The notes below the pieces were generated by a model, which saw only the letters and a program-made list of their open reading frames with translations, did no database searches and had not been told where the DNA came from. From positions 1-38,207 of the forward strand of contig JAJUGS010000004.1 of the NCBI GenBank assembly GCA_029265875.1: a stretch of DNA of 38,207 nt, in the 5' to 3' direction. This document shows positions 1 through 38,207 of the stretch, one piece after another (the first letter of the stretch is position 1; the number at the start of each line of letters is the position of its first letter). Source of the stretch: Prolixibacteraceae bacterium. Its GTDB lineage: Bacteria > Bacteroidota > Bacteroidia > Bacteroidales > Prolixibacteraceae. The position numbers and the translations under genes are program-made.

Positions 1-463
1 AGAACCACCTTCTTTCTAATGGTAATCGTGACTTAAAAGGTGAATAGAAAGAAAAGAACAAGAAATGCGAATAATGAAAAAGCAGCTGATGTACAACCCT
101 GAAAGGGTTTGATTATAATAGCCCGGGGTAAGTGAGGCACGAACGCCACCCCGGGACGAAAGGAATCAAAAAAGCAACCGTCCGCGAAGTGAGCAGGATT
201 GAAAAACAAAACCAATTGCGGACGGAACAGAAAGACCACCTTCTTTCTAATGGTAATCGGGATGTAAAAGGTGAATAGAAAGAAAAGAACAAGAAATAGC
301 GAATAATGAAAAAGCAGCTGATGTACAACCCTGAAAGGGTTTGATTATAATAGCCCGGGGTAAGTGAGGCATGAACGCCACCCCGGGACAAAAGGAATCA
401 AAAAAGCAACCGTCCGCGAAGTGAGCAGGATTGAAAAACAAAACCATTTGCGGACGGAACAGA
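1..463. repeat. Tandem duplication of a ~231-bp hairpin-bearing intergenic unit
   Basis: Two nearly identical head-to-tail units fill 1-230 and 231-463; the first may begin before the window. Each has a leader, a small hairpin (ACCCTGAAAGGGT), a CCCGGGG...CCCCGGG hairpin whose loop differs by one base (cacgaacg versus catgaacg), and a long hairpin bounded by CCGTCCGC and GCGGACGG (178-228 and about 410-460). The period is 231-232 bp because of one inserted A. ORFs here are repeat-derived: they have no signal, domain or conserved start, so I call no gene. Confidence 0.9.
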
Positions 464-836
464 GATTTCGCTCCTCTGGAGCTTCGGATTATTGGGTGTC
501 TCGCTTTGGCTACAAAGATTGCGCGACGCTGTCGCTGAAAATGAAAAAATTTAATAAAACGAAACAGCGCCGAATGTTCAAAATAATAATAGCCCGGGGT
601 GAGTGAGGAACTTTTTGAATAAGGAATAACGAATATCAAATAAGGAATGACGAAGTATAAAAAAGCCTTTAAGGCTTAAATATGAATAACCCGGGGTTTC
701 AACCCCGGGAAAATGCCAAGGACAAAGCACCCGTCCGCTAAGAAAGCAGATTGAAAATCGAACCTTGTTGCGGACGGAACGGATTAAAGGTTGAAAACAG
801 AGTAGAAAACAGATTAAAACGAGAAAAATATTCAAT
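464..836. repeat. Non-coding stretch with a composite hairpin repeat (AAGCC / CCCGGGG / CCGTCCGC)
   Basis: No gene is visible. At 662-677 lies AAAGCCTTTAAGGCTT, at 688-710 a CCCGGGG...CCCCGGG hairpin, and at 731-780 the CCGTCCGC...GCGGACGG hairpin with its ~34-base loop. The same three-part order recurs at 30357-30448 and 36396-36514, and the last two parts occur in the tandem units at the left edge. The interval also has smaller palindromes such as GCTCCTCTGGAGC near 470. Confidence 0.8.
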
Positions 837-2618
837 ATGATTCAAAATAAACGACTTTTTAAAACTCTGGTTTTTATTGTTCTGGCAGGTTTCGTGGCAA
901 CGCAGTTTGCCTGTACTTCATCCGATACCCGTTCGGTAAAACAGGTAATGGACAGCAAGGTAACTGATTTGTATGCGACAAAAACAGAGACAGAATTGAC
1001 CGCTCTCACCTACGACCAGGCAAAGGCACTTTTTTCGCCTGAGGAATTGAATATTCTGGCAACCCGTCACTGGATGTTCGATGTGAATGTTCCGGTTACC
1101 GTTTCGGTTTTCAGAAGCAAAAAACAGGAAATTGTACCGTGGTGGTTGTTAGAAAACGGCTTCACCAAAACCAATCTTTCCGTAAAAAACGAAATGACAG
1201 AATATGAAATCTGGCAAAAAGCTTTTCCTGCCGGAAAAGTCGGATTGGGTATCAACGGTTTTGAAAACTACGGACTGCACTATTTTGTCGCTGTTCAACC
1301 TCAAAAAAAGGAAGACCAGCTTGCACTCACCAACTCTTTCCCTGAAAACCAGTTTGTGGGCGTTTTACAGGATGGCGCTTTTACCTACCACGACTGGGAC
1401 GAACTGGTTTTAACCGGAATTCCTGAAGAACTGAATGGGGCACAGTTGCTCACAACCGTCCGTGGCCGAGGAACCGAATCACATTTGGTGGGCGCTTTCC
1501 GGAAGACTGAAACCCCCTCGTCAGAAAAACCCGACCAGGTAATGCTGACCTGGAGCAGCGATCCGTCAACATCGGTCGATATTCAATGGAGAACCGATAC
1601 AACCGTAAATTCAGGAAAAGTAAGTTACCGCAAAAAAGGTGACAGCGTGGTTCGTTCGGCCGGGGCTCACAAATTCAGGCTCGAAGACCGCCTGCTGATG
1701 AACGACAGGTTTATCAACCGGTTTACCGCAAAAATATCGGGTCTTGAACCGGGAACTGTTTACGAATACCAGGTTTCACCAGATACGATCTGGAACCCGG
1801 ATTTTACTTTTACCACGGCTGCATCCAACGACACTTTTTCGTTTGTCTGGTTTGGTGACACGCACTTTTCACCCCAATTTGGCCAGTTGCTGAACCGTGC
1901 CGATTCTCTTCATCCCGATGCTGCATTTTTTTCCATTGCCGGCGATTTGGTGAGCGATGGTTTGTACCGCGATCAGTGGGACGCCCTTTTTTCTTATGTA
2001 CCTGGTGCAATTTCACAAAAACCTTTGATGTGTGTTCCGGGAAACCACGATAACAGGGCTGGTTTGGGAGCCGGAATGTACAGGGCCATGTTCAGTTATC
2101 CTGAAAATGCACCAGCCGGAGTGCCAACTGAGCAAACTTATTCTTTTACATACAAAAACACCTTGTTTCTGATGATTGACGCCACTTCGCCTGTTGATGC
2201 GCAAACCGGCTGGATTGAGGAACAGTTGAAAAACAGCACAGCAACCTGGAAAATTGCGGTGTTCCATTTTCCACCCTACAATTACGAAGAGCCTTATTTC
2301 GACATACAAAAAACCTGGGTGCCGCTGTTCGATAAATATCATGTTGACATGGTTTTTGGAGGTCACATCCACTATTACATGCGCTCAAAACCGATGAATG
2401 GCGGTGTGGTAACCGATTCATACAAAAACGGGACTGTTTACGTGATTTCCATCGGAATTCCTTCCCGTCACAAAAATATAGGGGAAGAACCTTATGCAGC
2501 AGTTCGTTATGGAGAAGGACAGTTTTACCAGTATCTGAAAGTGGAAGGAAATAAACTCATTTTCACAACTTTTAATGCTGAAGGAAAAGTAGTCGATTCG
2601 TTTACCATCAAAAAGTAA
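837..2618 (+). CDS. Exported metallophosphoesterase (purple-acid-phosphatase-like), probable lipoprotein
   Basis: This 593-residue protein begins with a hydrophobic signal ending at Cys26, so it is probably a lipoprotein, although the lipobox (QFAC) is weak. Residues ~30-230 match no domain I recognise. Residues ~235-320 read like the fibronectin-type N-terminal domain of purple acid phosphatases (VMLTWSSDPSTSVDIQWRTD). A calcineurin-like phosphoesterase domain follows: GDTHF (~339), GDLVSDG (~369), GNHDN (~402), HFPP (~476) and GGHIHYY (~506), which together supply the metal-binding Asp, Asn and His ligands. The expected activity is hydrolysis of phosphate mono- or diesters outside the cytoplasm; the substrate is unknown. 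It ends 5 bases before a second phosphoesterase, so the two are probably co-transcribed. Confidence 0.85.
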   Translation: MIQNKRLFKTLVFIVLAGFVATQFACTSSDTRSVKQVMDSKVTDLYATKTETELTALTYDQAKALFSPEELNILATRHWMFDVNVPVTVSVFRSKKQEIVPWWLLENGFTKTNLSVKNEMTEYEIWQKAFPAGKVGLGINGFENYGLHYFVAVQPQKKEDQLALTNSFPENQFVGVLQDGAFTYHDWDELVLTGIPEELNGAQLLTTVRGRGTESHLVGAFRKTETPSSEKPDQVMLTWSSDPSTSVDIQWRTDTTVNSGKVSYRKKGDSVVRSAGAHKFRLEDRLLMNDRFINRFTAKISGLEPGTVYEYQVSPDTIWNPDFTFTTAASNDTFSFVWFGDTHFSPQFGQLLNRADSLHPDAAFFSIAGDLVSDGLYRDQWDALFSYVPGAISQKPLMCVPGNHDNRAGLGAGMYRAMFSYPENAPAGVPTEQTYSFTYKNTLFLMIDATSPVDAQTGWIEEQLKNSTATWKIAVFHFPPYNYEEPYFDIQKTWVPLFDKYHVDMVFGGHIHYYMRSKPMNGGVVTDSYKNGTVYVISIGIPSRHKNIGEEPYAAVRYGEGQFYQYLKVEGNKLIFTTFNAEGKVVDSFTIKK

Positions 2619-2623
2619 ATCCA

Positions 2624-3625
2624 ATGAAAAGAATTTTCCTGTTCATTATTACCGTTTTTGCTTTTTTCAGTCTGAATGCACAAACTACCCCAAAACTTCA
2701 GTTTAAAAGCGGTGTGCTGAAAATCGTTCAGTTTACCGACACACACATCAATTTAAAAGAAAAGAAGAACCTTGAAGTTTACACCACGGTTGAAAAAGTG
2801 ATGGAGGCTGAGAAACCTGATCTCGTGGTGTTCACGGGCGATATTGTTACTGAAGACGATCCGCAGGAAGCCTACAAAAAACTTTTTGAAATAGTTGAAA
2901 TATACAAAACACCCTGGACGATGGTTTTCGGGAATCACGATTCGGAACACAATTTTTCACGGAAGGAACTGGCTGGTTTTCTGCAAAAGTTTCGCTATTG
3001 TCTGAACAACGACAAAGAAGAAACTTATGGTTATTCCAATTTTGTATTGCCGGTTTTGGGCAACGACGGAAAACCCGCTGCCCAGTTGTATTTTATGGAT
3101 TCGAACATGTACAGCACACTCCAGCCGCAAGTGGATGGCTGGGGATGGTTTACACACGAGCAGGTTGGCTGGTACCGCGAAAAAAGCCGTAAACTGACTG
3201 CTTCAAATAATGGGTTGCCTTTTCCGGCGCTGGCATTTTTTCATATTCCGCTTCCTGAATATACCGATGCATGGAACAACACTTTAAATCTGCCGGTTGG
3301 CGTAAAAAACGAGGATGAATGCAGTCCCGAAATCAATACCGGAATGTTTGCAGCGATGCTCGAAAGCGGCGATGTGATGGGCACTTTTGTGGGGCACGAC
3401 CACATTAACGACTATATCGGTGTTCATTATGGAATTGCACTGGCTTATGGCAGGATAACCAAAACAATGCCCGAGGCTGTTGACCCGAAGGCGGGTGGCA
3501 GGGTGATTCTTTTAAAAGAAGGTAAACGCGAATTTGATACCTGGATGAGGGAAGCAAACGGAAGTAAAGCACTGGAATGCAACTACCCGGGGTCGTTCAG
3601 CAAAGTGCCTGAAAAAAAGAACTAA
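2624..3625 (+). CDS. Secreted calcineurin-like metallophosphoesterase
   Basis: A 333-residue protein with a short N-terminal signal peptide (cleavage likely after LNAQ, ~20). The full set of metallophosphoesterase motifs is present: FTDTHIN (~37), FTGDIV (~71), GNHDSEH (~103), FFHIPLPE (~205) and GHDHIND (~256). The compact layout resembles the Dcr2/purple-acid-phosphatase-like group of bacterial phosphoesterases, without the extra N-terminal domains of its neighbour. It starts 5 bases after the previous stop, indicating an operon. A role in releasing phosphate from sugar phosphates or other organic phosphoesters in the periplasm is inferred from location and family. Confidence 0.87.
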   Translation: MKRIFLFIITVFAFFSLNAQTTPKLQFKSGVLKIVQFTDTHINLKEKKNLEVYTTVEKVMEAEKPDLVVFTGDIVTEDDPQEAYKKLFEIVEIYKTPWTMVFGNHDSEHNFSRKELAGFLQKFRYCLNNDKEETYGYSNFVLPVLGNDGKPAAQLYFMDSNMYSTLQPQVDGWGWFTHEQVGWYREKSRKLTASNNGLPFPALAFFHIPLPEYTDAWNNTLNLPVGVKNEDECSPEINTGMFAAMLESGDVMGTFVGHDHINDYIGVHYGIALAYGRITKTMPEAVDPKAGGRVILLKEGKREFDTWMREANGSKALECNYPGSFSKVPEKKN

Positions 3626-3659
3626 AAATCATCTGAAGTTATGTTAAAATTTGATTTTC

Positions 3660-3874
3660 GGGCTGAAAGCCCAATTTATTTCAAATTAATGCAATCCCGG
3701 TTAATGCCGGGAGTCGCATTGGGATTGAACAGGAAATTTCAGATAGCGCCCTGAAAGGGCAAATTAATAATAGGGAAGTTGCCCTTTCAGGGCGTCTTTT
3801 CGTTTATTGTTAAAATTACCCAGGGTGTCGCTTCGCTTTACCACTGGGCTGAATTAAATTACCGCGTCGCGGTA
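3660..3874. repeat. Intergenic cluster of palindromes, including a GCCCTGAAAGGGC inverted pair
   Basis: The 288-base gap after the phosphoesterases holds no gene. GCCCTGAAAGGGC at 3748-3760 faces its inverse GCCCTTTCAGGGC at 3781-3793, which is followed by TCTTTT, so it could terminate the upstream operon. Other palindromes are GGGCTGAAAGCCC near 3660 and TACCGCG-T-CGCGGTA at 3860-3874. Confidence 0.7.
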
Positions 3875-3913
3875 TAAGAATTGGAGAACTTAAAATACTA
3901 AATCAATAGAATC

Positions 3914-5266
3914 ATGAAAGATTTTTCTCGCAGAATGTTCCTGAAATCGGCAACTACCGCAACAGCAGGAGTAATTATTCTTCCAAATCTTTTGAGTTGT
4001 TCGCCCAACAACAAATTGAATATGGCACTGATTGGTGCTGGCGGACGGGGCGAAGACAACTGGGAAAAACTGATGAACGAAAACATTGTGGCGATTGCCG
4101 ATGTGGACGACAACCGTGCTGCCAATGCTTTCAAAACCTTCCCGAAAGCCAAACGATACAAGGATTTCAGAAAAATGCTGGATGAAATGCAGCATGAAAT
4201 TGATGCCGTGGTGGTTTCAACACCCGACCACACACATTTTGCTGCCGCAATGGCAGCCATGCAACTGAAAAAGCATGTGTATGTTGAAAAACCGCTGGCC
4301 CACAATGTGTGGCAACTGCGCACGCTCAAAAAAGCGGCAAAACATTATGGAATTGTTTCGCAGATGGGCAACCAGGGACACACCACCAACGGAATCCGAC
4401 TGATCAAAGAATGGTACGATGCAGGCATTTTGGGGCAGGTAAAGGAAGTACACGCGTGGTTTGGTCCGTTTGAATTCAAACCTGGTGGTTACTGGACAAA
4501 ACCCGAAAGTTTTCCGCCACCTGCTCATCCGGTTCCCGCCACACTCGACTGGGATGTTTGGCAGGGACCGGTTGCTGAACGACCTTACAACCCGGTTTAT
4601 GTACCCAAAGCCTGGCGCGGTTTTTACGATTATGGCAACGGTTTGCTGGGCGACTGGTCGAACCACACCATCGATGCCCCTTTCTGGGCGCTGGAACTGG
4701 GGAACCCGCACACCGTGGAAGCAACAGTTCCGAATCCGGTGCCCGACCACAGTTTTATCCCCGAAGAATCGGTGGTGAAATTTCAGTTTAATGCCCGCGG
4801 CGACAAAGCCGCAGCAGAACTTTACTGGCACGAAGGTGGCTCAAAACCCGAAATCAGACCCGAGTGGGGTGTTGATAAACTTCCCGATTCGGGAATGGTG
4901 ATGATAGGCGAAAAGAAAACGCTCATTACCGGCGGACGGCCTAACAACCCGCGTTTGATGGTGTCGGAAGAGGAGTGGAAGGAATTTCTGAAAAATGCAC
5001 CGGCCCAGACGATTCCGCGTGTGGGCGAAGAAATGCCGCAGCAGGAGTGGGTGGATTGTATCAAAAACGGCACTTTGCCCGGTTCAAATTTCGATTATGC
5101 CGCATCGCTCAACGAAATGGTAATGGTGGGCGTTATTGCCCAGCGTTTTGCCACCCGAATTGAGTACGATGGCGAAAAAATGCAGATTACCAATCAGCCT
5201 GAACTGAATGCCTATATTAAAGAACCCGTTCGCGAAGGATGGTCGTACGGTGAAGATTTATGGTAA
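3914..5266 (+). CDS. Tat-exported Gfo/Idh/MocA-family oxidoreductase
   Basis: This 450-residue protein opens with a twin-arginine signal (SRRMFLKSA, residues 5-13) followed by a hydrophobic stretch, so it is exported folded, probably with its cofactor. The Rossmann motif LIGAGGRG (~38-46) and the EKPLAHN segment (~124-130), which carries the family's conserved Lys, place it in the Gfo/Idh/MocA NAD(P)-dependent dehydrogenases. The C-terminal α/β domain includes a tryptophan-rich WDVWQGP region often seen in exported Bacteroidota members. Family members oxidise or isomerise sugars and cyclitols, and some exported ones act as redox-neutral glycosidases. The substrate is unknown. It lies upstream of a sugar transporter and a sialidase-like protein. 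Confidence 0.9.
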   Translation: MKDFSRRMFLKSATTATAGVIILPNLLSCSPNNKLNMALIGAGGRGEDNWEKLMNENIVAIADVDDNRAANAFKTFPKAKRYKDFRKMLDEMQHEIDAVVVSTPDHTHFAAAMAAMQLKKHVYVEKPLAHNVWQLRTLKKAAKHYGIVSQMGNQGHTTNGIRLIKEWYDAGILGQVKEVHAWFGPFEFKPGGYWTKPESFPPPAHPVPATLDWDVWQGPVAERPYNPVYVPKAWRGFYDYGNGLLGDWSNHTIDAPFWALELGNPHTVEATVPNPVPDHSFIPEESVVKFQFNARGDKAAAELYWHEGGSKPEIRPEWGVDKLPDSGMVMIGEKKTLITGGRPNNPRLMVSEEEWKEFLKNAPAQTIPRVGEEMPQQEWVDCIKNGTLPGSNFDYAASLNEMVMVGVIAQRFATRIEYDGEKMQITNQPELNAYIKEPVREGWSYGEDLW

Positions 5267-5301
5267 TTTCACATCAGCTGCGCATTTTATTTTTGGGAAG
5301 T

Positions 5302-5336
5302 CCCCCTTTTCTAAAGGGGGTGGCGAAGCCGGGGGA
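5302..5336. repeat. CCCCCTTT/AAAGGGGG hairpin with a second GGGGG arm
   Basis: CCCCCTTT (5302-5309) pairs with AAAGGGGG (5313-5320). A short GGCGAAGCC palindrome and another GGGGG run follow. It sits between the oxidoreductase and the MFS gene and resembles the palindromic spacers common in Bacteroidota genomes. It could attenuate or terminate transcription, but there is no clean T-run on the plus strand. Confidence 0.55.
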
Positions 5337-5396
5337 TTTAGTAATTTTAGGGAATAAACATTTATTCAATTTTAAACCAACAAAAAATGTAAAACT

Positions 5397-6551
5397 ATGA
5401 CAGCAAAACAAACCAGCTGGAGCAAGCTGCTCCCCGCTTTCTTTGCCTTTATTGTAATGGGTTTTGTGGATATCATGGGAGTTGCCATCGGTTACGTGAA
5501 ACATGATTTTGGCGTATCCAATGTGATGGCGCAGTTCCTGTCAACAATGGTGTTGCTCTGGTTTTTTGTGCTGTCGGTGCCGGTGGGCATTTTGCAGGAT
5601 AAGTACGGGAAAAAGAACATGTTGATGTTAGGGATGGTGATTCAGGCGGTAGGTTTGGTATTGCCGTTTGTAAGCTATTCTTTTGAAATGATGTTTGCCT
5701 CTTTTATGTTGCTGGGAATGGGAAATACCTTTATCCAGGTTTCTGCCAACCCGTTGCTGCAGGATGTTTCGCCGGGAGATAAACTTGCCAGTTACCTGAG
5801 TACCTCGCAGTTTGTAAAAGCCATCGTTTCCATGTTGGGGCCCATCATTGCCGGAAAAGTAATGGCAACCTTGTTTGGCGATTGGAAACTGGTTTTGATT
5901 GTTTACGGAATAACTTCTATACTCGGTGCCTTGTGGTTGTTCTCCACGCCAATTCAGGAATCAAAACCCGACAGAAAACCGGCGTCCTTTGGTTCCTGTT
6001 TCGGATTATTGAAAAACCCGTTTATTGCTTTTATGGCCCTGTCAATCTTCCTGATTGTGGGTGCCGAAGTGTCCACCAATACCAATATTTCGAATGTTTT
6101 AATTTCGAAATTTGAAATATCCATTGAAAATGCGGCTTATGGTATCAGTGCCTTTTTTGCCGGCGAAACCATTTCGCGTCTGATAGGGGCAATTATTCTG
6201 AGTAAGATTAAACCACGCGTTTTTCTTTTGCTTACAACCCTTACTTCGCTGTTGGGAGTGGCGGGTGTGTTGATGGCACCTTCCTTTTATGTGGCATTGG
6301 CCGCCATTTTTATCATCGGACTCGGAGCTGGCAGTATGTTCCCGGTTATTTTTTCGCTGGCACTTGAAAAAATGCCCGATCGTGCCAACGAAATTTCAGG
6401 ATTGCTGATTATGGCTGTTTCAGGAGGTGCTTTTATTCCGCCGCTGGCTGGCTGGGCAAGCGACATTGTTTCGCCAGTTGCCAGTATCGGGGTAATTGGA
6501 ATTTGTTTCCTGTATATCCTGTGGGTTTCGTTTTATGTAAGAAAGATTTAA
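5397..6551 (+). CDS. MFS sugar transporter (FucP/NagP-like)
   Basis: A 384-residue, highly hydrophobic protein with about 12 membrane segments and no signal peptide. The loop between helices 2 and 3 has the MFS signature form (GILQDKYGKKNMLMLG, ~63-78), and a polar central loop (SKPDRKPASFG, ~186-196) separates two six-helix halves. The short length and the glycine-rich ANPLLQDVSPG segment after helix 4 fit the sugar:proton symporters of the FucP/NagP/GluP group. It is an inner-membrane importer. Its neighbours (Gfo/Idh/MocA oxidoreductase, sialidase-like protein) suggest it takes up a mono- or disaccharide released in the periplasm; which one cannot be read from the sequence. Confidence 0.85.
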   Translation: MTAKQTSWSKLLPAFFAFIVMGFVDIMGVAIGYVKHDFGVSNVMAQFLSTMVLLWFFVLSVPVGILQDKYGKKNMLMLGMVIQAVGLVLPFVSYSFEMMFASFMLLGMGNTFIQVSANPLLQDVSPGDKLASYLSTSQFVKAIVSMLGPIIAGKVMATLFGDWKLVLIVYGITSILGALWLFSTPIQESKPDRKPASFGSCFGLLKNPFIAFMALSIFLIVGAEVSTNTNISNVLISKFEISIENAAYGISAFFAGETISRLIGAIILSKIKPRVFLLLTTLTSLLGVAGVLMAPSFYVALAAIFIIGLGAGSMFPVIFSLALEKMPDRANEISGLLIMAVSGGAFIPPLAGWASDIVSPVASIGVIGICFLYILWVSFYVRKI

Positions 6552-6580
6552 AGGTTAAAACCTTTACTGCAGGAATAATT

Positions 6581-6607
6581 TTACACCGGCTTAAGCCCGG
6601 TGTAAAG
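6581..6607. repeat. TTTACACCGG/CCGGTGTAAA intergenic hairpin
   Basis: Ten-base arms (6581-6590 and 6598-6607) enclose a 7-base loop between the MFS gene and the sialidase-like gene. It is preceded by a GGTTAAAACC palindrome and followed by GGCTTTAGCC. The same three-part order recurs at 25716-25809, marking a second dispersed palindrome family. Confidence 0.75.
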
Positions 6608-6651
6608 AACATTGATTAAATCAGGCTTTAGCCATTAATTTTAAAAATGAG

Positions 6652-7842
6652 ATGAAGAAACTATTTATAATTTTTTCCCTGTTTTTGTTGACAATCACTG
6701 TTTTTGCCCAGCAAAAAAACGTCTATAATTCAATTCTGAAGGAGGAGTTAATATTTCCCCCGCAATCAGAACATTCGCATGGCAGCAGCATTGTTGCCCT
6801 GCCCAACGGCGATTTTCTGGCGGTATGGTTCCAGGGTAGTGGCGAACGCACAGCCGACGATGTGCGGATTATGGGTGCCCGGCTCGAGAAAGGCAAAAAA
6901 GAATGGGGCAAACCCTTTGTGGCAGCCGACACGCCCGGGTTGCCCGATTGTAACCCGGTTGTTTTTCTGAACGGAAAAGGAAAGCTTTTCCTGGTTTGGA
7001 TTGCAGTGCAGGGCAACCAGTGGGAAGTGTCTATTCTTCGTACACGCACCTCAACCCATTACAACAACCCGGGAGCGCCGGTGTGGGATTGGCAGGACAA
7101 CATCCTGATCAAACCCGGAAAAGAATTTGAAGAGGAAATAGAAAAGCAATTCAAGGAAATGCCCGAATTGCAGCATGGATGGGCTGGTTATGCACCGCTT
7201 TACGACGATATGATTAAAGAGGCCAGCAAAGACAAAGTCAAACGAAGTATTGGCTGGATGACCCGCATCAAACCACTGATTCTGCAATCTGGCCGGATCA
7301 TTCTGCCATTGTATCATGATGGTTTTAACCTGTCGATTTGCGCCATTTCGGATGATGACGGCGAAACCTGGAAAGCTTCAAAACCCATTGTTGGCCGCGG
7401 GCCTATCCAACCGGCGCTTGAAGTTCGCAAAAACGGTGACATTGTGGCTTTTATGCGCGACAGTGGCGATGCTCCCGCCCGCGTTCACAAAGCCATTTCG
7501 AAAGATAATGGCGACAGCTGGAGTTATACCGTAAAAACCGATATTCCCAACGAAGCCAGCGTTGAACTGCTGAAGCTGAAAGATGGCCGCTGGGCTTTCC
7601 TGGGAAATGATATCGACGATGGCCGCTACCGCGTGGCACTAATGCTCTCGGACGACGAAGGCGAAACCTGGAAATGGAAAGAATATCTCGAAAACGACCC
7701 CAAACAGGGTGGGGGCAGTTATTCTTATCCCTGCCTTATCCAAACTGCCAATGGTTTGTTGCATATTACTTATTCATCCCGAACAGGTGAGTCAGAAAAA
7801 TCGATTAAACACGTGGTGGTTAATCCCGATAAAATCAGGTAA
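6652..7842 (+). CDS. Secreted sialidase-superfamily BNR-repeat β-propeller protein
   Basis: This 396-residue protein has an N-terminal signal peptide (cleavage after VFAQ, ~20). It carries several Asp-box (BNR) motifs: SDDDGETW (~236), SKDNGDSW (~284) and SDDEGETW (~333). Early motifs with HSHGSSIVALPNG and SGERTADDVRIMG resemble the N-terminal catalytic strand of exo-sialidase-like proteins. The fold should be a six-bladed propeller in the periplasm or outside. True sialidase activity needs an Arg triad plus Tyr/Glu, which I cannot assign by eye; many Bacteroidota homologues act on other glycosides. A second BNR protein lies at 18621-19706. Confidence 0.85.
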   Translation: MKKLFIIFSLFLLTITVFAQQKNVYNSILKEELIFPPQSEHSHGSSIVALPNGDFLAVWFQGSGERTADDVRIMGARLEKGKKEWGKPFVAADTPGLPDCNPVVFLNGKGKLFLVWIAVQGNQWEVSILRTRTSTHYNNPGAPVWDWQDNILIKPGKEFEEEIEKQFKEMPELQHGWAGYAPLYDDMIKEASKDKVKRSIGWMTRIKPLILQSGRIILPLYHDGFNLSICAISDDDGETWKASKPIVGRGPIQPALEVRKNGDIVAFMRDSGDAPARVHKAISKDNGDSWSYTVKTDIPNEASVELLKLKDGRWAFLGNDIDDGRYRVALMLSDDEGETWKWKEYLENDPKQGGGSYSYPCLIQTANGLLHITYSSRTGESEKSIKHVVVNPDKIR

Positions 7843-8173
7843 TTTATTAGCAGTTAAAGATTCCATTTAAACCTGAATTTGCCGACTTTTTTATTACTCT
7901 TTACTGACTTTGGGGCTTCATTCTGGGCAATTTCTTTGGGTAAGATTCAAAAAAAACGGTTTCATTTTTTTGCTGATGTAATGAAGAAAAATTTAACTGG
8001 GTTTAAAATAATAACATAAAAATTTACCTGGCTCAGCAAATCAGTTTTGCAGATTATTACGAGTATCAAAATCACTCTGCTTGACAACAATGGTGGCTTC
8101 TTTAAATCGTTTTCCTGAAACGGTGAATTTCCGGCTGGATTTACCTGCGACTGTTTTTTTTGCTTTGAAACCG
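7843..8173. other. Gene-free AT-rich stretch
   Basis: No convincing gene, hairpin or promoter. A 71-codon reading frame on the minus strand (7962-8177) has no recognisable domain and runs into the adjoining broken acyltransferase gene. The interval may be decayed coding sequence, but I recognise nothing in it. Confidence 0.5.
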
Positions 8174-8878
8174 TCACTTCACTTTCATCCCGAAAACAAA
8201 CCGGAGTACAGTTGATTTTCTGATTACCAGGAACAAAAGCAGCGAAAACGGAATGGCAGGCGCTGCCAGCATCAGAAATTTCATTCCCGGACTTGCTGAA
8301 ATGTTGATGATAAAATACCCGAAAACCACAATTACAGACTGGTGCAGAATATACACCGGTAAAACAGCCTGGTTGGCGGTTTGCAGGTATTTGTGACTGA
8401 AATTCAGCTTTGATGCAGCCAAAGCTGTAAAAAACATGACCCAGCTAAACTCAATTGAAGCGGTAACCAGGCTCGTAATCAGCGGCTCCAGCCCGTATGC
8501 TGCGGTCTGGCTGGTCGGCTTGTACTGAGAATAAGCCCGATGTTCAGGAACAGCTATTTCCGTTGTTTTAAAACATCGATAAACTTCGCCTCTTTTATCA
8601 ACAGAAATCCATAAACAAACAGCCCCAGATAGGCAAAAAAACCGGCCCAGCCGGTGTATTGTGGAAACAAAGGATTCAGGGCAAACCGTGTTAACCAGAT
8701 TGGAACTACCAGTAAAAACACACCTCACCGATGTTGGATAATCGGCTTCAAACGGTCAAATCCTGATGGCTTGTTCTTCAGGATTTTATACAGAAAAACA
8801 ACCGGGATTGTCATTACAAAAAGGTAAGGCAGGCAGTAAATGTGTGGCCCGGGATGGCCAACCCAAAGCAAAAAGCTT
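8174..8878 (-). pseudogene. Remnant of an acyltransferase-3 family membrane protein
   Basis: Read on the minus strand, the C-terminal half is typical of the integral-membrane acyltransferase 3 (OpgC/OatA-like) family. It has an AVLPVYILHQSVIVVFGYF helix and an RKSTVLRFVFGMK tail. Upstream, conserved family text continues in other frames: GHPGPHIYCLPYLFVM near 8820-8858, and WLTRFALNPLFPQYTGWAGF with YLGLFVYGFLL around 8600-8690, which runs into an in-frame TAG near 8560. At least one frameshift lies near 8520-8560 and another disruption near 8725. The first half of the gene, including the catalytic His near the N-terminus, is absent. The gene is dead; its original role was probably O-acylation of an envelope polysaccharide. 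Confidence 0.8.
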
Positions 8879-9095
8879 TCCCGAAATTAGATGAGTAAGT
8901 AATCCGGGGCCATTCAGCCAGAAAATCGGGGTAATTTCATATTGCTACTCCGGTTTTTGAGCAGCAAAAATATAAGAAACCCAGATAATATCTTTTTATG
9001 GGAAATATAAACAGTTCAGAATAATATCGGGCAGCAAATATTTACCATTTTAAAAGCTTCAATCTGCTGGCAAAAAGGTAATTAAATGGATAAGA
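8879..9095. other. Gene-free stretch upstream of the broken acyltransferase
   Basis: About 220 bases with no ORF, repeat or recognisable motif. It may contain the fully eroded 5' end of the acyltransferase gene. Confidence 0.4.
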
Positions 9096-9130
9096 CAAAA
9101 AAATCGTACCCGGCAATCCGGATACGATTT
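9096..9130 (-). terminator. Rho-independent terminator of the Spy/CpxP-like gene
   Basis: On the minus strand the stem AAATCGTA plus CCGG pairs with CCGG plus TACGATTT around a CAAT-type loop, then a run of T's follows (seen as ACAAAAAAA at 9095-9103 on the plus strand). It begins 26 bases downstream of the stop codon at 9157. Confidence 0.85.
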
Positions 9131-9156
9131 CTATCAAATTTTAAAAATTGTCAGTA

Positions 9157-9606
9157 TTAGTTTTGTGGGCCACCAAATCCGCCACGCTGGCGCATTCTTT
9201 CGCGGCGTTCAGCCTGAATCTGTTCGTATTTTGCAAATTGTTCTTCAGAAAGAACGGCTTTCAATTTCTGGTTTTGTTCATCGCGCATGGCCTGCATTTT
9301 TTCGCGCATAGCTTCGCGGTCGCCTCCGCCATCCATCATTTCTTCCCTTGATTTGCGCATGGTTTCAAAACCGGCAGTAATAATTTCGCGCACTTGTTTT
9401 TCCTGTTCATCTGAAAGCTGTAACCCTTCTTTTAACTCTTCCATCTGGCGATCAATGAATACCGAGGGGTCAAAATTGCCACCTCCCATGCCACCGCCCG
9501 GGCCCATTTGCGGCTGTTCCTGCTGTTGGTTATTTCTTTGTAACTTATCGCAACTCATTGTAAAAAAGGCCAATAAAGCGATCAATAATAGACTGAATTT
9601 GTTCAT
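9157..9606 (-). CDS. Spy/CpxP-like periplasmic lipoprotein, Gln/Gly-rich
   Basis: This 149-residue protein has a lipoprotein signal ending at Cys19 (FTMSC). A low-complexity linker rich in Gln, Gly and Met (~23-45) follows, then a charged α-helical region. Two LTxxQ-like motifs are visible, LSDEQEKQ (~65) and LSEEQFAKYEQ (~119), as in the Spy/CpxP periplasmic stress proteins and their short Bacteroidota relatives. The C-terminus is again Arg/Gly-rich. It is probably a periplasmic metal- or stress-responsive chaperone-like protein. The gene stands alone, with its own terminator. Confidence 0.75.
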   Translation of the reverse strand: MNKFSLLLIALLAFFTMSCDKLQRNNQQQEQPQMGPGGGMGGGNFDPSVFIDRQMEELKEGLQLSDEQEKQVREIITAGFETMRKSREEMMDGGGDREAMREKMQAMRDEQNQKLKAVLSEEQFAKYEQIQAERRERMRQRGGFGGPQN

Positions 9607-10012
9607 TTTTTCAATTTTTGGATTTAATTATAGAAGTATGTTTATTTAAAATCCAAATATGCTAATAAATTTATTTTGTTGATTAACTGTCGTGGATTTC
9701 TCAGGATTTTCAACCTTCATTTCATCAGTGCAAATTATTAAAGTTACTGATTGGTTGTCGGTTATGCATTGTCGCTTTTTCCGGCATTTTCACCCGATGG
9801 AACCTGCCTGACAGCAAGGCAGGCGCATATGAAGTTTGTTTTTAACTGTTTGTGTTTATCTGCAAACATGTTTGTTTCATCCTATTTTTTGCAATTTCCT
9901 CCCTTGCCGGATGTTGGGATTGGTCTGTTTTTCATGAAAAAAAATACCACATTTGCATAAACCTTTACCAATAATATCCGGGGCAGTAAAATGTCAGGTA
10001 AAACTGAAAAAT
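9607..10012. other. Divergent intergenic region with one small palindrome
   Basis: About 400 AT-rich bases between the Spy-like gene (-) and the first ThuA gene (+), so both promoters should lie here. The only clear structure is CCTGCCT/AGGCAGG (9803-9809 and 9817-9823, 7-base loop). A 69-codon frame at 9751-9960 shows no domain. The upstream extension of the ThuA frame to 9953 lies before its signal peptide and is not believed. Confidence 0.5.
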
Positions 10013-10783
10013 ATGAAGATAATCGGAATACTGTTTTTTCTATTTGTCGCATTTCAGGTGATTTCGGGACCAACAAAACCGGCGACGCAAACAGAGAAAA
10101 TTAAAATTCTCATTTTAACCGAGCGGGGCGGCCAGCACGAAAGTTTTACGGCCGCAGCAATTGAATGGCTCGAAACTGAAAAGAAAAATCTGGATATTGC
10201 CTTTACTGAAATCAACACCACTAAACCAGTAAATGAAATGTTTCTGCAACAGTTTCAGTTAATTTTGCAACTTGATTATCCGCCCTATTCATGGACAAAA
10301 GAAGCAGAAAAAGCTTTTATAAAATACATTGATGCTGGTTTGGGCGGCTGGATTGGTTTTCATCATGCCACACTTTTGGGCGATTTTGATGGTTACCCGA
10401 TGTGGAACTGGTTTTCTGAATTTATGGGAGGCATCCGTTTTCAGAATTATATTGCCCAACTTGCCGACGGCACTGTTTGTGTTGAAGACCGCTCTCACCC
10501 CGTTATGAAAGGTGTTTCGCCGTCGTTTGTGCTTTTCGCCGACGAGTGGTACACCTTTAATCAATCACCGCGGCCCCATGTTCATGTTCTGGCCAACGTT
10601 GATGAGACAAGTTATAAACCTGCCACCGATATTAAAATGGGCGACCATCCGGTTGTTTGGGTAAATGAGAATAAAAAAGCCAGGAATGTTTATTTCCTGA
10701 TGGGACACAGCAATAAACTCTTTGAATCAATGGATTTTAAAACCATGTTAGCCAATGCAATAAAATGGGCCGGAAGTAAATAA
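10013..10783 (+). CDS. Secreted ThuA-like (trehalose utilisation) domain protein
   Basis: I place the start at the ATG at 10013, which gives a 256-residue protein whose first ~20 residues form a clean signal peptide (MKIIGILFFLFVAFQVISG). The rest is a class-I glutamine-amidotransferase-like ThuA fold: KILILTERGGQHESF at the first strand, LQLDYPPYSW, GGWIGFHHATL (~116) and HPVVWVNENKKARNVYFLMGH near the end. ThuA proteins occur in sugar-utilisation loci; their chemistry is not established. A second ThuA protein follows at 11069 with the same exported design, so the pair may have related substrates. Confidence 0.83.
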   Translation: MKIIGILFFLFVAFQVISGPTKPATQTEKIKILILTERGGQHESFTAAAIEWLETEKKNLDIAFTEINTTKPVNEMFLQQFQLILQLDYPPYSWTKEAEKAFIKYIDAGLGGWIGFHHATLLGDFDGYPMWNWFSEFMGGIRFQNYIAQLADGTVCVEDRSHPVMKGVSPSFVLFADEWYTFNQSPRPHVHVLANVDETSYKPATDIKMGDHPVVWVNENKKARNVYFLMGHSNKLFESMDFKTMLANAIKWAGSK

Positions 10784-10860
10784 TTCTTTAGTTACACGAA
10801 GCAAAATGGATATGCATAAAATCATTCTTCGATTTCGTTACCAATGAAAGTTTTTTTTTG

Positions 10861-10974
10861 CTGTCACCTCGGCGACAGGAGAGGTCTGTTTGTACGAAGA
10901 GATTTAGCTCCGCTGATTTTCAATTCTCCTCGCATACTCGTCGAAATGACAGCATTAATGGGGCTTTCTGTCAT
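10861..10974. repeat. Dispersed-type repeat with CTGTC/GACAG and ATGACAG/CTGTCAT arms
   Basis: The 285-base gap between the two ThuA genes contains CTGTCACCTCGGCGACAG (10861-10878) and, further on, ATGACAG (10946-10952) facing CTGTCAT (10968-10974). The intervening text (TCTCCTCGCATACTCGTCGA) resembles a dispersed intergenic repeat found in many Bacteroidota genomes. No gene is seen. Confidence 0.6.
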
Positions 10975-11068
10975 CCTCACATTGTGCCCAACAAAAATTG
11001 GTTTCCACTCAGATTAACTTGCAAATAAAACTTAACAAACGGATTATAACTATCAACATCAATAAATA

Positions 11069-11881
11069 ATGAAACTTAAAAACATTTTTCTCAGCCTGTT
11101 ATTTTCAGTATTAATGTTCCATTTAAATGCGCAGGAACCTGAAAGCTATCCGGCAAATTATGCAAGTGCACCCCGTTTTAAAGCATTATTGTATTATACC
11201 ACTCATGCCGAAGAAGCGCATGTTCAGTTTGCCCGGCAAACCGTTGATTTTTTTAAGCGGCTAACCTGGGGAGAAGGCTACATTCTGGAAGTGACAACCG
11301 ATTTTTCGCAATATTCTTATGAAAAGCTGAAAGAGTTTGATGTCATCATCATGCCGGATGGCAGTCCGGGTAGTGCAGATGAGCGAAAAGCGCTTGAACA
11401 ATATATGGAAAACGGGGGCGGTTGGATTGGTTTTCATGCATCGGCCTATAACGACAAAAACACCAACTGGCCGTGGCTGGTGAATTTTTTGGGAGGTGGT
11501 GTTTTTTACTGCAACAACTGGCCACCACAGCCAGTTTTGGTAAATGTTGACAATCAAAAGAACCCGGTAACAAAAAACCTCCCGGGTTCATTTATTGTTC
11601 CGGCCAGCGAATGGTACCAGTGGAACCCAAGCCCGCGGAAAAACCCTGATGTGGTGGTGCTGGTTTCTATTGCCCCTGAAAATTATCCGCTCGGTATCAA
11701 AGATGTTGTCAGTTTTGGCGACTGGCCCATTGTGTGGACCCACAGAAAATACCGGATGGTTTACCTGAACATGGGGCATGGCGATGAAGCGTACACCGAT
11801 GCCACGCAAAAGTTGCTTTTTATTAATGCTTTCCGTTGGGTGGTGAGTCAAAGCCCGAAAGGAGATCCTTTCAGAAAATAA
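11069..11881 (+). CDS. Secreted ThuA-like domain protein
   Basis: A 270-residue protein with a signal peptide (LFSVLMFHLNAQ, cleavage ~22). ThuA-fold motifs are visible: FKALLYYTTHAEEAH (~33), DVIIMPDGSPGSADE (~91), GGGWIGFHASAYND (~113), the SEWYQWNPSPRKN segment (~176) and WPIVWTHRKYRMVYLNMGHGDE near the C-terminus. It shares the GWIGFH, EWY and MGH signatures with the preceding ThuA protein, but the two differ widely elsewhere, so they are old paralogues. It is probably periplasmic and sugar-related; the substrate is unknown. Confidence 0.85.
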   Translation: MKLKNIFLSLLFSVLMFHLNAQEPESYPANYASAPRFKALLYYTTHAEEAHVQFARQTVDFFKRLTWGEGYILEVTTDFSQYSYEKLKEFDVIIMPDGSPGSADERKALEQYMENGGGWIGFHASAYNDKNTNWPWLVNFLGGGVFYCNNWPPQPVLVNVDNQKNPVTKNLPGSFIVPASEWYQWNPSPRKNPDVVVLVSIAPENYPLGIKDVVSFGDWPIVWTHRKYRMVYLNMGHGDEAYTDATQKLLFINAFRWVVSQSPKGDPFRK

Positions 11882-11892
11882 GTCGTTGCGTT

Positions 11893-11940
11893 TTATTTCT
11901 TTTGATAGACCCTGACGTAATCCACCATGAAAACATTGGG
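11893..11940 (-). pseudogene. 16-codon fossil of a GH16 glycoside hydrolase C-terminus
   Basis: On the minus strand the last 15 codons before a TAA read PNVFMVDYVRVYQKK. The VDYVRVYQ strand is the standard C-terminal end of GH16 laminarinase/agarase-type enzymes in Bacteroidota. Upstream of the Pro codon the reading frame shows no GH16 similarity, so only the tail survives. Its short length makes this call tentative. Confidence 0.5.
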
Positions 11941-12142
11941 ACGGGGTTATTATAATTTAAGCCTTACAGGCTTTGCTTCCGGATTTCACTTTTTTATTTG
12001 TCATTCCCTGCCCGTCCCTGCCCGGCTTCGTCATTCATGCGGGCTTATCCGATATTCTTTATTTTTCTTAATCCTTCCCCCTGCGTGAGAACAGGAGGGG
12101 GGCTTTATTTGTACCTTGCTTTATCAATCAACATTTTCAAAT

Positions 12143-12610
12143 ATGGAAGTAGCCGGAAAAACAACCATCAACCCCATTCTGTTTTACACAGGAAAAACAG
12201 CCGGATATCTTACGTGGATGGTTTGGTGGCGGACAACCCGGGTGATTGTCGGCAATAACCAAATGCGCTACAACCATCAGATAGCAAGGGTATTTCTGGC
12301 TGCCGGACTGATTTTTATTATTATCAGCCTGATTAATCTCGGAAAATCGGTTCGTTTGGGACTGCCTTCTGACCAAACTACTTTTAAAAGCCATGGAATT
12401 TATAAAATCAGCCGCAACCCGATGTATGTCGGGTTACACCTGCTTACCCTATCTTCGATGATTTTTTCGCTGAACTGGATCATTATTCTGATGGGCGTTT
12501 ACAGTTTCGTCATTTATCATTTTATCATCATAGGCGAGGAAAATTTCCTGAGAAACCGTTTTGGAGAAGCTTATCTCGATTACCAAAGTAAGGTGCGGAG
12601 ATATTTATAG
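12143..12610 (+). CDS. Small integral-membrane methyltransferase (isoprenylcysteine/phospholipid methyltransferase-like)
   Basis: I choose the ATG at 12143 because the nine residues before it in the longer frame look non-coding. The 155-residue product has about four hydrophobic segments. The diagnostic C-terminal region is present: GIYKISRNPMYVGLHLL (the ICMT/PEMT S-adenosylmethionine-binding motif), then a hydrophobic hairpin and EENFLRNRFGEAYLDYQSKVRRYL. These proteins methylate small lipophilic substrates in the inner membrane; bacterial substrates are mostly unknown. It stands alone between ThuA and a convergent nuclease-like gene. Confidence 0.8.
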   Translation: MEVAGKTTINPILFYTGKTAGYLTWMVWWRTTRVIVGNNQMRYNHQIARVFLAAGLIFIIISLINLGKSVRLGLPSDQTTFKSHGIYKISRNPMYVGLHLLTLSSMIFSLNWIIILMGVYSFVIYHFIIIGEENFLRNRFGEAYLDYQSKVRRYL

Positions 12611-12707
12611 AAAAAACTTCCGGATTTGTTCAAATCAATCCCTTAATAAACAACCGGGAATGGTTTGAATATGAATAACAACATTGAAAAATAAATCAAG
12701 CTCCTGA

Positions 12708-13538
12708 TTAGCTTGCAATCAGGTTGGCAGCTTCATTCAGTATTTTTCTGACCTGGAAACCGGTGGCTCCCATTTCTTTTAATAAGTCCTTGTTTTCCTC
12801 TAATTGACTGCACAAAACAATCCCCCTGTCAAGCAGGAATTGCTTATCTTTTTTGGTAAGTGAAATCAGCGAAGTAACAGGTTGCAGCCCGGTTTTATCG
12901 ATCCAGTATTTCAATCCTTTGTCCGACGGATAATCCCACGAAATCAGCACCAGTCCGGCACAATTGCCATATTGTATGGCATCTTCACTAAAACGCGTGT
13001 TGGTGACCACCCCACCGCGGTAATGCAGGTTGGTCCCGTATTGTTTTTCCCAGGCAGCTTTTACATCAAGATAGCGCGACTGAATATACAATGGCACCTG
13101 AACACCACTTTTCGAGCTGCTTTCCATGTGAAATTTGCATTCAATCATGATCATTTCGCCGGGTTTACGGGCAATCACATCCACTTCGTGCTGCACGCAT
13201 TTTCCCTGCACAATCACACCCGTTTCCACTTCGTACCCCATGGTTTCGAAAATTTTCCCCACAAAAACTTCAAACGGGAATCCTGTTGGCCCCATTTCCA
13301 TGATGGCATTTTTTAACTTGTAACGACCTGCATTCCGATAAGATTCTTTTTTCAGTAAGTCGAAGGCCATCTGGTAAATTCGTTTGGTGGGGATGCCGTC
13401 ATAAATACGCGATTCCACCATCAAGGCTATTTTTTCCTGCTCTTCTGGTGCTGCCCCCGAAAAACTCAAAGCCTGCTTCAGTTTCTCCCTGTCGAAAATT
13501 ACTTTATCTCCGTTGACTTTTTTTACATGAATTGCCAT
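12708..13538 (-). CDS. ATP-cone domain fused to a PD-(D/E)XK restriction-type nuclease
   Basis: In this 276-residue cytoplasmic protein, residues 1-~90 form an ATP-cone (VKKVNGDKVIFDREKLKQAL ... GIPTKRIYQMAFDLLKKE), the nucleotide-sensing domain of ribonucleotide reductases and NrdR. Residues ~100-220 form an Mrr-like nuclease core: GKIFETMGYEVETG, then HEVDVIARKPGEMIMIECKFH with the catalytic Asp and Glu-x-Lys. The tail (LLKEMGATGFQVRKILNEA) resembles a helix-hairpin-like ending. The architecture suggests DNA cleavage gated by nucleotide level. No methylase or other restriction gene is adjacent, so it is not an obvious restriction-modification system. Confidence 0.8.
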   Translation of the reverse strand: MAIHVKKVNGDKVIFDREKLKQALSFSGAAPEEQEKIALMVESRIYDGIPTKRIYQMAFDLLKKESYRNAGRYKLKNAIMEMGPTGFPFEVFVGKIFETMGYEVETGVIVQGKCVQHEVDVIARKPGEMIMIECKFHMESSSKSGVQVPLYIQSRYLDVKAAWEKQYGTNLHYRGGVVTNTRFSEDAIQYGNCAGLVLISWDYPSDKGLKYWIDKTGLQPVTSLISLTKKDKQFLLDRGIVLCSQLEENKDLLKEMGATGFQVRKILNEAANLIAS

Positions 13539-13593
13539 GGCGAATGATTTGAAGCTAAAAATAGCTTTTTAAACCATCAAAACACATCCTTAA

Positions 13594-15837
13594 TTAGTTA
13601 AAAATTAAAGCCGACGGTGGCGCATCTTCCGGTGCCGAGCCCCACTGTTTGTTTGGCTTCGAACCCATTTCGAGTTCCAGTGTGGCGCCGTTCATCAGTT
13701 CATCGTGGGTAAACCAGGTTTTGGTGAGCGGCTTTCCGTTCAGTTTTGCCGACTGGATGTATTTGTTCACCACCGAACAACCGGGCGCTTTTATGGTAAA
13801 TGTTTTTCCGTTTTCGAGCTGAATTTTTACCTCTTCAAAAACCGGACTACCGATTGTATAAATTGGCAGACCTGGTGTTACCGGATAAAATCCCATCGAC
13901 GAAAAGACCACAAAAGCGCTCATGCCACCGCCATCTTCATCGCCGGGAATACCAAAAATGTTGTCTTTGAACCACACATCGAGCAGAAAACGGATGCGTT
14001 TTTGGGTTTTCCAGGGTTCGCCGGCATAATTGTACAGGTACGGTATATGAAAACTGGGTTCGTTGCCCATGGAATATTGCCCCACATTTCCGGTGGCATC
14101 GGGGAATTTGGCCCAGAATGCGTAACGGCTTCTCCCCAGTGGTTCGCGGAAAAGCTGGTCTAAAGTTTTGGTGAATTCCTCACGTCCGCCCATCAATCCG
14201 ATTAATCCCTGAATATCCTGCTGTACATGCCACTGGTAGGTGAAAGCGTTGTTTTCGTCGTAGTAATCGCGGCCGCCGGGGCCTCCGTCAAATTTCGGGT
14301 CGATTTCAATCCACTCTCCCTTTTCATTTTTAGGCCACATCAGTTTGGTTTCGGGGCGGTACAAATTGCGGTAGTTGGCAGCCTGCCCGTTGAAATATTT
14401 GTAATCATCTTCTTTGCCAAGTTCTTTGGCCAGTTGTCCCAGCGCCCAGTCGTCGTAGCTGTGCGCCAGCGTGATGGCCACACTCTGCCGTTTTTCAAAA
14501 CCGTGTACTTCAGGATACGTTTCCTTTTCATCGGGAGCCAGTGCCGGGAAAAATCCTTTTTCGCGATAAAACACATCCAGCGCGGTTTTTGGGCCGTTTC
14601 TCCAGGGTAACATGGTGGCGTCGGTGGCGTTCTTTTTCACACCTTCGTAAGCTTTCTGCACATCATAATCACGCAGGTTTTTACGGTAGGCATCCAGAAA
14701 AACGATGGTGGAATGAAAACCGTGCATGGCGGGATTGTCCATAAAAAGTAAGGGAAACTGCGGCATCCAGCCACTTTGTTCGTACATTTTTACATACGAA
14801 TTGAGCATGTCGTTTTCCTTTTTGGTATCGAGAATCATCCGCAGCGGGTGATGTGCCAGGTAGGTATCCCACACCCAGTCATCGACATAAAACGGGCGGT
14901 CGGTTTCGTGAACCTGGTGGTCGTAAGCGCTGTAATATTTCCCGTCTTCGGTGATGTCAACCATGCGTTCGTAACAGCGGTAAAGGGCCGTGTAAAAACT
15001 GCGCTTCTGCGCTTCGGTGCCCCCCTTCACCTGTATTTTTCCCAATGTTTCCTCCCAGACAGCTTTTCCATGGTCGGCCAGTTTTTCAAACTCCCAGCCA
15101 TCAATTTCGTTCTTCAGGTTCTTTTCTGCCTGCTCGGCGCTGATAAACGAAACGGCGTATTTTAACTGAACCACCGGGTTTTTGCTTTCCGAAAAATCAG
15201 CCCACAAAACGGGTTTTCCTACCGGTTGTTCAGGAGTTCCGTTTTCTTCAATCAACACTTTTGGTTCGGTGTCGAATTCAGCATAAACAAAGGCTTTCAT
15301 CCCCTGAAACTCTTCCACTCCTGTAAATACTTTGGCCGAAACAGGTTCCCATTTCCCGGTATTTACAAGATTGAAACGCAGCCGTTTTTCGCCATTTTCA
15401 GGAAAGGTAAAGCGAAAAATGGCGCTTTTATTGCCGGGAACAAATTCGGTTGTGATTTCGTCGTCGATTAAGTAGGTTGAATAGAAAAAAGGGCGTGTAA
15501 CTTCCAGTTGATGGTCGTATGTCTGGCGATTTTTCCAGGTTCTTTTTTCAGGATTTCCGGTTCCGGGCAAAACGCCAAACAACTCGCCGTTGCGGTGCGA
15601 TGCAATGGTGAGCGGAAAAAACCGGATCTGGTCGTCGACAAAATCGGCCCGCACCGGGTACATTCTTATTACCTGGTTGGGTAATTGCGCGGTTGGCCGC
15701 GTGGGTTGCAGCAAAACGCTTACATTCCCGATGGTCGGGTCAACATACTGTGTCAGCGATTCGGGCTGTTCTTTGGTTTTGCAGGAAACTAACAGAAGTG
15801 AAACGGCTGTAAAGATGATGAAGATTTGAATTTTCAT
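13594..15837 (-). CDS. GH92-family α-mannosidase-like glycoside hydrolase, lipoprotein
   Basis: This 747-residue lipoprotein has lipobox LVSC at Cys19. The mature part starts with YVDPTIGN, the usual GH92 entry. Further GH92 signatures are DWVWDTYLAHHPL (~320), GNEPSFHIPYLYNYAG (~589), PWKTQKRIR (~608) and GDEDGGGMSAF then GFYPVTPG (~628-650). GH92 enzymes are calcium-dependent exo-α-mannosidases. Here the usual GNDDCGQMSAW loop is GDEDGGGMSAF, marking a divergent subgroup whose linkage or sugar preference may differ. Its first ~90 bases, with the upstream spacer, are duplicated in inverted orientation at 23304-23393. Confidence 0.87.
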   Translation of the reverse strand: MKIQIFIIFTAVSLLLVSCKTKEQPESLTQYVDPTIGNVSVLLQPTRPTAQLPNQVIRMYPVRADFVDDQIRFFPLTIASHRNGELFGVLPGTGNPEKRTWKNRQTYDHQLEVTRPFFYSTYLIDDEITTEFVPGNKSAIFRFTFPENGEKRLRFNLVNTGKWEPVSAKVFTGVEEFQGMKAFVYAEFDTEPKVLIEENGTPEQPVGKPVLWADFSESKNPVVQLKYAVSFISAEQAEKNLKNEIDGWEFEKLADHGKAVWEETLGKIQVKGGTEAQKRSFYTALYRCYERMVDITEDGKYYSAYDHQVHETDRPFYVDDWVWDTYLAHHPLRMILDTKKENDMLNSYVKMYEQSGWMPQFPLLFMDNPAMHGFHSTIVFLDAYRKNLRDYDVQKAYEGVKKNATDATMLPWRNGPKTALDVFYREKGFFPALAPDEKETYPEVHGFEKRQSVAITLAHSYDDWALGQLAKELGKEDDYKYFNGQAANYRNLYRPETKLMWPKNEKGEWIEIDPKFDGGPGGRDYYDENNAFTYQWHVQQDIQGLIGLMGGREEFTKTLDQLFREPLGRSRYAFWAKFPDATGNVGQYSMGNEPSFHIPYLYNYAGEPWKTQKRIRFLLDVWFKDNIFGIPGDEDGGGMSAFVVFSSMGFYPVTPGLPIYTIGSPVFEEVKIQLENGKTFTIKAPGCSVVNKYIQSAKLNGKPLTKTWFTHDELMNGATLELEMGSKPNKQWGSAPEDAPPSALIFN

Positions 15838-16143
15838 AAAACAGGCTATTGTTGATGTCCTTTAATATTTCGTTCCTACGGAACTTTTAATCAATTTGTT
15901 ATCAATTTGCTACCCATATTATGTCCCTATAGGACAGTTCCGTCAGGAACTAAATATGGGTAGAAAAATTCATTTAACCGAGTATTTTAAGTCCCTTTAT
16001 GGACGAGATAATATTTTTTACAAAAAATACGATTTAGTTATCTATAATTTCCTTAATCCTTTATTCTCCAATAACAAAATCAAAATTTCAGGTTCATCGG
16101 TTTGAATGATGTTGGCGCCGTTTTTCAGCAGGTTTGCAAGCGC
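15748..16143 (-). repeat. Left copy (likely donor) of a ~395-bp inverted duplication
   Basis: It spans the last ~33 codons of the GDPD gene, the ~200-base spacer and the first ~30 codons of the GH92 gene, all on the minus strand. The plus-strand copy is 22999-23393. Counting by eye gives about 20 differences in 395 bases. The spacer itself has small palindromes: GTTCC(TAC)GGAAC, GTCC(CTAT)AGGAC, GTTCCGTCAGGAAC and a CCCATATT/AATATGGG pair. Because both genes are complete here and truncated at the other site, this is the likely source copy. Confidence 0.92.
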
Positions 16144-16914
16144 CTCTTCCGTTTTCCCCGACCTGATTAATTCGTCCTGTTTGCCAAGCGCGTTTATCCA
16201 GATTCTTGCGTCTTTCTTTTTCAGCAGGTTTGTTAACTCTGGTGTATAAAACGATTCGTCGATGTGCACCACTTCGGGCGCAAAAACCCGCAGAGCCGAA
16301 TCGGCCATTTCATACGAGTAGGCGCGGGGCATCAGAATGGCTTCGGGTAACATGGTCAGCACTTCTTTCAGTGCATCGTAGTCGTTGTCGAAGAAGAAAA
16401 CCTGGTTTTGGGTGCCGGTTTTTTTAATTGCATCCACCACCGGTTTCAGGTTGCCTGTTTTTATGTCGATATCGATAAGCGCTTTCCCTTTGGCAATCAA
16501 AAGCGCCTCCTCAAAAGTGGCCAGTTTTTCGTTTGTCAAAGTTCCGTCGGGCATTTCGAGCCTGAATTGCTGCAACTCTGCCCAGGTATATTTTTCGGGG
16601 TCACCGGTGCCGTTGGTGGTGCGGTCGATTTTTCCGTCGTGATTCAGCACCACCACGCTGTCTTTGGTTACTTTCACATCGAGTTCAATAATATCGACGC
16701 CAATTTCGATGGCATGTCTGATGGCTGAAACAGAATTTTCGACATACATTTTATTAGATGCACGGTGTGCGGCCACCATCACATAACCCGATTTTCCGTT
16801 GTGAAATGCAGCCAGAATTTTGCTGAATGGCTGGTCAGCCTGAAAGGAAAAAAGTAAGAGGGAGGCGAAAAAAAGAGGGGAAATTTTCTTTATGCTAATC
16901 ATTATTTTGGCCAT
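16042..16914 (-). CDS. Secreted glycerophosphodiester phosphodiesterase
   Basis: This 290-residue protein has an N-terminal hydrophobic signal; Met5 is an equally possible start. GDPD motifs are clear: VAAHRASNKMYVENS (~47, catalytic His and Arg), IELDVKVTKDSVVVLNHDG (~76, metal-binding Glu/Asp and the second His), and DRTTNGTG (~97). It hydrolyses glycerophosphodiesters to glycerol 3-phosphate and an alcohol, or related phosphodiesters, in the periplasm. With the three metallophosphoesterases in the window it suggests phosphoester scavenging. Its last ~33 codons lie in the inverted duplication and are copied onto the end of the aldolase remnant at 22636-23100. Confidence 0.9.
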   Translation of the reverse strand: MAKIMISIKKISPLFFASLLLFSFQADQPFSKILAAFHNGKSGYVMVAAHRASNKMYVENSVSAIRHAIEIGVDIIELDVKVTKDSVVVLNHDGKIDRTTNGTGDPEKYTWAELQQFRLEMPDGTLTNEKLATFEEALLIAKGKALIDIDIKTGNLKPVVDAIKKTGTQNQVFFFDNDYDALKEVLTMLPEAILMPRAYSYEMADSALRVFAPEVVHIDESFYTPELTNLLKKKDARIWINALGKQDELIRSGKTEEALANLLKNGANIIQTDEPEILILLLENKGLRKL

Positions 16915-16929
16915 ATATTTTTATGTTTC

Positions 16930-17120
16930 GGTGCGCTGCACCTTTTTTTTGATGTTAATGTTCTTTCTACAAATATTTTGGTGTGCTGCACCTTCATTGC
17001 CACAATTTTTGTTAACGAAACAAATATCAGGATTTTAGTTTCCGTTTCTCGCAGAAGCAGCAGCGCTGCGAAATATTTGTAGCATATTTCATCTCAGTTG
17101 CATAAAAGGTGCAGAGCACC
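16930..17120. repeat. Palindrome cluster next to the IS200-like transposase
   Basis: Three related palindromes occur: GGTGCGCTGCACC (16930-16942), GGTGTGCTGCACC (16980-16992) and GGTGCAGAGCACC (17108-17120). An inverted pair CTACAAATATTT (16967-16978) / AAATATTTGTAG (17071-17082) lies between them. All are on the 3' side of the transposase gene. They resemble the subterminal hairpins recognised by HUH/Y1 transposases or REP hairpins mobilised by RAYT enzymes. Confidence 0.7.
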
Positions 17121-17134
17121 GGAATCTTACCTGG

Positions 17135-17605
17135 TTATTCAGTTTCATCAAAATAATCAAACAAATAATCTTTGTTGTAAGTCACATCATTCTTTTCCAG
17201 CATTTCAAGATATTCTTCCCTGAAAGATTTCTTTTTGTGATGTTTTTCCTGGTTCAGAATGTATTTAACAACTGTATCGATTTGAGAATGAGAATGGGTA
17301 AAAGCACCGTATCCTTTTTGCCATTCAAATTTAAATTTGGTGAATCCCTGGCTTTTTATCCAGGAATTAGTTGATGTTTTTATTTCTTCAATCAAATCAG
17401 GAATTAAATGATTTACATTGTAACCGATCAGGATATGAACATGGTCATGCATACAAAACACAGCCAACATTTTATGTTGATGATTTTGCACAATTCCGGT
17501 CATATATTTTTCAAGCTCTGATTTCCATTCATTTTTAATTAAAGCCTCACGGTTTTTTACTGCAAAAACCAAATGAAAATATGATTGTGTGTATGTATTT
17601 GCCAT
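17135..17605 (-). CDS. IS200-like Y1 (HUH) transposase, RAYT-type
   Basis: This 156-residue protein has the hallmarks of single-strand Y1 transposases: an N-terminal SYFHLVFAVKNR strand, the HUH-type metal motif in HDHVHILIG (~54-62) and a catalytic Tyr in VVKYILNQEKHHKK (~118). The C-terminal FREEYLEMLEKNDVTYNKDYLFDYF segment is typical of the REP-associated (RAYT) Bacteroidota group. No TnpB/accessory gene is adjacent. It lies between the GDPD and deacetylase genes with palindromes on its 3' side and may have inserted into a once continuous operon. Confidence 0.88.
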   Translation of the reverse strand: MANTYTQSYFHLVFAVKNREALIKNEWKSELEKYMTGIVQNHQHKMLAVFCMHDHVHILIGYNVNHLIPDLIEEIKTSTNSWIKSQGFTKFKFEWQKGYGAFTHSHSQIDTVVKYILNQEKHHKKKSFREEYLEMLEKNDVTYNKDYLFDYFDETE

Positions 17606-17622
17606 GGAGTCTTTGTTTTTAA

Positions 17623-18609
17623 CTATTTTTTGTCATTAAATCTTTTCATGATTTCGGTCCAGTTGGTCAGTTGAATGTTGTTGTCTTTAAAAAACTGTTT
17701 GATAACCGGATCGGAGAACATTTCTGCTTCCCAGGCACGTTGTTGTGCGGAGGCTGTTATACTTTTCAGGTTTTCAGTCAGAATGGAAGGATGAAAAATA
17801 ATCTCGGTCAAACCTGGTTTCAGCGACTGTACCAGCTTGATAAAATTCTCGCGTTTGTCTTCGTAGGTTTTCCCATCGGGAGCGCTGGTGAAATTGTCGA
17901 GTTTCGGAAGCGGATATTTTTCGAGATACTGAATCATTTCGTCGTTGATGGGATAGCCGGCTTTTCGGTAGTATTCGGCTACTTCCTTGTTCGAGAGGTC
18001 GATGGCGTTGGCCGGGATGTTATATTTTACCGCGGTTTCGAAGAATACTCTGGCAAACTCCGGCGAGCCATACAAGGTCCCCATGTGGGTGTCGATGTGC
18101 GAAGGTTTGTGCCCCAAGGCCAGCATCGCGTCAATCTGGGCACGGATTTCGGTTTCCACTTCTTTGGCAGTGGCGTGTTGCACCACATCCGGTACTTCGT
18201 GCCACATTTTGCCTTCGGGGTCAATCAGTCCGGGAACTTTTGCGGGGTCGGAGAGGGTCGTCCAGCGGTATTTTTTCCATTCGCTGGTGAGTGTGAGGTG
18301 AACACCAATATCGGCTGTAGGGTGTTTTTTTGCCCACTCCACCATGTCGGCCGCATACGGACAAGGCATCATCACGGCAGCCGAAAGTACATCGCCTTTC
18401 AGTACATACGATTGCACTGCAATGTTGGCTTCTTCGCACATACCGGCATCATCGCAGTGCAGCAGCAGGATTTTTGTTCCTTTCGGGAACCCCAGTTTTT
18501 CGGCGTTGGTTAATTTTTCCTGTGCTTTTGCAGAAAATACTATGATTGCCAGCGAAATGACAGCCAAAATTTTAACACTTTTAAAAAAAAGACAAGCTGA
18601 AGGTTTCAT
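17623..18609 (-). CDS. Secreted ChbG/YdjC-family carbohydrate deacetylase
   Basis: This 328-residue protein has a signal peptide (cleavage after FSAKAQ, ~30). The YdjC/ChbG metal site is visible: LLLHCDDAGMCEEAN (~49, the Asp pair), DIGVHLTLTSEWK (~98) and PSHIDTHMGTLYGSPEF (~160, the His pair). Known members remove N-acetyl groups from chitobiose or similar oligosaccharides; exported Bacteroidota members act on unknown glycans. It starts 12 bases after a BNR-propeller protein on the same strand, so the two are probably one transcript acting on the same polymer in the periplasm. Confidence 0.87.
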   Translation of the reverse strand: MKPSACLFFKSVKILAVISLAIIVFSAKAQEKLTNAEKLGFPKGTKILLLHCDDAGMCEEANIAVQSYVLKGDVLSAAVMMPCPYAADMVEWAKKHPTADIGVHLTLTSEWKKYRWTTLSDPAKVPGLIDPEGKMWHEVPDVVQHATAKEVETEIRAQIDAMLALGHKPSHIDTHMGTLYGSPEFARVFFETAVKYNIPANAIDLSNKEVAEYYRKAGYPINDEMIQYLEKYPLPKLDNFTSAPDGKTYEDKRENFIKLVQSLKPGLTEIIFHPSILTENLKSITASAQQRAWEAEMFSDPVIKQFFKDNNIQLTNWTEIMKRFNDKK

Positions 18610-18620
18610 GATAAATTGAA

Positions 18621-19706
18621 TTAATTATTGGGCCATTTGCCATTCACAATTGGTTTTGTCTGAATTTTTGCCGGGTCAATCACCACATGTTTTATCAGTT
18701 TACGGTTCCAGGTGTAAGTGATGTGAACCATCCCGTCGTTTGCCTGAATAACCGCGGGATAAGAATATTCACTGTCTTTGTCGGGATCATTTTCAAGTAA
18801 AACAGCCGCTTTCCAGTTGAATCCGTCCTCAGAAACTGCCACATTCAGCACATTTCTGTCACCCCACGTTTCAGAACTTACAATATGGTTGTAAACCAGT
18901 AAATGTCGTCCATCCCGGAGTGTTACGGCATCGATGCCTGAATTCGGGTTCGGCAATTGTATCGGTTCCAGTGCGGTCCATGTTTTTCCGTTGTCATCCG
19001 ACCAGGTTGAAAGAACTTTTGTACCCCGGCTTCTGCACAATGCTTGTAGCCTTCCGTTTTTGTGGATCAGAATGGTTGGCTGAATAGCGCCCACTTCTTT
19101 TCCGTCGTTCAGGCTGGGTGTGCGTTCCCATGTTTTGCCAAAATCAGGGGTGATTTCGAAATGTACCTGCCAGCCGGTAAGTTCGGTGCTCGATGGGCAA
19201 AGCAGGTCGCCATTTTTCAGCAAAACAGGTTTATTTTTGATGGGGCCCCAGATTTCTTCGGGCAAACGAACCGGTTGCGACCATGATTTCCCGTTATCAG
19301 CCGAGGTGATTAATTCTCCCCACCAGTCGCTGCAGTTGGGGCCTTCTTTATAATAGAGCTGGATTTCTTTCCCGGTATTAAAAAGCACCGGGTTCCAGGT
19401 TGGGTAGCGCAGGTTTTTGTGCTGAATTCCGTTGGCAACTTCCACCGGAATGGTCCATTTCCCGTTTTCAAACCGGCTTACCCAGATTCCCACATCCGGG
19501 TGTTTTTCGTACTGTCCTCCAAACCAGGCAGCAATCAGCCCGTCTTTTGTCTGTTCAATGGTTGAAGCATGGCAACTCGGGAATTTTACATCTTCTTTCT
19601 GATAAATAAACTCCGATTTTACAACGGCATTTTCTCCGGTAAATGGTTTTTGCGACCAACCGGTTGCAACAAAAAGGAGAAATGCAATAACAACTGACCG
19701 TTTCAT
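18621..19706 (-). CDS. Secreted sialidase-superfamily BNR-repeat β-propeller protein
   Basis: I place the start at the ATG at 19706, which gives a signal peptide at once (MKRSVVIAFLLFVATGWSQ); the longer frame to 19730 adds eight unlikely residues. The protein is 361 residues. Asp-box motifs SADNGKSW, TPDFGKTW, SDDNGKTW and SEDGFNW mark a six-bladed sialidase-type propeller. The AAWFGGQYEKHPDVGIWVSR region and SYPAVIQANDGMVHITYTW ending belong to a Bacteroidota subgroup often annotated exo-sialidase but not shown to act on sialic acid. It is transcribed with the ChbG/YdjC deacetylase; a terminator separates it from the lyase upstream. Confidence 0.85.
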   Translation of the reverse strand: MKRSVVIAFLLFVATGWSQKPFTGENAVVKSEFIYQKEDVKFPSCHASTIEQTKDGLIAAWFGGQYEKHPDVGIWVSRFENGKWTIPVEVANGIQHKNLRYPTWNPVLFNTGKEIQLYYKEGPNCSDWWGELITSADNGKSWSQPVRLPEEIWGPIKNKPVLLKNGDLLCPSSTELTGWQVHFEITPDFGKTWERTPSLNDGKEVGAIQPTILIHKNGRLQALCRSRGTKVLSTWSDDNGKTWTALEPIQLPNPNSGIDAVTLRDGRHLLVYNHIVSSETWGDRNVLNVAVSEDGFNWKAAVLLENDPDKDSEYSYPAVIQANDGMVHITYTWNRKLIKHVVIDPAKIQTKPIVNGKWPNN

Positions 19707-19793
19707 AAAATTAGTATCAATGTTTAACAATGGTTTTAAATTTCCTGCTTATGTAAAAGCTGAATATAAATTTTTAGTTGGTATTTGTCAAGC

Positions 19794-19844
19794 AAAAAAA
19801 TACCGGAACCTCATGTTGTGATATATTACGCATTGATTCCGGTA
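19794..19844 (-). terminator. Rho-independent terminator of the lyase gene
   Basis: On the minus strand TACCGGAA (19844-19837) pairs with TTCCGGTA (19808-19801) across a 28-base loop and is followed by seven T's. It lies 85 bases beyond the lyase stop at 19929, so the lyase is probably a separate transcript from the sialidase-like gene. Confidence 0.75.
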
Positions 19845-19928
19845 ACTTATATCCGTCATTTACGGATTGTTCCCTTTCTGAAAAAACAGCGAAACCTGAT
19901 AAACCCAGAAAATAAATCCCACAATAGT

Positions 19929-20849
19929 TTATCGGGCCTGAACAGTTTCCGGCATCTCCATTTCTTTCAGATGCTGCTGAATTTGCTGCTGTTTTGCATC
20001 ATGAAACTTTCTGAACGGATAAGCCACATAATCGTTGCAAATTCCCATTGCATGAAGGGCCGATTTGATAGTTTTGATGTATTTTGAAGAATAGGCCCCC
20101 ACATTGTAGATTTTTTCCTCAATCAACAGCAATTTCTTTTTCAGCCTATCAATTCGTTCAAAATCTTTTACCAGTGAAGCTTCATACAATTCCACGAAAA
20201 CGGATGGGAAAAGATTTGCCCCGCCGGCTACAGCTCCATGTCCACCGGCAATAATGGTTTCAGGAATGAATATTTCACTTCCGGCAATTACCGCAAACTC
20301 CGGAGAACTTTTGAATTCTTCGGCAAGAGCAAGCAGATAAGGAAGATTTCCTGAACTGTCCTTAATTCCAATGGCTCCGAGCTCTTTGGCTTTTTTTACT
20401 GTATTAATTGTCATGTGCATTTTGGTACACGATGGCATATTGTACAACATAAATGGCAACGGAAGAAGCGGTACAAGTTCCTCGAGATAAATAATAAACT
20501 CATTTTGCGAGATTGGCAGGTAATAAGGCGTGGAAACAACCAGTGCATCAACACCGGCGTTTTTTGCAGCTTCGGCAATTTCAAGCGACCCCTCAAAACA
20601 GGTGTCGGTAATACCAGCCACAACCGGAACCCTGCCTTTCGTAAATTCACAAACACGGTCCAGAAATTCCTTCCTGATTTCATAGCTCAGATTGGTGGCT
20701 TCACCGGTGGTCCCTAAGGCAAAAATTCCATGAACACCTCCATTCAGAATATGATTGATAAGATTTTTTAAACCTGCAGTATCGAGTTTGGTATTGCTGA
20801 CCAACGGAGTTACTATTGGTGGTATTATCCCTTTTAAAGGCAGCTTCAT
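19929..20849 (-). CDS. Dihydrodipicolinate synthase / N-acetylneuraminate lyase family aldolase
   Basis: The ATG at 20849 is preferred over the frame opening at 20966, because the barrel begins directly with MKLPLKGIIPPIVTP. The 306-residue (βα)8 enzyme carries GTTGEAT (46-52, substrate carboxylate binding), Tyr136 in LYNMPS and the Schiff-base Lys163 in GIKDSSGN. Members cleave or form 2-keto acids such as N-acetylneuraminate, 2-keto-3-deoxysugar acids or dihydrodipicolinate. Next to sialidase-like and deacetylase genes a catabolic 2-keto-3-deoxysugar lyase is likelier than lysine synthesis. It is divergent from an AraC regulator 167 bases away, its probable controller. Confidence 0.85.
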   Translation of the reverse strand: MKLPLKGIIPPIVTPLVSNTKLDTAGLKNLINHILNGGVHGIFALGTTGEATNLSYEIRKEFLDRVCEFTKGRVPVVAGITDTCFEGSLEIAEAAKNAGVDALVVSTPYYLPISQNEFIIYLEELVPLLPLPFMLYNMPSCTKMHMTINTVKKAKELGAIGIKDSSGNLPYLLALAEEFKSSPEFAVIAGSEIFIPETIIAGGHGAVAGGANLFPSVFVELYEASLVKDFERIDRLKKKLLLIEEKIYNVGAYSSKYIKTIKSALHAMGICNDYVAYPFRKFHDAKQQQIQQHLKEMEMPETVQAR

Positions 20850-20983
20850 AAAATTTATATTTTGAAGATTATTTCTGATGTTATACTCTGTGTTGACAAA
20901 GGAAAACCAATGGCACCTTATATGCTTATTGTAATTTGTTTTTTTTACATTGAATTTTGACCGCATTATTTCAGTTTTCCTTT

Positions 20984-20991
20984 TATATTTG
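20984..20991 (+). promoter_or_regulatory. Candidate Bacteroidota -7 element for the AraC gene
   Basis: TATATTTG matches the Bacteroidota -7 consensus TAnnTTTG. A TTTG at 20956-20959 is a possible -33 element, though the 24-base spacing is longer than usual. Transcription would start about 20 bases before the ATG at 21017. This is motif matching only. Confidence 0.4.
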
Positions 20992-21016
20992 CCTTGACCG
21001 GTTAAAAAAGTGTATT

Positions 21017-21868
21017 ATGGAATTTGTTTATGAAAAAATATTTGTTCCCAACAAACACTCTTTTATAACTCGTCAGCTTAAGATGGACCCTAATTCAGAA
21101 AAGATACACTCCCACAAAAATTACGAACTGAACCTGATTACATCGGGTTCGGGAAGAAGAATAGTAGGGAACCATATTTCGAGTTACACTCCGGGTGACC
21201 TTGTATTGTTAGGTCCGAACATCTCGCATTGCTGGGAGGTTTTGGAGTTGGATAAAGACCATGAACCCGAGTGTATCGTGACCCATTTTTACGAGAATAT
21301 TATCAGTTCCGACTTTTTTAATATTCCTGAACTGGAAGACGTGATTGACTTGTTGAAACAAGCTGACAGCGGAATCCTGTTCAAAGGCCCAAAAACAGAA
21401 AAAGTGGCTCAGTTACTAAGAAAAATGGTTGATTTAAAAGGTCTTGAACAATACATTGAGTTACTCAAAGTTTTTAATAACCTGTTAAAAATCGAGGACC
21501 GCGAATACCTCGCACTACCATCATCAATGCCCGACAGTTACGAAAAAGACCGCGACCAGATTGACAAAATTTACGAATATGTTTTCCAGAATATCCAGGA
21601 AGGAATCAACCTGAAAGACGCCTCCAAGCTGGTTTTTATGGAGCCCAGCTCGTTTTGCCGCTATTTTAAAAAGAAAACCGGACAAACCTTTATGGAGTAT
21701 GTTAAAAGCGTCCGGATCGGGATTGCTGCCAAACTGCTGGCTGAAACCAACAAACCCATCACCCATATTTGCTACGAATGCGGATATAACAACCTGGCCA
21801 ACTTCAATTTCTATTTTAAAAATATCATGAAAAAAACCCCTTCTGATTACCGAAAAGATTTTAAATAG
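21017..21868 (+). CDS. AraC-family transcriptional regulator with cupin sensor domain
   Basis: The ATG at 21017 gives a 283-residue protein; the longer frame from 20957 crosses the likely promoter. Residues ~1-150 form a cupin-type sensor (HSHKNYELNLITSGSGRRIV, then TPGDLVLLGPNISHCWE). Residues ~185-283 form two AraC helix-turn-helix units: NLKDASKLVFMEPSSFCRYF and KPITHICYECGYNNLANFNF, ending KKTPSDYRKDF. It should bind a small sugar-like ligand in the cytoplasm and regulate the divergent lyase gene and perhaps the glycan operon beyond it. Confidence 0.9.
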   Translation: MEFVYEKIFVPNKHSFITRQLKMDPNSEKIHSHKNYELNLITSGSGRRIVGNHISSYTPGDLVLLGPNISHCWEVLELDKDHEPECIVTHFYENIISSDFFNIPELEDVIDLLKQADSGILFKGPKTEKVAQLLRKMVDLKGLEQYIELLKVFNNLLKIEDREYLALPSSMPDSYEKDRDQIDKIYEYVFQNIQEGINLKDASKLVFMEPSSFCRYFKKKTGQTFMEYVKSVRIGIAAKLLAETNKPITHICYECGYNNLANFNFYFKNIMKKTPSDYRKDFK

Positions 21869-21964
21869 TTTTTTTCGTATTCAATCAATATTGTATTAAT
21901 ATCAGCCAACAAATGTTTTGCTGAATCGATTATTCCGCCGTTATTTTGATGGAATCTTGATTTT

Positions 21965-22627
21965 ATGACCATGAATAAACCACAAGCGGTGATTTTTGAT
22001 ATGGACGGGGTGTTGGTTGACTCCGAGCCTTTTCATTTTGAAAACGAATCCCGGATGTTTCGAAAACTGGGGCTCGATATTTCGGATGAAGAACACAGCC
22101 ATTTCACCGGTGTGGCCACCGATGTAATGTGGCGGCAAATCAGTGAAACCCATGAATTACCCTTGTCAGTTGCCGAATTAACCGAACTTACCGTTCTCGA
22201 AAGCAATCAATATTTTGGTTCGCTCGAAAAAATTGAGCCACTTCCGGGGCTGGTTGATTTACTCGAAAAGCTGGTAGCCGCCGAAATACCACTGGCAGTG
22301 GCAACCTCATCGGACACTGTGACCATGAAAAACATCCTGGAGAAATCGGGATTGCGGAAATATTTCCGGTTTACTGTTTGTCGCGATGATGTGGCAAACA
22401 GCAAACCCGAACCCGATGTTTTTCTGCATGCGGCAAAATTGCTTGAGGTTCCTCCTGAGAACTGTCTTGTTTTTGAGGACTCGAAAAACGGAATTAAAGC
22501 CGCAAAAGCCGCCGGAATGTTTTGTATTGCATACAGCGGAGGCAATTCGGGGCACCAGGACCAAAGCCAGGCCGACCGCCGGATTGCGCATTTTAATGAA
22601 CTTGAAATTGACCATTTTTTGAAATAA
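21965..22627 (+). CDS. HAD-family phosphatase/phosphomutase (β-phosphoglucomutase-like)
   Basis: This 220-residue cytoplasmic protein has all HAD motifs: FDMDGVLVDSEP (~10, nucleophile and acid Asp), ATSSDT (~112, motif II), NSKPEPDVFLHAA (~139, motif III Lys) and VFEDSKNGIKAAKAAG (~163, motif IV). The four-helix cap between motifs I and II places it with β-phosphoglucomutase, phosphoglycolate phosphatase and sugar-phosphatase relatives. A second translation start (Met3) is possible. It ends 8 bases before the aldolase remnant, so it probably belonged to a 2-keto-3-deoxy-sugar-acid pathway operon whose next genes have been wrecked by the inverted duplication. Confidence 0.87.
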   Translation: MTMNKPQAVIFDMDGVLVDSEPFHFENESRMFRKLGLDISDEEHSHFTGVATDVMWRQISETHELPLSVAELTELTVLESNQYFGSLEKIEPLPGLVDLLEKLVAAEIPLAVATSSDTVTMKNILEKSGLRKYFRFTVCRDDVANSKPEPDVFLHAAKLLEVPPENCLVFEDSKNGIKAAKAAGMFCIAYSGGNSGHQDQSQADRRIAHFNELEIDHFLK

Positions 22628-22635
22628 TCATTACC

Positions 22636-23100
22636 ATGAATCAGACTACTTTAGCTGGAAAAATCAGCGCGGGCAAAACGGTTTACGGAACCTGTATTTC
22701 TTCTGCAGCGCCACTCTGGGGAAAAGCTGCCCTTATTGCAGGCCTCGATTTTGTATTTCTTGATACCGAGCACATTCCGCTTGAATGCATGGAAGTGGCG
22801 ACGCTTTGCCAGTTGTATAGTGCCATGGGAATTGCACCCATCGTTCGCATTCCTTCGCCCGACCCGTTCCGTGCCTGCCAGATGTTTGATGCCGGTGCAA
22901 CCGGGGTGGTGGCGCCTTACATCGAAACTGTTGAGCAGGCGCAGGAAATGGTGGGCGCCATCAAATACAGGCCCTTAAAAGGGAAACGTTTGCAAAAAGC
23001 GCTGCAAAACCCGCTGAAAAACGGTGCCAACATCATTCAAACCGATGAACCCGAAATTTTGATTCCATTATTGGAGAATAAAGGATTAAGGAAATTATAG
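22636..23100 (+). pseudogene. Chimeric ORF: N-terminal half of HpcH/HpaI aldolase joined to a GDPD tail
   Basis: Residues 1-~122 are the first half of an HpcH/HpaI-family class II aldolase: GTCISSAAPLWGKAAL, FVFLDTEHIPLE (Asp/Glu/His of the active site), PIVRIPSPDP and GATGVVAPYIETVEQAQEM. Family members are about 250-260 residues, so the second half, including the C-terminal metal-ligand Asp region, is missing. From about residue 122 the frame continues with a copy of the GDPD C-terminus (LKNGANIIQTDEPEIL ... LENKGLRKL), supplied by the inverted duplication. The chimera cannot be an active aldolase. With the nearby GH78 pieces, the ancestor may have been a 2-keto-3-deoxy-L-rhamnonate aldolase. 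Confidence 0.88.
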
Positions 23101-23393
23101 ATAACTAAATCGTATTTTTTGTAAAAATATTATCTCGTCCCTAAAGGGACTTAAAATGCTCGGTTAAAAAAATTTTTCTACCCATATTTAGTTCCTGACG
23201 GAACTGACCCATAGGGACATAATATGGGTAGAAAATTGATAACAAATTGATTAAAAGTTCAGTAGGAACGAAATATTAAAGGACAACAACAATAGCCTGT
23301 TTTATGAAAATTCAAATCTTCATCATCTTTACAGCAGTTTCACTTCTGTTAGTTTCCTGCAAAACCAAAGAACAGCCCGAAGCGCTGGCGCAG
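22999..23393 (+). repeat. Right copy (likely acceptor) of the ~395-bp inverted duplication
   Basis: This copy of 15748-16143, in opposite orientation, starts inside the aldolase frame and ends inside the GH78 frame. Both edges fall in short shared words (GCGCT near 22999; CTG..CAG near 23385-23393), suggesting junctions at microhomology. The ~20 scattered differences from the left copy argue that the event is old and not an assembly artefact. Confidence 0.92.
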
Positions 23394-23906
23394 CTGGGTC
23401 GGCCCGATGCAGTGTGGGATTTGATAAATCAAAAAACTTATCCAAGCTGGAACAGTATGATGGAAAAATACACCACCGTCTGCGAGTTCTGGACACTGAA
23501 ACAATCGAAAAACCATGTGATGATGGGCAGCATCGACGCGTGGTTTTACAAGTACATCGCCGGAATCCGGCTCAGTGAAGAGGCTCCGGCTTTCAAATCG
23601 TTTGTCATTCAGCCAAACTTGCTGAAAGACCTTGACCACGCATCGGGCGGCACAGAAACCATCCGGGGAAAAGTATCTTCTTCATGGAAAACTGAAAATG
23701 GTAATTTCAGTCTGAATGTGGAAATCCCCTTTAACACGACCGCTGATGTATTTGTTCCCGCTGCCGAAAAATCAGCAATCTTTGAGGGCAATCAGCCTGC
23801 CGAAAAGGTGAAAGGAATTCAATCGCTGGGTTTTGAAAACGGTTTTCATCATTTCAGGGTTGGCTCGGGGAGGTATGGTTTCTCCTGTAAAAAGAATAGC
23901 AATTAA
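23304..23906 (+). pseudogene. Chimeric ORF: GH92 lipoprotein signal joined to the C-terminal part of a GH78 α-L-rhamnosidase
   Basis: The first ~30 residues are the GH92 lipoprotein leader copied from 15837 (lipobox LVSC, Cys19, then KTKEQPE). From ~33 onward the sequence is the end of a GH78 rhamnosidase: LINQKTYPSWNSMMEK, GSIDAWFYKYIAGI and the FVIQPNLL β-domain start, to residue 200. GH78 proteins are usually 700-1000 residues, so the N-terminal domains and nearly all of the (α/α)6 barrel with the catalytic acids are gone. The frame is open and has a working-looking export signal, so a stable lipoprotein carrying only the C-terminal β-sandwich could be made, but rhamnosidase activity is not expected. 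Confidence 0.88.
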
Positions 23907-23918
23907 TTGATAATAACA

Positions 23919-24509
23919 ATGATAAACGATGAATTAATCAAGTATTACTGGCTAAATCAGCCAAAACGTTCGGTTTTGGAATTGAATCAATTGATTATTG
24001 AAACCGAACCCGGCACCGACCTGTGGCAGCGCACCTATTACGGTTTTCAGAATTGCAACGCCCCGGCGTTTCTGCAGGAAGTGGAAGGTGATTTTTCGTT
24101 TGTGGTAAAAACCGAATTCGAAGAGAGCAGCTTTTTGTACGACCAATGCGGGCTGCTGCTATTTATCGATAACGAAAACTGGGTAAAAGCTGCGGTGGAG
24201 TTTGAAAACGAACAGTTTTCAAGATTGGGTTCGGTAGTTACAAACTTGGGATTTTCCGATTGGGCCACCACCGATATCGCATCAGAAACTTCTGAAATGT
24301 GGTACCGGGTCAGTCGCCGTGGCCAGGATTTTTATCTCGAAAACTCGGCAGATGGGAAAAACTGGCAGCAAATGCGGATGTTTCATTTGCACAAAGTCGC
24401 TGAAAAAGTGAGCGTGGGTGTGTATGCCTGCAGCCCGCTGCAATCCAGTTTTAATGCTGTTTTCTCATTGTTCGGGATTCTGCCTTGTCAGTGGCCTGAG
24501 TACAAATAA
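23919..24509 (+). CDS. DUF1349-like concanavalin-fold protein
   Basis: The ATG at 23919 is preferred over an upstream TTG. The 196-residue protein has no signal peptide, so it is probably cytoplasmic. DUF1349-like features are DLWQRTYYGFQNCNAPAFLQ, a repeated β-strand pattern with GLLLFIDNENWVKAAVEFEN (~87-106), then MWYRVSRRGQDFYLENSADG and the closing KVSVGVYACSPLQSS. This is the regulator of sugar-degradation/ConA-like lectin fold, usually found beside carbohydrate genes. It follows the GH78 remnant by about a dozen bases and was probably in the same operon before the breakage. Its binding target is unknown. Confidence 0.75.
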   Translation: MINDELIKYYWLNQPKRSVLELNQLIIETEPGTDLWQRTYYGFQNCNAPAFLQEVEGDFSFVVKTEFEESSFLYDQCGLLLFIDNENWVKAAVEFENEQFSRLGSVVTNLGFSDWATTDIASETSEMWYRVSRRGQDFYLENSADGKNWQQMRMFHLHKVAEKVSVGVYACSPLQSSFNAVFSLFGILPCQWPEYK

Positions 24510-24531
24510 ACAACCAATAAACAAAAATAAA

Positions 24532-25704
24532 ATGAGTTGCAGATTGATTACCACAATTTTAAGCATTGTTTTGCTTTCCTCATTTTGGCAGAATGCAAGA
24601 ACCCAGAATACAATGTTGTGTCAGGGGGCTTACTGGACCGAAGACGAAGGAGCTGCGATGCTGAAAAAATGGGCTTCGGAATGGACTAACCGCGCCGACT
24701 GGGAAAGGCGTGCTGAAATCATCCGGCAAGGTTTGATAACCGGGATGAAGTATGACCAAATGCCAAAAGCAGGTAACGATTTCAAAACCATCATCCACAG
24801 CACCCGCGAAATGGACGGTTATATTGTTGAAAATATTGCTATCGAAAGTTTTCCTGGTTTTTACATCACCGGCAATTTATACCGGCCATTGAAAACCAAC
24901 AAAAAGTGTCCGGCCATTCTGAATCCCCACGGGCATTGGGAAGACCGCCGCATGAGTGAGGATGTGCAGAAACGATGCGCCAGTTTTGCCAAAATGGGAG
25001 CTGTGGTTTTTGCCTACGATATGGTGGGTTACGGCGACTCGAAACAGGTTACGCATAAAATTCCGGTTGCTTTGTTGTTACAGACTTTCAACAGCAAAAG
25101 GGTTATCGACTACCTGGTTTCACGACCAGATGTTGACGCTGAAAAAATGGGGGTTACCGGTGAATCGGGTGGTGGAACGCAAACCATCATGATTACAGCC
25201 CTTGATAACCGCATCAGGGTTTCGGTGCCTGTGGTAATGGTTTCGGCGTACTTTTTTGGCGGCTGTACTTGCGAAAGCGGGATGCCGGTTCACAAAAGCG
25301 ACCATCATCAGACCAACAATGTTGAAATAGCCGCGCTGGCTGCCCCGCGTCCGATGTTGTTGATTTCTGACGGTGGCGACTGGACAAAAAATGTTCCGCG
25401 CATCGAAATGCCTTACCTGCAAAAGGTTTATGCATTGTACGGCGCCGAAAGTAAAATCGACAACGCCCATTTCCCGGGCGAACGGCATGGTTACGAGGCT
25501 TCAAAAAGGTTCCCGGTGTACAATTTTTTCGATGAATACCTGGGACTCGATGCCGGTAAGATTTACAGCGAAAAAGGTTTTGACGAAAGTTTTGTAACCG
25601 TTCTTTCAAAAGATGAATTACGGGTTTTCAATGCTGAACATCCTGTTCCTGCCAATGCATTGCAGGGCGATGAAGCTGTGATGAAATATCTGAATCTGAA
25701 ATAA
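24532..25704 (+). CDS. Secreted α/β-hydrolase, acetylxylan-esterase-like
   Basis: I choose the ATG at 24532, giving 390 residues and a signal peptide (LITTILSIVLLSSF ... ARTQ); the frame opening at 24418 lies inside the preceding gene. The α/β-hydrolase fold is clear: NPHGHWEDRRM (oxyanion side), the nucleophile elbow GESGGG with Ser212, a probable catalytic Asp in LLISDGGDW (~279-287) and His319 in GERHGYE. The family is related to acetylxylan esterases and dienelactone hydrolases of glycan loci. It should remove acyl groups from sugars in the periplasm. The exact acyl group is unknown. Confidence 0.85.
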   Translation: MSCRLITTILSIVLLSSFWQNARTQNTMLCQGAYWTEDEGAAMLKKWASEWTNRADWERRAEIIRQGLITGMKYDQMPKAGNDFKTIIHSTREMDGYIVENIAIESFPGFYITGNLYRPLKTNKKCPAILNPHGHWEDRRMSEDVQKRCASFAKMGAVVFAYDMVGYGDSKQVTHKIPVALLLQTFNSKRVIDYLVSRPDVDAEKMGVTGESGGGTQTIMITALDNRIRVSVPVVMVSAYFFGGCTCESGMPVHKSDHHQTNNVEIAALAAPRPMLLISDGGDWTKNVPRIEMPYLQKVYALYGAESKIDNAHFPGERHGYEASKRFPVYNFFDEYLGLDAGKIYSEKGFDESFVTVLSKDELRVFNAEHPVPANALQGDEAVMKYLNLK

Positions 25705-25715
25705 ATACGATTAAG

Positions 25716-25809
25716 GGTTAAAACCCAAAATCATTGTGTTTTTGCTTTACCCCAGCCTTAAGGCTGGGGTTAAGCAAAATAGTCTTTAAATAGGGCTTTA
25801 GCCCTTAAT
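25716..25809. repeat. Intergenic palindromes with a perfect 20-bp CCCCAGCCTTAAGGCTGGGG
   Basis: GGGTTAAAACCC, then the perfect 20-base palindrome at 25750-25769 (extended by GCTTTA/TTAAGC flanks), then GGGCTTTAGCCC just before the phosphoesterase start. Order and spacing match the set at 6553-6640. Confidence 0.8.
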
Positions 25810-25819
25810 TTTGAAATTT

Positions 25820-26794
25820 ATGAAGTCAATTGTTTTAACAATGATTTTGTCTGTTGTTTTATTTCTCGGAAATGATATTTCAGCGCAAAAATACAACACC
25901 GTAAAAATTGGAATGTGCACCGATGTGCACCTGCCTACCATGCACGACGCGGAATACAGAATAACTACTTTTATCGATGCCATGAAAAAGGAAAAACCCG
26001 ATTTCATCATCGAACTGGGCGATTTCGGAACGCCAAAGGAAAACTGTGTCCCGTATTTTAAAATCTGGGATTCTTCTCCGGGCGATAAATATCATGTCAT
26101 CGGCAACCACGAAATGGACGGCGGCACAACACACGAAGAGGCATTGCAATACCGGAACCTGAAAACCGGTTATTATTCGTTCAATAATTACGGGTTTCAT
26201 TTTATCGTGCTCGATGGCAACGACAAGAAAGACCCGAATGCAAAGGGATACAAACAGTTTATCGGTCCTGAACAGGTGGAATGGCTGAAAGCCGACCTTG
26301 CAAAAACCACCACTCCGGTTGTAATTTTCTCGCACCAGGGACTGGCACATTACAGCAGTGCCGACGAAGAGTATGGCGTTGAAAACTACAAGCAAATGCA
26401 GGAAATTCTGGAAACACACAATAAAAACAACCCACATGCAAAGGTAATCGGTTGTTTTAACGGGCACACGCATTACGATTATGCTGAAAATATCAACGGA
26501 ATCTGGTACATTACCATCACGTCCATGTCGTATCATTGGCTGGGCAAAAAGTATGAACACATTCGATACAGTCCCGAAGTGGATAAAAATTTTAAATGGA
26601 TAAAATACACAGCCCCTTTCAAGGAGCCGCTTTTTACCACGGTTGAAATCTCTTCAAAAGGGACCATCAAAATTGCCGGAAAGAAAACCGAATGGGTGGG
26701 ACCAACTCCCTGGGAACTGGGCTACCCGGTTGAACTGAAAAAATACATGCGCCCGGCCATCTCAAAACGAAATTTGAAATTCAGTTTGAAATAA
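25820..26794 (+). CDS. Secreted calcineurin-like metallophosphoesterase
   Basis: The ATG at 25820 gives a 324-residue protein with a signal peptide ending after ISAQ (~23); an upstream TTG is disfavoured. The metal-site motifs are GMCTDVHLPTMHD (~30), ELGDFGTP (~71), VIGNHEMDGG (~93, with Glu where Asp is usual), FSHQGLAHY (~170) and CFNGHTHYDY (~214). It is the third secreted phosphoesterase here but is not closely similar to the other two. It probably releases phosphate from an organic ester in the periplasm. The substrate is unknown. Confidence 0.87.
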   Translation: MKSIVLTMILSVVLFLGNDISAQKYNTVKIGMCTDVHLPTMHDAEYRITTFIDAMKKEKPDFIIELGDFGTPKENCVPYFKIWDSSPGDKYHVIGNHEMDGGTTHEEALQYRNLKTGYYSFNNYGFHFIVLDGNDKKDPNAKGYKQFIGPEQVEWLKADLAKTTTPVVIFSHQGLAHYSSADEEYGVENYKQMQEILETHNKNNPHAKVIGCFNGHTHYDYAENINGIWYITITSMSYHWLGKKYEHIRYSPEVDKNFKWIKYTAPFKEPLFTTVEISSKGTIKIAGKKTEWVGPTPWELGYPVELKKYMRPAISKRNLKFSLK

Positions 26795-26798
26795 ACAA

Positions 26799-26860
26799 AA
26801 CCACATAGCCACATAGAACATATAAGAATTTACTATTGTGCCCTATGTGACTATGTGGTT
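26799..26860. repeat. Long 18-bp-arm hairpin (CCACATAG repeats)
   Basis: AACCACATAGCCACATAG (26799-26816) pairs with CTATGTGACTATGTGGTT (26843-26860) with one mismatch and a 26-base loop. Each arm is itself a near-tandem CACATAG doublet. It lies right after the phosphoesterase stop and could act as its terminator/3'-stabiliser, though no T-run follows. Confidence 0.8.
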
Positions 26861-26875
26861 TAAAGAATATGCTGT

Positions 26876-27250
26876 ATGAAAAGTCTGGTTTACATTCTGG
26901 CATTTTTACTTCTGATTTCCTGCAATTCAGATAAAAATGAATTCAAAGCAATTGATTTGCGTTGCGAATACCTCGAAAACCCGCTGGGCATTGATGCCAC
27001 AAATCCTTGCCTTTTCTGAAAAATGGATAAACGGGCAGAGGTATGATGCAAACAGCTTACGGGATTCAATCCGCTTCGTCGGCACAGTTGCTAACAAAAG
27101 ATTCAGCCGATTTGTGGGATTCTGACGTCGTGGAATCTGACCGTTCAATTCAGGTTAAATAGGCAGGAAAACCCTTAAAATCAGGCGACGAAGTATTCTG
27201 GCGTGTAAAAAGAGGACGAAAACAATACAGTTGGAATATTCCGGACCCGG
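26876..27250 (+). pseudogene. Dead 5' end of a GH78 α-L-rhamnosidase gene
   Basis: An ATG at 26876 opens a lipoprotein signal (LAFLLLISC) and LRCEYLENPLGIDATNP, the standard N-terminus of GH78. The expected RLSWKM then reads C-L-F-stop-K-M: three point changes consistent with C-to-T/G-to-A turn Arg to Cys, Ser to Phe and Trp to TGA (27017). After a frameshift near 27040 the GH78 text resumes (MQTAYGIQSASSAQLL, LWDSDVVESDRSIQVK), meets TAG at 27160 where Tyr is expected, and continues AGKPLKSGDEVFWRV. Similarity fades near 27250. The rest of the gene is absent. Another GH78 fragment, the C-terminal end, lies upstream at 23394-23906. Confidence 0.85.
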
Positions 27251-27374
27251 CGTCCGGCAATATAAGATTTCAACTCTGGTTTTGTTCAGAAAATGAACTA
27301 AATGGTTATGTTAATTTTCCCAGATTTCATTAGTTTGGGTTAAAAATCTATATTCAAGGCTAAATCATTTAGCT
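27251..27374. other. Short gene-free spacer before the LacI promoter
   Basis: Residual sequence downstream of the GH78 remnant. One frame stays open (ending NGYVNFPRFH) but matches nothing I know. No repeat is seen. Confidence 0.4.
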
Positions 27375-27408
27375 TATATTTGAGTTTTTAAAAACGTTGT
27401 TAGCAACG
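27375..27408 (+). promoter_or_regulatory. Candidate promoter and LacI-type operator upstream of the regulator
   Basis: TATATTTG at 27375-27382 fits the TAnnTTTG -7 element. Just downstream CGTTG-TTAG-CAACG (27395-27408) is an inverted repeat of the size bound by LacI-family dimers, flanked by AAAA and ATTTT. It lies where a bound repressor would block transcription, about 45 bases before the lacI-type start codon, suggesting autoregulation. No good -33 element was found. Confidence 0.45.
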
Positions 27409-27453
27409 ATTTTGAGTTCTTTATACTGAAATATTAATACCGAAATCAGCCGT

Positions 27454-28473
27454 ATGAAGAAAACATCATTAAGCGACATTGCACGCCAGCTTGGAGTATC
27501 AAAAACACTTGTTTCATTGGTTTTAAATGGAAAAGCCAAAGAACACCGGATAAGTGATGAAATGAGCAACAAGGTAAAAAAACTTGCAAAAGAGTTAAAT
27601 TATAAGCCCAATCAAATTGCAAAAGGACTGAGAACCGGGCGTACCAATACAATAGGACTGATAATTGCCGACATTGCTAACCCGTTTTTTGGAAAACTCG
27701 GACGCGAAATTGAAAAAGAAGCAGCCGCTCATGGCTACCGGATTGTTTTTTGCAGCTCCGACGAAAATCCGGACAATTCACAAAAACAGATCGAAATGCT
27801 TCAGCAAGGCCAGGTTGATGGTTTTATTATTGCACCGCCAGCCGGTAGCGAAAACCAGATTCTTTCACTCAAAAGAAATAAAATTCCATTTGTACTTATC
27901 GACAGAAACTTTCCGGATATTGACACAAACTACATCGTGGTCGATAACATACAGGCCGCTTTTGAAGCCACCGACCACCTGGTCAAACAAGGATACAGCA
28001 AAATTGCCTGTGTTACCCTGAATGTACATCTTAACAACATGAACCAACGGGTCCTGGGATACAAACAGGCATTAATAGAAAATAACATTCCGGTGGATGA
28101 AGAGCTCATAAAAATGATGCCTTTCACCCACGAAAAGGATGATATCGCGGAGGCGGTTAAACAGCTCGAACCGGGCAACAAATCAAAGGTGGAAGCCATT
28201 TTTTTTGCCACCAGCAAGCTCGGTATTATGGGCCTTGAAACTTTGCATTCATTGGGTTTGCACATCCCCGGTGATATTGCTGTTGTTAGTTTTGATGACC
28301 CGGATGCTTACAAAATCAGTCAGCCACCGGTTTCTGCGATTGCCCAGCCTTTGCAGGAAATTGGCCGTGAATCGGTAAAAGTCCTGCTTGACATGATTCA
28401 TGATCGTAATGCTGAAACAAAAAAAATCGTATTGAAGGCGAAATTTATCCCCCGCAAATCAAGTGGCTTTTAA
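27454..28473 (+). CDS. LacI-family transcriptional repressor
   Basis: This 339-residue protein has the LacI helix-turn-helix at residues ~4-25 (SLSDIARQLGVSKTLVSLVL), the hinge helix region NYKPNQIAKGLRTG (~50-63) and a type-I periplasmic-binding-like sensor domain (GLIIADIANPFFGKLGREIE ... VVSFDDPDAY, ~278). It should bind a sugar or sugar phosphate and repress its own operon: the ROK and SIS genes follow after 42 and 12 bases. The neighbours make a hexose, mannose derivative or heptose-like sugar phosphate plausible as inducer. Confidence 0.92.
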   Translation: MKKTSLSDIARQLGVSKTLVSLVLNGKAKEHRISDEMSNKVKKLAKELNYKPNQIAKGLRTGRTNTIGLIIADIANPFFGKLGREIEKEAAAHGYRIVFCSSDENPDNSQKQIEMLQQGQVDGFIIAPPAGSENQILSLKRNKIPFVLIDRNFPDIDTNYIVVDNIQAAFEATDHLVKQGYSKIACVTLNVHLNNMNQRVLGYKQALIENNIPVDEELIKMMPFTHEKDDIAEAVKQLEPGNKSKVEAIFFATSKLGIMGLETLHSLGLHIPGDIAVVSFDDPDAYKISQPPVSAIAQPLQEIGRESVKVLLDMIHDRNAETKKIVLKAKFIPRKSSGF

Positions 28474-28514
28474 TTATTTGCAATTTGCTAAAACGGTAAA
28501 TCCAAAAATCAATC

Positions 28515-29495
28515 ATGGATATCACAAAAAGCTATTATTTGGGAATCGATATTGGCGGCACCAAATGTGCTGTGGTTGCCGGCGACAGTGAGTTTAATAT
28601 TTACGATAAAATACAGTTCGATACCAGAACAGCAGAAAGAGGCTGGCACGAAGTTTTTGAAGATTTTTTTGCAAACATCAACTCAATCTTTTTGAAATAT
28701 CCCAAAGAAAATCTGAAAGCAATCGGAATCAGTTGCGGGGGCCCGCTTGATTCAAAAAAAGGAATTATTTATTCGCCTCCCAATTTGCCGGGATGGGACA
28801 ATGTGCCGATTACAAGGATTTTTACTGAACGTTTCGGAGTTCCTGTTTCGATTCAGAACGATGCCAACGCCTGTGCATTGGCCGAATGGCTCATGGGCGC
28901 CGGAAAAGGAACACAGAACATGATATTCCTGACCTTTGGCACCGGGATGGGTTCAGGGTTGATTCTGAACGGTAAATTATACGCCGGAACCAATGATTTG
29001 GGTGGCGAAGTCGGTCATATCAGGCTGGCAGATGATGGCCCCGTAGGTTTTGGAAAAGCAGGCTCCTTCGAAGGGTTTTGCAGCGGTGGGGGTATTGCTC
29101 AACTGGCTGCTTCGTTTGTTATCAATAAACTGAAACAAGGTATAAAAGTTAATTTTTGCGATAATATTGAATCGGCACGGAAACTGACTGCCAAAATTGT
29201 GGCCGAAGCGGCTTTGACCGGTGATGCCGATGCTCTCGAAATTATCAGGATTTCAGGCGAATACCTGGGGCGGGGACTTTCCATCCTGATCGACATCCTG
29301 AATCCGGAATGCATTGTAATCGGGAGTATTTATGCCCGAAACCAGAATTTATTCAAACCTCATATTGAAAGAATAATCGAACGGGAAGCCATTCCTTCGG
29401 CGGTGCAGGTTTGTACCATAAAACCTGCCTTGCTGGGCGATAGCATCGGCGATTACGCCGCTCTTTGCGTTGCTCTTTACGAAAATCAGTTTTAA
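28515..29495 (+). CDS. ROK-family sugar kinase lacking the usual zinc cysteines
   Basis: A 326-residue ASKHA-fold kinase: LGIDIGGTKCAVV (~9-21, phosphate 1), ISCGGPLD (~74), QNDANACALAEW (~114, catalytic Asp), FGTGMGSGLILNG (~137) and GGEVGHIRL (~158). In most ROK kinases a CxCGxxGCxE zinc cluster follows the GH motif; here the segment reads GPVGFGKAGSFEGFCSG, so the cysteine cluster is missing. It probably phosphorylates a hexose, N-acetylhexosamine or similar sugar in the cytoplasm. It is the second gene of the LacI operon, 42 bases after the regulator and 12 before the isomerase. Confidence 0.85.
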   Translation: MDITKSYYLGIDIGGTKCAVVAGDSEFNIYDKIQFDTRTAERGWHEVFEDFFANINSIFLKYPKENLKAIGISCGGPLDSKKGIIYSPPNLPGWDNVPITRIFTERFGVPVSIQNDANACALAEWLMGAGKGTQNMIFLTFGTGMGSGLILNGKLYAGTNDLGGEVGHIRLADDGPVGFGKAGSFEGFCSGGGIAQLAASFVINKLKQGIKVNFCDNIESARKLTAKIVAEAALTGDADALEIIRISGEYLGRGLSILIDILNPECIVIGSIYARNQNLFKPHIERIIEREAIPSAVQVCTIKPALLGDSIGDYAALCVALYENQF

Positions 29496-29507
29496 AAATG
29501 CAGAAAA

Positions 29508-30146
29508 ATGAAGGGAGAAACTATTTTAACCGATTTGCTAAATCGATACAGTGAATTGCAACCCCTAAAAGAACAGATTGTTGCCGCAACCGAAATAATG
29601 ATTGACACCTACAAAAACGGAGGAAAAGTTTTGGTTTGCGGAAATGGTGGAAGTTGCTCCGATGCCGACCACATTGTGGGGGAGCTGATGAAGAGTTTTG
29701 AAGGACGCCGTCCGCTGTCAAAAGAGCTGCAGGAAAAACTTATCAACCTATCACCAGAAACCGGAAAAATGTTAGCCGAAAAACTGCAACAGGGGTTACC
29801 GGCTATTTCGTTAACAGTCCACCAGTCTTTGATAACGGCCATTGCCAACGACATCAGCGGCGAGGTGATTTATGCGCAGCAAGTGGTTGGCTGGGGAAAC
29901 AAAGGCGATGTGCTGATTGGCCTGAGCACTTCAGGAAACTCGCAGAATGTGATTGATGCCATGATTGTAGCCCGGGCAAAAGGACTCAAAACAATCGGGA
30001 TGACCGGCGAAACCGGTGGAAAAATGCGCGAATGGAGCGACGTTCTGTTAAATGTTCCTGAATGCCGTACCGCTTATGTACAGGAGTTGCATCTTCCTGT
30101 ATATCACGCAATTTGTATGATGGTGGAAATCGAATTTTTCGGATAG
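29508..30146 (+). CDS. SIS-domain sugar isomerase, GmhA/phosphoheptose-isomerase-like
   Basis: This 212-residue protein has a GmhA layout: an N-terminal helix, VLVCGNGGSCSDADHIVGELMK (~43-64), an insert (residues ~65-100), ISLTVHQSLITAIANDISGE, then GDVLIGLSTSGNSQNVIDA (~139, phosphosugar-binding SIS loop) and a C-terminal ECRTAYVQELHLPVYHAICMMVE with the catalytic Glu/His region. GmhA converts sedoheptulose 7-phosphate to D-glycero-D-manno-heptose 7-phosphate; this paralogue may use that or another ketose phosphate. It closes the LacI-ROK-SIS operon, and a terminator-like hairpin follows. Confidence 0.85.
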   Translation: MKGETILTDLLNRYSELQPLKEQIVAATEIMIDTYKNGGKVLVCGNGGSCSDADHIVGELMKSFEGRRPLSKELQEKLINLSPETGKMLAEKLQQGLPAISLTVHQSLITAIANDISGEVIYAQQVVGWGNKGDVLIGLSTSGNSQNVIDAMIVARAKGLKTIGMTGETGGKMREWSDVLLNVPECRTAYVQELHLPVYHAICMMVEIEFFG

Positions 30147-30157
30147 GATTATAAATG

Positions 30158-30198
30158 AATGACCTTTCAGCGTCGAAAGACCTGAAAGCGTCATTTTA
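30158..30198 (+). terminator. Terminator-like hairpin after the LacI-ROK-SIS operon
   Basis: AATGACCTTTCAG pairs with CTGAAAGCGTCATT (one bulged base) around a GTCGAAAGAC tip, followed by TTTAT. It starts 12 bases after the SIS stop codon. Confidence 0.7.
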
Positions 30199-30557
30199 TG
30201 GTTGGAAGAAGATAAAATTGGAATAATGCTATTTAGGTTAAAAAAATTGAAATAAAGTTTTTATGAAAAAGGTTCTTATTCGGAATGCCATTTCCAAAAC
30301 CTATTGATTCAAATAGTCAGTTAGTCCTGCTGACACCGCAGGGGTTGAATATGAATCACCTCCGGTTTTAACCGGGGGTAAATAGGAAAGAGGAAAAACC
30401 GTCCGCGAGGAGGCATTGTTCAAGGCAAAAACCTCGTTTCGGACGGAATGGCACAATCCTCCCAAAAAGTAGTTATAAAAGGGGAATACACGATGCGAGA
30501 AATTTTAAAATATTAGTATTCAAATAAATAGATATTGCTAAAACAAAAAATAAATCA
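30199..30557. repeat. Gene-free spacer with a copy of the composite hairpin repeat (30357-30448)
   Basis: No gene is seen. CCTCCGGTTTTAACCGGGGG (30358-30377) is followed by the CCGTCCGC...CGGACGG hairpin (30399-30448), the same pair and order as at 688-780. The remaining ~110 AT-rich bases before the GH38 start should hold its promoter. Confidence 0.75.
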
Positions 30558-33107
30558 ATGAATAACTACAATAGAAAATCATCGCTTACCCGCAGACAAT
30601 TTATCAATCGAACTGCGCTTGGTACTGCTGCATTGGCAGTCGCACCTGCCGGAGCACTTTTTGCCCGGCAAACATCCTGGCCTGAAAATGCAAAAGACTT
30701 AACTTTTCACATGATTGGCCATGCCCACATCGACCCGGTTTGGCTGTGGCCCTGGACAGAGGGAGTTTCCATCGTTCACAGTACGTTTCAGTCGGCATTG
30801 GACAGGATGAACGAAAATCCTGACTTCTGTTTTATCAGCAGTTCGGCCCAGTTTTATCATTGGGTGGCTGAAAACGACCCCGAAATGATGGCAAAAATCA
30901 AAAAACGGGTGGAAGAAGGCAGATGGTGCATCATGGGTGGCTGGTGGGTGGAACCCGATGTAAATATTCCTTCAGGCGAAGCAATGGTTCGTCAGGGTTT
31001 GTATGGCCAGCAAACTTTCCAGAAACTTTTTGGCAGAAAGGCAACCATCGGTTTTAACCCAGATTCGTTCGGACACACTTCTACTTTGCCGCAGATTATC
31101 AAGAAACAGGGCATGGACAAATACATGTTTATGCGTCCCGGCCCGCACGAAAAAACTTTGCCAACCGACCTTTTCTGGTGGCAGGGTGCCGATGGTACCA
31201 AAGTGCTTACCTATCGGATTCAGGAAAGTTATAACGACACCACCCTGAATGGCGACCGGATGAAAAGGGTGGCCGGCAAGGCGACCGAACAACCCATGAA
31301 AGACTTTATGTACTTTTTTGGCGCGGGCGATCATGGCGGCGGACCCACCAAAGAGAACATGAAAACTATAACGAAATTTCAAACCGAACAGGGAGCGCCA
31401 GTCATCAAATACAGCACTCCTGAAAGATATTTCAAAAAGATTGAAAGTGACAAAAATCTGAACCTGCCCACAGTAAACGACGATTTGCAACACCATGCAG
31501 TGGGTTGTTATACAGCCGAATCGGAAATAAAAAAGGGAAATCGCCACTCGGAAGCAGCGCTGGTCACTGCCGAAAAAATTGTAACCATCGGCGCAAAAGC
31601 CTGGGGGGCAAAATACCCGAAAAACGAACTGACCACAGCATGGCAAAGGGTGTTGTTTCTGCAGTTTCACGATAGCATGGCCGGCACATCACTGGTGGAA
31701 CATTCGCAGGCCGCCCGCGAAGGGTATGGTTTTGCGCTCGATACCGCCCATCAGGCAACTACCATGGCGGTACAGAAACTCGAATGGCAGATTGCTGCCG
31801 AAGACCCGGAATCTCAGTACCTCGTGGTGTTCAATCCACACGCCTGGGAAGTGGAGGAAAATATTGAATACGATTTTAACTGGGGTACCATGCACAAAGG
31901 TTCGCGGGTGGAAGATGAAACCGGGAACCCGCTCCCACACCAATGGACAGCCGGTTCAACAGAAACAGGCAGCCGCAGAAAACTGATTGTGAGGGCAAAA
32001 ATACCCGCCATGGGATACCGCCAGTTCAGGCTGCATGACGGAGATTCGGGGATGGCACCCACGCAGGTGAAAGCTGAAGAAAACAGGCTCGAAAACGAAT
32101 TCTACAGGCTGAGTTTTTCATCTGACGGCACCCTGAGTATTTTTGATAAAGAGCGCGGAAAGGAAGTTTTTGCCGGCGGACAAACCGGATGCAGAGCTTT
32201 GATTATTGACGACCCGAGCGATACCTGGAGCCACGACATCAAAACCTTCGATAAAGTAATTGGTCATTTCGAAAGGGCCGACATCAAAATACTTGAAAAT
32301 GGTCCTCTTCGTGCAACATTAAGAGTGTCCACAATTTACGGCAATTCAGCTTTGACCATCGATTGGTCGGTGGTGGCAGGTTCGCGCCACATTGACGCCA
32401 AAGTAACGCTCAACTGGCACGAGCACCTGAAAATGCTGAAGTTCTCGTTCCCTGTCGATAGCGAAAATCCGGTGCCCACTTACGAAACACCTTACGGGCA
32501 TATTGTCCGCGAGGCAAACGGCAACGAAGACCCGGGTCAGTGCTGGATTGACATTGCCGGGGCACAGGGTGGAAAATTGTTCGGTCTGTCAGTTTTAAAT
32601 GATGCAAAATATGGGTACAGTGTTCATGGAAACGACCTCCGGATTTCGGTGGCAAGGGCCGCTGTTTATGCACACCACAACCCGAAAGTGCTCGATATGA
32701 ATGCCGAGCATTACTGGATGGACCAGGGAATCCAGACTTTCAGGATGAAACTGGTGCCGCACACCGGAAGCTGGAAAGAAAACAACATTGCCCGGATCAC
32801 AGAAGAATTTATGGCTCCCGCAGTTGTCCTATACCAGGGAATACATAGCGGCAAACTGCCCAAATCGGGTTCCTTCCTTTCGTGCGACAAACCCAATGTA
32901 ATTGTTACATCTCTAAAGCAAGCCGAAGGAAATGACGATATCATCATTCGTTGTGTTGAAACAAGTGGGATTGCCACCGATGCAAAACTCGACCTGAAAT
33001 TTGCCGGTACCCAATGGGATGGCAGTTTTGGCCCTTGCGAAATCAAAACCCTCAGGATGAACAGTAAATCAAAACAAATCAAAGAGGTGAATCTTCTGGA
33101 ATCCTGA
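30558..33107 (+). CDS. Tat-exported GH38-family α-mannosidase
   Basis: This 849-residue protein starts with a twin-arginine signal (SLTRRQFINRTALG, ~9-22). GH38 hallmarks follow: GHAHIDPVWLWPW (~53-65, zinc-binding His and Asp), the GGWWVEPDVNIPSGEA region (~133) and FNPDSFGH (~166) with the nucleophile Asp ~169. The long C-terminal β-sandwich half is intact to the expected length. GH38 enzymes retain configuration and cut α-mannosides using zinc. Tat export is unusual for this mostly cytoplasmic or Sec-exported family and suggests folding with metal before export. It is followed after 43 bases by the kinase-phosphatase fusion, so mannose-type sugars may feed that pathway. Confidence 0.9.
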   Translation: MNNYNRKSSLTRRQFINRTALGTAALAVAPAGALFARQTSWPENAKDLTFHMIGHAHIDPVWLWPWTEGVSIVHSTFQSALDRMNENPDFCFISSSAQFYHWVAENDPEMMAKIKKRVEEGRWCIMGGWWVEPDVNIPSGEAMVRQGLYGQQTFQKLFGRKATIGFNPDSFGHTSTLPQIIKKQGMDKYMFMRPGPHEKTLPTDLFWWQGADGTKVLTYRIQESYNDTTLNGDRMKRVAGKATEQPMKDFMYFFGAGDHGGGPTKENMKTITKFQTEQGAPVIKYSTPERYFKKIESDKNLNLPTVNDDLQHHAVGCYTAESEIKKGNRHSEAALVTAEKIVTIGAKAWGAKYPKNELTTAWQRVLFLQFHDSMAGTSLVEHSQAAREGYGFALDTAHQATTMAVQKLEWQIAAEDPESQYLVVFNPHAWEVEENIEYDFNWGTMHKGSRVEDETGNPLPHQWTAGSTETGSRRKLIVRAKIPAMGYRQFRLHDGDSGMAPTQVKAEENRLENEFYRLSFSSDGTLSIFDKERGKEVFAGGQTGCRALIIDDPSDTWSHDIKTFDKVIGHFERADIKILENGPLRATLRVSTIYGNSALTIDWSVVAGSRHIDAKVTLNWHEHLKMLKFSFPVDSENPVPTYETPYGHIVREANGNEDPGQCWIDIAGAQGGKLFGLSVLNDAKYGYSVHGNDLRISVARAAVYAHHNPKVLDMNAEHYWMDQGIQTFRMKLVPHTGSWKENNIARITEEFMAPAVVLYQGIHSGKLPKSGSFLSCDKPNVIVTSLKQAEGNDDIIIRCVETSGIATDAKLDLKFAGTQWDGSFGPCEIKTLRMNSKSKQIKEVNLLES

Positions 33108-33150
33108 ATTTTTAAGAAATCAATCAGTTGAAAATATAAAATGAAATAAA

Positions 33151-35055
33151 GTGAAAAAGGAACAACTTCAAAAAATACTGAATGACATCAGCTCGGTGAA
33201 AATTGCTGTTTTAGGTGATTTTTGCCTCGACGCCTATTGGTTTATCGACGAATCGAAAAGTGAAATTTCCATCGAAACCGGACAGATGACAAAACCGGTT
33301 AAACAACAACGCTACTCTTTGGGTGGTGCCGGAAACGTAACCAATAACCTCACTGCTTTGGGAGTAAAAGATGTTCGCGCTTTTGGAGTTATCGGCCCCG
33401 ATCCGTTTGGGTACGAAATGGTGAAAGTGATGAAGCAAAACGGCATCAACCCCAAAAACCTGTTGGTTCAGGAAAAAGACTGGTCAACGCATGTTTATAC
33501 AAAACCGTATGTGGGCGATACCGAGCAAAGCCGCATCGACTTCGGAAATTTCAACAAACTTTCGAAACATACAGCCGACAAGCTGATTAACAACCTCATT
33601 ACTGAAATTCCGGAGGTGGATATCATCATCATCAACCAGCAGGTTTTATCAGGAATCCATACCGAATATTTCAGAAAGGAAATAACAAAAGTGATTCAGC
33701 GTTTTCAGGATAAAAAATTTATTGTTGACAGCCGGAATTACAGTGCATCGTACGAAGGAGCATACCGGAAAATGAACGATACAGAGGCTGCCATACTGGG
33801 CGGTTATAAAAAAGAGGCGACCGATGTGGTTTTGTATTCCGAAGTAAAGGAAGCTGCCCTGAAACTATTTGAAAAATTTGGGAAACCCCTGTTTATCACA
33901 CGAGGTGCGAGAGGGTCGTTAATTGTTAGCGAAAACGGAATTACCGATATTCATGGCTTGATGATTATTTCGAAAGTGGATCCGGTTGGTGCAGGCGACA
34001 GTTATCTGGCTGGTGCCGCTTCGGCGCTGGCCGCGGGTTACAGCATGGAAATCGCTGCCGAAATAGGGTCTTATGTGGCGGGTGTTACCGTGCAGAAATT
34101 ATTCCAGACCGGTACGGCAAGTCCTGAAGAAATTATGAGCATTGGTGCTGACCCCGATTTTGTTTACAGTCCCGAGCTGGCTGAAGATATTCGTCACGCC
34201 AATTACTGGAACGGCACCGAAATTGAAATCATCAACAAATGGCCTCAGCCACTGAATATTAAACATGCCATTTTCGACCACGACGGTACCATTTCAACCC
34301 TTCGCGAAGGTTGGGAGCACATCATGCAGCCCATGATGATGAAGGCCATTCTGGGCGACCATTTTCAGGATGCCGACGAAGCACTTTATCATAAAGTACA
34401 TACCCGCGTGGTTGATTTTATCGATAAAACAACAGGAATTCAGACACTTGTGCAGATGAAAGGGCTGGTTGAACTGGTGAAGGAATTTGGTTTGGTCCCG
34501 GCTGATAAAATTCTGGATGAATTTGGCTACAAAGCCATTTACAATGAAGAGCTGCTGAAAATGGTGAAAGTGCGCGAAGCCAAACTCACACGTGGAGAAC
34601 TGGCGTTGGAAGATTTTACCCTTAAAAATGCGGTTTTGCTGCTCGAAAAATTGTACAAAGCCGGTGTAAAATTATACCTCGCCAGCGGTACCGATGAGGA
34701 AGATGTTAAAAACGAAGCCCGCATTTTGGGTTACGACCACCTTTTTGAGGGCGGAATTTACGGTGCGGTGGGCGATGTAAACAAAGAGGCCAAGAAAATT
34801 GTGCTCGACAGGATTCTGAACACCATTGGCGATTCAGGAAACGGACAGGTGGCTGCTTTTGGCGATGGCCCCGTTGAAATCCGCGAAACACGCAAAAGGG
34901 GCGGAATCACAATCGGTATTGCCAGCAACGAACTCAAACGCTACAGTTTGAACGAAAGTAAACGCTCGCGTCTTATCAAAGCCGGCGCCGATGTGATTGT
35001 TCCCGATTATTCGCAACTGCCAGAACTGCTCGAATTGTTGAATGTAAAAAGCTAA
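33151..35055 (+). CDS. PfkB (HldE-like) kinase fused to a HAD phosphatase
   Basis: A GTG start gives 634 residues; the ATG at 33141 is followed at once by a stop. Residues ~1-330 form a ribokinase-fold domain closest in pattern to the heptose-7-phosphate kinase half of HldE: VLGDFCLDAYWFI (~21), SLGGAGNVTNNL, then DPVGAGDSYLAG with the catalytic Asp283. Residues ~370-634 form a HAD domain: IFDHDGT (nucleophile Asp376, acid Asp378), LASGTDEED (motif II), a motif III Lys near 548 and FGDGPVEIRE (~570-579). The HldE nucleotidyltransferase half is absent. Consecutive phosphorylation and dephosphorylation of one sugar phosphate (for example 7-phosphate to bisphosphate to 1-phosphate) would explain the fusion. 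This is inferred, not shown. Confidence 0.87.
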   Translation: MKKEQLQKILNDISSVKIAVLGDFCLDAYWFIDESKSEISIETGQMTKPVKQQRYSLGGAGNVTNNLTALGVKDVRAFGVIGPDPFGYEMVKVMKQNGINPKNLLVQEKDWSTHVYTKPYVGDTEQSRIDFGNFNKLSKHTADKLINNLITEIPEVDIIIINQQVLSGIHTEYFRKEITKVIQRFQDKKFIVDSRNYSASYEGAYRKMNDTEAAILGGYKKEATDVVLYSEVKEAALKLFEKFGKPLFITRGARGSLIVSENGITDIHGLMIISKVDPVGAGDSYLAGAASALAAGYSMEIAAEIGSYVAGVTVQKLFQTGTASPEEIMSIGADPDFVYSPELAEDIRHANYWNGTEIEIINKWPQPLNIKHAIFDHDGTISTLREGWEHIMQPMMMKAILGDHFQDADEALYHKVHTRVVDFIDKTTGIQTLVQMKGLVELVKEFGLVPADKILDEFGYKAIYNEELLKMVKVREAKLTRGELALEDFTLKNAVLLLEKLYKAGVKLYLASGTDEEDVKNEARILGYDHLFEGGIYGAVGDVNKEAKKIVLDRILNTIGDSGNGQVAAFGDGPVEIRETRKRGGITIGIASNELKRYSLNESKRSRLIKAGADVIVPDYSQLPELLELLNVKS

Positions 35056-35093
35056 ATACTAAAATAAGTTATATGGTTATTAACGATTTGTAT

Positions 35094-35162
35094 GACTCCG
35101 GAGGAGTCAAATGTTTATAGAAAAACACGTTTATATGTAAACATACGACCCCAGTGGGGTCG
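35094..35162. repeat. Two intergenic hairpins (GACTCC/GGAGTC and CGACCCC/GGGGTCG)
   Basis: GACTCC-GGA-GGAGTC (35094-35108) and CGACCCC-AGT-GGGGTCG (35146-35162) lie between the kinase-phosphatase and the deoxyhypusine-synthase-like gene. No T-run follows, so transcription may read through. Confidence 0.75.
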
Positions 35163-35225
35163 AATAACCAAATAAAAAAAGACTTTAAATAGTAAATCGT
35201 AAATAATAAAATAGTAAATCTCAAT

Positions 35226-36329
35226 ATGCCTTATCCAAAATTCGACCGTAACCTGCTCGATGTTAAACAACTGGCAAACCGCAAAAACAAGGTTTACATC
35301 GAAAGAGACCATATTCCGGTAACAGAAAAACCAAAAAACCTTTCAGAAAAGGGAGTCAGCCTCATTGAAAAAACGGCTGAAAGAATAAAAAAAGCCCGTT
35401 CGCTGAACCGTTCGGTGATGCTCACGTTTGGCGCACACACCATTAAAAACGGAATGGCTCCGACGCTTATCGCGCTGATTAAAGAAGGCTGGGTGACCCA
35501 TCTGGCCACAAACGGCGCCGGAATTATCCACGACTGGGAGTTTGCCTATCAGGGAAAATCAAGCGAAGATGTGCGTGAAAATGTCAATCTCGGGCAATTC
35601 GGAATTTGGGACGACACCGGGTTTTACATCAACCTCGCGCTGGTTGCCGGCGCTTACGAAGGACTGGGTTATGGCGAATCGGTGGGGAAAATGATTCATA
35701 CCGAGGGTTTGGATATTCCTGAACTTTCGGTTTTGTATGCCACCGCCCGCCAGAAAATGGAAACAGGACCGGTCACTGCTGCCGCTGCCATCGATTTCGC
35801 AGGCGTCATCAAACATTTCGGTTTGACGCCTGGAAGAATGAACATTCCACACCCGCACAAAAAATTTTCGGTACAGGCAAATGCTTATGAATTGGGTATT
35901 CCGTTTACCAGTCATCCCATGTTTGGGCACGATATTATTTATAACCACCCGATGAACCACGGCGCTGCCATTGGCCGCACCGCTGAAAACGATTTTCTGG
36001 CTTTTGCCAAAAGCGTGAGCAACCTCGATGACGGTGTTTACCTTTCGGTGGGTTCGGCAGTAATGTCACCCATGGTTTTCGAGAAATCGCTTTCGATGTC
36101 GCAGAACCTCGAAATACAGCGGGGCAGTCACATCGACAGGCATTACATGCTGATTGTGGATTTGGCGGAAGCCGAGTGGGACTGGTCAAAAGATGGCGAA
36201 CCACCCATGGACAACCCGGCTTATTACCTGCGTTACTGCAAAACATTTAACCGCATGGGCGGCGAAATGCACTACCTCACCGCCGATAACCGCGACTTTC
36301 TACTGGCCTTGTACCAGCAATTGCACTAA
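35226..36329 (+). CDS. Uncharacterised protein with a probable deoxyhypusine-synthase-like NAD-binding fold
   Basis: This 367-residue cytoplasmic protein has no export signal. Its central region follows the pattern of deoxyhypusine-synthase-fold enzymes: SVMLTFGAHTIKNGMAPTL, then LIKEGWVTHLATNGAGIIHD (a dinucleotide-binding-type strand followed by His-Asp), then a glycine-rich stretch and, near the C-terminus, GIPFTSHPMFGHDII, LSVGSAVMSPMVFE and an acidic DLAEAEWDWS segment. I do not see the conserved active-site Lys region of true deoxyhypusine synthase, and bacteria lack eIF5A, so the substrate must differ. It follows the kinase-phosphatase by 170 bases with no clear terminator and probably acts in the same pathway. 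Fold assignment is by eye only. Confidence 0.6.
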   Translation: MPYPKFDRNLLDVKQLANRKNKVYIERDHIPVTEKPKNLSEKGVSLIEKTAERIKKARSLNRSVMLTFGAHTIKNGMAPTLIALIKEGWVTHLATNGAGIIHDWEFAYQGKSSEDVRENVNLGQFGIWDDTGFYINLALVAGAYEGLGYGESVGKMIHTEGLDIPELSVLYATARQKMETGPVTAAAAIDFAGVIKHFGLTPGRMNIPHPHKKFSVQANAYELGIPFTSHPMFGHDIIYNHPMNHGAAIGRTAENDFLAFAKSVSNLDDGVYLSVGSAVMSPMVFEKSLSMSQNLEIQRGSHIDRHYMLIVDLAEAEWDWSKDGEPPMDNPAYYLRYCKTFNRMGGEMHYLTADNRDFLLALYQQLH

Positions 36330-36644
36330 AAGCCACCTTTCCGTTCCCCTGAGTAAGTCCCTGTCCCGTTCACCAAAAGGGGTAAAGCGAAAGTAAAAGC
36401 CTGTAAGGCTTAAATTTGAATAACCCCAGGTTTTAACCTGGGGACTGATAGCTAAATAGACAATCCGTCAACGATGAAACCCGGATTGAAAAGCAACTGT
36501 GGTTGCGGACGGAAAATCCATGCTTGCTTTTCCATAAAGGCAATGATTTGAAAGAAAATGGGATGATCAGAATCGCTAATAACTTTCAAATGATTGATGG
36601 CTAATTTATCGTTGTTAGTAATCAGAAAAAGATTTGCATTAAAT
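36330..36644. repeat. Gene-free spacer with a third composite hairpin repeat (36396-36514)
   Basis: AAAGCCTGTAAGGCTT-like arms, AACCCCAGGTTTTAACCTGGGG (about 36421-36443) and a degenerate outer hairpin (AATCCGTCA ... GCGGACGGAAAA, 36462-36514) repeat the order seen at 662-780. The left arm of the outer hairpin has decayed while the right arm is intact. The rest is AT-rich, with no gene. Confidence 0.75.
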
Positions 36645-37579
36645 TCAAGTTGTAATATTAAGCTGTTCTCTTACTTCAGCAATGGTTTTTCCTGTATCAG
36701 TTTTCCAGGAAGTCCATCCATTTACTGTTTTTCTCTCGCTACCAGCATCCTGAATTCCAGCAAGTGCGGCATAACTTGGACTAGAATAAATCTGACCCAT
36801 TAATTGAAGAGAACCATCTTCTAAAATAATAGCCGTATATTTCTTTTGTGCTCCGCCATTTCGCGGTTTATAAATCATAGTCAGTTTTTGATTTACTGAT
36901 AGTAACCTAGAATTTATCAGGTCAAGAATACCGATATCTGAACGAGAGATTCTTCCCACTTTATTATTAGAAATACTTATTTCTTCTTCCGTATCTAATT
37001 CAGGTTTAAATTCTTCAGGAAATTCATATGCAATATTTTTAGAATTATTAAAATCGACATATTTTGTTATTACCCAAAGCTTAACATTATATTTTAAAGT
37101 TCTTGCCCATTCTTTTAAGTCGTTTGTAATGGCGTCAATTGGAACTCCAACGATTGGTTCTTTATCTAAAATCTCAGCTAAATGTTTTCGAATATTTATT
37201 TCCTTAATACCTAATTCATTAAATTTTTCTCTGGCCGTTTCATCTTTTTGATAAATATCCACGGCCAGATCTTCAAGTGTTTTCTTGGTTATATTTTGTT
37301 GAGAAGCAATCATTTGTTTTGTAACCTGCGGAGCAATATGCGACCAAACATTGTGCTGTATTAGTTCAGCTTCAACTAAATACCACTTTTTTGCAGCTAA
37401 ATCAATAGCAAAACCGTCAGGGATTGTTCCTACTCCATCACTCGTTTTTATTAGTGCTTTGGGTAGATATATTGAACTTGGCCCAAAAATATATTCATAA
37501 TTGTTATGACAACATTCTCAATTTCACTTTCATTTATAAATGGAGCTTTTATAAATTTTTTGTCAGTTGTAATTATCAT
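36645..37579 (-). pseudogene. Frameshifted DUF4357 nuclease-like protein
   Basis: The intact frame from 37313 down covers 222 residues ending in a DUF4357 domain (GQIYSSPSYAALAGIQDAG ... TVNGWTSWKTDTGKTIAEV), a domain linked to restriction and defence proteins. Upstream, an ATG at 37579 opens TTDKKFIKAPFINESEIENVV. It must shift frame near 37500-37510 to continue as NYEYIFGPSSIYLPKALIK and then DGFAIDLAAKKWYLVEAEL, a pattern like a PD-(D/E)XK nuclease core, which joins the lower frame. One missing base explains the break. The gene is clearly more AT-rich than its neighbours, which suggests horizontal transfer. A short product from an internal ATG remains possible. Confidence 0.78.
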
Positions 37580-37605
37580 TTTGATTAAGTTTTATTTATA
37601 ACTTC

Positions 37606-38207
37606 CTACTTCACCTTATACGCCATCAATACTTCGCCGTGCCGGATGTACAGAACGCCATTGGCAAGTACCGGGTGGGCAAAATGTTCCTTGCTGCCCT
37701 GGGTAATTTTAAAAGTGCCGCCGGGAGTGAGTTTCCCGCCGGTGAGGTTAAAAAGGCTTACATCGCCGTTGTTGCCATAAACAATGAATTTGTTGTCGGC
37801 AAAGATGGTTTGCCCGTAAGGCGCCCTTGTTTTTTCGGCAATGGTTCCGGTACTCAGGTCGAGCGCGTTGAGGTTTTTATTTTCTGTGGTGGTGTAGAGT
37901 TTGCCGTTCAAAACAACGAGGCCGCCCATGCTGTTGCGCACCGGCGGGTTGGTCCAGATTTCCTTCACGCTTTTCCCGTCAGCGGCAATTTCGAGTTTCA
38001 CGGCGCCGCAACTGTTTTCGTCGCCGGTAACCCAATACACAAATGGAGCCTGGTAAACCGGGGTGTTTACATGGTCGCCGTCGTATTTAAACGCAATAGG
38101 ATATTTCCAGAGCAGACTGCCGGTTTTTGCATCAATCCCAAAAACATAATGCCTTGATACCGAAACCAGCATTTTTATACCGTTATGGTTCACCAGGATG
38201 GGTGAAC
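37606..38207 (-). CDS. PQQ-type β-propeller protein, 3' part (gene runs off the window)
   Basis: The frame stays open to the window edge (SPILVNHNGIKMLVSVSRHY at its visible start), so only the C-terminal ~200 residues are present; the GTG at 38193 is internal. Repeating β-propeller blades of the PQQ/BamB type are visible: YVFGIDAKTGSLLWKYPI, GGLVVLNGKLYTTTENKNLN then ALDLSTGTI, and HPVLANGVLYIRHGEVLMAY at the end. Such propellers serve in quinoprotein dehydrogenases or as exported scaffold proteins; the catalytic part, if any, lies outside the window. Confidence 0.8.
   Translation of the reverse strand, partial: SPILVNHNGIKMLVSVSRHYVFGIDAKTGSLLWKYPIAFKYDGDHVNTPVYQAPFVYWVTGDENSCGAVKLEIAADGKSVKEIWTNPPVRNSMGGLVVLNGKLYTTTENKNLNALDLSTGTIAEKTRAPYGQTIFADNKFIVYGNNGDVSLFNLTGGKLTPGGTFKITQGSKEHFAHPVLANGVLYIRHGEVLMAYKVK

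What the first reader, a model, noticed from the sequence alone, without database searches (positions are those of the whole stretch)
27454..36329. Candidate undescribed sugar-phosphate pathway: LacI, ROK, SIS, GH38, PfkB-HAD, DHS-like
The genes resemble the first steps of ADP-heptose synthesis (GmhA-like isomerase, HldE-like kinase, phosphatase) but are set up like a catabolic locus: LacI control, a sugar kinase and an exported mannosidase. The nucleotidyltransferase needed for ADP-heptose is absent from the window, and an unusual deoxyhypusine-synthase-like protein sits at the end. One reading is degradation or remodelling of a mannose- or heptose-type sugar through a bisphosphate intermediate. 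This is inference from gene families and context.
Basis: partly seen in the sequence, partly recalled or inferred. Interest (0 to 1): 0.75.

Follow-up and report, generated by a model that had tools for sequence, protein, structure and literature searches.

The report
Undescribed mannoside-linked sugar-phosphate gene cassette
A set of bacterial genes that looks like the early steps of making an LPS heptose sugar turns out to be a separate, widely conserved and uncharacterised sugar-processing cassette, usually sitting with mannose-cutting enzymes and sugar importers, and built around an enzyme family whose chemistry is unknown.

Summary
In detail: six same-strand genes (LacI, ROK, GmhA-like SIS, Tat-exported GH38, PfkB-HAD fusion, deoxyhypusine-synthase-like protein) occupy 27454-36329. 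The last protein belongs to the uncharacterised NCBIfam GSU2086 family. The proposed co-occurrence check was strongly positive: in 247 genomes of the order, the DHS-like protein and the HAD domain hit exactly the same 8 genomes. The DHS-like form recurs in about 490 stretches of public genomes from many phyla. PfkB-HAD lies directly upstream in 48 of 65 testable loci, commonly with SIS, an AGE-family epimerase, an SSF symporter, GH38 or GH92. No HldC-type adenylyltransferase was found in 84 neighbourhoods. The genome carries its own heptose kinase, adenylyltransferase and HldD elsewhere, so the cassette is a separate pathway, although its SIS is the genome's only clear GmhA match. In KSB1 and Calditrichaceae the cassette isomerase passes the curated GmhA cut-off, pointing to a heptose- or mannose-type aldose phosphate. 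Unexpected lead: genomes with canonical GSU2086 all have HldC but none has HldD (0/14, against 26/27 of other HldC-positive genomes), suggesting this NAD-fold family replaces the heptose 6-epimerase. Substrate and direction of the window pathway are unproven.

The parts
27454..28473 (+). LacI-family transcription regulator
   Evidence: PF00356 + Peripla_BP_3; 61-69% identical homologues head the same cassette in L063-L067, L086, L088, L094, L096
28515..29495 (+). ROK-family sugar kinase
   Evidence: PF00480 179 bits; glucokinase-type TIGR00744 192 bits, below cut-off; also inside the type-C four-gene block L186-L189
29508..30146 (+). SIS sugar-phosphate isomerase, GmhA-like
   Evidence: GmhA model 167.6 bits, below the 209.45 cut-off; GmhA-type H/E and Q/H active-site motifs (DHIVGEL, VQELH...H) kept; only clear GmhA-model match in the own genome
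29715..29789 (+). 25-residue insertion (residues 70-94) in the SIS protein relative to GmhA structures
   Evidence: alignment to 2xbl/2x3y and to canonical GmhA of relatives; absent from the GmhA-type isomerases of the cassette in KSB1/Calditrichaceae
30558..33107 (+). GH38 alpha-mannosidase with Tat-type signal peptide
   Evidence: PF01074, PF09261, PF07748, PF17677; RRQFINR...AALAVAPAGALFA N-terminus; GH38 also next to the DHS or HAD gene in Nitrospiraceae L129, KSB1 L138, Hydrogenedentes L219
33151..35055 (+). bifunctional PfkB sugar kinase - HAD phosphatase fusion
   Evidence: PF00294 residues 37-316, PF00702 residues 370-577; closest kinase model HldE N-domain (rfaE_dom_I 128.8 bits; PDB 4e84); HAD domain structurally nearest phosphoglycolate-phosphatase/beta-phosphoglucomutase type
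35226..36329 (+). GSU2086-family protein (type B, 367 aa), deoxyhypusine-synthase/ArgZ-like NAD-fold enzyme of unknown reaction
   Evidence: NF052581 337.9 bits over cut-off 250; AlphaFold2 model pLDDT 89.5, Foldseek best hits deoxyhypusine synthase 7cmc and AgrE/ArgZ
13594..15837 (-). GH92 alpha-mannosidase, possibly same substrate route (not adjacent)
   Evidence: PF07971 535 bits; GH92 genes lie inside the cassette in 17 of 45 related Bacteroidota loci
5397..6551 (+). MFS transporter, possibly same substrate route (not adjacent)
   Evidence: clusters with MFS genes inside cassette loci of relatives (cluster 7)

Best explanation
A conserved, uncharacterised sugar-phosphate cassette, separate from ADP-heptose synthesis, serves the use of an alpha-linked manno-configured sugar. 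SHOWN by sequence: gene content, conservation, linkage, and absence of a linked nucleotidyltransferase. INFERRED mechanism: exported alpha-mannosidase-type enzymes (GH38, often GH92) release the sugar; an SSF or MFS symporter imports it; the ROK kinase makes the terminal phosphate (heptose-7-P, or mannose-6-P). The GmhA-like SIS isomerase interconverts the aldose phosphate with its ketose phosphate (sedoheptulose-7-P or fructose-6-P). The HldE-like PfkB domain adds a second phosphate at C1 and the fused HAD domain removes one, so the fusion either moves the phosphate between positions through a bisphosphate or tunes a bisphosphate pool. The GSU2086/DHS-fold protein acts as an NAD-dependent (hydride-borrowing) epimerase on the manno-type sugar phosphate. 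Preferred substrate: glycero-manno-heptose, for example from LPS of dead bacteria, drained to sedoheptulose-7-P; mannose is the main alternative.
For: Identical phylogenetic profile of DHS and HAD domain, 8/8 among 247 genomes in 5 families. PfkB-HAD directly upstream of DHS in 48/65 testable loci; HAD in 44/45 Bacteroidota loci. No HldC in 84 loci (1.2 Mb). Own genome has its own HldE-type kinase C250 (303.9 bits), HldC C311 (178.4) and HldD C391 (366.1). Two DHS subtypes (B, C), each one side of a well-supported branch, carry the same cassette, and G402 keeps an intact C cassette with a deletion remnant of B. Mannosidase linkage recurs: GH38 in 20 loci, GH92 in 19, 0 of 14 control loci; independently in Nitrospiraceae, KSB1, Hydrogenedentes. 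Heptose side: cassette isomerase of KSB1 L130 and Calditrichaceae L127 passes the GmhA cut-off (212.2, 211.6 against 209.45), and the KSB1 genome shows no HldC and no HldD. Canonical GSU2086 is in an operon with hldE and gmhA in Geobacter with the same mutant phenotype (PMC5585712), lies close to a GT9 heptosyltransferase in 13 of 14 Bacteroidota-phylum loci, and is mutually exclusive with HldD.
Against: No biochemistry; substrate and direction are inference. GH38/GH92 are known for mannose, not heptose. The kinase and the window SIS are well below the curated heptose-enzyme cut-offs. In several outgroup genomes the DHS gene stands alone or the HAD is unfused or absent (10 of 16 have a HAD homologue). 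ROK, LacI and GH38 are present in only a minority of loci. The DHS structural match is remote (TM 0.38-0.53). Why a catabolic route would need kinase plus phosphatase is not explained. The HldD exclusion may reflect one clade.
Confidence: 0.42

Rival explanations
1. Plain mannose catabolism: GH38/GH92 release mannose, ROK makes mannose-6-P, the SIS protein is a phosphomannose isomerase derived from GmhA, PfkB acts on fructose-6-P or mannose-6-P, and the HAD and DHS-like proteins are repair or side-product enzymes.
For: GH38 and GH92 linkage; AGE-family epimerase related to cellobiose/mannose epimerases; ROK kinase; SIS insertion suggests altered specificity.
Against: Does not explain why PfkB-HAD and DHS are the invariant core while ROK/GH38 are optional, nor the GmhA-grade isomerase in KSB1/Calditrichaceae, nor the Geobacter hldE-GSU2086-gmhA operon.
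Confidence: 0.27
2. Ordinary or variant biosynthesis: the cassette supplies heptose-1-phosphate to an unlinked adenylyltransferase (HldC), i.e. it is the ADP-heptose pathway or a branch of it for a surface glycan.
For: HldC present on C311; window-type SIS is the only clear GmhA-model match in the own genome, G639 and G402; in G568 the fusion is the best HldE-kinase match.
Against: Most of these genomes carry a separate HldE-type kinase (292-318 bits); no HldC in 84 cassette loci; no HldC/HldD in KSB1 G645 and none usable in G417; LacI, symporters and secreted mannosidases alongside.
Confidence: 0.15
3. Amine chemistry: as in deoxyhypusine synthase and ornithine cyclodeaminase, the DHS-like enzyme oxidises an amino sugar or glycated amine, and the cassette degrades amino sugars or Amadori-type compounds.
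For: Closest folds act on amines; PfkB and SIS families also serve fructoselysine catabolism (weak 35.6-bit hit); DegT aminotransferase and GFO/IDH next to type-C cassettes.
Against: The SIS is GmhA-type, not a deglycase; no recurrent aminotransferase or deacetylase in type-B loci; heptose-gene linkage of type A.
Confidence: 0.08

Closest known systems
ADP-L-glycero-D-manno-heptose biosynthesis (GmhA, HldE, GmhB, HldD)
   Same: Same order of enzyme types: SIS isomerase, HldE-N-like PfkB kinase, HAD phosphatase; GSU2086 family also sits in true heptose operons
   Different: No adenylyltransferase; kinase 128.8 of 345 bits, SIS 167.6 of 209.45 bits; HAD is a helical-cap beta-PGM/phosphoglycolate type and gives no GmhB model hit; ordinary pathway encoded separately
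Deoxyhypusine synthase / ArgZ-AgrE ornithine cyclodeaminase domain / archaeal LOR-SDH
   Same: Fold and N-terminal NAD-binding stretch
   Different: Below the Pfam DS cut-off; TM 0.38-0.53; about 9-17% identity; genomic partners are sugar kinases and isomerases, not amine metabolism
Bacteroidota alpha-mannan / N-glycan utilisation loci (GH38, GH92)
   Same: Secreted GH38/GH92 alpha-mannosidases with regulator, transporter and ROK kinase
   Different: No SusC/SusD found in the window scans; core is intracellular SIS, PfkB-HAD and DHS, conserved without mannosidases in other phyla
hldE-GSU2086-gmhA operon of Geobacter sulfurreducens (GSU2085-2087)
   Same: GSU2086-family protein between a heptose kinase and a heptose isomerase; all three matter for electrode growth (PMC5585712)
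   Different: There hldE carries the adenylyltransferase and the setting is biosynthetic; the window protein is the longer type B

Membership tests
GSU2086 family (NF052581) | curated score above 250 bits over the full model | tested here: met
   337.9 bits, model 1-300/301
Deoxyhypusine synthase (PF01916) | Pfam gathering score 27 | tested here: not met
   19.8 bits over residues 49-110 only
Deoxyhypusine synthase (PF01916) | fold of the NAD-dependent DHS/ArgZ group | tested here: met
   Foldseek probability 1.00, E 5e-7, TM up to 0.53; remote
Deoxyhypusine synthase (PF01916) | spermidine/eIF5A activity | not testable with these tools
   needs assay; no eIF5A role expected in bacteria (general knowledge)
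ADP-heptose biosynthesis | GmhA isomerase at curated cut-off | tested here: not met
   window 167.6 of 209.45 bits; but KSB1/Calditrichaceae cassette isomerases do pass
ADP-heptose biosynthesis | HldE N-domain kinase at curated cut-off | tested here: not met
   128.8 of 345 bits; a 303.9-bit match (also under the 345 cut-off) lies elsewhere at C250
ADP-heptose biosynthesis | linked adenylyltransferase | tested here: not met
   none in window; 0 of 84 related loci; unlinked HldC at C311
ADP-heptose biosynthesis | GmhB-type phosphatase | tested here: not met
   no GmhB model hit at E<=1e-3; beta-PGM-type fold
GH38 alpha-mannosidase | GH38 catalytic, middle and C-terminal domains | tested here: met
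   four Pfam domains over cut-off; closest solved structures Ams1-type alpha-mannosidases
Polysaccharide utilisation locus | SusC/SusD pair | tested here: not met
   not among Pfam hits of the window ORFs scanned

The most novel reading that the evidence does not exclude
The GSU2086 family is a deoxyhypusine-synthase-fold, NAD-dependent manno-heptose (phosphate) 6-epimerase, a non-homologous replacement of HldD in canonical (type A) genomes. The window cassette (types B and C) is then a dedicated catabolic route for bacterial heptoses: kinase, 6-epimerase, GmhA-like isomerase to sedoheptulose-7-P, with a kinase-phosphatase fusion.
Probability: 0.18. Interest if true: 0.85.

Novelty: new variant of a known kind. 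Interest (0 to 1): 0.6.

Why it matters
The cassette occurs in hundreds of genomes across many phyla, mostly uncultured sediment and water bacteria, and its core enzyme family has no assigned reaction. If the heptose reading is right it would be a dedicated way to recycle LPS heptoses, and canonical GSU2086 would fill the missing epimerase step in genomes that have HldC but no HldD. Both ideas can be tested with purified enzymes and defined sugar phosphates.

Tried and rejected
Membership in ordinary ADP-heptose synthesis: rejected for PfkB-HAD and DHS because separate canonical-type genes exist, left open for the SIS. Deoxyhypusine synthase proper: rejected on score. Viral carriage: no relative in viral contigs. 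Shared LacI operator: a simple palindrome search upstream of LacI (10 loci) and GH38 (19 loci) found nothing shared. Literature: GSU2086 appears in one open paper only; searches for the cassette, for DHS-like bacterial sugar enzymes, for heptose catabolism and for alternative epimerases found no prior description; subscription papers were not searchable. Sulfoquinovose-type routes were considered because of the AGE and PfkB genes, but no matching aldolase or sulfoquinovosidase was seen; not formally tested.
Full report
1. The observation. Six same-strand ORFs fill 27454-36329 with gaps of 41, 12, 411, 43 and 170 bp. Family scans confirm LacI, ROK, SIS, a four-domain GH38 with a Tat-like signal, and a PfkB-HAD fusion. 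The last protein is only marginally like deoxyhypusine synthase (19.8 bits, below the 27-bit cut-off) but is a clear member of NCBIfam NF052581, the uncharacterised GSU2086 family (337.9 bits, cut-off 250). No solved structure is found by single-sequence search; a profile finds the ArgZ/AgrE cyclodeaminase domain weakly; an AlphaFold2 model (pLDDT 89.5) is closest to deoxyhypusine synthase and AgrE/ArgZ.

2. Co-occurrence. Over 247 genomes of the same order the window DHS protein hits 8 genomes and the window HAD domain hits the same 8 and no other; a random coincidence would have probability about 3e-15, a figure that ignores shared ancestry, though the 8 lie in 5 families. In public genomes about 490 stretches encode the type-B protein, from Bacteroidota to Lentisphaerae, Kiritimatiellaeota, Hydrogenedentes, KSB1, Calditrichota, Omnitrophota, Planctomycetota and others by record title (mostly MAGs, so some labels may be misbinned). 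The 80 best were fetched. PfkB-HAD is immediately upstream of DHS in 48 of 65 loci with enough upstream sequence; HAD is present in 44 of 45 of the closest loci. Frequent partners over 84 loci: SIS 36, AGE epimerase 38, SSF symporter 36, GH38 20, GH92 19, ROK 19, MFS 17, LacI 9; in 14 control loci from cassette-bearing genomes, GH38, GH92 and AGE are all zero.

3. Two more forms of the protein. The family splits into three groups, each one side of a well-supported branch: A (about 315 aa, canonical), B (about 367 aa, window) and C (343 aa). Type C sits in a contiguous block DHS-PfkB-HAD-ROK-SIS in four genomes, in some next to GH92 or an exo-glucosaminidase-type GH2. One genome (G402) has an intact C block and a B block reduced to SIS plus fragments of PfkB and DHS, which suggests that B and C are interchangeable. 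Type A lies close to a GT9 heptosyltransferase in 13 of 14 loci, and in Geobacter lies between hldE and gmhA, all three needed for electrode growth (PMC5585712).

4. Relation to ADP-heptose synthesis. The own genome has a separate HldE-type kinase (C250, 303.9 bits, against 130.9 for the window), an HldC adenylyltransferase (C311, 178.4 bits, next to a gene whose start reads as RadA) and HldD (C391, 366.1 bits). No HldC occurs in any of 84 cassette loci. The cassette is present in G417, which has no HldD and only a 26-residue HldC scrap, and in KSB1 G645, which has neither. Yet the window-type SIS is the only clear GmhA-model match in G000, G402 (two copies, both in cassettes) and M. anaerophila (G639), so it may double as GmhA. 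Most genomes here are drafts.

5. Enzyme details. The SIS keeps the GmhA motifs carrying the active-site H/E and Q/H residues (assigned from general knowledge of GmhA) but has a 25-residue insertion. In KSB1 and Calditrichaceae the isomerase of the same cassette has no insertion and passes the curated GmhA cut-off. The kinase domain is closer to HldE-N than to other PfkB families (128.8 bits against 58.8 for ribokinase) and its best solved relative is heptose-7-phosphate kinase 4e84. The HAD domain keeps the DxD, S/T, K and GDG motifs and resembles phosphoglycolate phosphatase, beta-phosphoglucomutase and MtlD phosphatase structures. In several other phyla the HAD is a free-standing gene, in Hydrogenedentes next to GH38.

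6. Mannoside and uptake links. GH38 next to DHS in Nitrospiraceae L129 and KSB1 L138, GH38 next to HAD in Hydrogenedentes L219, and LacI, SIS and HAD with part of a GH38 in Chlorobiota L217 are independent associations. SSF symporters flank DHS or PfkB-HAD in KSB1, Calditrichaceae and Chlorobiota, and an AGE epimerase flanks PfkB-HAD in Kiritimatiellaeota. This favours use of an imported sugar.

7. The unexpected lead. All 14 genomes with type A have HldC over cut-off and none has HldD over cut-off. Of 21 HldC-positive genomes without type A, 20 have HldD, as do 6 of 6 tested cassette genomes with HldC. Fisher p = 4e-10, uncorrected for phylogeny; the 14 lie in six families that may form one clade. 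With the NAD fold and the heptose linkage, this suggests that GSU2086 does the job of HldD. Whether Geobacter lacks HldD was not tested.

8. Conclusion. Shown: architecture, conservation, linkage, independence of the kinase and DHS genes from the standard pathway. Inferred: substrate (heptose preferred, mannose close behind), catabolic direction, and an epimerase role for the DHS-like protein. No prior description was found in the open literature searched.

Noticed in passing
L002-L015, L048-L061; G055, G200 and 12 further type-A genomes: Canonical GSU2086 (type A) genomes have HldC but never HldD, while other HldC-positive genomes nearly all have HldD: a candidate non-orthologous heptose 6-epimerase.
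   Followed up: partly
window 29508-30146: This SIS gene is the only clear match to the GmhA model in the own genome although an HldE-type kinase, HldC and HldD are present elsewhere; the same holds for Mariniphaga anaerophila and, with two cassette-linked copies, G402.
   Followed up: partly
window 22636-23906: An HpcH/HpaI aldolase ORF of only 154 aa and the C-terminal 200 aa of a GH78 rhamnosidase: both look like truncated gene remnants.
   Followed up: no
window 17135-17605 and about 23135-23240: An IS200-like Y1 transposase gene, and elsewhere in the window short inverted repeats (GTCCC..GGGAC, CTACCCATATT..AATATGGGTAG) of REP type; possibly related.
   Followed up: no
window 6652-7842, 18621-20966: Two BNR/sialidase-like genes, one beside a DHDPS-family aldolase, with YdjC and AraC genes: looks like another sugar-acid utilisation locus.
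   Followed up: no
L183 9070-12257: In G568 a second catabolic-looking trio: SIS, ROK and SSF symporter without PfkB-HAD or DHS.
   Followed up: no
L217 1567-7181: Chlorobiota cluster with part of a GH38, two LacI genes, L-fucose isomerase, SIS and a free-standing HAD of the cassette type.
   Followed up: no
L047 5441-6831: In G402 the type-B cassette is reduced to SIS plus truncated PfkB and DHS fragments while an intact type-C cassette lies on another contig (L186).
   Followed up: partly
window 12708-13538 and 36645-37313: Mrr_cat plus ATP-cone protein, and a RAMA-domain protein directly downstream of the cassette on the opposite strand.
   Followed up: no

Follow-up and report, generated by a model that had tools for sequence, protein, structure and literature searches.

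The window analyzed here, a 38,207-nucleotide stretch of contig JAJUGS010000004.1 from a Prolixibacteraceae bacterium, encodes a protein in which an HldA-like PfkB kinase is joined to a HAD phosphatase whose active site is intact, within a gene cluster that also carries a GSU2086-family gene. Our favored interpretation, to which we give a probability a little short of even, is that the fusion functions as a two-step enzyme, moving a phosphate to a new position on a manno-configured sugar and passing the product to the GSU2086 protein. What was computed is the identity of the domains, the intactness of their motifs, an ancestry shared with split neighboring genes and a phyletic pattern in common with GSU2086; from these we infer the substrate (heptose or mannose series), the phosphate positions, the order of the steps and any handover, or channelling, between the sites.

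A preliminary description of the sequence had reported a kinase and a phosphatase in one 634-residue chain. The open reading frame does lie exactly at 33151-35055 (+), opens with GTG, encodes 634 amino acids without an internal stop, and carries both Pfam domains over their cut-offs: PfkB (PF00294) at residues 37-316 (E 5.6e-31, 108.4 bits versus a cut-off of 25.8) and HAD Hydrolase (PF00702) at residues 370-577 (E 2.6e-10). A nucleotidyltransferase domain was absent, TIGR02199 being unmatched in the NCBIfam search, and the chain thus lacks the RfaE domain II that marks the bifunctional HldE. Neither Pfam nor NCBIfam revealed a regulatory domain. Homologue searches found further PfkB and HAD fusions, and we aligned 29 full-length examples from Bacteroidota and Spirochaetota that were 38-88% identical. 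Their origin in independent records ruled out an assembly or frame artefact, and a phage origin was rejected when no match was found among 50,697 phage records.

Table 1. Coordinates in the window of the fusion gene, its domains and associated genes.
Feature	Position	Strand	Basis
LacI-family regulator, at the head of the cluster	27454..28473	+	PF00356/PF13377
ROK-family sugar kinase	28515..29495	+	PF00480, E 2e-52; position conserved
GmhA-like SIS isomerase of the long form, which carries an insertion	29508..30146	+	TIGR00441, 167.6 bits; 42% to E. coli GmhA
GH38 alpha-mannosidase, between isomerase and fusion	30558..33107	+	PF01074, E 2e-70
Whole kinase-HAD fusion gene	33151..35055	+	Open reading frame; 29-row alignment of fusions
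HldA-like PfkB kinase domain, N-terminal, residues 1 to about 335	33151..34155	+	Pfam, NCBIfam, fold match
HAD phosphatase domain, C-terminal, predicted helical (C1-type) cap, residues about 358-634	34222..35052	+	PF00702, motifs, predicted helices
GSU2086-family protein	35226..36329	+	NF052581, 337.9 bits; NAD-binding-type fold
GH92	13594-15837		71% identical to relatives' GH92
MFS gene	5397-6551		54% identical to relatives' counterpart

The kinase half contains the motifs GGAGN (58-62), NDTE (209-212, the NxxE motif) and GAGD (280-283); the last is invariant and, with the Pfam score, places this half among the PfkB carbohydrate kinases. Its best NCBIfam model was rfaE_dom_I (TIGR02198), at 128.8 bits against the HldA equivalog cut-off of 345. 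That cut-off is strict for this group, since the host's own HldA scores just 304 bits, yet the gap for the fusion kinase is large. In a fold search with the full-length fusion model, where the matches listed were kinases only, the closest solved structure was HldA 4e84 (Z 36.4, rmsd 2.9, 307 residues aligned), followed by families with Z near 30. Fructose- and tagatose-phosphate kinases are also among the PfkB kinases of this fold. Likely substrate positions differ: DSR (193-195) of the fusion aligns with DPKG of E. coli HldE, and K118 with R of HldE; because of these replacements the substrate could be a hexose instead of a heptose.

The HAD half carries DHDGT (376-380), SGT (512-514), K548 and GDGPVE (571-576). 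The fourth motif reads GDxxxE and not the commoner GDxxxD, with E576 invariant. D376/D378, S512, K548 and D572/E576, which span motifs I-IV, were identical in the 29 fusions, in keeping with the earlier statement that all catalytic motifs are intact. Across both halves, catalytic positions were invariant in 29/29 fusions apart from four conservative exceptions (S for T380 in one sequence, S for T514 in two, and A for G59 in one). In the predicted structure of the full-length protein (mean pLDDT 85.9, pTM 0.64), four long helices (389-404, 410-426, 433-446 and 457-480) lie between the motif I strand (372-376) and the motif II strand (507-511), and on this model residues 389-480 form a C1-type cap. 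Each domain is fairly well predicted, and the pTM leaves it uncertain how the two active sites are placed relative to each other.

GmhB is not known to have such a helical cap. The fusion did not match the GmhB model TIGR00213 in the NCBIfam search, BLASTP of the HAD half against E. coli GmhB gave E 0.12, a level at which similarity is not detectable, and together with the four-helix cap these results ruled out a GmhB identity. The preliminary description had set the fusion against the usual arrangement of HldE with a separate GmhB. Its picture of an HldA-type kinase joined to a HAD with an intact active site stands, but the HAD is not a relocated GmhB.

Near-full-length homologues that were 73-88% identical occurred in 11 of 60 relatives' genomes, with one more at 47%, and a genome-wide scan recovered 21 fusion loci (49-88% identical). 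Further fused copies were found in other Bacteroidota families and in Spirochaetota. Against the nearest relative, L021, dN/dS was 0.063/1.22 (about 0.05) for the kinase half and 0.082/1.96 (about 0.04) for the HAD half, and both halves are under purifying selection. A degenerate HAD half was ruled out by this low ratio and the invariant motifs. Among distant members the HAD half was more conserved (about 53%) than the kinase half (about 40%).

Kinase and HAD are separate, close-by genes in three genomes: the Chloroflexota plasmid CP069395, in the order HAD, GSU2086, kinase, SIS, and G358 and G601, in the order SIS, HAD, kinase, GSU2086. We built separate trees for the two halves from 19 fused and 3 split sequences. 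In the kinase tree a branch separated the 19 fused sequences (91/87) from the 3 split ones (77/75), with HldA-type kinases outside; in the HAD tree the corresponding values were 100/100 and 100/100. Some end branches were long, and the placement of L124, L075 and L078 was unsure. The trees are compatible, each with one fused clade, so that a single fusion event would be the simplest history, with one fission as a possible alternative. Because of the single fused clade, the adjacency of the split homologues and a common phyletic pattern, the two halves very probably work in one pathway.

To the latter pattern we applied a presence/absence count over 247 genomes of Spirochaetota. The HAD family was present in 8 of them and GSU2086 in 14, and all 8 HAD genomes were among the 14 (P about 1e-11 if genomes were independent; they are related, and the figure is a guide only). 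In G500 the fusion, GSU2086 and the long SIS are all present on three contigs, and the association between fusion and GSU2086 therefore does not rest on adjacency alone. The pattern has exceptions: in G250, which has the fusion, GSU2086 was not matched at 1e-10; in G407 and G399 long-form GSU2086 occurs and the HAD does not; and at L037, L038, L076 and L077 no GSU2086 gene adjoins the fusion.

The cluster in the window runs LacI, ROK kinase, GmhA-like SIS, GH38, fusion, GSU2086. GH38 was found in 13 of the fetched loci, several of which had GH92 or MFS genes alongside it or substituting for it, and in relatives' loci it is accompanied or replaced by genes for GH92, MFS, SSF, AGE epimerase and Gfo/Idh/MocA proteins. 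In Spirochaetota, the phylum of G356, the fusion neighbors in G580 are LacI, GSU2086, AGE epimerase, probable sugar importer genes (by eye), ROK and SIS, and those in G584 and G565 are LacI, GSU2086 and ROK. Given these mannosidases, transporters and epimerase, the setting is one of sugar uptake and glycan breakdown, not of lipopolysaccharide assembly. A promoter scan of the cluster gave a result at chance level.

Several other features of these regions were recorded. The window also contains BNR-repeat (sialidase-like) proteins, GH92 and a DHDPS/NanA-family aldolase (6652-7842, 13594-15837, 18621-19730 and 19929-20966), so that the wider region may serve the breakdown of a sialylated or mannose-rich glycan. 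A 200-residue open reading frame at 23304-23906 matches the C-terminal part of an alpha-L-rhamnosidase only and is probably a remnant or a frame break, and a RAMA-domain (restriction adenine methylase associated) protein lies on the opposite strand directly downstream of the cluster (36645-37313). In G043, the fusion, ROK, SIS and GSU2086 genes (L072:4491-10619) adjoin, in place of mannosidases, a CehA/McbA metallohydrolase and a beta-propeller protein that weakly matches acid phosphatase/phospholipase C. A second copy of the cluster in that genome (L073:5441-6831), with a kinase of 147 residues (internal stop) and a GSU2086 of 127, is probably decayed.

The SIS isomerase shares 42% identity with E. 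coli GmhA, and its best PDB matches are all GmhA. It reached 167.6 bits with TIGR00441, short of the cut-off of 209.45, in a match that is broken in two by an insertion of about 30 residues. It retains the H/E/Q/H zinc-ligand positions, which in Neisseria GmhA are H61/E65/Q175/H183 (PMC5387315); H/D/E/H stands at these positions in Solidesulfovibrio and the split systems. In the ROK kinase an ExGH-like stretch, GGEVGH, is retained, and the usual zinc-binding cysteine cluster seems by eye to be missing.

The downstream protein belongs to the GSU2086 family (NF052581, 337.9 bits versus a cut-off of 250). In fold it resembled the part of AgrE that is an ornithine cyclodeaminase (Z 18.4 over 216 aligned residues, 3.4 A) and also deoxyhypusine synthase (Z 17.7 over 244 aligned residues, 3.7 A). 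Both of those enzymes transfer hydride onto NAD, and we infer from the modeled resemblance that the GSU2086 protein would bind NAD. Proteins of this family adjoin HldA-like kinases and SIS isomerases in degradative and biosynthetic loci alike (window 35226-36329; L124:10462-13543). A shorter form occurs without a kinase-HAD homologue in Bacteroidota genomes (L060-L070, for example L062:5016-7916); in L062, the sole such locus annotated by family, it is near a GT9 heptosyltransferase-like gene and adjoins a DUF3108 gene.

In the pathway that we propose, the ROK kinase, the GmhA-like isomerase or both would supply a sugar 6- or 7-phosphate, from sugars provided by alpha-mannosidases or importers and under control of the LacI regulator. 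The HldA-like half would phosphorylate it, most likely at the anomeric O-1, to a sugar bisphosphate, and the capped HAD half would then take off the terminal phosphate, leaving a sugar 1-phosphate with its ring locked and side chain free for NAD-dependent oxidation or epimerisation by the GSU2086-family enzyme. HldA phosphorylates the anomeric oxygen of heptose 7-phosphate, after which GmhB takes off the 7-phosphate; we propose anomeric phosphorylation here because HldA is both the nearest fold and the nearest NCBIfam model of the kinase. For these two steps the fusion offers a kinase of the right type and an unrelated phosphatase that could carry out the latter. Transferring the phosphate to C-1 from the opposite end of the sugar would cost one ATP, and would make sense if the next enzyme, which would meet a locked ring and a freed side chain, is NAD-dependent.

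Counted against phosphate relocation are the kinase score far below the HldA cut-off, the exchange of DSR for DPKG, and the genomes and loci in which GSU2086 is missing or not adjacent. Nor is it evident what a degradative locus would do with a sugar 1-phosphate, and an AGE epimerase with a ROK kinase could alone suffice for mannose. It is possible, though we think it distinctly less probable than relocation itself, that an undescribed manno-sugar pathway is made up of the ROK kinase, the GmhA-like isomerase, the fusion and the GSU2086 protein, in which moving the phosphate to C-1 would let an NAD enzyme with the deoxyhypusine synthase fold act on the side chain, possibly for salvage of heptose from lipopolysaccharide or another glycan.

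The main rival to phosphate relocation, to which we give perhaps one chance in four, assigns the two halves to different intermediates of one catabolic pathway, fused for co-expression and not as consecutive steps: the kinase product would be a ketose bisphosphate destined for aldol cleavage, whereas the HAD would clear a side or later phosphate. The degradative context of transporters, GH38/GH92 and AGE epimerase, the aldolase gene (deoC) in the Chloroflexota operon, and the PfkB fold shared with fructose- and tagatose-phosphate kinases are consistent with this, but no aldolase is conserved beside the fusion among the annotated neighbor clusters, and the kinase is nearer HldA than the phosphofructokinases.

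We consider it improbable that the fusion is an ordinary replacement for HldA and GmhB in ADP-heptose synthesis for lipopolysaccharide. The kinase is HldA-like and the isomerase GmhA-like, a GT9-like gene is close by in L102 (sequence start only), and a GSU2086 relative adjoins the GT9 heptosyltransferase-like gene in L062. However, the host has a separate HldA (L075), a GmhB match over the cut-off (172.3 bits) and a nucleotidyltransferase match (TIGR02199) of 178.4 bits, just under the cut-off of 181.5. The separate HldA ruled out the fusion as the host's only heptose kinase; since all three matches lie elsewhere in the genome, the fusion kinase is a second heptose-kinase-like enzyme and not the lipopolysaccharide heptose enzyme. 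Furthermore, fusion-bearing G058 (99% complete), G356, G580 and G601 gave no match to RfaE domain II, the fusion is found in a minority of 61 relatives in which HldA-like kinases are near universal, and the HAD is unlike GmhB.

Less probable still is a HAD half that works as a phosphomutase, or hydrolyzes some unrelated metabolite, instead of being a sugar phosphatase. C1-capped HADs include mutases and dehalogenases, and profile matches to solved structures were weak and to assorted HADs (best 3sd7, E 1.9e-6), but this domain is fused to, and co-occurs with, a sugar kinase. We regard as least likely a regulatory pair like PFK-2/FBPase-2, with the kinase making and the HAD destroying a sugar bisphosphate signal at one position; opposing activities in one conserved chain would suit it, but the split homologues are separate operon genes beside metabolic enzymes and the chain lacks a detected regulatory domain.

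Searches of open-access papers on GSU2086, PfkB-HAD fusions and related subjects found nothing about this protein or module, and no open-access paper was found on heptose breakdown. The results add HAD to the fusion partners of HldA-type kinases, join four gene families whose roles are uncertain in a single unit that can be tested, and give a functional setting to the GSU2086 family, named by NCBI after a locus tag only. They also caution that kinases annotated as RfaE or HldA need not make ADP-heptose.

Among known systems, the kinase of HldA and HldE shares with the fusion its fold, the GAGD and NxxE motifs and a GmhA-like isomerase as partner, but identity over the aligned chain is 24%, the score is 128.8 bits against 345, DSR stands for DPKG near the substrate site, and a HAD is joined in place of any nucleotidyltransferase. 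GmhB resembles the HAD half in its HAD superfamily chemistry and, if our proposal is right, in its step in the reaction order, but differs in showing no detectable sequence similarity and in lacking the four-helix cap. In Solidesulfovibrio pDCAR1 a GSU2086 protein likewise adjoins an HldA-like kinase and a SIS isomerase; that kinase, however, carries an N-terminal RfaE domain II, the reverse of the HldE order, instead of a C-terminal HAD, and its locus lies among sugar-biosynthesis genes, unlike the degradative loci of the fusion. Chloroflexota plas-ZRK has all four homologues (HAD, GSU2086, kinase and SIS) adjacent in an operon that includes a sugar ABC importer, but there kinase and HAD are separate genes and the SIS zinc-ligand positions are H/D/E/H, not H/E/Q/H.
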